Source of the DNA: Chitinophagaceae bacterium
GTDB taxonomy: Bacteria; Bacteroidota; Bacteroidia; Chitinophagales; Chitinophagaceae
Length of the DNA: 35,890 nucleotides
Direction: 5' to 3'
NCBI GenBank assembly: GCA_025933775.1
Contig: JAICZH010000024.1
Location: forward strand, 1-35,890
In this document: positions 1 to 35,890 of the stretch, piece by piece
Layout: the number at the start of each line of letters is the position of its first letter
Position numbering within the stretch: position 1 is the stretch's first letter
Notes under the pieces: model-generated
Databases searched by the model: none
Seen by the model: only the letters and a program-made list of their open reading frames with translations
What the model was told of the DNA's origin: nothing
Translations under genes and position numbers: made by a program

Positions 1-202
1 CTGCTTGCGTACCAGGGCGGGCTTCAAGATGTATATCGGGTTTTCTTATTCCAAGATCATTAAAAATTTTTTCTGACATGGCATAATCGTAATGCTGCCC
101 GGTATGTACAATAAATTCTTCATGAAAACCCTGAAGCGCTTTTGATAATGGAGCTAACTTAATAAACTGTGGCCTGGCGCCAACGATTGAAAAAATTTTC
201 AT
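1..202 (-). CDS. wecB: UDP-N-acetylglucosamine 2-epimerase, WecB-like (N-terminal part only)
   Basis: Minus-strand frame from ATG at 202 to the window edge gives 67 residues and no stop, so the gene continues to the left. It begins [20 protein letters not shown] and later reads [12 protein letters not shown], the N-terminal nucleotide-binding signature of the non-hydrolysing UDP-GlcNAc 2-epimerase family. That family interconverts UDP-GlcNAc and UDP-ManNAc in the cytoplasm. It differs from the fnlC copy at 18120, which has VVGTRPEIIRLSR. It lies 32 nt after the deacetylase gene and is probably co-transcribed with it. The family call is firm; the exact sugar product is inferred. Confidence 0.88.
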
Positions 203-234
203 AATGGATTTGAATTAAACATTTGTTTAATTTT

Positions 235-1197
235 TTATTTAAGCTCAATTTTTTTAAGATCGGGAGATAAACTTTCTGCAAATTTTTGCATAGGAAGCAG
301 TTCAAAATTATCTTTTAATATTTTTATTGCCGTTTCAAAAATTTTTAATTTTCTTTCGCTTTTAATATTCATTCCAGGGAAAAAAGCAAGAGCAGGCACA
401 TGATCTTTTCCTATAAGATCGAGCGGATGTAATAAATAACTCGGCGATGTTTTTGTTATTTTACACATAAAGATGGAAAATCGTAAATACATTTTCATTA
501 GCCCTGTGGATATATTACTGATGTATAAAAGATAGCTCTGATGAAAAGGTATTTTAAACACAGGCATGGTGGTAACCGGAATTTCTAATAACGTATTTTT
601 ATTTTCAAATTTCCAGTTATACGGTTTAAGCGGGTAAAAACCTTCTTTGAATGAACCGAATAATTCTTTGCGGCTTTCTTTTTCTGCTTTTGAAAGTTTT
701 GAATTCCAAAAATAATATTGTCGCATCAGCGGCGAAATATAAGTTGGCAATATAGAAGCGTCAAAAATATAATTACGTTTTTTTAAAACCTGCAGCAAAT
801 CATTACTCCAGCTAAAGCCAGGGCCACGAAACATATTTGTTCGTGTACCCGTTGCCGTTAGTATTGCTTCTTCTGCGTTTATTATTTCTTCTTCTATTTT
901 TTCTTTCGAATACGTTTTAAGCCACGACTCGTGATGAAAAGAATGATTGCCTACTTCATGCCCGCGCGCTACAATGCTCCTTAATATTTGTTGGTTTTTT
1001 TCAATAGCAGCATCCTGCCCTACAATGAAAAAAGTTATTTTAACATCAAGCCTGTCCAGCGCATCTAATACAACAGGAATAAATACATCGAGGTAAGATG
1101 GAAACGTTTCCCAGCCTTCATCACCGTGAACTTTCATGTACGACCATTGATTATCCAGATCGAGCGAAATGCTTGCGGGTAATTTTTTCTTTTTCAT
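235..1197 (-). CDS. Polysaccharide deacetylase (NodB homology domain)
   Basis: 320 residues. An early acidic motif (SLDLDNQW, Asp13/Asp15), TFFIVG near 55-60, the zinc motif GHEVGNHSFHH at 79-89 (His85 and His89) and FRGPGFSW at 123-130 match the ordered motifs of CE4/NodB metal-dependent deacetylases. A C-terminal LLHPLDL supplies the usual late histidine. There is no signal peptide, so it probably acts in the cytoplasm, on a nucleotide-linked or lipid-linked sugar, rather than on exported polymer. It sits between a FAD oxidoreductase and a WecB-like epimerase, which suggests a tailoring step removing an N-acetyl or O-acetyl group. The substrate is not determinable from sequence. Confidence 0.9.
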   Translation of the reverse strand: MKKKKLPASISLDLDNQWSYMKVHGDEGWETFPSYLDVFIPVVLDALDRLDVKITFFIVGQDAAIEKNQQILRSIVARGHEVGNHSFHHESWLKTYSKEKIEEEIINAEEAILTATGTRTNMFRGPGFSWSNDLLQVLKKRNYIFDASILPTYISPLMRQYYFWNSKLSKAEKESRKELFGSFKEGFYPLKPYNWKFENKNTLLEIPVTTMPVFKIPFHQSYLLYISNISTGLMKMYLRFSIFMCKITKTSPSYLLHPLDLIGKDHVPALAFFPGMNIKSERKLKIFETAIKILKDNFELLPMQKFAESLSPDLKKIELK

Positions 1198-1217
1198 TTT
1201 TTTAAAATGCGATTTAG

Positions 1218-1340
1218 TGTTATGTTAAGTCTATTATAACATATACATTTTCCCACAAAGCCAACTAAGTTCACAAAGGGAAATTCTTAGTGGTCTTCAT
1301 GCCTTTGTGGGATATGCGCTAACTTACCGTTAACATAACA
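1218..1340. repeat. Nested inverted-repeat element between two genes
   Basis: The 143-nt gap is filled by concentric inverted repeats. The outermost is TGTTATGTTAA (1218-1228) against TTAACATAACA (1330-1340). Inside it TCCCACAAAG (1251-1260) pairs with CTTTGTGGGA (1303-1312). Inside that CCAACTAAG (1261-1269) pairs imperfectly with CTTAGTGG (1286-1293). The loop is TTCACAAAGGGAAATT. It looks like a REP- or MITE-type palindromic element rather than a terminator, because no T-run follows either arm. The outer repeat ends exactly at the stop codon of the FAD oxidoreductase gene. Confidence 0.7.
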
Positions 1341-2648
1341 TTAGTTTAATATCTCTTCCAACTTTGTTTCCGCTACTTTCACCGTTTCATTTACATTCAA
1401 CGTTCCATCTTTAATGTGTGAAGTATTTACAATATAAACATGCGGCATAGAAGTTTTCACTCCTTGCAACATTTCTGAATAGTCAAGCTTGGCCACAGTA
1501 ATTACATGTTTTGCGCGGGCTACTCCTGCAAATTTTATATTATCATCAGTAAGCCAGGGATACATTTTTTTAAAATTATTTATAAAATATTTTTTGATTG
1601 CTTCATCTGGTTCATTGAAAAGCGGATCTTTATCAACAACATATTTGGGAAGATACACTAATGATTTTCCGCCAAGATATTTTTTATTAACCAGCGCAGA
1701 CATTTCGATAATACCGGTAAATGGAATTTCAGAATCGGTAATATTAGTTATATAAAAATTACTGATCGGCTTATCGAGCAATACTGCAACGCATATAACG
1801 CCGAGGTATTCAATATTATTGAGCCTGTTTATTTCTGCTGCAGAAAGCGAAGTGCATAATTTTGCAGCAATGGAAGCGGGAAGCGTTACAATCACTTCAT
1901 CAAATTGTTCGCATAAGCCATTTGTAAAATTAATTTGTGGTTTATTATTGTTAGAAGAGATTACTTCTTTGGCTGTATAATTTGTTTTAATTATTACTCC
2001 TTCATCTATCAATGTTTTTTTAAATGATTGGATAACAGTTTTATACCCGCCGATTACAAATCCAAACATTTCTTTTTTAAGCCCGCTTCTTCTTGCTCCA
2101 TACAATCTTTGAATTGTTGCCCAAATAAAAACTGCTGAAGTTTTTTTATAACTCTCGCCCAATTTTGCGCGCAATAAAGGCAACCATATTTTATTGTAAG
2201 TATTATTGCCGCTCCATTTCTTCAGCCATTGAGTAACGGGAATTTTTTCTAACTTTTTCCAATTCTTTATTTTTGAAGCAACTATTATTGTAAGTCCGAG
2301 ACGAAATTTATCAATAAGATTTAGCGTAGGAAATTTTAAAAATTCTATCGTATCCGACATGGAATATAACTTTCCATTTATATAAAAACCGGTTTTGGTT
2401 TCTACCCATTCTATTTTATCATCGAGGCCTATATCTTTTAAAATATTTCTTGTTCTGAAATCGGAAAGAAGAATTACGTGATAAAATTTATCCCACTCTA
2501 CATCATCCATTTTCCATGAGCTTACAAGACCTCCCACTTCGGGAGCCGATTCAAATATGGTTGCTTTATGGCCTGCCTGAGATAAGCGATGGGCAAGCGT
2601 CATGCCCATAATGCCACCGCCTATTATTCCCCAATTCCTTGATGCCAT
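1341..2648 (-). CDS. FAD/NAD(P)-dependent oxidoreductase (amine oxidase / protoporphyrinogen oxidase-like)
   Basis: 435 residues. The N-terminus GIIGGGIMGMTLAHRL (7-22) is a Rossmann dinucleotide-binding loop, followed by the FAD-ribose acidic residue Glu33 in IFESAPEVGGL. The length and overall pattern fit the flavin amine oxidase / HemG-like superfamily, members of which recur in O-antigen and capsule loci as sugar-modifying oxidoreductases. There is no signal peptide or obvious membrane span. The 26-nt gap to the SDR gene upstream suggests co-transcription. I cannot assign a substrate; oxidation of a nucleotide sugar or a mutase-like role is possible. Confidence 0.8.
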   Translation of the reverse strand: MASRNWGIIGGGIMGMTLAHRLSQAGHKATIFESAPEVGGLVSSWKMDDVEWDKFYHVILLSDFRTRNILKDIGLDDKIEWVETKTGFYINGKLYSMSDTIEFLKFPTLNLIDKFRLGLTIIVASKIKNWKKLEKIPVTQWLKKWSGNNTYNKIWLPLLRAKLGESYKKTSAVFIWATIQRLYGARRSGLKKEMFGFVIGGYKTVIQSFKKTLIDEGVIIKTNYTAKEVISSNNNKPQINFTNGLCEQFDEVIVTLPASIAAKLCTSLSAAEINRLNNIEYLGVICVAVLLDKPISNFYITNITDSEIPFTGIIEMSALVNKKYLGGKSLVYLPKYVVDKDPLFNEPDEAIKKYFINNFKKMYPWLTDDNIKFAGVARAKHVITVAKLDYSEMLQGVKTSMPHVYIVNTSHIKDGTLNVNETVKVAETKLEEILN

Positions 2649-2674
2649 TTATTTTTTTTCAATTTAAAAATATA

Positions 2675-3643
2675 TCAGGTAATGTATTTTTTTTGCCATT
2701 CAATAGCGGCTTTCAAACCTTTTTGTAAATCCCAGGTGGGTTGAAAATTAAGGGTGTTGCATAGTTTGGAAATATCCGGAACCCTTCTCATTACATCTTC
2801 ATAATTTCCAAAAGTAGCATAAGGAATATAATTAAGCATGGGCTCGGAATCCTTTCCATTTACCAGTTTCCAAATTAATATTGCCAGGTCTTTAATTGAT
2901 ATTTCACCACCTTCTTTACTTCCGGTATTAAAAATTTCATTATCCGATTTATTGTTTTCAATACAGGCAACCAGCGCCATTACTGTATCATCCACATAAG
3001 TAAATGTTCTGGTTTGCGATCCGTCTCCATGAATATCTATCGGAATTTTTTTATAGGCCTTTTCTATAAAAACAGATTGAGGCCCTCCCCACCAGGTAAG
3101 GTTTTGATGAGGACCGTATGATCCGAAAAATCGTGTAATCGTGTACGTTAGTCCGTATTCATCGTGGTTGGCAATTATATATTGTTCGCCATACATTTTA
3201 GAAAGCGCATACGCCCATCGTTTTACAGTAGTTGGCCCCATTACCAGATCTGATTTTTCAGAAAAGGGAATGTTTGGATTTTTGCCATACACATCGGATG
3301 TAGATGCAAAAATTATTTTGGATTTATCCTGAATACACTTTTGCACTACATTTCTTAGCATCAGATAATTTTCTTCAAGTGTTCTTAATGCATTGGTGTA
3401 ACGTGGTATTTTTTGCGAAGCAAGATGAACTACAATGTCGGCCTTTACTGTATTTAATATTAACGGATTGGCAATATCACCCATTATAAATTTAAAATTT
3501 GCATGGTTTTTTGCAAATTCAATATTGCGCATAAATCCATAATTAAGATTATCCACTCCAATAACGGTATGTCCTCTTTCAAGTAATCGCTCGGCCAGAT
3601 TGGAACCGATAAAACCAGCCACTCCCGTAATTAAAATTTCCAT
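2675..3643 (-). CDS. NAD-dependent epimerase/dehydratase (extended SDR)
   Basis: 322 residues. MEILITGVAGFIGSNLAERL carries the GxxGxxG NAD-binding loop (Gly7, Gly10, Gly13). The catalytic triad is visible as STS at 114-116 and Tyr145-x3-Lys149 in the motif YALSK. The length fits single-domain UDP-sugar epimerases or 4,6-dehydratases. The residues do not let me distinguish 4-epimerase from dehydratase activity. A 26-nt gap links it to the FAD enzyme, so the two may act consecutively on one nucleotide sugar. Upstream is a 185-nt AT-rich gap before the sugar transferase gene. Confidence 0.87.
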   Translation of the reverse strand: MEILITGVAGFIGSNLAERLLERGHTVIGVDNLNYGFMRNIEFAKNHANFKFIMGDIANPLILNTVKADIVVHLASQKIPRYTNALRTLEENYLMLRNVVQKCIQDKSKIIFASTSDVYGKNPNIPFSEKSDLVMGPTTVKRWAYALSKMYGEQYIIANHDEYGLTYTITRFFGSYGPHQNLTWWGGPQSVFIEKAYKKIPIDIHGDGSQTRTFTYVDDTVMALVACIENNKSDNEIFNTGSKEGGEISIKDLAILIWKLVNGKDSEPMLNYIPYATFGNYEDVMRRVPDISKLCNTLNFQPTWDLQKGLKAAIEWQKKYIT

Positions 3644-3828
3644 ATTTTATATTCGTTTAAAAAAAATTCTTTTTTGTACCAATTGGTTTTTTAAAGGAGA
3701 GCGAATCATTATTCGTTTTGGTAAAGTTTTTTTGAGTGTTTGGATCAAAAAAGAGAAACGTTTTTTAGTAAAATGTATTGTAATAAATTTTTTAATTCAT
3801 TATTATAGCTTGTATTTATATTTTTATT

Positions 3829-5220
3829 TTAAAAAGCATTTTCATCCCCTTTTAAAACATAATATATTGTCATAAAAAGAATTTGAATATCCAGCCACAG
3901 CGTCCAGTTTTCGAGATACCATAAATCTTTATCCACTCTCATTTGAATTTGTTCAGGATTGGTTATTTCTCCGCGATAGCCGTGTATTTGCGCCCAGCCG
4001 GTTATGCCGGGTTTTATAAACTGACGAACCATATAATCGTCCACCACCTGCGAATAATCAGATGTGTGCTTGAGCATGTGCGGCCTTGGGCCTATTAAAC
4101 TCATTTCGCCAATAAGCACATTAAAAAATTGCGGAACTTCATCGAGGCTGCTTTTTCTAATGAATTTTCCGATTTTTGTAACACGCATATCGTTTTGTGT
4201 GGCTTGCTTTAAATCGGCGTCTTTATTAAGTTTCATGCTTCTGAACTTTATACAATAAAACGATCGCTTATCTTTTCCCGTGCGCAATTGCTTAAAAAAT
4301 ACCGGCCAGCCGGATTCTATAAAAATTAATAGACCCAATAAAGGCACCAGCCATGAAAGAATTAAAATAATAACTAAAGCGCTTACAATAATATCCAGCG
4401 CTCTTTTTTTAATCCGGTTGCCTACATCATCAAGCGGCTCGCTGCGCAATGATAGTATGGGCAAATCGCCAAAATAATCTATATGAACTTCCCGGGTAAT
4501 AAATACTGACAGGTTGGGAACGATTTTAAACCGGATGCATTCTTTCTCGGCCTGGTACATGAGACTGTAAATGTCTTTGTTTTGCTCGGGCGTAATGGTA
4601 GAAAAAATTTCCTGCGCTCCTAATTCTTTTGCCACTTCCAGTGTGTCGCTAATGTCGGAGAGAACAGGATAATGTGATAGTTCATAAATATTCTCATTAT
4701 CTTCTATAAAGCCAATTAATCTTGTATTGATGCTGTCTTCTTCAAAATATTTTGCAAGCTTTTTAGCCGTATCGTTATACCCGAGTATGATTACTTTTTT
4801 AAGAAGGGAATGGCTGTGCCTGAAATAATTTTTTAAGCCCAAGTAAAGAAACCTGTTGATGAGCAGCCCGCATCCAAAACTAAGAATATTGAAAATAATA
4901 AAGCTGTGCGAAATTCTAAACTCATTTGAAAAATATAAATAAAATAAAATTAAAATAATCCAGAGAAGATAAACCTGTATGGTGCGTTTTGTAAAATATT
5001 CAAAATTCAATATTACTTTTTCGGTATAAGTTCTCAGAAAAAATGAAAGCAATATCCATATTGCATTTGCAATTCCCCAATATTGATTGTAAGCGCTGAG
5101 ATTATTGGAGAATGCCTGCCCATTAAAAAATATTTTACTAAAAAAGTATAATACATTTAATATTAAAAGGTCTAATATTACCAGCGATATTTGTAAATAA
5201 CGTTCAAACTGCCTGTTCAT
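3829..5220 (-). CDS. Undecaprenyl-phosphate sugar-1-phosphate transferase (WcaJ/WbaP type)
   Basis: 463 residues. The N-terminal half has several hydrophobic spans and a Rossmann-like cytoplasmic segment (KKVIILGYNDTAKKLAKYF). The C-terminal catalytic domain starts near 268 with RALDIIVSALVIILILSW and contains FFKQLRTGKD, CIKFRSM, SSLDEVPQFFNV and EMSLIGPRPH, the signature motifs of polyprenyl-phosphate hexose-1-phosphate transferases. It should load the first sugar phosphate onto undecaprenyl phosphate at the inner membrane and so start the repeat unit. It is the only such enzyme in the window, which supports one polymer per cluster. The sugar (glucose, galactose or other) is not readable from the motifs. 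Confidence 0.95.
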   Translation of the reverse strand: MNRQFERYLQISLVILDLLILNVLYFFSKIFFNGQAFSNNLSAYNQYWGIANAIWILLSFFLRTYTEKVILNFEYFTKRTIQVYLLWIILILFYLYFSNEFRISHSFIIFNILSFGCGLLINRFLYLGLKNYFRHSHSLLKKVIILGYNDTAKKLAKYFEEDSINTRLIGFIEDNENIYELSHYPVLSDISDTLEVAKELGAQEIFSTITPEQNKDIYSLMYQAEKECIRFKIVPNLSVFITREVHIDYFGDLPILSLRSEPLDDVGNRIKKRALDIIVSALVIILILSWLVPLLGLLIFIESGWPVFFKQLRTGKDKRSFYCIKFRSMKLNKDADLKQATQNDMRVTKIGKFIRKSSLDEVPQFFNVLIGEMSLIGPRPHMLKHTSDYSQVVDDYMVRQFIKPGITGWAQIHGYRGEITNPEQIQMRVDKDLWYLENWTLWLDIQILFMTIYYVLKGDENAF

Positions 5221-5302
5221 TTCAGGAAATATTTAAAAGTTATATTGTATTTTTTAAAAAATAATTCCATCTTTTTTTTTGAAATTTTTATTTTAAAAAA
5301 GT

Positions 5303-6181
5303 TTATTTAAAATTCAATTCGCCTTCTTTATCAAATTCTTTTATATAATTAACGGTTTGCGTAATATTAGCTTTTGAAGAAGCGCCAAACAAAATAGATT
5401 GAATGTTGGGCAATTCGCAAACATACTTTATTGCATCTTTAGCATTGATGGCTCCTCCTGCCAAAACCTGCATGGCTATTGCCCTTACGGTTTTTGTTTT
5501 TAAAACAGATTCATATAATTCTTTTCCGCCCGACATACGAAAGCCCGCAAGATTTATAGATGAACAAATAATTGGATTTTGAATTCCGGCTGCTTCCAGT
5601 TTTTCTAAAAGCATCGGCATATTCATGGTAATAAAACCTGCTTCGGCATTGTATTTTTTTTCAACATAAGAATGAAATGCTGTTAGAATATCCATCATCC
5701 CCAAACCTAAAAGTAAATCGGTAACTACATTTTGTAAAAAAATAACCGGGGTATTAATCCCTTTAAACATTTTCATTTCTGCATCAATTAATAATTCCAT
5801 AATGGAAACATAATCTTTCGACAAATAAGCAACGCCGCCTTTAAACAGAGAGCCAAAAAAATTTCCCGGCACATATTGTTTTAAAGTTCCTGCTATTCCC
5901 GATTCGGTAACGGCATTGGCATATTTATGTGCATAAGGCATGCAGGGAAATATTTTATAATTCGAATATCTATCAGGATTGGCTCTTATAAAATCGCAAA
6001 TGTTTGCAATACGATCGTGTGTGGTACACATGAATGTGTTGAGTCCTGCATCGCGTGCAATATCAAGCGTATTAATAATGGCTTCATCGTCTTTGAATCT
6101 TATAGATTGCGCTCTCGATTTTTCATCGCTGATGTGATTCACCGCAAAAAACTGATTGTCTCCAAAAAGTATTCTATCCAT
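5303..6181 (-). CDS. Aldo/keto reductase-like TIM-barrel protein of unknown function
   Basis: About 292 residues. I place the start at ATG 6181, giving MDRILFGDNQFFAVNH, because it lies 4 nt after the stop of the upstream Gfo/Idh gene; an in-frame ATG at 6202 would add seven residues and overlap that gene. The order of segments (early FGDNQFF, a DAGLNTF strand, a late AMQVLAGGAINAKDA segment and FGASSKANI near the end) resembles the barrel layout of aldo/keto reductases. The canonical Asp-Tyr-Lys-His tetrad is not obvious, so catalysis is uncertain. Tight coupling to the Gfo/Idh dehydrogenase suggests they act on the same sugar intermediate. Confidence 0.65.
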   Translation of the reverse strand: MDRILFGDNQFFAVNHISDEKSRAQSIRFKDDEAIINTLDIARDAGLNTFMCTTHDRIANICDFIRANPDRYSNYKIFPCMPYAHKYANAVTESGIAGTLKQYVPGNFFGSLFKGGVAYLSKDYVSIMELLIDAEMKMFKGINTPVIFLQNVVTDLLLGLGMMDILTAFHSYVEKKYNAEAGFITMNMPMLLEKLEAAGIQNPIICSSINLAGFRMSGGKELYESVLKTKTVRAIAMQVLAGGAINAKDAIKYVCELPNIQSILFGASSKANITQTVNYIKEFDKEGELNFK

Positions 6182-6185
6182 TTTT

Positions 6186-7202
6186 TTAATTCTGTTTTGC
6201 ATTATCCATAATCATTTCAATAACTCTGTCGGTATAAAGAGCTTGTTCAAATGTATTATAGGTTCCCTGCTTTTTATTTTTTACATTGTTTACAAAATAT
6301 TCAATCTGGGCGCTGTATTCTTCTCCGCGTAAATAATAATTTACGGGAATGGCAAAGTCGGTAATGTATTTTGTTGTCCAGCCTTTATCAAGATTTTCTG
6401 TTGAACTGGGTTCTTTCAAATATATTTTTATTTCTGTAGCATCGCAAACTATCTTTCCTTTTTTGCCTTGCACCGTTAATGAAGTTGACATTTTGCGATA
6501 AGTATCATCGCTCCAGTTTACGAGTAATACCCCGCTGATATTATTTTCAAGCGTTAATAAAGAATATACGGCATCATCTACACCAACCGAATAAATACTT
6601 TTTAGAAGCGTGCCATTTACGTGAACGGGCTTACCGATTATTTCCTGAATTAAATTAATAACATGCGCTGCATAATCTGAAGTGCAGCCGCCACCTTCAT
6701 CAGGATTAGAACGCCAGGTGTTTCCTTTTTCTTTTGTAACCACCGGCCCATAAGCCTCTCCGGTAAAATGAACTATATCGCCAATTACATTTTCTTTCAA
6801 CAACCGATGCAACTCTCTGAAAGTTCCTATAAAATGATTGTGATAACCTACCTGGTTAATAAGTGATTTACTCAATGCCAATTCAGTTAATTCAATTCCT
6901 TGTTGCGATGTAAGACTAAAAGGTTTTTCACAAAAGACGTGTATATTTTTTTCCAAAGCATATTTTACAATAGGGTAATGAAATTTAGTTGGCGTGGCAA
7001 CTAAAATAAAATCGAGCGGCTCTTTATCGAGCATTTTTATGTAATCGTTATAAGTATTTAATTTAGTATATTTTTTAAAAACGTCTAATACTAATGAAGA
7101 CGTATCGCAAATGGAAGTGAAGTGTACATCAGGGTTAGCTCCTACAATAGCAGCGTGCGATATTCCCATTTTTCCTAATCCTATAATTCCAGCTTTTAGC
7201 AT
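6186..7202 (-). CDS. Gfo/Idh/MocA-family sugar dehydrogenase
   Basis: 338 residues. MLKAGIIGLGKMGISHAAIV has the N-terminal NAD(P)-binding GxGxxG loop. CEKPFSLT at 91-98 holds the conserved Glu-Lys-Pro of the family, and GGGCTSDYAAHVINL near 170-185 has the usual glycine-rich segment with the Asp and His catalytic positions. Such enzymes oxidise or reduce ring hydroxyls of nucleotide sugars (for example 3-dehydrogenation before amination). No aminotransferase is seen nearby, so the product is unclear. It starts 5 nt after the upstream GT4 stop and runs into the AKR-like gene, so it is part of a tightly packed operon. Confidence 0.92.
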   Translation of the reverse strand: MLKAGIIGLGKMGISHAAIVGANPDVHFTSICDTSSLVLDVFKKYTKLNTYNDYIKMLDKEPLDFILVATPTKFHYPIVKYALEKNIHVFCEKPFSLTSQQGIELTELALSKSLINQVGYHNHFIGTFRELHRLLKENVIGDIVHFTGEAYGPVVTKEKGNTWRSNPDEGGGCTSDYAAHVINLIQEIIGKPVHVNGTLLKSIYSVGVDDAVYSLLTLENNISGVLLVNWSDDTYRKMSTSLTVQGKKGKIVCDATEIKIYLKEPSSTENLDKGWTTKYITDFAIPVNYYLRGEEYSAQIEYFVNNVKNKKQGTYNTFEQALYTDRVIEMIMDNAKQN

Positions 7203-7207
7203 ATTTT

Positions 7208-8329
7208 TTATTTGTCTTTTTTTAGCAGATCAATATATTGGTCGGTGATATTTTCCCAATTAAACCTTTGTGAAACGTCTTGCTTTCCGGCTTCAGCATT
7301 TTGTATAATTAATTCCCGGTTATTTAGTGCAAAATAAATCTTCTCTTGTAAAGATTGCGAATTACCCGATATAAAATGCAGTGCATTGGATTTGGTTATA
7401 AAAATATTTTCTTTTATATCAGAACAAATTAATGGAGTGCCCAGGGCCATTACAGTTAGTATTACAGGAGATAAGCCTTCAATAAGCGAAGGTTGAATAT
7501 ACAAATAAGCATTTTTAATTAAAATATTAGTATCGTTTCCATAAACATATCCCGGAAAAATGATGCGCTCGTTTGTTGTACTTTTTATTTTCATTTCATA
7601 TTCATCGGGATGGGGTGAGCCGCCAATGAGAACTAATTTTTTATTAGTTTGAATATTTTCAAAAGCTTCTATTAATATATGCAATCCTTTATCCGGAATA
7701 AATCTTCCTACAAAAAGAAAATATTCATTGGGCTGTAGTTTTAATTGATCAAGAATATTTATATTATCAGGCAAAGCGGCAACTTCTGAACCATACGGGA
7801 TGAAATCATACTTTCTTTTAAATTTTTTTTCAAAATATTCTTTGGTGTAAATATTATCAAATGCAATTCTGTTAGGAAAATATGCCGTGATGTAATTGGA
7901 TAAAATATAAAACAGTTTTGCATACCAACTCCATTTCTCTCTTTTCCAATCCATAGCAAACTGGCTTACTATTACTCTTTTCCCCGCCATGCGCAATAAA
8001 ACAGCCCAAATGCTATTGGCTCCGCTGTGCAAGTGTACCACATCGGCTGTATTATGAAAGATAACATGAAAAGTTGCTTTTGCAGAATGAACCAAAGTAT
8101 CGAAGCCGGGTTTATTTACTGTTTTAAAATATTTGAGCTGAATGTTTTTATATTCTGAACCCTGATCGTTTGTATCGCCGGGATAAAGCCTGCAATAAGC
8201 CACGAGCCGATGGCCGCGCTTTACAATTCTTGGATAAAGTTCAAATGCAAATTTGTCGGAACCGCCCGCTCCGGACTTTGGAGGAATTGAACGAAAACCG
8301 CCATAGGCTGCTATTCTTAATTTATCCAT
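7208..8329 (-). CDS. Glycosyltransferase, GT4-like
   Basis: 373 residues with the two-Rossmann GT-B layout: N-terminal FRSIPPKSGAGGSDKFAFEL glycine-rich loop, interdomain FLFVGRFIPDKGLHILIEA, and the donor-site segment EGLSPVILTVMALGTPLIC. In that segment the second glutamate of the usual E-x7-E pair is Thr, which is atypical. An isolated HLHSG motif near residue 98 fits the acceptor domain. No membrane span is evident, so it is a cytoplasmic or peripheral enzyme adding one sugar of the repeat unit. It is separated by 2 nt from the RmlD-like gene upstream. Donor and linkage cannot be told from sequence. Confidence 0.88.
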   Translation of the reverse strand: MDKLRIAAYGGFRSIPPKSGAGGSDKFAFELYPRIVKRGHRLVAYCRLYPGDTNDQGSEYKNIQLKYFKTVNKPGFDTLVHSAKATFHVIFHNTADVVHLHSGANSIWAVLLRMAGKRVIVSQFAMDWKREKWSWYAKLFYILSNYITAYFPNRIAFDNIYTKEYFEKKFKRKYDFIPYGSEVAALPDNINILDQLKLQPNEYFLFVGRFIPDKGLHILIEAFENIQTNKKLVLIGGSPHPDEYEMKIKSTTNERIIFPGYVYGNDTNILIKNAYLYIQPSLIEGLSPVILTVMALGTPLICSDIKENIFITKSNALHFISGNSQSLQEKIYFALNNRELIIQNAEAGKQDVSQRFNWENITDQYIDLLKKDK

Positions 8330-8331
8330 TA

Positions 8332-9240
8332 TTAATCAAGGTAGCCCTGGTAGTAGTTAGAAATATATTCATTCAATGCTACTTTCCAATCCTGCATGAG
8401 ATTGAGATTGCGCAGGGTAAGCTTTGCATTAATCAATCTTTCGCAGGCGGGCCTTTGTGCAAAATATATTTCTTTAAAATAATCTGATTTAACAGGGGTA
8501 AGTTTTATCTTATTATGCAGGTTTAAAATTTTGAGAAGCTCTTCTGTTACTTCATAGCGGCTCGTTTGTCCGCCACAAACCATATTATATAAACCCCAAT
8601 ATTCTTTTTGTAATAATGCTTTTACATTTTTTGCAAAGTCGTGCGTAAAAGTGGGCGTACCGTCTTTATCATTCACAATAAAAAGTTCTTTCTTTCCTTC
8701 TTTAATTTGCTTCATTAATTTTTGAATAAATTTTTTATCTTTTTTCGGACCGCCTCCCATCATCCAGCCAGCGCGGCAAATAAGATGCTTGCGAACATTT
8801 TCTTTTACAAACAATTCACCTGCATATTTGGATCGGGCATATTGCCCGAGCGGATTGGGCACGTCCCAATCATCATATATTTCTTTTTGGCCATCAAATA
8901 TGCCGGCAGTGCTTATGTACAACAATGGTATGTTGAGTTCATTGGCAATGTAACAGGCATTTTCAACAGAAAGCGTGTTGGTTTTATAAGTATCTTCTAC
9001 ATGGGTCTCGCAATATTCAAGATCGGTAAAAGCGCCAAGATGAAAAAGAAAATCAGGATTGAATTGTAATACATCTTCTCTGTAATTTTCATAATTTCTG
9101 AAATCGAGTTCGGTAAGCCATTTTTCATTTACATCTATATCGGTACATTTAATTTCATAGTCATTTTTAAATTGTGTATAAAATGCTTCACCGAGCATTC
9201 CACCGCATCCTGCGATATAGATTTTCTTTTTAGTTTTCAT
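8332..9240 (-). CDS. RmlD-like NAD(P)-dependent sugar reductase (SDR)
   Basis: 302 residues. KKIYIAGCGGMLGEAFYTQF is a Rossmann loop of the RmlD type (GxxGxLG). FLFHLGAFTDLEYCE matches the family motif around 85-100, STAGIFDG gives the catalytic Ser/Thr, and QYARSKYAGE the Tyr-x3-Lys pair. RmlD enzymes reduce 4-keto-6-deoxy sugars (dTDP-4-dehydrorhamnose to dTDP-rhamnose). No rmlA, rmlB or rmlC is visible in the window, so it may act on another 4-keto sugar or depend on genes elsewhere. Its start overlaps the end of the upstream GT4 by 11 nt. Confidence 0.85.
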   Translation of the reverse strand: MKTKKKIYIAGCGGMLGEAFYTQFKNDYEIKCTDIDVNEKWLTELDFRNYENYREDVLQFNPDFLFHLGAFTDLEYCETHVEDTYKTNTLSVENACYIANELNIPLLYISTAGIFDGQKEIYDDWDVPNPLGQYARSKYAGELFVKENVRKHLICRAGWMMGGGPKKDKKFIQKLMKQIKEGKKELFIVNDKDGTPTFTHDFAKNVKALLQKEYWGLYNMVCGGQTSRYEVTEELLKILNLHNKIKLTPVKSDYFKEIYFAQRPACERLINAKLTLRNLNLMQDWKVALNEYISNYYQGYLD

Positions 9241-10507
9241 TACTTGTGATGTGATTAAGAATTGAATGTAGCTTTAACCAATGGGTATCAAAATTTACAA
9301 TATCATAAATAAAATTCCGGGCGTTATTCCCCATCTCTCTGGCTAATTTATCATTACTCCATAAATTGGTAATTTTATTTTGAAGATCAGTAACATTGCC
9401 TGATTCAAATAAAAATCCGGTTTCGCCATTTCTTACAAGTTCGGGTATCCCTCCAATTTTTGCGCCAATTACCGGTTTTGAAAATAAAAAAGATTCAATA
9501 ATAGAGAAAGGATAATTTTCGTACCACTCCGACGGGCACACTACAAATTTCGCTTTCATCATAAGTGCAAAGATTTCATTTTTATCTTTAAACCCCATCA
9601 ATTCAACATTTGTAATATGTTGTTTATTGACAAGGTCTCTTATTTCTTTTTCATCGCTCCCCGCTCCTGCAACCTTTAATGGAATATTAGTATTTTTTAT
9701 TGCATTTATTAAAGTGGCCACTCCTTTTATTTTTTCTATTCTTCCCACATAAAATATAAAATCGTTCTTTGTTTCAAAACTATTTAACGAAGTATCACTG
9801 GTTTTATTTTTATTAATTAAAAATTCATCAATTAAAGAGGTATCATAACAAAGATTTGTTGTATAAAAATTTTTATCCCCAAAACCAAAGCTCAGAAATT
9901 TATTTTTTATAAAATTTGAGGGACATAAGTAAGCATCTACTTTTTTATATATGCCTCTTTTATGATAAAAATAAGCTTCTATACTAGCCAGCGTGCTTGC
10001 TGCTAAAGACTTTCTTTTACATTTGTGCAACGTGCAGTTATAAAAATTTCCTGTTATACATCTTTCACAAATTTTCCCGTTTGATATAAATAAACTTTCG
10101 GGGCATATAATTTTATAATCGTGAAGCGACCAAATAATTTTCACATTTGCTTTTTTAAGCTTCCAAATAATAGCAGGTGTGATGTAATGATGAATGTTAT
10201 GCAGATGTGCGATATTAATTTTATGATCGCTTAATATCTCATCTACTTTTTTTAAAGCATCTTGCGAAATAATTGAATTTTTTATTGCCTTTATCCCGTT
10301 GAATAGGGTTTTATTTTTATAGAGCAATTTATAATCCGGTGAATTAATCAAATATTCGGGGCTTTGTGTGTGAGTATTTCTTTCGTTTTTTGTGCTTAAA
10401 AAAATGGTTTCATGTCCGTGCCTCTCATAAAGTTTTTGAATGTTATCAATGTAAGTCCAATCGCCGCCCGAAGGATACAATGACCAATTAACCAACAGAA
10501 TTTTCAT
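9230..10507 (-). CDS. Glycosyltransferase family 4, with cysteine-rich insert
   Basis: 425 residues. The N-terminus WSLYPSGGDWTYIDNI is a glycine-rich acceptor-domain loop. FYVGRIEKIKGVATLINAI is the interdomain motif, and SEWYENYPFSIIESFLFSKP contains an intact E-x7-E donor-site pair. A cluster of cysteines at roughly 134-165 (ICPE, KICERC, YNCTLHKC) resembles a metal-binding knuckle found in a subgroup of GT4 enzymes; the zinc role is inferred. It overlaps the RmlD-like gene by 11 nt. The 130-nt gap upstream contains CAAAAATA (10555-10562), a possible -7 box on the minus strand, but I found no matching -33 element. Confidence 0.92.
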   Translation of the reverse strand: MKILLVNWSLYPSGGDWTYIDNIQKLYERHGHETIFLSTKNERNTHTQSPEYLINSPDYKLLYKNKTLFNGIKAIKNSIISQDALKKVDEILSDHKINIAHLHNIHHYITPAIIWKLKKANVKIIWSLHDYKIICPESLFISNGKICERCITGNFYNCTLHKCKRKSLAASTLASIEAYFYHKRGIYKKVDAYLCPSNFIKNKFLSFGFGDKNFYTTNLCYDTSLIDEFLINKNKTSDTSLNSFETKNDFIFYVGRIEKIKGVATLINAIKNTNIPLKVAGAGSDEKEIRDLVNKQHITNVELMGFKDKNEIFALMMKAKFVVCPSEWYENYPFSIIESFLFSKPVIGAKIGGIPELVRNGETGFLFESGNVTDLQNKITNLWSNDKLAREMGNNARNFIYDIVNFDTHWLKLHSILNHITSNEN

Positions 10508-10637
10508 GAGATTGTTTAATTAGGTTTCAGCTTTTGTTTTGGACAAATGATTTACAAAAATATATTATGAATTCGGAAACTGTTGATGAATTCCGGCGAC
10601 CATTCTATTCATTGCAAAATGAAGACTGGCTTAAAAA

Positions 10638-11741
10638 TTAAACCGACTTTATATATTTTTTATACAGATCAATATAGGTATCGGTCATTGTATTTAACGT
10701 GAATTTAGTTTTAATGGTATCTTTTGCATGGTTGCCCATAGTTACTGCAAGAGCAGAATTGCTGAGCAATAAATTAATTTTTGAAACCAACTCAGTTGTA
10801 TTTTTAGGAGTAATAATAAATCCATTTTTTTTATCCGAAATTAATTCTTCTACACCACCGCCTCTGGTGGCTATTACAGGCTTTCCAAAAGCCATAAACT
10901 CCATCAACGAATTGGGTACACCTTCCGCATGAAATAAAGGATTGGTGCATAAAATGCCTATGTCGCTCATTGTAATAATTGAATCAATATCGCTTCTAAA
11001 GCCTAACATTTTAATATTTTCTTTGTCCTTTTCACTAAGTTTTTTTTCAAAGAAATCATATAAATCGCCTTTACCAATCGCTAAAAAAGTAACGTCGCAT
11101 CTTGTGCGAATCAATTGTTTAGCGGCTTCGAAAAATGTTTCAAAATCTTTCACTTTATCAACCCGGGCAGCCATTGCCACCACGTATGGAGTGTTAATGT
11201 TTAATTTTTTTTTTAATTCGGAAACGTCGTTCGTAATTTGAAGCCGGTTCATTTCAAAACCATTATATATTACCTTTCTTTTTTGATCAGGCGCTTTATA
11301 TGCATCTAATCCTGCTTGTGAGTTTCCAATAATTACTTCGGAAAATTTATAAGGAGCCCAAGTTGCAAAATGATAAAATGAAAATTTTTTTATAGGATTG
11401 CAATCGGCCACGAAGCCCGATACATGAGGAATGTGAAGCATTTTGCAAATTACAGAAACATAAAAAGAAGTCATTATTGACCACGAATGCACTACATCCG
11501 GCTTAATGTTTTTTATTTGTTTATATAATTTTAAAAACATTGTGGGGTCTTTTTTTATTTTTCTTTTTAGTACGGTAAGCGTTACATGGTAATTGGCAAT
11601 AAAAGGATAATCATTTACATCAGAAAGTGAAATTAAATGCAGGTCGTTAATTCCTTTATCGTTCAAGCCTTTTATTAATTGCACGAGCCTTCTTTCTTTG
11701 CCGCCGCCATTTAATGAATCAATTAAAAATAATATTCGCAT
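10638..11741 (-). CDS. Glycosyltransferase family 4
   Basis: 367 residues. The N-terminal loop LIDSLNGGGKERRLVQLIKG, the interdomain MAARVDKVKDFETFFEAAKQ and the donor-site segment AEGVPNSLMEFMAFGKPVIA, with an intact E-x7-E pair, are standard GT4 features. It is cytoplasmic, with no signal peptide. It adds one sugar of the repeat unit; the specificity is unknown. It is flanked upstream by the UDP-GlcA 4-epimerase-like gene (65-nt gap), so a galacturonic acid donor is possible, but this rests on position alone. Confidence 0.93.
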   Translation of the reverse strand: MRILFLIDSLNGGGKERRLVQLIKGLNDKGINDLHLISLSDVNDYPFIANYHVTLTVLKRKIKKDPTMFLKLYKQIKNIKPDVVHSWSIMTSFYVSVICKMLHIPHVSGFVADCNPIKKFSFYHFATWAPYKFSEVIIGNSQAGLDAYKAPDQKRKVIYNGFEMNRLQITNDVSELKKKLNINTPYVVAMAARVDKVKDFETFFEAAKQLIRTRCDVTFLAIGKGDLYDFFEKKLSEKDKENIKMLGFRSDIDSIITMSDIGILCTNPLFHAEGVPNSLMEFMAFGKPVIATRGGGVEELISDKKNGFIITPKNTTELVSKINLLLSNSALAVTMGNHAKDTIKTKFTLNTMTDTYIDLYKKYIKSV

Positions 11742-11806
11742 ATCTTTTTTCTATTGCATAATTTTTTTAAGCAAAAAAATTAGTTTTTAGTATCGGAGAG
11801 TGTAAC

Positions 11807-12868
11807 TCAATTAGAAGTATTATAAAATTGCTTAAACCAGCCAGTAAATTCTTTAATACCTTTTTTTAAATTGGTATCGGGTTTATATCCGGTACGATGT
11901 TCCAAAGAAGCCGTATCTGCCCAGGTTATTTTTACATCGCCAGGTTGCATGGGTAAAAATATTTTTTCAGCTTTTACATCAAATGCGTCTTCCATAATTT
12001 CAATAAAGTTTAAAAGATTTACCGGTTTGCCATTTCCAATATTATGCAATTGATAATTTTTATCAGGTTTATCTTTAAGTTGTAATATTTTAAAAACTGA
12101 TTCTACAATATCTTCTACATAAGTAAAATCTCTCTCCATATCGCCATTATTAAAAACTTTTATAGCATTACCGGAAGTTATTGCTTTAGCAAACAAGCTG
12201 GGAGCCATATCTGGCCTGCCCCACGGCCCATACACCGTAAAAAACCGAAGCCCCGTTATAGGTATGTGATACAGATGGCTATACGTATATGCCATCATTT
12301 CATTACTTTTTTTTGTAGCAGCATACAAGCTTACAGGAGTGTCAACTTTATCATCTACCGAAAATGGAACTTTTGCATTATCGCCATATACACTTGAGCT
12401 GGATGCGTAGATTAAATTTATCACCGGGAAATGGCGACATGCTTCCAAAATATTAAAGAAGCCATTTATATTGCTTTGAATATACACATCAGGATTTACA
12501 ATGCTGTAGCGCACTCCCGCCTGCGCTGCAAGATTCACCACATAATTAAAATTTTCTTTTTGAAACAAAGATAAAATTGCTTCCTTATCTTCAAGCTTCA
12601 TCCGTATAAATCTATAATGCGGATATACTACCGATGTAATTTCTTTCCCAAAATCAATTTCTTTATAAATTTTATTTTCACCTCCTGAATGATTTTTTTC
12701 TTGGGGCGAATAAATACCGGTTTCAGCTAACCTTGCATATTTTAAATTGATGTCGTAATAGTTATTAATATTATCAATTCCTACTACTTCAAAACCTTCC
12801 CGCAATAATTTTTTTGCTAAATAAAATCCTATAAACCCTGCAGTACCTGTTATCAGCACTTTTTGCAT
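11807..12868 (-). CDS. UDP-glucuronate 4-epimerase-like SDR
   Basis: 353 residues. VLITGTAGFIGFYLAKKLL is the NAD-binding loop. DNINNYYDINLKYARL, AAQAGVRYSIVNPDVYIQSN, SSSSVYG, LYAATKKSNE (catalytic Tyr-x3-Lys) and RFFTVYGPWGRPDMAP follow the pattern of UDP-glucuronate 4-epimerases (CapI/GAE group). The RYSIVNP segment and the GRPDMA segment are especially typical of that group. It would make UDP-GalA from UDP-GlcA. It sits immediately downstream of the two ATP-grasp genes, which fits a pathway in which a uronic acid is then amidated. A UDP-glucose dehydrogenase to supply UDP-GlcA is not in the window. Confidence 0.9.
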   Translation of the reverse strand: MQKVLITGTAGFIGFYLAKKLLREGFEVVGIDNINNYYDINLKYARLAETGIYSPQEKNHSGGENKIYKEIDFGKEITSVVYPHYRFIRMKLEDKEAILSLFQKENFNYVVNLAAQAGVRYSIVNPDVYIQSNINGFFNILEACRHFPVINLIYASSSSVYGDNAKVPFSVDDKVDTPVSLYAATKKSNEMMAYTYSHLYHIPITGLRFFTVYGPWGRPDMAPSLFAKAITSGNAIKVFNNGDMERDFTYVEDIVESVFKILQLKDKPDKNYQLHNIGNGKPVNLLNFIEIMEDAFDVKAEKIFLPMQPGDVKITWADTASLEHRTGYKPDTNLKKGIKEFTGWFKQFYNTSN

Positions 12869-12930
12869 ATTACTTTTTTCTTATTAATAATGTTTGATGA
12901 TTTTTATAAAATAAATTCATTTGATATGAA

Positions 12931-13962
12931 TCAAATTACTTTTTTTAAATCTTCAATAAAATCTTCTATCATGAAATATTGCGGGTTAACTTTCTTTTCA
13001 TGCCAGTTTAATTCTTTGTCCCAATAACCGGGACAATCATCATAAAAAGATCCCATAACAAAGCAATAACTTATTTCAACAATTTTTGGTACATCATGGT
13101 CCCATATAAAATCGAAAGCCACTGATTGGGCGTTTAATTTTTCTGCAACTTCAAAAGCAATTTTAATACACTGGCTGCTAAACAATTTCGGATCATAAGC
13201 TTTTACTCCGCTTCCCGAAGCTCTGAAATCGCCGTCCCTGCAATATCTGCGCACTCCAAAGCAGCGATTTCCAATCACTACCAATCTGGTATCATATTCA
13301 TTTTTAGGAATAAAATCCTGAAAATAAATGTATCCTTTTTCTCTATGAGAAAATTTTTCTACTTCTGTAGGAATAAAAATTCTGGCAGCGCCAGAAAATA
13401 TTCCTTTAACGGCTTTCTTATCTCTATCGCGCTTGAAAACCCAAAACCTGTCTTTGAGCCGTGAGAAACGATTAATATGAGAAAACCCTTTGCCAAAGGC
13501 TTTTTTGATAAGTGCTTTAGCATCTCGCTTAGTTTTTACAAGGCTCACATTTACGGAGCCTGCGCCGCCTCTCAATTTAAAAACTTTAGGAAATGTAGTG
13601 GTATGAAGCCATGCAAGCGCTTCTTTTTTTGAATAAAAAACATGAGCGGGTACCAATGGCGCATCAATTGATTCCAATAAATATTTTTGCCCCAATTTAT
13701 CATCGTGATGCCAGCCTGTATTTACATCAGGAAACACTTTAACTCCTTTTTTTTCTAAAGAAAGAATAAGCTGGCGTGCAAAGAGAGTTGCTTTATAATC
13801 GTTCTGATTCCAGTGCCACATTAATCCGTTACAATCATTCAACTCGCTTATAATATCTGTGTGGTAACAACTAACCAACTTGTATGAAATATTATTTTCA
13901 TCACAATACTTTATCCAACGGTCGCTGAAACTTTCCTCATGTTTGTGAATAGCTATTTTCAT
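12931..13962 (-). CDS. ATP-grasp ligase-like protein, paralogue 1
   Basis: 343 residues. The C-terminal two thirds looks like an ATP-grasp fold: VFKLRGGAGSVNV (127-139) as the lysine plus glycine-rich ATP loop, FQDFIP (214-219), DTRLVVIGNRCFG (224-236), and AFDFIWD then PKIVEISYCF (282-301), giving Asp/Glu positions for Mg-ATP. The N-terminal domain has LNDCNGLMWHWNQNDYKA and a GWHHDDK segment. Such enzymes join a carboxylate to an amine or thiol using ATP. It is about 70% identical by eye to its neighbour at 13986, a tandem duplication. Substrate unknown; amidation of a sugar acid is my inference from the adjacent UDP-GlcA epimerase gene. A weak AT-rich hairpin (12919-12936) overlaps the stop. 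Confidence 0.78.
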   Translation of the reverse strand: MKIAIHKHEESFSDRWIKYCDENNISYKLVSCYHTDIISELNDCNGLMWHWNQNDYKATLFARQLILSLEKKGVKVFPDVNTGWHHDDKLGQKYLLESIDAPLVPAHVFYSKKEALAWLHTTTFPKVFKLRGGAGSVNVSLVKTKRDAKALIKKAFGKGFSHINRFSRLKDRFWVFKRDRDKKAVKGIFSGAARIFIPTEVEKFSHREKGYIYFQDFIPKNEYDTRLVVIGNRCFGVRRYCRDGDFRASGSGVKAYDPKLFSSQCIKIAFEVAEKLNAQSVAFDFIWDHDVPKIVEISYCFVMGSFYDDCPGYWDKELNWHEKKVNPQYFMIEDFIEDLKKVI

Positions 13963-13985
13963 TCAATAAAAAATTTATCAAAAAA

Positions 13986-15008
13986 TTACTTCAGTTTTTT
14001 TATAAAATCTTCAATCATAAAATAAGTGGGGTTAACGGGTGTAAACCAATTTAGATCAGCATCCCAATAACCAACGCAATTGGTTGAATTGGCTTCTTGT
14101 AATCCAAAGCAATAACTTATTTCAACAATTTTTGGACAATCGCTATCCCAAATAAAATCGAACGCCAATGATTGAGCATTTAATTTTTTAGTAACATCAA
14201 AAGCGATCTTTACACATTTTTTGTCAAGCAATTTTGGATCGTAATCTTTTACATTGCTTCCTGAAGCCCTGAAATCTCCGTCTCTGCAATATCGTATAAG
14301 CCCAAAGCAACGATTGCCAATTACTACCAGCCTTGTGTCAAATTTGTTGCCGGGAATAAAATCCTGAAAATAGATGTATCCTTTTTCGCGATGAGAAAAT
14401 TTTTCAACTTCGGTAGGGAAAAAAATTCGCACCAAGCCCGATAAAATTCCGCGCGCATTTTTTTTATCTTTTTCGAGCTTGAACAACCGAACCCTATCTT
14501 TAAATCTGTAAAAACGATTAATGTGTAAAAAGCCTTTCCCGAAAGCTTTATTAATAAGAACCTTTCCCTGTTGCTTTGTTGTTACGAGTCTTACATTTAC
14601 AGAGCTTGCTCCGCCTCTTAGCTTAAAAACTTTAGGGAATGTGGTGGTATGAAGCCATGCGAGGGCTTCTTTTTTAGAATAAAAAACATACGATTTTACC
14701 AAAGGAGCATTAACGGATTCCAATAAATATTTTTGTCCTACTTTATCATTGTGATGCCAGCCAGTACCTACATCCGGAAAAACTTTAACTCCTTTTTTTT
14801 CTAAGGAAAGAGTGAGTTGGCGGGCGAACAGCGCTGCTTTATAATCATTTTGATTCCAATGCCACATCAATCCATTACAATCGTTCAATTGGGTTACAAT
14901 ATCAGAATCGTAACAATTAACTAATTTATATGGAATATCATTTTCTTCGCAATATTGTATCCAGCTATCGCCATAACTACCGGGATTTTTGTGAATGCCA
15001 ATTTTCAT
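13986..15008 (-). CDS. ATP-grasp ligase-like protein, paralogue 2
   Basis: 340 residues from ATG at 15008; the codon before it is TTG, so I take the ATG. It shares the ATP-grasp motifs of paralogue 1 (KLRGGASSVNV, FQDFIP, DTRLVVIGNRCFG, FDFIWD, PKIVEISYCF). It differs mainly at the N-terminus, in the 140-195 segment, and in the loop just before GYW near the C-terminus (GLQEANSTNCV against VMGSFYDDCP). Conserved ATP residues with variable loops suggest the same chemistry on different substrates. The 23-nt gap to paralogue 1 indicates co-transcription. Upstream lies a decayed region containing a third copy. Confidence 0.78.
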   Translation of the reverse strand: MKIGIHKNPGSYGDSWIQYCEENDIPYKLVNCYDSDIVTQLNDCNGLMWHWNQNDYKAALFARQLTLSLEKKGVKVFPDVGTGWHHNDKVGQKYLLESVNAPLVKSYVFYSKKEALAWLHTTTFPKVFKLRGGASSVNVRLVTTKQQGKVLINKAFGKGFLHINRFYRFKDRVRLFKLEKDKKNARGILSGLVRIFFPTEVEKFSHREKGYIYFQDFIPGNKFDTRLVVIGNRCFGLIRYCRDGDFRASGSNVKDYDPKLLDKKCVKIAFDVTKKLNAQSLAFDFIWDSDCPKIVEISYCFGLQEANSTNCVGYWDADLNWFTPVNPTYFMIEDFIKKLK

Positions 15009-15059
15009 CAAATAAAAAGTAATATAAAATGGATCTTAAAAAAACAATTTTAAATTTCT

Positions 15060-15545
15060 TTAATTCTGAATTGTATTTTCAAATAAATTAATAAGCGCTG
15101 TATAATGATTGTTTGCCGAATATTTTTTCATAAGCGTTTATCTAAATCATTGAACAAATATTCTACTTTATTTTTTAAATCTTTACAGTCTTTAATCTTA
15201 AAAAGTATTCCGGTTTCATTGTCAATTACAGTTTCTCTTAGGCTTCCAATGTCAGTAGCAATGATACATTTCTTAAAACGCAAAACTTTCCAATATCGTA
15301 TTCGGAAAATTATCATACCATTCTGACAGCACAATTGTAAAAGAACATTTACTTAAAATAAGGTTGAATTTCAACGAAATTTTTTCTTCCTAAAAATTCT
15401 ATATTATGTTTTTTATCCTTCAGGTAATCTTTTAGCTCTTTATCAAAATCCGAATTAGAAAATCCAATTATTTTTAAATTGAAGTTAGTATTTTCAAAAT
15501 GATTTTATAAGCGTGAACAATCCTTTTTTCAGGCTCTGTATTTTA
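15060..15545 (-). pseudogene. GT4 glycosyltransferase remnant (C-terminal half, several frameshifts)
   Basis: Reading the minus strand in shifting frames gives a continuous GT4 second domain: EPEKRIVHAYKIILK, then NTNFNLKIIGFSNSDFDKEL, NIEFLGRKNF, SEWYDNFPNTILESFAF (donor-site motif), KKCIIATDIGSLRETVIDNE, ending at a TAA (15060-15062). At least four single-base shifts are needed (about 15492, 15357, 15276 and 15132), most of them at short A or T runs. The N-terminal half is missing. Neighbouring genes have similar homopolymers yet are intact, so this is decay rather than poor sequence. The 5' side is fused to an ATP-grasp remnant. Confidence 0.8.
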
Positions 15546-15650
15546 AACGCGAAAATTTATTGATAGGAGAAAACCCCTACCAAATGTTTTTTTTATAAGT
15601 TGTTTCGCTTTTTGTTTTGTTTTTACCCGCTCATGTATCGCTATTTTCAT
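15528..15650 (-). pseudogene. Remnant of a third ATP-grasp gene (internal deletion plus frameshift)
   Basis: From ATG at 15650 the minus strand reads MKIAIHE and then jumps to VKTKQKAKQLIKKTFGRG. After a one-base shift it reads FSPINKFSRLKYRA. These match residues 1-7 and then about 142-171 of ATP-grasp paralogue 1 (MKIAIHK and VKTKRDAKALIKKAFGKG, FSHINRFSRLKDR). About 134 codons are deleted between them and everything beyond residue 171 is lost. Its ATG overlaps the stop of the CapA-family gene by 4 nt (ATGA), so the intact ancestor was translationally coupled to CapA. Confidence 0.82.
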
Positions 15651-16807
15651 TTTTTGTTCAAGAAATTACGAAGCACCCGAAATGTAATATCTCTGTGTGC
15701 TTCGCATCGCGAATAATTTAAAATAGATTTGAGTTGATTTTTTTTAAGAAAAAAACGTTCCATTCCAAGTTTTCGAATAGCCGAACGAAAATGGCGATGA
15801 TTTAAAAAGTAAGAAGTGCTAAACATTGAGAGCACATATTTCTGCTGGCTTTGTACTAATTCATTAAATTTTTCTTTCAATTTTTCAGGATCGGTTATTA
15901 TGGTATTGATTGCATCAACTTGATTTTCTATTTCAGTTTTTTCAGTCCCTTTCAACAATTCTATTTTCAAATTTTTTTTACATTGCTGATAAAAATATAA
16001 TGTCCAGCCAATTTTTTTTTGCGGATCAATTTGTAAATTTACTATCATTCCTTCATGCCATCCTTTTGGCGCTGTTTCGGTATCAAACAAAAAATTTCCT
16101 AAGCCATAAAAAATAGGGACTCCTTCAAAAACCTCGTAACCACTTATGCAATGCGAATGATGGTTAATAATAACTGATGCGCCCTGCTGCGCATAAAACC
16201 TGTACTGGTCCACCATGCGGGGGCTGGGATAATTATAATATTCATGGCCGCCATGAATAATAAGTATTACAACATCTGCTTTTGATTTCGCTTCTTTAAT
16301 AGATGCTGCATTGGCAATTATATTCATGGGATTAGCGCCGCCATGCGCATCATTTGCATTGCTCCATTCGTTTTCTGCAATGTTTACAATTGCAACAACG
16401 ATGTTATTTATTTCTTTAAAAAAAATTTTTGATGCTTCTTGAAACGTAATCCCTGCGCCGGTTGTAGCAATATCATTTTTGTTGCATACTTCCAAAGTAT
16501 CTGATAAACCTTTATCGCCGTAATCATAAATATGGTTGTTGGCAAGCGTGGCTAAATTTATTTTTAAAAATTTTAAAGCATTAATCGTTTCAGGAGCAGC
16601 CTTTAAATTGGGCCCCGTTTTTAAAATTTTATTTTTTTCATCAGCAGTAGTTAGCGGGCTTTCCAGATTTAAAATATTAAAATCAGCTTCAGAAAATAAT
16701 TGACTAATCTTATCATCGAAAAGTGTTTCAGGATTGTTTATTGCAATTGGTTCCAACCTTTTTCCTAAAAATAAATCGCCTGCAATATTTATTTTAATTG
16801 TATTCAT
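15647..16807 (-). CDS. CapA-family protein (metallophosphatase fold)
   Basis: 386 residues. INIAGDLFLG (Asp11), NLESPLT (Glu49), LANNHIYDYGDKG (Asn91-His92), LIIHGGHEYYNYPS near 190, NHHSHCISGYE near 221-231 and FYGLGNFLFDT are the ordered metal and active-site motifs of the CapA/PgsA family. In Bacillus the family takes part in poly-gamma-glutamate capsule synthesis and is membrane anchored. Here there is no signal peptide or anchor, so the protein is probably cytoplasmic. Related genes occur in polysaccharide clusters with unclear roles. Its stop overlaps the start of the ruined ATP-grasp gene, and two intact ATP-grasp genes follow, so a joint function is likely. Confidence 0.9.
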   Translation of the reverse strand: MNTIKINIAGDLFLGKRLEPIAINNPETLFDDKISQLFSEADFNILNLESPLTTADEKNKILKTGPNLKAAPETINALKFLKINLATLANNHIYDYGDKGLSDTLEVCNKNDIATTGAGITFQEASKIFFKEINNIVVAIVNIAENEWSNANDAHGGANPMNIIANAASIKEAKSKADVVILIIHGGHEYYNYPSPRMVDQYRFYAQQGASVIINHHSHCISGYEVFEGVPIFYGLGNFLFDTETAPKGWHEGMIVNLQIDPQKKIGWTLYFYQQCKKNLKIELLKGTEKTEIENQVDAINTIITDPEKLKEKFNELVQSQQKYVLSMFSTSYFLNHRHFRSAIRKLGMERFFLKKNQLKSILNYSRCEAHRDITFRVLRNFLNKK

Positions 16808-16838
16808 AAATTATTTTATAAAATAGGGTTTGGAAAAT

Positions 16839-16900
16839 GGCCGGTGGGGACACCGGCCACGGCACACCCCACGGTTGGTGTTCCACCAACCGCTAGTGGG
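16839..16900. repeat. G+C-rich twin hairpin in the fnl-GT4 / capA gap
   Basis: Two perfect stem-loops lie side by side: GGCCGGTG (16839-16846), loop GGGA, CACCGGCC (16851-16858); and GGTTGGTG (16873-16880), loop TTC, CACCAACC (16884-16891). The second is enclosed by CCCAC (16868-16872) and GTGGG (16896-16900). The G+C richness contrasts sharply with the surrounding AT-rich sequence. On the minus-strand transcript they fall between the upstream GT4 stop and the CapA start, with no clear U-run after them. They could slow or partly terminate transcription, or be a dispersed repeat element. Confidence 0.75.
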
Positions 16901-16929
16901 ATACGAAATTTTAATTTTTAAACAGCTTC

Positions 16930-18123
16930 TTATAAAATTTGCTTTATAAATTTATTATTAATTTGTTTGAAAAAATTTTCCATTATTCTTGCCTGTGTTA
17001 AATAATTAAATTCGTTATACGCCAGTTTTTTTCCTTCATTGCCTATTTGCTGTGGATTATTATTTAATAAAGCTTCTCTCAATTTTTGTGAAAATTTTTC
17101 TGCACTGTTTGGTTCGGCTATAAATGCATTCTGTCCGTCTTTCAAAAATAATCCTATTTCTCCTACGTCTGTTATTACTACTAAATTACCGGTGGCTAAA
17201 TACTCGCCTAATTTAGTAGGAAAGCCGCCTTCGGCCTGCTTGTTAGAAGGGCGAGCCAACGCTAAAATATGAGAATTGCAAAGAAGGTTAGCTATTTCAT
17301 CTCGTTTAATGGCACCCGTAGTAATCACTTTATTTTTTATGTGCCATCTTTCAATTTGCGATTGAATATTTTGATTGGTTATTTTATTATTTAGCGATCC
17401 AATTAATTGCAATTTTAATGTGGGAAACTCATCGGCAATTAATGCGAAGGATTCAATGAGTATGGGCACTCCATCTTTATCGCCGTCAAGTGTGCCGCAA
17501 TAAGAAATAATTTTTTCATTGCCGGATGTTTTTTTCTCACAAGTAAATCTTGCCGGATCTACCAGCATGTTAACAATAGTAACTGGTACTTTTCCTTTTG
17601 TTTTTTCGGTAAAATATTTTTGTAATGCATGGTTGATTACATAAATACCATCAAATTTTTTTATAACATATTTTAAATAAAGATAAAGATCGGCTTTGCC
17701 TAAAATTGTTTTTTCTGCAACCACAAATGGATATTCGGTTCGCTCGTGAAAAATTTTTAATCCTAATTTTTTCCCCTGTTTTATTATGGGAAGTAATATG
17801 GAAACGCTCGTGCTGAGCAGTATCACAGCATCTATGTGATTTCTATTTTCTTCAGCAATCAATTTCTTTTTTGCAGCGTCAATTGTTTTAAAATGAGAAA
17901 AAACTTTTTTTAATTTTTTGTATTTGAATGAAGAAGAAATATGGAGGCAATGAAATCGTATTCCATTTTCTATTAATTCTTTTTCTTCCCATTGTTGTTC
18001 ATTCAATAAAAAAAAATCAACCTGATGTCCTGATTCTATTAATCCTTTTGCATAAGCAAGATGCCGGTTGGTGGCCGCTCCTCCGTTTGGATATTGACTC
18101 GTAGAAATAAAAAGCAATCTCAT
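16930..18123 (-). CDS. Glycosyltransferase family 4, candidate L-FucNAc transferase
   Basis: 397 residues. STSQYPNGGAATNRHLAYAK is the N-terminal loop, SYCGTLDGDKDGVPILIESF the interdomain motif, and EGGFPTKLGEYLATGNLVV the donor-site segment with paired glutamates. Its ATG overlaps the stop of fnlC by 4 nt (ATGA), so the two are translationally coupled. In enterobacterial clusters with the fnlABC cassette the gene after fnlC is wbuB, an L-FucNAc transferase of the same GT4 class. The role is inferred from that shared order, not from specificity residues. Confidence 0.9.
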   Translation of the reverse strand: MRLLFISTSQYPNGGAATNRHLAYAKGLIESGHQVDFFLLNEQQWEEKELIENGIRFHCLHISSSFKYKKLKKVFSHFKTIDAAKKKLIAEENRNHIDAVILLSTSVSILLPIIKQGKKLGLKIFHERTEYPFVVAEKTILGKADLYLYLKYVIKKFDGIYVINHALQKYFTEKTKGKVPVTIVNMLVDPARFTCEKKTSGNEKIISYCGTLDGDKDGVPILIESFALIADEFPTLKLQLIGSLNNKITNQNIQSQIERWHIKNKVITTGAIKRDEIANLLCNSHILALARPSNKQAEGGFPTKLGEYLATGNLVVITDVGEIGLFLKDGQNAFIAEPNSAEKFSQKLREALLNNNPQQIGNEGKKLAYNEFNYLTQARIMENFFKQINNKFIKQIL

Positions 18124-19256
18124 GAATTAATGCCCCACCATTGGTTGCTTAATTTAGTGTTTCCCATAATTAATTTTACAACTCTCCATGAAGTATCTTC
18201 AATTAAATAATCGTCGGGAACACTTTTTATTTTTCTTTCAGTTAATTCTTTAATGGCTAATGAAACAGCAGGTACAATCACATCCTCATCGAAGCCTGTA
18301 AGTATGATGGATCCTGTATCCTGGGCTTCAGGCCGTTCCATAGATTGCCGCAGTGAAATAGCGGGAAAATTTAAAATGGATGATTCTTCGCTAATGGTTC
18401 CGCTGTCAGACAAAGTGCATAATGCATTTTTTTGCAAATGGACGTAATCAAAAAATCCGAACGGTTTTAAAAATTGAATTTTTTTATTTTTTTTAATTTC
18501 ACCAAGTTGTTCTATTCGTTTACGCGTTCTTGGATGCGTGCTTACGATTATCGGCAGATTATAATTGGCTGCTAATTTTTCCAATACAATTAATATTTTT
18601 TTAAGATTAACCACGTTATCTACATTTTCTTCGCGATGAGCAGAAACTACAAAATATTTTTTTTGTTTAAGATTTAATAAAGAAAGAACACGGGATTGAT
18701 TTATATCTTGCAAATAAAAATTTAAAACTTCGCGCATAGGCGAGCCTGTTAAGTAAATACGCCTGTGCGGCAATCCTTCACTTAAAAGATGCCTGCGTGC
18801 ATGTTCGGTATATACTAAATTAAAATCGGCAATATGATCAATAATTCTCCGATTAATTTCTTCGGGAACATTAAAGTCGAAACTGCGATTGCCGGCTTCC
18901 ATGTGAAAAACAGGAATATGCATTCGCTTGGCAATATATGCAGAAAGGCATGAATTGGTATCGCCTAAAACAAGCAGCCCATCTGGTTTTTCTTTTTGAA
19001 GCACTGGTTCTGTTTTACTAAAAATATCGCCGATAGTAGCTCCAAGAGAAGACGTGTTGGCTTCTAAAAAATAATCGGGCTTGCGCAATTGTAATTCCTT
19101 CCAGAAAACTTCATTTAATTCATAATCGTAATTCTGGCCGGTATGTACAATTATTTGTTTGGTGTATTCATCGAGCAAAGACATGGTACGCGATAAGCGT
19201 ATAATTTCTGGCCGCGTGCCTACTACCGTTACAATCTTTAATTTTTTATTAGTCAT
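18120..19256 (-). CDS. fnlC: UDP-2-acetamido-2,6-dideoxy-L-talose 2-epimerase, last step to UDP-L-FucNAc
   Basis: 378 residues of the non-hydrolysing 2-epimerase family: KIVTVVGTRPEIIRLSR, VHTGQNYDYELNEVFW, VLGDTNSCLSAYIAKR, FHMEAGNRSFDFNVPEEINR, VVSAHREENVDN and ALCTSDSGTISEE-type segments (LSDSGTISEES seen). The RPEIIRLSR and GNRSFD variants, and above all the position after fnlA and fnlB, mark it as FnlC/WbjD/CapG rather than a plain WecB. It would epimerise C2 of the UDP-L-PneNAc-type intermediate to give UDP-L-FucNAc in the cytoplasm. It is 30 nt from fnlB and overlaps the following GT4. Confidence 0.92.
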   Translation of the reverse strand: MTNKKLKIVTVVGTRPEIIRLSRTMSLLDEYTKQIIVHTGQNYDYELNEVFWKELQLRKPDYFLEANTSSLGATIGDIFSKTEPVLQKEKPDGLLVLGDTNSCLSAYIAKRMHIPVFHMEAGNRSFDFNVPEEINRRIIDHIADFNLVYTEHARRHLLSEGLPHRRIYLTGSPMREVLNFYLQDINQSRVLSLLNLKQKKYFVVSAHREENVDNVVNLKKILIVLEKLAANYNLPIIVSTHPRTRKRIEQLGEIKKNKKIQFLKPFGFFDYVHLQKNALCTLSDSGTISEESSILNFPAISLRQSMERPEAQDTGSIILTGFDEDVIVPAVSLAIKELTERKIKSVPDDYLIEDTSWRVVKLIMGNTKLSNQWWGINS

Positions 19257-19286
19257 AATTTTCCCTGCATTATTTTTTTTGAATAG

Positions 19287-20399
19287 CTATACTTTTTCAA
19301 AATAAGTATCCGGGTCGGAAGGATCAAAAAATTCGTTAATCCAAAATAAAGTTAATAGTTCTTTGGAACCTACGTTAGTAATATTATGCGAATACCAAAC
19401 AGGCATATCAACAAAAGAAGGATTTTCGCCATCAAGATTAAAACAAAGAACTTCATTAGTTCCTATGCGACGCAATTTAATTTGAGCCTTTCCCTGAATT
19501 ACTGCGAAGCGTTCAATTTTTCTTGTATGAAAATGATCGCCGCGTGTAATGCCGGCATGAGTGGTAGAATAAGAAAATTGCCCGCCAATTAATGTTTTTA
19601 CTGCTTCTACAAAAGCACCGCGGTTGTCAGTATTTTTTTTAAAAAAAACCGGATAATGTTTTTCATAATCAATGTAAGAACGAAATGTATTGAATAAATT
19701 CAGTTCGTAACGGTTACGGATACACGAAAAAAAATTATTCTCAAAGTATTGCGTTTTATAGGTTTCGAGCAACGATAAAATTTCTGAAACTTTTGTTTCT
19801 ATCGTGTGATGTATGTTGCAGGTATTTGCAGATTTTTTTTGCTGAATAATTTTCCAGATTTCTTCTACCAATTCGCCAACGTAAATAAGTTTTAAAGAGG
19901 TGTCAATATCTATTTTTGGTTTTTCATTATGAGTAAGCTGATGCGAAAATGTTGCAATTACGGAATTGTAATAAGGATTTCCAAAAGGGCCGAATACATT
20001 GGGAATTACCATTCCTGTAAAGGTTGCATTATGTTTTTCTGCCCAATTAATAAAAAGTTTTCTTCCTTCTTTTTTTGATTTGCCATAAATATTATCACGT
20101 TCTTCCTGGGTGGAAGATGAAAAAATAATATGCGGTGTTACTTTTTCAGCTTTCATTGCATTAATAAGCTGTTGCACCAAATTTATATTTGTTTGATATA
20201 AAATTTCAGGATCGCTGTGGCGATTCATTGCCGCAAGATGAATAATTACATCGCACTGCTTTACAAAATTTCTAAGCAACTGTTCATGCTGAAAAAAATT
20301 TTTTTCAAAATTAATGCGCGCAACATTTTCTTTTAGCCCGAGATAATTAAAAAGATGAGTTCCTATAAAACCATGCTGGCCGGTAATTCCAATTCGCAT
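19287..20399 (-). CDS. fnlB: Bifunctional SDR-cupin enzyme of UDP-L-FucNAc synthesis
   Basis: 370 residues from ATG at 20399; a GTG codon precedes it at 20402. The N-terminal SDR domain (to about 245) has RIGITGQHGFIGTHLFNYLG and a Tyr-x3-Lys in NIYGKSKKEG. The C-terminal cupin (from about 250) has TDNRGAFVEAVKT, GITRGDHFHTRKIERFAVI with metal-ligand histidines, and DMPVWYSHNITNVG. This SDR plus cupin fusion is diagnostic of FnlB/WbjC/CapF. The family's cupin half epimerises C3 and the SDR half reduces C4 of the keto intermediate. It lies between the WxcM-like cupin and fnlC. Confidence 0.94.
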   Translation of the reverse strand: MRIGITGQHGFIGTHLFNYLGLKENVARINFEKNFFQHEQLLRNFVKQCDVIIHLAAMNRHSDPEILYQTNINLVQQLINAMKAEKVTPHIIFSSSTQEERDNIYGKSKKEGRKLFINWAEKHNATFTGMVIPNVFGPFGNPYYNSVIATFSHQLTHNEKPKIDIDTSLKLIYVGELVEEIWKIIQQKKSANTCNIHHTIETKVSEILSLLETYKTQYFENNFFSCIRNRYELNLFNTFRSYIDYEKHYPVFFKKNTDNRGAFVEAVKTLIGGQFSYSTTHAGITRGDHFHTRKIERFAVIQGKAQIKLRRIGTNEVLCFNLDGENPSFVDMPVWYSHNITNVGSKELLTLFWINEFFDPSDPDTYFEKV

Positions 20400-20433
20400 C
20401 ACTTATAAATTTTAAACAAGTTTAATAAACTAA

Positions 20434-20874
20434 TCATAAATCAATCGAATCCCAATCAACCCATTTATTAACAGGCTGGCGATAATCATCTGCTTTTGAC
20501 GCCGCTAAATCAAAGCCAGAAAGAACCAATAAAGTTGAATGTGGGGTAAGCGCTTTTATACCGGTATAAGAACCGCCGCTTACCCGTAAAAAATTTTTAT
20601 TATCTATAGTTAGTTTAAAAAATTGCGGAGTTTCATTATCAGAAGGATTTTCAAATGAAGATGGCGCTACTACTGCGATACAAAAACTTCCGCTGATGGC
20701 ATAAAAAGCTTTTTCTTCGTGTTTGTGGCCCTGCCATGCCCGTACAATGTTTGTATCGGGATGCGTCATCAGATAGAATCTGCGATAATTGCCCGGAATT
20801 TTTTCATTTACGAATTGCAATGTTCCTCTTTCATCGCTGAATGAACTTCCTTGTAATAATGTTGCCGGTTTCAT
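20434..20874 (-). CDS. WxcM/FdtA-like cupin, putative sugar epimerase or ketoisomerase
   Basis: 146 residues. FSDERGTLQFVNE opens a RmlC/WxcM-type cupin, followed by RAWQGHKHEEKAFYAISGSF with two histidines and a glutamate as putative active-site or metal residues, and the late TPHSTLLVLSGFD. Relatives isomerise 4-keto-6-deoxy nucleotide sugars. It starts 4 nt after the fnlA stop and is followed by fnlB, so it is embedded in the FucNAc cassette. The classic pathway needs no extra cupin because FnlB has its own, so it may help that pathway or divert the keto intermediate to another sugar. Confidence 0.82.
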   Translation of the reverse strand: MKPATLLQGSSFSDERGTLQFVNEKIPGNYRRFYLMTHPDTNIVRAWQGHKHEEKAFYAISGSFCIAVVAPSSFENPSDNETPQFFKLTIDNKNFLRVSGGSYTGIKALTPHSTLLVLSGFDLAASKADDYRQPVNKWVDWDSIDL

Positions 20875-20878
20875 GAAC

Positions 20879-21886
20879 TCACAAATTTAAGTCGGCGCGA
20901 ATCATATCTAATTTAAGCAACAGCTTTTTCATTTCCGCTACATCAAGCCGGGTGGTATTATGCGAATGGTATTCTTCAATTTGAGAAACATCTTTTCCTT
21001 CGGAGAAAAAACTTTCATAATTCAAATCTCTTGTGTCGGCTGGTATTCTATAAAAGTCTCCCATGTCTTCTGCTTTAATCATGTCTTCTCTGTTCACTAA
21101 TACTTCATACACTTTTTCTCCATGGCGCGTTCCGATAATTTTTATAGGATTGCTGGCATTATATAATTCTTTAAGCGCCTGCGCCAAAGTGCTAATGGTA
21201 GCGGCAGGCGCTTTTTGAACAAAAAGATCGCCCTGGTTTCCATTTTTAAAAGCGTATAAAACCAGGTCCACCGCATCTTCCAGCGTCATCATAAATCGTG
21301 TCATGTTGGGATCGGTAATAGAAATAGGATTTCCTTTTTTTATTTGCTCAATAAATAATGGAATTACCGAACCTCTTGATGCCATTACATTTCCATAACG
21401 CGTACCGCAAAAGGTAGTGCCTGTTCCATTTAAATTTCTGCTTTTTGCAATCATCACTTTTTCACTTAATGCTTTCGACATTCCCATTGCATTGATTGGG
21501 TACACGGCTTTATCGGTACTTAAAACAATTACATTTTTTACTCCATATTCCAATGCGCTATCCAATACATTTTCACATCCCATAATATTGGTACGCACCG
21601 CTTCCATCGGAAAAAATTCGCATGAAGGCACTTGTTTTAATGCGGCGGCCTGAAATACGTAATCCACGCCATGCATAGCAGCGTCAATACTTCGTTTATC
21701 TCTGGTATCGCCGATGTAATATTTAATTTTATCGTTGCGATACAGTTGCCGCATGTCATCTTGTTTTTTTTCATCGCGGCTAAAGATGCGAATTTCTTTA
21801 ATACCGGTATTTAAAAAACGCTTTAAAACGGCATTGCCAAAAGATCCGGTTCCGCCGGTGATTAAAAGTATTTTATTGTCTAACAT
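20879..21886 (-). CDS. fnlA: UDP-GlcNAc 4,6-dehydratase/5-epimerase, first step to UDP-L-FucNAc
   Basis: 335 residues. ILLITGGTGSFGNAVLKRF is the NADP loop, RIFSRDEKKQDDMR and YYIGDTRDKRS follow, then AAALKQVPSCEFFPMEAVRT and LSTDKAVYPINAMGMSKALS. In this family the SDR catalytic tyrosine is replaced by methionine in M-x3-K, and that variant is present. Length and motifs match FnlA/WbjB/CapE, which converts UDP-GlcNAc into 4-keto-6-deoxy sugars with C5 inversion. It heads the cassette fnlA-cupin-fnlB-fnlC. A 103-nt AT-rich gap separates it from the GT upstream; no clear promoter was found there. Confidence 0.95.
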   Translation of the reverse strand: MLDNKILLITGGTGSFGNAVLKRFLNTGIKEIRIFSRDEKKQDDMRQLYRNDKIKYYIGDTRDKRSIDAAMHGVDYVFQAAALKQVPSCEFFPMEAVRTNIMGCENVLDSALEYGVKNVIVLSTDKAVYPINAMGMSKALSEKVMIAKSRNLNGTGTTFCGTRYGNVMASRGSVIPLFIEQIKKGNPISITDPNMTRFMMTLEDAVDLVLYAFKNGNQGDLFVQKAPAATISTLAQALKELYNASNPIKIIGTRHGEKVYEVLVNREDMIKAEDMGDFYRIPADTRDLNYESFFSEGKDVSQIEEYHSHNTTRLDVAEMKKLLLKLDMIRADLNL

Positions 21887-21989
21887 ATTGTAAGGAATAT
21901 AGATTGTATAAATAATTTTTTTGTAATTTTTTTATTTGCATCAAGAGTTATAAAAATTGCGTCATGCAAAAATTTATATAGCCTTTATT

Positions 21990-23291
21990 TTAGTTTTCTG
22001 AATTTAAATATTTTTTAAAACATTCTCTTATTTTAACGCCATTGTAGTTATTTATTGCATATTGCCTGGCTGTAGTTCCCAAATTACTTCTTAATTCTTC
22101 GTTGTGGTAAAGTTCTTCAATGGCATCTTCTAATAAGTTTTTGTTTTTTTCAGAAATTACGAATGCCCATTTATGCTCCAATGCATGGCGCGTTACTGCT
22201 GCATCGCTGCTTGAATATACAAGAATGGGAGTTCCGGAAATCATATATTCGCTTGCTTTTGTAGGCATGGAATATTTTAAAAAAGAAATGGACTTGATAT
22301 CAAAATCATTAGGCAATAAAAGCAAATCGGCGCTTGAAAAAATTTTTGGTAAATCATTATAAGGAACCGTTGCGTTTAATTTAATAAAATTAAATTTTGC
22401 AAGTTCATTTAATATTGGGTCGAAACTGGTTGACTGAATTTGTAATTCTATTTTCAATCCTTTTGTTATAAGATTTTTAATTGCCTCAGCAATATCAAAA
22501 AAACAATTTTTTATTCCGGGTCCTATTCTGCCGGCATACAAAATTTTAAAACTTCCGTTCCATTCATAATTTATTTTTGAAAAAGCGCCCCAGAAATTTA
22601 GATCTATCGGATTATGAAATGGGATAAAATGATAGCCATAACGATGATAATATTCATTGCTCATTGCTTCGCTGATGCTTAAAAAAAATTTGGTTTCTTT
22701 TAATAAGTTTCTGAATTTTTTATCAGCGGCCTTTCTCCAATAAGATTGCAAAATTCCTTTTTTGCTAATCGTTTCAGGCCAATCGTCCATTATATGTATA
22801 GCGATGGGCAGCTTTAATTTTTTATGAAGCTCGTCAACAAATTCAATAAGGTCTATCCTTGAAAGTTGTGAATAAATAATATCCGGAGAAAACTCTTTTA
22901 TCCATTTTAAAAATTCGGGACTAATTATATATTGGCTTTTATAATGGTACAATCCTGTAAAATGTAATAAGCTTATGTATGCTTTTTTTAATGGCGATTT
23001 TTTTAATGACTTATTTTTAATATCCCTTTCCGGTTTTTGAGGCGCCACTACAACGCCTGAATATACAGGCTTTCGCCACCGGTTGAGGTTAAAAGGAAAT
23101 CTTTCTTTTGTTTCCAAAAAACCTAACTGGTAATATTTATTGCATACTGCAAAATTAGCATTTAAAATTTCCGGCGCTGCTACCGCAATATTTTCTTTAT
23201 TCCATCCGGTAAAAAGATTACTCAAAGTAATTCCTCCGCCGGAAGTGGTTTTAAAATATTGTCCTATTATTAATACTTTGGGTTGGTTCAT
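21990..23291 (-). CDS. Glycosyltransferase, GT4-like
   Basis: 433 residues. IIGQYFKTTSGGGITLSNLF is the N-terminal glycine-rich loop, SFKILYAGRIGPGIKNCFFD the interdomain motif, and SMPTKASEYMISGTPILVYS the donor-site segment, which keeps one clear glutamate in the K-x-S-E-Y arrangement seen in some GT4 enzymes rather than the standard E-x7-E pair. It has a longer acceptor domain than its neighbours (about 240 residues). It is cytoplasmic with no signal peptide. It lies 32 nt after wzy and before fnlA. Specificity unknown. Confidence 0.85.
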   Translation of the reverse strand: MNQPKVLIIGQYFKTTSGGGITLSNLFTGWNKENIAVAAPEILNANFAVCNKYYQLGFLETKERFPFNLNRWRKPVYSGVVVAPQKPERDIKNKSLKKSPLKKAYISLLHFTGLYHYKSQYIISPEFLKWIKEFSPDIIYSQLSRIDLIEFVDELHKKLKLPIAIHIMDDWPETISKKGILQSYWRKAADKKFRNLLKETKFFLSISEAMSNEYYHRYGYHFIPFHNPIDLNFWGAFSKINYEWNGSFKILYAGRIGPGIKNCFFDIAEAIKNLITKGLKIELQIQSTSFDPILNELAKFNFIKLNATVPYNDLPKIFSSADLLLLPNDFDIKSISFLKYSMPTKASEYMISGTPILVYSSSDAAVTRHALEHKWAFVISEKNKNLLEDAIEELYHNEELRSNLGTTARQYAINNYNGVKIRECFKKYLNSEN

Positions 23292-23323
23292 TTCATTAGA
23301 ATATTTTCTTTGGTGCCAATTAT

Positions 23324-24619
23324 TTATTTTGGCGTATATACGTTCGGATTAAATAATTGATATTGAAAATTTTCTTTTACCAAATCTTCAGGCATGTTGC
23401 GCATTTCTTTTGAATAACAAATTCCGATAGAGATCCAAACTAACAAATAGTTCAGCGAAAAAGTGGTTACGGTTGCAGGAAACAGTGCAAGAAGCCAAAG
23501 CAAAATCCAAATAGCTGCGGCTTTTGAAAGAATATTTTTTGAATAAAAAAGTCCTTTTATTATTGCGGGAATAGCTATGAGCAGCAAAAGCGCAAGGCTT
23601 ATTATTCCACCTTTCAGTATTATTTGTAAATAATCCGTTTCAATAACGTTTCTATAACCATCTTCTGTGGCTCCTGTTGGGCAATAATACAAGCCGTTTA
23701 TTCCTCTTCCTATTAGCCAATCTTTTTTTGTCATATCCAGATAAAAATAATCCACTACATCGCCACGCGAATTTTCAAACACCCGGTCTGCAAACCTATT
23801 TATAGCTCCGGATTTTTTTGATGTAAGCGCTGTTATTGCATAAATGGATAAAAAGAAAACAATGAATAAAGGAAAGAACCTGAAAAACAAATTGCTTTTA
23901 TGCGCATAATTATACATGATGTAAGCAGCAACAAGAATGCTTACCGCCATAAACATTAGGCCTCTTCTCGCTTGAACGACCGCGAGCAGCGCCGTGAGCG
24001 CAATTACAAATAAACACCACAATTTTCCGGAGGTTCCTAAAAATTTTCTTTTATTGGTGTTATATATAACAGTAAGTAAAATAAATCCACAGGGAATACC
24101 TAAAATTTTTGAAAAGTATTCTAAAATTGTTTGCCCATTTTCACTATCAGCCAATAAAATCGGTTTAATAAAAGCTATTGAAAAAAGGATATAGAAAATG
24201 CTTAAAATAAAAATTACATTCATTGTCTTTTTTAAATAGATAAGATTTTTAGGAAAAAATATTATCAATGGAAGTAAGTAAAGAAATATGCCTCCTGTTC
24301 CATCAGTAAACGTTTCAAATAAAAATTTAGAATTAAATTTAAAACCTCTCATTACTACATACGCCAACCATGCTATGTAAATAATAAACAAGCTTCTCAA
24401 ATATTTATTTTCAATTCTAAATCGGATAAGAAAAAAAGAAGCACTCAAAAATAACAATACTCCCAATAATTGTAAGTACGTTATTTTAGACGAAACAACT
24501 CCGCTGATCATAAGTGCATAACAAGATGTATAAATAACAAAGCCAATCCAAAATTGATTAAGGGTTCGGCTGATCCTTTTATTATACGGCGCTTCAAATT
24601 GATAATTGTAATTATTCAT
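23324..24619 (-). CDS. wzy: O-antigen/capsule polymerase, Wzy-like
   Basis: 431 residues, dominated by hydrophobic spans (about ten to eleven by eye). The best signature is the large-loop region: KKDWLIGRGINGLYYCPTG, then ETDYLQIILKGGIISLALLL, as in Wzy_C/RfaL-type proteins, where an arginine-containing loop and a glutamate precede a membrane helix. It would join lipid-linked repeat units at the periplasmic face. It is placed next to wzx, with wza and wzc in the same cluster, so polymerase is preferred over ligase. Sequence alone does not separate the two functions. Confidence 0.85.
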   Translation of the reverse strand: MNNYNYQFEAPYNKRISRTLNQFWIGFVIYTSCYALMISGVVSSKITYLQLLGVLLFLSASFFLIRFRIENKYLRSLFIIYIAWLAYVVMRGFKFNSKFLFETFTDGTGGIFLYLLPLIIFFPKNLIYLKKTMNVIFILSIFYILFSIAFIKPILLADSENGQTILEYFSKILGIPCGFILLTVIYNTNKRKFLGTSGKLWCLFVIALTALLAVVQARRGLMFMAVSILVAAYIMYNYAHKSNLFFRFFPLFIVFFLSIYAITALTSKKSGAINRFADRVFENSRGDVVDYFYLDMTKKDWLIGRGINGLYYCPTGATEDGYRNVIETDYLQIILKGGIISLALLLLIAIPAIIKGLFYSKNILSKAAAIWILLWLLALFPATVTTFSLNYLLVWISIGICYSKEMRNMPEDLVKENFQYQLFNPNVYTPK

Positions 24620-24675
24620 TTAAAAAATTAATCCCATTTTTTTTATATTAAAAATAAATATGATAAACGAATAAC

Positions 24676-25770
24676 TTATTCTATTATTTTTTTATAGGCT
24701 AATGCAGTTTGGCTGGCTGCTTTTTGCCACGAAAAATTACTAAGTCTTTGTGCGCCTGCCATAGTTATTTCATTTGCAAATTTTTTATCGAAGATAATTT
24801 TTTCGATAGCAGATAAGATAGAATCGGGAGAATTGGGATCGAAGTACACTGCAGCATTTGCTGCCACTTCAGGAAAGCAACTGGTATTGCTAAGGCAAAC
24901 AGGGCAATGGTTTGCAAAGGCTTCTAAAATGGGCATTCCGAAGCCTTCATAAAGAGAAGGATATACAAATGCCAATGCATTTGCGTATAAATTATTTAAA
25001 GTAGAATCATCCACATTCATGACAATTACTTTGTTTGCGATTTTAAACTGAGAAAGAAGATTTGTTTCTTCTTCATCAAACGGTTTTCCGACGCATACCA
25101 ATGTAATATCTTTTTCTTTGTTAAATAACATGCTTGCCGTTTTCACAAGGGTTTTAAAATTTTTATGATGACTGCGCTGACCTACAAAAAGAATATATTT
25201 TCCTAAATGATTATTTTCTTTATATGAATTGGTTTTAATAAAACCATGATGCACAACATCTATTTTATCGGGATGAATGTGCAATATGTCTATTAAATCA
25301 TTTTTGGTGTTTTCGCTGATGGCAATAACGCGGTTGGCCTTTTTAATCGCATTTTCCATTTGCAATTTTCTTTGAAAACGATTGTAAAACGGATCATCAA
25401 ATTTAAATGCAATTAAATCATGCACGGTAATGATGTACGGTTTCTTTAAAATTTTTAAAAAATAATTATCATAAAAAGTAGGATGAAATAAATCGAAATG
25501 ATTTTTTTTTATACAATACTGTGAATAAGCCCCGTTAAGCCAGTTAATTTTTTTTTGTATAAAATATTTTCCTTTAAAATTTTTTTCAGGCAACAAATTT
25601 ATTTTTTTAAATACCTCATAATTTTCTTTCAAATGATGATTTTGTGAAAATAAAACAGATAATTTAAATGAAACCTCTGGCGGAAGATGTTTTATTATCT
25701 CACAAAAATACCGGCTAATTCCTCCATATTTTTGAATGGAAAACATTTGATGATCAAATAATATTTTCAT
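24676..25770 (-). CDS. Glycosyltransferase family 4 (mannosyltransferase-like)
   Basis: 364 residues from ATG at 25770 (MKILFDHQMFSIQKYGGISR). The frame extends to a TTG at 25785, but the ATG is the better start, 18 nt after the wzx stop. FVGQRSHHKNFKTLVKTASM is the interdomain segment with Arg/Lys donor-phosphate residues, and YEGFGMPILEAFANHCPVCL carries the classic E-x7-E pair. PEVAANAAVYFDP is typical of the WbdA-type mannosyltransferase subgroup, so GDP-mannose is a plausible donor, though not proven. Peripheral cytoplasmic enzyme. Confidence 0.92.
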   Translation of the reverse strand: MKILFDHQMFSIQKYGGISRYFCEIIKHLPPEVSFKLSVLFSQNHHLKENYEVFKKINLLPEKNFKGKYFIQKKINWLNGAYSQYCIKKNHFDLFHPTFYDNYFLKILKKPYIITVHDLIAFKFDDPFYNRFQRKLQMENAIKKANRVIAISENTKNDLIDILHIHPDKIDVVHHGFIKTNSYKENNHLGKYILFVGQRSHHKNFKTLVKTASMLFNKEKDITLVCVGKPFDEEETNLLSQFKIANKVIVMNVDDSTLNNLYANALAFVYPSLYEGFGMPILEAFANHCPVCLSNTSCFPEVAANAAVYFDPNSPDSILSAIEKIIFDKKFANEITMAGAQRLSNFSWQKAASQTALAYKKIIE

Positions 25771-25788
25771 AAAACGCCGGCTCAATAT

Positions 25789-27168
25789 TTATTTTACCCA
25801 AATTCCTTTTTTATTTTTATTAATAACCATGTGATATTGCAAGGGAGATAAAATATAACCATTAAAATTGGCTATAATAGAAGCAGTAAAAAGAGAATAA
25901 ACGCCCAGTTGATAATATTTTATTAAGAGAATTGCTACGCCAATGTATATAAAAGGGCTGAGTATGCTGGCAAAAAACTGGATGCGCAGCGCATTAATTC
26001 CATTTAAAAAATATACATATTTGCCGGCAAAAATGGTAAGGCTGAAATATAAAAATCCCCAAAGTGATAAAGAATATCCTATAGTTACTTTTCCCTTACC
26101 GAGCCACAGCGCATAAATTTTTTCAGAGAATATCAACATCACTATACCAATCAGCAATAAAAGGATATTTAACTGGTTGTATTTTTTTATTCCGTTTTTA
26201 ATCCATCGAATATCATTTTTTAAATAAGCTTCGGTGGAAGCTGACCAAAACGGCGTAAGAAATATTACATATAGCATATTTAAAACGCCAAAATATTTAA
26301 AAACAATATTGTAAGAAGTTACATCGGAGGTGCCAAAATTTTGTGCAATGATGATATTGGCCGTTTGGTATTGTATGATACCGGCAACCTGAATAATAAA
26401 AAAAATTACACCCAGGTTAAATAACCCTTTGGCGTAAGAGAATTTAATTTTTGAAAAACTGGGCCTGTATTTTTTAAAAACGGTATTATAAAAAAAAAGG
26501 CTGGCCCCCGTTAAAACCAACAACGGTGAAATGCATAAAGCAATCCCTAATTTTATGAGAGAACCTTCTGTAGTTTTTACAAGAATGATAATAAAAAGTA
26601 AACAGCAAATTTGCGCCAGCACATCTATCAACGATGATTTGGCGGGCTGTTGATTGGCTAAAATAAGCGTGGTAATTATTCTTAAAACAAATTGCAGGCA
26701 GAAGTAGGTAAATACAATGATTGCTAAAGTAGAAACTTCTGCTCTCATATTTTCGGACACATTGAGTATATGCGCCCAGTCTAAAAAATGATTTATAAGT
26801 AAAAAGATAAGCCAAACTAAACCGAAAATTATAGCAAGTATAGCATAAGTAGTGCTTACATATATTTGCGCCAACGAATCATCGCCCTTTGCTTTTGCTT
26901 CCGCAAATTTATTTCGTAATCCTTGCGATAAACCTATATCAAAAAAACTAAACCATGCAACTATGGAACTTAAAGTAAGCCAGATGCCATACCGCGATGG
27001 ATTAATATAATTAATGGTTAAGGGAACTAATATTAAGCTGATAGATATGCCAATGCCTTTTAAAAAAAAAGAAGCGATAATATTTTTTTTAGCTTTAACG
27101 CTTCGCTGGTGGCCTTTGTTTAATATATTATTTAAAAATGTAAATGGTAGCAGTATTTTTTCTTTCAT
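25789..27168 (-). CDS. wzx: Polysaccharide repeat-unit flippase, Wzx-like
   Basis: 459 residues with hydrophobic spans along nearly the whole length (about twelve by eye). The N-terminal region KKNIIASFFLKGIGISISLI, LVPLTINYINPSRYGIWLTL and SSIVAWFSFFDIGLSQGLRN matches the start of polysaccharide-transport/MATE-like flippases, where the FDIGL motif is highly typical. It would flip undecaprenyl-linked repeat units across the inner membrane. It follows the UpxY gene after a 215-nt gap and precedes a GT4 by 18 nt. Confidence 0.93.
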   Translation of the reverse strand: MKEKILLPFTFLNNILNKGHQRSVKAKKNIIASFFLKGIGISISLILVPLTINYINPSRYGIWLTLSSIVAWFSFFDIGLSQGLRNKFAEAKAKGDDSLAQIYVSTTYAILAIIFGLVWLIFLLINHFLDWAHILNVSENMRAEVSTLAIIVFTYFCLQFVLRIITTLILANQQPAKSSLIDVLAQICCLLFIIILVKTTEGSLIKLGIALCISPLLVLTGASLFFYNTVFKKYRPSFSKIKFSYAKGLFNLGVIFFIIQVAGIIQYQTANIIIAQNFGTSDVTSYNIVFKYFGVLNMLYVIFLTPFWSASTEAYLKNDIRWIKNGIKKYNQLNILLLLIGIVMLIFSEKIYALWLGKGKVTIGYSLSLWGFLYFSLTIFAGKYVYFLNGINALRIQFFASILSPFIYIGVAILLIKYYQLGVYSLFTASIIANFNGYILSPLQYHMVINKNKKGIWVK

Positions 27169-27383
27169 TATTTAAATGGGGGCTTCAGAGTATTAGAGAA
27201 ATATTCTCAAAAAGGTTTACTTGATAAGTGCACTATTTTAAAAAAAAATTTTAACCCTATAAAAAGATGCATGGTAATTATTGAGCGTTTTATTAAATCA
27301 AAAAACATTCATTCGGTTTTAAAATTTTTTCTTTCAAAAAAATGAATGCTTATTGAATAGACTTTTTTTTATAAAGTAATTTT
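27169..27383. other. 215-nt non-coding gap between upxY-like gene and wzx
   Basis: No gene is visible. The sequence is very AT-rich. It holds one inverted repeat, CATTCATT (27306-27313) against AATGAATG (27341-27348) with a 27-nt loop, and several A/T runs. I found no TAnnTTTG box for the minus strand here. Because it directly follows an antiterminator gene it may be a transcribed leader where that protein or RNA polymerase acts, but this is only position-based. Confidence 0.4.
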
Positions 27384-27914
27384 TTATGAATGGGAAAAAG
27401 AGTTGTTTTGTAATATTGATGCATCTCTTCCAAAAATACTTTCATCTTCTATCTTTGCAACGAGCGTATAGCCCAGCGAAGGAAGATTCACTTTTACATT
27501 TTTGTTTTTCAAAGCCAATATTTTTCCTTCAATTGAGTAAGAAGGCCCCGCAATAATTTTCACCATTTCGCTGGTATTTACCTGGGTTCTTTCCAATTCT
27601 ATATTTTGATGATCGTTTGTAAATTCTTTAATGGTTTCTATTTCATCATCTTTAATTATTGCCGGTTTGCCCATCCAATACAGCAGGCTTATTACACCAT
27701 CGGTTTGCCTGATGGCGTTGATATCAGGGACGGATATGTTTACAAAAACATACGATTTGAAAAGCGGCTCCTGTAATAATTTATTGCGCCGCAATGATTT
27801 TGTTTTTATATTATTGAGCGGGCAAAAGTTTTCAATTCTTTTTTTTGATAATAAAAGTGAAACTTTTTTTTCGTGGTGCGGTTTTGTATAAACTACATAC
27901 CAATTCTTCTGCAT
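27384..27914 (-). CDS. NusG-family transcription antiterminator, UpxY-like
   Basis: 176 residues. The N-terminal NGN domain begins WYVVYTKPHHEKKVSLLLSK and continues with FCPLNN and EPLFKSYVFVNIS, the core motif of NusG/RfaH paralogues. The C-terminal KOW-like domain reads VKIIAGPSYSIEGKILALKN. In Bacteroides, UpxY proteins are encoded in capsule loci and prevent premature termination in their own long operon. The same job is likely here, for the roughly 27 kb of minus-strand genes downstream. Unlike the classic arrangement it is the third gene, after wza and wzc, not the first. Confidence 0.92.
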   Translation of the reverse strand: MQKNWYVVYTKPHHEKKVSLLLSKKRIENFCPLNNIKTKSLRRNKLLQEPLFKSYVFVNISVPDINAIRQTDGVISLLYWMGKPAIIKDDEIETIKEFTNDHQNIELERTQVNTSEMVKIIAGPSYSIEGKILALKNKNVKVNLPSLGYTLVAKIEDESIFGRDASILQNNSFSHS

Positions 27915-28058
27915 ATTTCTTTTTTTTAAAATTTAAAAATTGCAGTAATTCGTAGGATTGACGCGGGTTTATTCAAAAGGACAGGGCTTCGCCAAACTCA
28001 GTTACATACTTTACATTATGTATGAGTTAAGTAATTTTTCATATAATTTGGAATTAAA

Positions 28059-30395
28059 TTATTTTAAAATTAATTTTTTATTCTTATTGTATTTCGGTTT
28101 AGCTCCATAAACGTAATCGTAGCCATACCCGTAATTGTTTTTGAAAAATCCTCTTACTTTAACGCCGTTAAAAATTATAGCAGGGTTATTAATCGGATTT
28201 ATCTGATTGCTCTCGTCAATTCTTTTGATAAGCATTTTGGGAGTATACTTATGCCTTATTACGTATAAGGTGGCATTGCATAAACCGGTTAGCAAATATC
28301 CGTCTGTTACCAAAACAATAGGCGACGTATCAATTATTACCACATCAAAGATATTATCTAAATAATCAATTATGTCTTTTACTTTTCCATTAGCCAAAAG
28401 CTCAGTTGGATTTTGGGGCACATTTCCGGCAGAAATAAAAAATAAATTCTCATGCGCTTTTACTCTTTTTATTATTTCTTCAGGCTCTTTTTGGCCGGTT
28501 AAAAATTCAGTAATACCATCTTCTTCTGTAACATTTAAGATTTTACCAATAGAAGGATTATTCAGGTCTAAATCTACAATCACTACTTTTTTTCCTGTGA
28601 GAGAAAGACTTACTGCAAGATTTGCCGCTATAAAACTTTTTCCTTCGCCGGATATACTTGAGGTAACCAGAATTTTTTTATGATTTTCATTGATTCCTAA
28701 AAAGGATAAAGAAATTCTTAACTTTCTAAATTCTTCGGCAATAAAACTTCTTTTGCCTGCCTCAATAACCAATGGTGTTTGGGATTTATCAAAGGCCACT
28801 TCTCCAATGATAGGAATAGAAGTTCTGGATTCTATTTCATGCCTGTAAAGTACTTTGCCTGTTAATGATTCTTTTACTGTAATAATTGCAAAACACAATC
28901 CCAAACAGGCTACTATTGATACAAGATAAATAATCATTCTCTTAGGGCTAACCGGGTCGCTGCCTGCCTGCGCAGGATCAACTACCTGGTGGTCGGAAAC
29001 TGTTGCAGCGGAGGCAAGCTCGCTTTCTTCTTTCTTTTGAAGTAAAAAAGCATAAATACCTCTTTTTGTTTCCTGCTCTCTGCTTATATCCAGTAGCTGA
29101 CGTTCTTTTTGCGGAACGGATTGCAGTATGTAATTATAGCTTCCATTGGTTGAAGATAAAGTTTGCTTTTGGGAAGTTAAGTTTTGTTTCTGGCTTTCTA
29201 TATTTTGCAAAATATCGGGCTTCATTTTATTTATCTGGTCTCTTATAACTACTAAATTGGGGTTATTTTCTCCAACAGTTTGCTTTAATTTTCCGTATTC
29301 GAGTTGTGCAGTATAAAATTTATCAAGAAGCTGCGAAAGCATCGGATCATTAATACCCACTGTAGAAGGAACTATAGCCGAATTATTGTCTTTATCTGTT
29401 ACCGATTTTTGTACCTGGTTTAAAACGGAAAGCTGGCCATCTATTGCACCCAATTGTTGATTATTACCGCTTACATTTTGCTGATAAAGCTGGGCTTGTA
29501 CTCCCAAATCAACGGCGCCTTTATCTGATTTATATTGTTGTACTTTTTTTTCTATTGAATCTAAATCGTGCCCCACTGAAGCTAATCTTTCTTCTACAAA
29601 TATTAAAGTGTTATGTGCCAGTTCATCTTTTTTATCAATCTCTGCCTGGTCGTATGCATGCATTAACTGGTTCAATATATTTTCGGCACGTTGTGGAATT
29701 TCATCTCTATAGCTTAAATCAATTACAGAAGATAATTTACCAGAAGGATCTGCTTTTAAATTTGACAAAAGACCTTGCGCCACAATTTTAGGATTGGAAA
29801 GAGAAAAGAATAAAGGATGATCAGAGGTACCGGAAGGATTGTAATATTTATTAGGTATAAATTCCAAAGGACCATAAGGGGTGTTTACAACTTTATTGAG
29901 CGGATATTTATACGTATTGTTTAATACTACCGTTTGTTTATTTTTATCATAAGTGAAATAAATATTATCGGCTCCCCCTATTGAGTCGGGATTGGGCGAT
30001 TGAATTTTTATAGGAGATTTTATATAAGCTGAAACGGTGTGTACCGAGCCTTTCTCATAAACAGGTGCATATAAACCAAGCGCTTTTACAACATTGGCCA
30101 TTAATGTGCGTGATTGTATGATCTCAATCTCATTTTCTACAATTTTTTTGGAAGATATTTGATCTAAAGATTCTACTAATTTGGAATCTTCATTTCCCTT
30201 CTTTTCGTCTTTTATTAATATAGAAGCAGTTGCTTCATATACAGGAATTGTATAACGCAGATAAAGAAAGGCGATTCCTAAAGCTATAATAAGCGCACCT
30301 AAAAACATGGGCCAGTATGGAACATACTTAGAAACCACCTGTTGAATTAAATTATCCTCAACTTCTTCTGTATGTTTATGTTTGTTTGTTTCCAT
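28059..30395 (-). CDS. wzc: Polysaccharide co-polymerase / tyrosine autokinase
   Basis: 778 residues, a full-length Wzc. An N-terminal Wzz domain follows the first membrane span (about 32-48); a long periplasmic region contains coiled-coil-like stretches (about 250-470); and a second span lies near 490-510. The cytoplasmic BY-kinase has Walker A SSISGEGKSFIAANL (GEGKS about 583-587), Walker A' VVIVDLDLNNP and Walker B VVIIDTSP. The tail YGYGYDYVYGAKPKY is the tyrosine cluster that is autophosphorylated in this family. It controls chain length and export together with Wza, encoded 12 nt upstream. No cognate phosphatase gene is seen in the window. Confidence 0.96.
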   Translation of the reverse strand: METNKHKHTEEVEDNLIQQVVSKYVPYWPMFLGALIIALGIAFLYLRYTIPVYEATASILIKDEKKGNEDSKLVESLDQISSKKIVENEIEIIQSRTLMANVVKALGLYAPVYEKGSVHTVSAYIKSPIKIQSPNPDSIGGADNIYFTYDKNKQTVVLNNTYKYPLNKVVNTPYGPLEFIPNKYYNPSGTSDHPLFFSLSNPKIVAQGLLSNLKADPSGKLSSVIDLSYRDEIPQRAENILNQLMHAYDQAEIDKKDELAHNTLIFVEERLASVGHDLDSIEKKVQQYKSDKGAVDLGVQAQLYQQNVSGNNQQLGAIDGQLSVLNQVQKSVTDKDNNSAIVPSTVGINDPMLSQLLDKFYTAQLEYGKLKQTVGENNPNLVVIRDQINKMKPDILQNIESQKQNLTSQKQTLSSTNGSYNYILQSVPQKERQLLDISREQETKRGIYAFLLQKKEESELASAATVSDHQVVDPAQAGSDPVSPKRMIIYLVSIVACLGLCFAIITVKESLTGKVLYRHEIESRTSIPIIGEVAFDKSQTPLVIEAGKRSFIAEEFRKLRISLSFLGINENHKKILVTSSISGEGKSFIAANLAVSLSLTGKKVVIVDLDLNNPSIGKILNVTEEDGITEFLTGQKEPEEIIKRVKAHENLFFISAGNVPQNPTELLANGKVKDIIDYLDNIFDVVIIDTSPIVLVTDGYLLTGLCNATLYVIRHKYTPKMLIKRIDESNQINPINNPAIIFNGVKVRGFFKNNYGYGYDYVYGAKPKYNKNKKLILK

Positions 30396-30407
30396 AAATT
30401 TTAAAAA

Positions 30408-31193
30408 TTATCTGATAACCCTGTCCAATACAATTACTACAATTGATAAACTACTCAAAATTACCGGGAGTAATTGAGTTGTTCTTCCGGCTGTAGCTAT
30501 TTTTGCTTTGTTGGGTGATACATATACAACGTCGTTTGGTTGTAAATAGTAATAAGGCGAATTAAAAAAATTACTTGAATTCAAATTAATATGCCTTGTT
30601 TTCTTTTTTCCATTTTCTTCTCTTATTAATAATATATTATCTCTTTTTCCATAAATGGTAAGATCTCCGGCAAGCCCTATAGCTTTTAAAAGTGATATTT
30701 TTTCACTGGGAACCGTTATTACAGTAGGATGTGCTACTTCACCAATTACGGTAACTTCGTAATTTAAAAAACGAATTTCTACTAAAGGATCTATAAGAAG
30801 TTTTTTAGATAATATCATATTGGTAATATTATCTTTTAATTCTTTTTTTGTAAGTCCTGCAGCTTTGATGTTTCCCAATACGGGTAATTGAATAGTACCA
30901 TCTGAACTAACCAGGTAACCGCCAGGTTCAGTATTATTTCCGGTAACTGTAGTAGCCCTTACATTATTAGAATTTGGTGGATTAAATATGGCTGAAGCAT
31001 CAGCATTCAGGCTGCTAATAGAAATGCCCAATATATCATTTGGCTGTATTGGAGTTGGCGTTTCGCCACCTCTTTGTACAAAGGTTGTATCCTGAACGTT
31101 GTAAAAATAAACCGTTTTTTGGGTGCTTGTACATGAGGTACATAAAAGCATAGTAAGCGCTGCAATAAAAAGAAAGTTCAGAGTTCGGAGCAT
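30408..31193 (-). CDS. wza: Outer-membrane polysaccharide export lipoprotein
   Basis: 261 residues. The N-terminus MLRTLNFLFIAALTMLLCTSC is a lipoprotein signal with the likely acylated Cys21. The Poly_export domain follows (IQPNDILGISISSL, GYLVSSDGTIQLPVLGNIKA), then an SLBB-type region (YEVTVIGEVAHPTVITVPSE, ISLLKAIGLAGDLTIYG, LQPNDVVYVSPNK). A hydrophobic C-terminal segment ends in VIVLDRVIR. The protein is shorter than E. coli Wza (about 380) but of a size common in Bacteroidota. It is the first gene of the minus-strand operon, about 215 nt from the predicted promoter. Confidence 0.94.
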   Translation of the reverse strand: MLRTLNFLFIAALTMLLCTSCTSTQKTVYFYNVQDTTFVQRGGETPTPIQPNDILGISISSLNADASAIFNPPNSNNVRATTVTGNNTEPGGYLVSSDGTIQLPVLGNIKAAGLTKKELKDNITNMILSKKLLIDPLVEIRFLNYEVTVIGEVAHPTVITVPSEKISLLKAIGLAGDLTIYGKRDNILLIREENGKKKTRHINLNSSNFFNSPYYYLQPNDVVYVSPNKAKIATAGRTTQLLPVILSSLSIVVIVLDRVIR

Positions 31194-31414
31194 AAGCTAA
31201 ATTTATAGGTGAAAAAACACCAGGTAAACCAATAAATTTTTTAAAAAATCAGGTAGTATATCTATAGAAATTGGAGTACGAAAATATTTAAAAAAAAGAC
31301 GGTAATCTATAGAATTGGAGGCTGTATTTAAATCTGCCTGTGGTAATCCATAGTAATTGAAGCACCGGAAAAAGATTTGGATTTGATTAATATAGATTTG
31401 ATTAAATACGGGTA
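31194..31414 (-). promoter_or_regulatory. Repeat-containing untranslated leader of the wza operon
   Basis: No convincing gene lies between the predicted promoter and wza. Three imperfect direct repeats occur, all given on the plus strand: 31252-31276 (GGTAGTATA then TCTATAGAAATTGGAG), 31301-31320 (GGTAATCTATAGAATTGGAG) and 31342-31362 (GGTAATCCATAGTAATTGAAG). Each is centred on a near-palindrome like TCTATAGA. Next to the predicted transcription start there is a perfect 11-nt direct repeat, GATTTGATTAA, at 31380-31390 and 31395-31405. These look like binding sites for a regulator or leader RNA elements. Confidence 0.55.
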
Positions 31415-31446
31415 CAAACATAATAGTTTACAATTTAATATCCAAA
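31415..31446 (-). promoter_or_regulatory. Predicted Bacteroidota-type promoter for the wza operon
   Basis: On the minus strand TTTG (31446-31443) is followed after 20 nt by TATGTTTG (31422-31415), an exact match to the Bacteroidota primary-sigma consensus TTTG / TAnnTTTG with spacing in the usual 17-23 nt range. It points towards wza, and transcription would start near 31408, leaving a leader of about 215 nt. It is the best promoter match I found on the minus strand. Confidence 0.6.
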
Positions 31447-31630
31447 TATCTGCATTTGAATTTTTGATTATATTTTTTTATAAGAGTATTTACGCCTGAA
31501 TTTTTTAATTATTCAATTATAATTCATTTAATATTTTGTAGTAACCGTCATTAATTTGCAATTATAGCCGTAACTTAGATTTTTCAATAAAAGAACTACG
31601 CCTCTGTCTTAACTTAACCCTCATTTTAAA

Positions 31631-32266
31631 ATGCCTCAAATATTGCTTGCTGATGACCATGCCATAGTAAGAGATGGATTAAAAGCTTATATTCAAAATA
31701 TAATTCCTCATTCAAATATTGATGAAGCCAATGATGGCGATTCCACTTTTGAAAAAATTAAACAAAATGATTATGCCATCATCATCCTCGATATAAATAT
31801 GCCTTCCACGGATTCTTTTACTCTTGTAAGCAATATTCTTGCCATTAAGCCTGCCTCCAAAATACTAATGCTGAGCATGAACCCGGAAGAAATATTTGCA
31901 AAAAGATATTTGAACATTGGCGCTTTAGGTTATTTAAATAAAGATGCTGCCGCCGATGAAATAATGCAAGCTATTACCAATGTTATGGATAATAAAAGAT
32001 ACCTGAGTCCTTCTCTCATTCACACATTAACTGAAAATGCATTGGGTAAAAAACAATTTGCTCAAAACCCTTTCGATTTATTATCGCCCAGAGAGCTTGA
32101 AATAACAAGGCATCTTATGAAAGGGGAAACGGTTTCTCAAATAGGGGCAACTTTACATCTTCATACCTCAACGGTAGGCACCCATAAATCAAGAATCCTG
32201 GAAAAACTTAATTGCAAAAATATTATTGATATTAATGAACTTGCCCGCGCTCATAATTTTATGTAA
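31631..32266 (+). CDS. NarL/LuxR-family response regulator (orphan)
   Basis: 211 residues. The receiver domain (1-120) has the acidic pair Asp8-Asp9, the phosphoacceptor Asp54 in ILDINMPS, Ser82 and Lys104 (GYLNKDA). The C-terminal LuxR helix-turn-helix reads LSPRELEITRHLMKGETVSQ, then HLHTSTVGTHKSRILEKL. It is a DNA-binding regulator activated by phosphorylation; no histidine kinase gene is nearby. It is divergent from wza and shares a 437-nt intergenic region with it, so control of the capsule operon is plausible. No exact TAnnTTTG box was found for this gene. Confidence 0.94.
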   Translation: MPQILLADDHAIVRDGLKAYIQNIIPHSNIDEANDGDSTFEKIKQNDYAIIILDINMPSTDSFTLVSNILAIKPASKILMLSMNPEEIFAKRYLNIGALGYLNKDAAADEIMQAITNVMDNKRYLSPSLIHTLTENALGKKQFAQNPFDLLSPRELEITRHLMKGETVSQIGATLHLHTSTVGTHKSRILEKLNCKNIIDINELARAHNFM

Positions 32267-32366
32267 TCTGCATCCTTATCAGTTTTTTCAACTAAAAGTT
32301 TGTTTAGCTTTCGCATTAGTTTGTCATTTTTATGATAAACCTGATGGCTTACTACTTTTTTATTTA

Positions 32367-32395
32367 CCTGCAAACATTTGCAGGAAACTCTTTTT
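32367..32395 (+). terminator. Probable intrinsic terminator after the response regulator gene
   Basis: CCTGCAAA (32367-32374) pairs with TTTGCAGG (32377-32384) around a tight loop, followed by AAACTC and a short T-run (32391-32395). It lies about 100 nt after the stop codon at 32266. The rest of the 233-nt gap up to 32499 shows no gene and no clear promoter. Confidence 0.5.
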
Positions 32396-32499
32396 AATAA
32401 AAGAATCGAAATGCTTTCCTGTTAAGTGTTTCATAAATCAATTACATACATCAGCGTAAAACTTTCATTTTTTCTATCTTGCCCGATTAAATTATTTAC

Positions 32500-33099
32500 A
32501 TGAAGAATGCTTTACTATTTATTAATGTTGTTCTCATTTGCCTGGTTGGTTATTTATATTATCTCCATTTTCATTCCGATAAAAAAGAAAATACACATGC
32601 AATAGAAAATAATTCCAATGCTTCTGTACCAAATAATTTTAAAGTAGCTTATATTGATTTAGATTCATTGCAAAATAATTATACCTATTATAAAAAAGTA
32701 AAAGCAGATTTTGAGCGCAAACAATCGGCTGCTAATGATGAAATAGGCAACATTCAAAAAAAATATCAAAACCGCGCCATGCAATTACAACAAAATGGAT
32801 CTACGATGAGCCAGCAGGAACAACAATCTGCTGTGCAGGAAATTAATAAAATGCAGCAAGACCTTCAGCAAAAAAAACAGGAAATAGATAATGAATTGTA
32901 TAATTATAATTCTAAAATGAAAGAAGATATTTTAAACCGTATTCAAAACTTTTTAAAACAATATAATAAAGATGGAAAGTATGCTTACATCTTTTCTTAC
33001 GAGCCGGGCTTTATGTTTTATAAAGATTCTACATTAAATATTACTCCTGATGTAATTGCCGGCCTTAATAATGAATACACCGCCGAAAATAAAAAGTGA
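32500..33099 (+). CDS. OmpH/Skp-family periplasmic chaperone-like protein
   Basis: 199 residues. An N-terminal hydrophobic segment (about 4-23, LLFINVVLICLVGYLYYL) acts as signal or membrane anchor. After a polar linker, KVAYIDLDSLQNNY is the typical start of the OmpH/Skp domain. A long Gln/Lys-rich coiled coil (about 65-150) follows, then the terminal strand region YAYIFSYEPGFMFYKDSTLN with ITPDVIAGLNNEY. Skp-like proteins bind unfolded outer-membrane proteins in the periplasm. The lack of an obvious signal-peptidase site suggests it may stay membrane anchored. It ends 33 nt before a strong terminator. Confidence 0.88.
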   Translation: MKNALLFINVVLICLVGYLYYLHFHSDKKENTHAIENNSNASVPNNFKVAYIDLDSLQNNYTYYKKVKADFERKQSAANDEIGNIQKKYQNRAMQLQQNGSTMSQQEQQSAVQEINKMQQDLQQKKQEIDNELYNYNSKMKEDILNRIQNFLKQYNKDGKYAYIFSYEPGFMFYKDSTLNITPDVIAGLNNEYTAENKK

Positions 33100-33132
33100 T
33101 TTTAAAAGAATCTGAAATAAATATTTATCTTC

Positions 33133-33163
33133 AATCCCGTTTATAAAAAACGGGATTTTTTTT
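33133..33163 (+). terminator. Strong intrinsic terminator touching the next start codon
   Basis: A perfect 10-bp stem, AATCCCGTTT (33133-33142) and AAACGGGATT (33148-33157) with a 5-nt loop, runs straight into a T-tract ending at 33163. The ATG of the permease gene begins at 33164, the very next base. It would end the ompH-like transcript and leaves no room for an ordinary leader before the permease. Confidence 0.85.
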
Positions 33164-34612
33164 ATGAGTGAACATGCAACAACTTTTAAACCGAGCCTTC
33201 GCCTCTTTGATGCTACTATGATCGTTGCCGGCTCAATGATCGGCTCAGGAATTTTTATTGTAAGCGCCGATATTACACGCCACGTGGGAAGTGCAGGCTG
33301 GCTCATAGTTGTGTGGCTTCTTACCGGCTTTATGACGCTTACGGCTGCATTGAGTTATGGTGAATTAAGCGGCATGTTTCCACGTGCCGGCGGCCAATAC
33401 GTTTATTTGAAAGAAGCCTACAATCCACTCACAGGCTTTGTTTATGGCTGGAGTTTTTTTGCAGTAATTCAAACGGGAACTATCGCTGCTGTTGGCGTTG
33501 CCTTTTCAAAATTTGCAGCGTATTTAATTCCTTCATGGAGCGAAACAAATTTTTTATTAAAAATAAATACAGGAATAAATGATCAGGGTATTCCAACTTT
33601 TTTTACTATCAGCGTTGCGCAAATTGTTGCCATTATATTAATCGCTTTTCTTACCTGGACGAATACCAAAGGAGTAAAAGGCGGCAAATGGATTCAAAAT
33701 ATTTTTACATCAACCAAAATAATTTCTCTATTAGGATTAGTGATTGCAGGCTTAATTTTTTTTAAACCAGAAATTTGGAACGCCAATTGGCAAGATGCTT
33801 TCGATATGAAAAAATTTAATGCATCGGGAGGCTTGGAAAGTGTGATTGGAGCCGCCGTTTTCGGAGCAATTGCTGCAAGCATGGTAGGTTCTATTTTTAG
33901 CAGCGATGCATGGAACAATGTAACTTTTATTGCGGGTGAAATTAAAAATCCAAAAAGAAATATTGGCTTAAGTCTTTTTCTCGGAACATTGATCGTTACC
34001 ATAATTTATGTGGGCGCTAATCTTATGTATGTTGCTGTTCTTTCATTGCACGATATTGCTTTTGCTCCGCAAGACAGGGTAGCTGTGGCTGCGGCCAATT
34101 CAATGTTCGGGCATATCGGAACGTATGTAATTGCAATTATGATAATGATCTCAACATTTGGATGCAACAACGGATTAATTCTTGCGGGCGCAAGAGTGTA
34201 TTACAGCATGAGTAATGATGGATTATTTTTTAAAAGGGCTGGCACATTAAATAAACATGCAGTTCCTGAATGGGCTTTATGGGCACAGTTTGTAGTGGCA
34301 TCATTATTATGCCTTAGTGGAAGGTATGGCGACTTACTTGATATGATTTCATTTGTGGTAGTAATTTTTTATGTGCTTACCATTATTGGAATTTTTATTT
34401 TAAGAAAAAAAAGGCCAGATATCGAAAGGCCTTACAAAGCCTTTGGTTACCCGGTTTTGCCTGTGTTATATATTTTAATGGGAATTGCTTTTTGTGTTTT
34501 ATTAATTATTTATAAACCAAATTTTACATGGCCTGGTTTAATAATCGCTTTGCTTGGCATTCCTATTTATTACGCAGTTTCTCCCAAGAAAAATAATTCA
34601 AATATTGAATGA
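33164..34612 (+). CDS. APC-superfamily amino-acid permease
   Basis: 482 residues with about twelve membrane spans by eye. The first span carries MIVAGSMIGSGIFIVSADI, the GSG(I/M)F substrate-binding motif of APC transporters, followed by GYGELSGMFPRAGGQYVYLK-like residues (SYGELSGMFPRAGGQY seen). The late RPYKAFGYPVLPVLYI segment is typical of the LAT/APC branch. The next possible methionine (Met19) would cut into span 1, so the start at 33164 is favoured although it abuts a terminator. Its stop overlaps the start of the heptose kinase gene (ATGA), so the two are coupled. Substrate unknown. Confidence 0.92.
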   Translation: MSEHATTFKPSLRLFDATMIVAGSMIGSGIFIVSADITRHVGSAGWLIVVWLLTGFMTLTAALSYGELSGMFPRAGGQYVYLKEAYNPLTGFVYGWSFFAVIQTGTIAAVGVAFSKFAAYLIPSWSETNFLLKINTGINDQGIPTFFTISVAQIVAIILIAFLTWTNTKGVKGGKWIQNIFTSTKIISLLGLVIAGLIFFKPEIWNANWQDAFDMKKFNASGGLESVIGAAVFGAIAASMVGSIFSSDAWNNVTFIAGEIKNPKRNIGLSLFLGTLIVTIIYVGANLMYVAVLSLHDIAFAPQDRVAVAAANSMFGHIGTYVIAIMIMISTFGCNNGLILAGARVYYSMSNDGLFFKRAGTLNKHAVPEWALWAQFVVASLLCLSGRYGDLLDMISFVVVIFYVLTIIGIFILRKKRPDIERPYKAFGYPVLPVLYILMGIAFCVLLIIYKPNFTWPGLIIALLGIPIYYAVSPKKNNSNIE

Positions 34613-35607
34613 TGCGTGTTGACTTCGATAGTTTGTTCAAAGATATTTCTAAAATGAAAGTTGCCGTAATTGGCGACATTATGCTCGACACGTATTGGTG
34701 GGGAAATGTAGAACGAATATCTCCTGAAGCGCCCGTGCCGGTTGTTGCAGTTGATAAAAGAGAAAAGCGAATTGGCGGTGCAGGAAATGTTGCATTAAAT
34801 GTTCAGGCGTTGAATTCATCCGTTGCAATGCTTACTATTTTAGGTGATGATGAAGATGGCATTCAGCTAAAACAATTGTTGCAGGAAAAAAATATTGATA
34901 CGCGTTTTATTTTAGAAAGTAAAAAAAGAATTACTACCAATAAGATTCGCATTATAAGCCGTAATCAGCAAATGATGCGGCTCGATGCCGAGCATACTGA
35001 TGATATTGATGATAGCGATGAAACAAAATTGAAAGACCAAATTGAAAAATATATTCTTACCGAAAATCCAAATGTTGTAATTCTTGAAGATTATAACAAA
35101 GGAATTCTTACAAAAAATATTATTGAACATGTAATTAAACTTTGTAATGAAAAAAATATTTGTATAACGGTTGACCCTAAACGAAAAAATTTTTTTTCTT
35201 ATAAAAACGCAACTTTGTTCAAGCCCAATTTGCACGAAGTATTTACGAGCCTCAATTTAATTCCTGAAGAAATTTCTCCTTCACTTCTTTCTGAAATGCA
35301 CACTAAATTAAAAGAGCAACTTCATCATTCCATCTCGATGATAACTTTATCCGATAAAGGAATTTTTTACCAGGAAAATAATAATAAAAATATTATTCCA
35401 TCACATCGCAGAAACATTGCAGATGTAAGCGGGGCAGGCGATACAGTGATTGCCATTGCATCTTTAATTTTTGCATCAACAAAAAACATTCAGCTCGCAG
35501 CAGAAGTGGCAAACATAGCCGGCGGCATCGTTTGCGAAGAAGTGGGCACGGCTGCTATTAATAAAGAAAAGCTGTTGAAAGAGTGCAAAGAACTGATTGT
35601 ATCGTAA
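34609..35607 (+). CDS. rfaE1: D-glycero-beta-D-manno-heptose-7-phosphate kinase (PfkB family)
   Basis: 332 residues. KVAVIGDIMLDTYWWGNVER, SPEAPVPVVAVDKREKRIGG and AGNVALNVQAL are the N-terminal motifs of the RfaE/HldE kinase domain. ILEDYNKGIL, DPKRKNFFSYK and FKPNLHE follow, and ADVSGAGDTVIA near 270-281 has the catalytic aspartate of the ribokinase fold. It has only the kinase domain; the cytidylyltransferase half of E. coli HldE is absent, so that partner must be encoded elsewhere. It contributes ADP-heptose for LPS core or glycoprotein sugars. The start overlaps the permease stop; a second ATG at 34612 is equally possible. Confidence 0.92.
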   Translation: MMRVDFDSLFKDISKMKVAVIGDIMLDTYWWGNVERISPEAPVPVVAVDKREKRIGGAGNVALNVQALNSSVAMLTILGDDEDGIQLKQLLQEKNIDTRFILESKKRITTNKIRIISRNQQMMRLDAEHTDDIDDSDETKLKDQIEKYILTENPNVVILEDYNKGILTKNIIEHVIKLCNEKNICITVDPKRKNFFSYKNATLFKPNLHEVFTSLNLIPEEISPSLLSEMHTKLKEQLHHSISMITLSDKGIFYQENNNKNIIPSHRRNIADVSGAGDTVIAIASLIFASTKNIQLAAEVANIAGGIVCEEVGTAAINKEKLLKECKELIVS

Positions 35608-35617
35608 AAAATAATTT

Positions 35618-35890
35618 TTACTTTTTTTGAGAATTTTTTTTCAACAATAATAAAGATGAAAAAGGCGGAAGAATTATTTTTCCCGAATAAGAAGTGTTTT
35701 TTACATCCACATACTTGTCTTTTAAATTTACAGTTTTGTTTAATGAAGATGAATTGTATAGCAACAAAACATCGGAAGTTATTAAAGTTGCTGAATGTTT
35801 ATCAAATCCTGAATAAGATTGCCATTCAGAAAAATTTCTTTGAAAAATTTTTTTATAATTGATTGAAGTTTCTGCAATGGTAGTATTACC
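35618..35890 (-). CDS. C-terminal end of a beta-helix / glycosidase-like secreted protein (partial)
   Basis: The minus strand from the right edge reads 90 residues in one open frame to a TAA at 35618-35620, so only the 3' end is inside the window. It contains INYKKIFQRNFSEWQSYSGF, then DVLLLYNSSSLNKTVNLKD, KYVDVKNTSYSGKIILPPFS and SLLLLKKNSQKK. The N-S-S plus valine-lysine strand pattern ending in a hydrophobic strand resembles the beta-sandwich tail of right-handed beta-helix or glycoside hydrolase proteins of Bacteroidota. It converges on rfaE1 with a 10-nt gap. The frame is certain; the family is a moderate guess. Confidence 0.55.
   Translation of the reverse strand, partial: GNTTIAETSINYKKIFQRNFSEWQSYSGFDKHSATLITSDVLLLYNSSSLNKTVNLKDKYVDVKNTSYSGKIILPPFSSLLLLKKNSQKK

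Follow-up and report, generated by a model that had tools for sequence, protein, structure and literature searches.

Related systems

PgsB of the PgsBCA (CapBCA) system is a Mur-ligase-like ligase. Like the locus described here, PgsBCA combines a CapA-family partner with an amide ligase, and in the part of the report available to us its PgsA, 52% identical to MslH, is described as an epimerase of L-Glu that yields D-Glu in the growing PGA chain (PMC7168211). The product is a poly-amino acid without a sugar acceptor, unlike that of the module proposed below. Cj1438C of the C. jejuni HS:2 capsule likewise has an ATP-grasp domain, belongs to a capsule locus, and makes an amide on the C6 carboxylate of a uronic acid; its amines are serinol or ethanolamine, and the available part of that report does not mention a CapA partner (PMC11800379). 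Its ATP-grasp is the TupA-like domain of a multidomain glycosyltransferase, unlike those of the present locus, a distinction based on Pfam match and description. MslH belongs by sequence to the same family as CapA and has the same two catalytic dyads, but its substrate is a ribosomal peptide (the C-terminal Trp of a lasso peptide), and its ligand H261 is unconserved in the CapA family.

Among the literature matches listed (titles and abstract beginnings, mostly open-access), no description of a polysaccharide module of CapA and ATP-grasp was found. Iyer and colleagues (2009) reportedly surveyed the neighbourhoods of ATP-grasp amidoligases, and may already mention such pairs. The available parts of PMC2922099 and PMC4000134 contain nothing on the pairing. 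The enzyme types are known, and the pairing of CapA with ATP-grasp looks new.

Organization of the locus

The window, that is, the whole stretch of Chitinophagaceae DNA analysed, is 35,890 nucleotides long. On its minus strand lie a CapA/PGA_cap gene, the intact ATP-grasp paralogues A and B, and a uronic-acid-epimerase-like gene (Table 1). An earlier note on this DNA had described two intact ATP-grasp paralogues after the CapA gene in a polysaccharide context; both points held, the former in coordinates and in PF08443 (RimK) scores, which were 28.3 bits for A and 26.7 bits for B against a gathering cut-off of 21. An alternative TTG start for A is possible at 15011. The genes at 18120..21886 probably encode a UDP-L-FucNAc pathway, judging by profile matches below cut-off to TIGR04130 (3.6e-170) and NF047837 (2.4e-77) and above cut-off to TIGR00236 (1.1e-72). 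In the genome of the window, the module CapA was the sole PGA_cap match in a profile search, and A and B were the only matches to the ATP-grasp family at E 0.001. The plasmid collection searched gave no match. A poly-gamma-glutamate locus was rejected, as no Mur-ligase PgsB match was obtained in Pfam scans of 20 window proteins.

Table 1. Features of the locus, in window coordinates
Feature	Position	Strand	Basis
CapA/PGA_cap family protein, putative C-alpha epimerase (MslH/PgsA kin)	15647..16807	-	386 aa; PF09587 E 5.6e-55
Third ATP-grasp gene, remnant of about 36 codons	15536..15650	-	ATGA overlap with CapA stop; sequence matches
GT4 glycosyltransferase remnant, frameshifted and with stops	15107..15359	-	tblastn against intact GT4 proteins, two frames; six-frame view
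ATP-grasp ligase A, RimK/LysX/ArgX-like	13986..15008	-	PF08443 1.6e-06; 75% identity to B
ATP-grasp ligase B, RimK/LysX/ArgX-like	12931..13962	-	AlphaFold2 pLDDT 95.2; Foldseek best ArgX 3vpb E 2.3e-14
SDR epimerase, plausible UDP-GlcA/GalA 4-epimerase	11807..12868	-	Pfam; PDB matches; not a conserved module part
GT4 glycosyltransferase, candidate transferase for decorated sugar	10638..11741	-	Pfam; conserved position 3' of ATP-grasp
FnlA-like, FdtA-like, FnlB-like and WecB-like genes (context)	18120..21886	-	NCBIfam; Pfam for FdtA

ATP-grasp ligases

With a dN of 0.16 and a dS of 1.39 between them (NG86), A and B look to be under purifying selection. ArgX, LysX and RimK, the nearest solved structures to B, ligate an amino acid as the amine partner to a carboxylate acceptor. 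They act on proteins (ribosomal S6 and LysW), unlike the sugar acceptor proposed here. Foldseek matched the B model to all three, with E values from 2.3e-14 upward and query TM-scores of 0.57-0.65 among the first twelve matches, and an R..R..GDFR-like stretch is shared with RimK. On the strength of this model we confidently class A and B as RimK/LysX/ArgX-like ATP-grasp ligases, and the earlier proposal of an ATP-grasp fold of amide-ligase type was supported. Both are kin of the TIGR00768 (RimK family) model that lie outside that subfamily, scoring 43 and 48 bits against a cut-off of 143. The Pfam scan gave no match at E 0.1 to PF14305, which we take to be the TupA-like ATP-grasp family.

An alignment was made of the two window proteins and 74 of the 87 family ORFs outside the window, and K89, K129, D284 and E296 were invariant in all 76 sequences. 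The Mg-site stretch reads E-x-S in 75 of the 76, the corresponding site of RimK, LysX and ArgX being presumably E-x-N.

CapA as a candidate epimerase

CapA scored 187 bits with PF09587 against a cut-off of 27. When the family profile was searched against the PDB, the best match was the epimerase MslH (8gq9, E 2.1e-33), and the next after the MslH entries was a YfkN protein at 0.007. Identity as a lasso-peptide epimerase was rejected, since the match to the MslH model NF038314 (E 8.7e-13) reached 47.4 bits, far under the cut-off of 700. The catalytic dyads of MslH are H88/D91 and H295/D11, and its ligands are E44, N87, H259 and H261, according to the available part of the report (PMC10406935). 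In an alignment of the window's own CapA with 24 of the 41 CapA ORFs outside the window, D11, E49, N91, H92, D95, H185 and H219 were invariant in 25 of 25 sequences. The two dyads correspond to H92/D95 and H219/D11 of CapA, and the Ca ligands E44, N87 and H259 likewise align with invariant residues. The column nearest to H261 was variable (H in 13, N in 7, D in 2, and E, T and S in one each of the 25); the H261A mutation of MslH is described, in the part available, as only diminishing activity (PMC10406935).

Because the family includes the reported C-alpha epimerases PgsA and MslH, CapA is a likely catalytic partner that sets a D configuration, and its sequence makes it probable that it epimerizes the attached amino acid at C-alpha. 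The earlier note overlooked this likely stereochemistry-setting role. Part of the conserved residues is common to the calcineurin-like fold, and therefore other reactions remain compatible with them.

Linkage of CapA and ATP-grasp across relatives

At least 565 relatives of the ATP-grasp proteins were found, and the best 80 loci were examined together with the window, giving 81 loci (the best-80 set); as these are the best matches, the sample leans to near kin. CapA lay one or two genes upstream of ATP-grasp in 34 of the 81 loci and was absent from this slot in 47. Of the 42 CapA ORFs in the set, 35 were in the upstream slot, compared with a mean of 6.3 and a maximum of 19 in 2000 shuffles, in which genes changed place inside their own locus, each keeping its strand, and operon structure was not preserved. 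A 4-nt overlap joined 13 of 20 adjacent CapA/ATP-grasp pairs in the same set (12 ATGA, 1 GTGA), as opposed to 89 of 1021 other same-strand pairs. In an even sample of the phylum, 36 genomes other than the window's had an ATP-grasp match, of which 22 with a near full-length protein (E 2e-49 or better) were followed. These yielded 13 PGA_cap matches, eight of them strong (at least 137 bits, in 7 genomes), and six of the eight were within 2.5 kb of ATP-grasp; the two samples overlap, with G346, G221 and G151 apparently being the genomes of loci L079, L116 and L131. A chance neighbourhood is rejected both by the shuffled gene orders and by the phylum sample, and the conserved CapA/ATP-grasp linkage suggested by the earlier note is well above that of the shuffled loci.

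On a tree of the ATP-grasp proteins, built by a quick method with SH-aLRT as its only support, the CapA label was hardly clustered: its 38 rows needed 26 changes, against a mean of 29.0 after shuffling, with 73 of 500 shuffles as low. As partners are scattered on the tree, associations have been gained or lost many times, and strict co-adaptation is not favoured. Mirror-tree correlations for 24 loci were 0.73 for ATP-grasp with CapA, 0.66 for ATP-grasp with GT4, and 0.60 for CapA with GT4, and being high for all pairs do not decide for CapA alone. In 66 of the 81 loci a member of the GT4 cluster that includes the gene at 10638..11741 came no more than four genes after ATP-grasp.

In eight of the 81 loci of the best-80 set the CapA slot is occupied by a DUF362 protein, which is unrelated to CapA. 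On the ATP-grasp tree this label required eight changes for eight rows (7.8 when shuffled), five of them forced by starred branches. The model of the DUF362 protein (pLDDT 74) weakly resembles the lactate-racemase fold: its best 16 PDB matches in Foldseek were all of the lactate/malate racemase (LarA) family, with one at E <=0.001 (8.8e-4) and low query TM-scores of 0.22-0.33. By sequence no LarA match was obtained in the PDB, the profile giving no match and the single sequence a best E of 0.36; DUF362 and the LarA family are placed in one Pfam clan, CL0471, in the available part of PMC11770544. LarC was present in four of eight DUF362 genomes and in four of twelve CapA genomes (from 12 of the 33 loci, the window's own excluded, that have CapA in the slot), although its absences are soft because all eight DUF362 records are titled as MAGs. 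Since LarC is no commoner beside DUF362 than beside CapA, reading DUF362 as a nickel-pincer racemase is unsupported.

Uronic-acid genes

The best PDB match of the SDR protein was 5u4q (E 6e-110), deposited as a dTDP-glucose 4,6-dehydratase, followed at E 1e-44 by 6zl6/6zlj, which we take to be epimerases; no NCBIfam equivalog cut-off was reached. A UDP-GlcA/GalA 4-epimerase is a plausible assignment. The earlier note had linked the module to such an epimerase, and the survey did not bear this out: close homologues (at least 37% identity) were found in only 7 of the 81 loci of the best-80 set, and the syntenic relative L109 has none at the corresponding place, so that the gene was rejected as a fixed module part. 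Nucleotide-sugar 6-dehydrogenases occurred in 19 of the 81 loci and were also rejected as a fixed neighbour: they showed no preference for the upstream slot, which held 2 of their 21 ORFs (2.8 on average when shuffled). When 10 of these 21 were scanned, a TviB-like model (UDP-GlcNAc) gave the best score among the specific models for six, of which two passed its cut-off; a TuaD-like model (UDP-Glc) did so for two, and neither model for the remaining two.

Proposed mechanism and alternatives

As the likeliest mechanism, though at rather less than even confidence, we tentatively propose that the module makes an amino-acid amide on a repeat unit of a capsule or O-antigen and afterwards inverts it. 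In the first step, ATP-grasp, with the fold described above, would phosphorylate a carboxylate on the sugar (most probably the C6 carboxylate of a uronic acid) and couple it to an L-amino acid through the amino group of the latter. In the second, CapA, a calcineurin-fold protein that resembles MslH and PgsA in family and active site, would abstract and return the alpha proton of the amino acid so attached. This residue keeps a free carboxylate, as does the C-terminal substrate residue of MslH, and the product would therefore be D or D-allo. The two ATP-grasps of the window may each handle a different amino acid or a different sugar residue, and loci without CapA may attach L-amino acids or another amine.

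Inversion of L-threonine at C-alpha gives D-allothreonine. The latter is listed as amide-linked to GalA for Hafnia alvei 1206 in the available part of PMC10609480. For a Vibrio EPS, D-Ala and D-Ser are described as substituents on GalA, but these D labels lend no support because the amino-acid analysis, in the part of the report available, used an achiral C18 column (PMC4663550). It is doubtful, though possible, that a widespread ligate-then-invert system puts D-amino acids on surface polysaccharides, with CapA and the LarA-clan DUF362, of unrelated folds, alternating in the slot on scattered branches.

A reading close to that of the earlier note, which we consider somewhat unlikely, is that the ATP-grasps couple L-amino acids or simple amines to uronic acids; CapA would then have an accessory or phosphatase-like role and leave stereochemistry unchanged. 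Cj1438C forms an amide on GlcA of the C. jejuni capsule, which bears serinol or ethanolamine (PMC11800379, in the part available), 47 of the 81 best-80 loci lack CapA in the slot, and most uronic amides listed in the available part of PMC10609480 contain L-amino acids. The closest solved relative of the CapA family is, however, an epimerase and not a phosphatase, and the tight coupling of CapA on many scattered branches suggests that CapA acts on the same product.

It is unlikely that ATP-grasp instead activates the carboxylate of the amino acid and N-aminoacylates an amino sugar, with no uronic acid as acceptor. RimK, LysX and ArgX ligate the amino acid through its amine to a carboxylate acceptor, and the amino acid of an N-aminoacyl sugar would have no free carboxylate, unlike the substrate of MslH. 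An amino-deoxysugar pathway (FnlA/FnlB/WecB-like) is nevertheless present in the window, uronic-acid genes are inconsistently nearby (6-dehydrogenases in 19 of the 81 best-80 loci), and N-linked D- and L-amino acids are known on amino sugars (PMC10609480, in the part available).

Tandem ligases might also extend the sugar with a side chain, either a short peptide or a poly-amino acid, as in teichuronopeptide or poly-gamma-glutamate, and CapA would epimerize residues of that chain. RimK is titled a poly-alpha-L-glutamate synthetase in 5zct, CapA kin act on poly-gamma-glutamate (PMC7168211, in the part available), and two to four ATP-grasps of the window cluster occur in 6 of the 81 best-80 loci; with a single one in the other 75, within the stretch examined, and no Mur-ligase-type PgsB in the scans of the 20 window proteins, we regard this as improbable. 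Epimerization by CapA of C5 of the uronic acid is highly improbable: although C5 occupies the alpha position relative to the carboxyl (or amide) carbon, so that proton abstraction would be chemically similar, and CapA is part of the same gene run, known CapA-type epimerases work on the C-alpha of amino acids.

Should the ligate-then-invert proposal be true, D-allothreonine in O-antigens would be explained without a D-amino-acid pool or a dedicated racemase. Polysaccharide clusters repeatedly contain CapA-family genes to which no role has been assigned, as a paper on the O-antigen cluster of E. coli SD2019180 states explicitly (PMC10606467). Compared by capA alone, this strain counts against the proposal, for GlcA is present in its polymer and no amino acid is reported in the available part of the paper. 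If CapA edits the stereochemistry of amide-linked amino acids, its presence would predict D-amino acids in the polymer and its absence L-amino acids; the origin of D-allothreonine and comparable residues in O-antigens would become directly testable, and the gene would offer a genetic marker for amide-decorated capsules of environmental bacteria.

Gene remnants between CapA and ATP-grasp A

The earlier note had a ruined third ATP-grasp gene coupled to CapA. The ATGA overlap of the CapA stop and the third-copy start is present at 15650..15647, but the copy is much smaller than supposed: resemblance to ATP-grasp is limited to 15650..15634 (MKIAIH) and 15626..15536, the latter matching residues 142-172 of B with 73% identity over 92 nt. 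Two frames of the segment 15359..15107 show similarity to a group-1/GT4 glycosyltransferase, and most of the other recognizable debris between CapA and A is a broken glycosyltransferase.

Gene order in the window

The window is a 35.9 kb contig from a genome of 3.25 Mb, and its gene content is that of a polysaccharide locus, with several group-1 glycosyltransferases, one flippase-type gene, a Bac_transf-family sugar transferase, RmlD- and MocA-type oxidoreductases and a probable L-FucNAc pathway. Two ORFs (5303-6202, 299 aa; 23324-24619, 431 aa) had no Pfam match at E 0.001. The order of the CapA gene and the two intact ATP-grasp paralogues, A and B, was confirmed, and the description in the earlier note needed one correction, which concerns a ruined third ATP-grasp copy.

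Features of the CapA/ATP-grasp module and its downstream neighbours in the window
Feature	Coordinates	Strand	Place in reading order
CapA	16807..15647	minus	first
Debris	15650..15012	minus	after CapA
ATP-grasp A	15008..13986	minus	after debris
ATP-grasp B	13962..12931	minus	after A
SDR epimerase	12868..11807	minus	after B
GT4 glycosyltransferases		minus	after SDR epimerase

An ATGA overlap (15650..15647) does join the CapA stop to the start of the third copy, but resemblance to ATP-grasp proteins is limited to 15650..15634 and 15626..15536, and the rest of the debris is partly like a GT4 glycosyltransferase (15359..15107, in two frames). Across loci, a 4-nt overlap was found in 13 of 20 pairs of CapA and a directly following ATP-grasp (12 ATGA, 1 GTGA), compared with 89 of 1021 other same-strand neighbour pairs; isolates in which the pair overlaps include Fulvivirga imtechensis (L063) and Fodinibius roseus (L117). 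Since this overlap is so common, the usual first copy appears to have been lost from the window, with two further copies retained. On the ATP-grasp tree, A and B group together as nearest relatives (98% SH-aLRT), and an NG86 dN of 0.16 and dS of 1.39 between them suggest purifying selection on both. Four tandem paralogues in a Bacteroidia MAG (L069:6866-11044) make up the longest array in any of the 81 loci compared.

The ATP-grasp ligases and their distribution

A structure model of B, built from a 76-row alignment, had a pLDDT of 95.2 and a pTM of 0.92, and the top solved structures in a Foldseek search were ArgX, RimK and LysX, from E 2.3e-14, which bears out the ATP-grasp fold proposed in the earlier note. 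A profile search matched RimK at E 5.3e-7, with an R..R..GDFR-like stretch common to both. Residues K89, K129, Q215, D224, R226, R239, R242, D245, R247, D284 and E296 are invariant in all 76 aligned ATP-grasps, and position S298 is serine in 75 of them. A and B score below the RimK subfamily cut-off and are not TupA-like by Pfam; the two appear to be intact enzymes of an amide-forming type.

An alignment search of genome contigs gave at least 565 relatives, and in a phylum sample 37 of 395 genomes had a match, the window's own included. By record title, the best 80 of the 565 or more loci are mainly from Bacteroidota, the others belonging to Campylobacterota, Pseudomonadota, Planctomycetota, Acidobacteriota and other phyla.

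Gene neighbourhood

Neighbourhoods were compared in 81 loci (the best 80 of at least 565 plus the window), up to 10 kb on each side, many being shorter. The same-strand gene directly upstream of ATP-grasp is CapA in 20, asparagine-synthase-like in 16, DUF362 in 8 and another gene in 32; the upstream neighbour lies on the opposite strand in 3, and the contig ends in 2. The locus of a Chitinophaga isolate (L065) has no partner gene. The proposed linkage of CapA to ATP-grasp holds in other genomes, as 35 of 42 CapA ORFs, in 34 loci, lie one or two genes upstream (2000 shuffles: mean 6.3, maximum 19). The same place is taken by all 8 DUF362 genes (shuffle mean 1.1, maximum 6) and by 16 of 22 AsnB-like genes (mean 3.2, maximum 9). 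Among 22 phylum-sample genomes there were 13 PGA_cap hits, 8 of them strong; six of the strong hits share the strand of ATP-grasp and are within 2.5 kb of it (five upstream, one immediately downstream), and the other two lie elsewhere. One cluster of GT4 glycosyltransferases is present in 71 of the 81 loci, and within four genes downstream of ATP-grasp in 66.

An asparagine-synthase-like amidotransferase of about 640 aa lies between CapA and ATP-grasp in a block that recurs. The order CapA, AsnB-like, ATP-grasp was seen in 10 of the 81 loci (L084, L096, L110, L111, L113, L115, L119, L121, L130, L133), and the interposed protein might produce uronamides or convert the attached amino acid to an amide.

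The acceptor sugar

The earlier interpretation, that the module attaches amino acids to the carboxyl of a uronic acid, is partly supported. Nucleotide-sugar 6-dehydrogenases occur in 19 of the 81 loci; because those near the ATP-grasps are partly TviB-like and partly TuaD-like (10 of 21 scanned), GlcA, GalA and an N-acetylated uronic acid are all possible acceptors. No 6-dehydrogenase was found among the window proteins scanned with Pfam, and the two genes over the cut-off in its genome are both on another contig. Linkage to the putative uronic-acid epimerase gene did not hold up, as close homologues of the plausible 4-epimerase adjoining the window ATP-grasps occur in 7 of the 81 loci, the window counted, and an SDR epimerase is missing after ATP-grasp in loci L109 and L122, the former (749-15573) being syntenic by protein matches with window 7.2-23.3 kb. 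The acceptor may instead be an amino sugar. Both L109 and L122 are Bacteroidales loci with an intact glycosyltransferase between CapA and ATP-grasp, and L122 too is probably syntenic with that part of the window.

Uronic acids amidated with amino acids are described in the literature. Inversion of L-threonine at C-alpha gives D-allothreonine. Published polymers include uronic acids that carry, in amide linkage, L-Ala, L-Lys, L-Ser, L-Thr, L-Glu, L-ornithine, glycine or D-allothreonine, the last on GalA in Hafnia alvei PCM 1206 (PMC10609480). D-Ala and D-Ser on GalA have been described in an EPS of Vibrio alginolyticus CNCM I-4994, the amino acids being identified on an achiral column, so that their D form is not established (PMC4663550). 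In C. jejuni, amidation of GlcA is required before chain elongation (PMC11800379), an order that fits a ligase which would act early.

A probable epimerase role for CapA

The greater interest of the module lies in its CapA partner. When 25 CapA proteins of these loci were used in a PDB profile search, MslH was matched at E 2.1e-33, and outside MslH no entry did better than E 0.007. The reaction of MslH is epimerisation of the C-terminal Trp in a lasso-peptide precursor, for which it uses two His/Asp dyads and a single Ca(II) (PMC10406935). The MslH-aligned residues D11, E49, N91, H92, D95, H185 and H219 do not vary among the 25 CapA proteins; the position of the MslH ligand H261 does. For PgsA, the CapA-family member in poly-gamma-glutamate synthesis, epimerisation of L-Glu to D-Glu within the elongating chain has been reported (PMC7168211, citing Ogasawara 2019; PMC9266682). 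As the target residue of MslH has a free carboxylate, and an amino acid amide-linked to a uronic acid likewise keeps one, we infer that CapA would invert the amino acid once it has been ligated. Both kinds of enzyme are known; as far as literature searches show, their pairing is a new variant. The O-antigen cluster of E. coli SD2019180, whose polymer contains GlcA, has capA beside the hypothetical orf12 and wzx, and its authors assign CapA no role (PMC10606467).

DUF362, a protein unrelated to CapA, lies directly upstream of ATP-grasp in loci L054, L076, L085, L086, L091, L108, L114 and L127, which are scattered on the ATP-grasp tree (8 changes for 8 rows, 5 forced by starred branches). These proteins, whose 8 records are all MAGs, share a conserved KTHxxxGxTxAxK core and a DxLPHHRxG stretch. 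DUF362 has been taken as an outgroup of the LarA (lactate-racemase) family, both being in Pfam clan CL0471 (PMC11770544). Our DUF362 model is of no more than moderate quality (pLDDT 74), but the 16 solved structures that match it best all belong to the LarA family, the first at E 8.8e-4. LarC, the nickel-pincer cofactor gene, is not commoner in DUF362 genomes (4 of 8) than in CapA genomes (4 of 12), which counts against a nickel-pincer racemase. On this evidence, an epimerase of one fold or the other at the place upstream of ATP-grasp is a suggestive idea, not a proven one. Six DUF362 hits were found in the 22 phylum-sample genomes, three of them upstream by 3 to 4 kb, each in a genome that gave no PGA_cap hit, and three elsewhere. 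CapA and DUF362 occur together in 2 of the 81 loci (L091, L114), never both within the two genes upstream of ATP-grasp.
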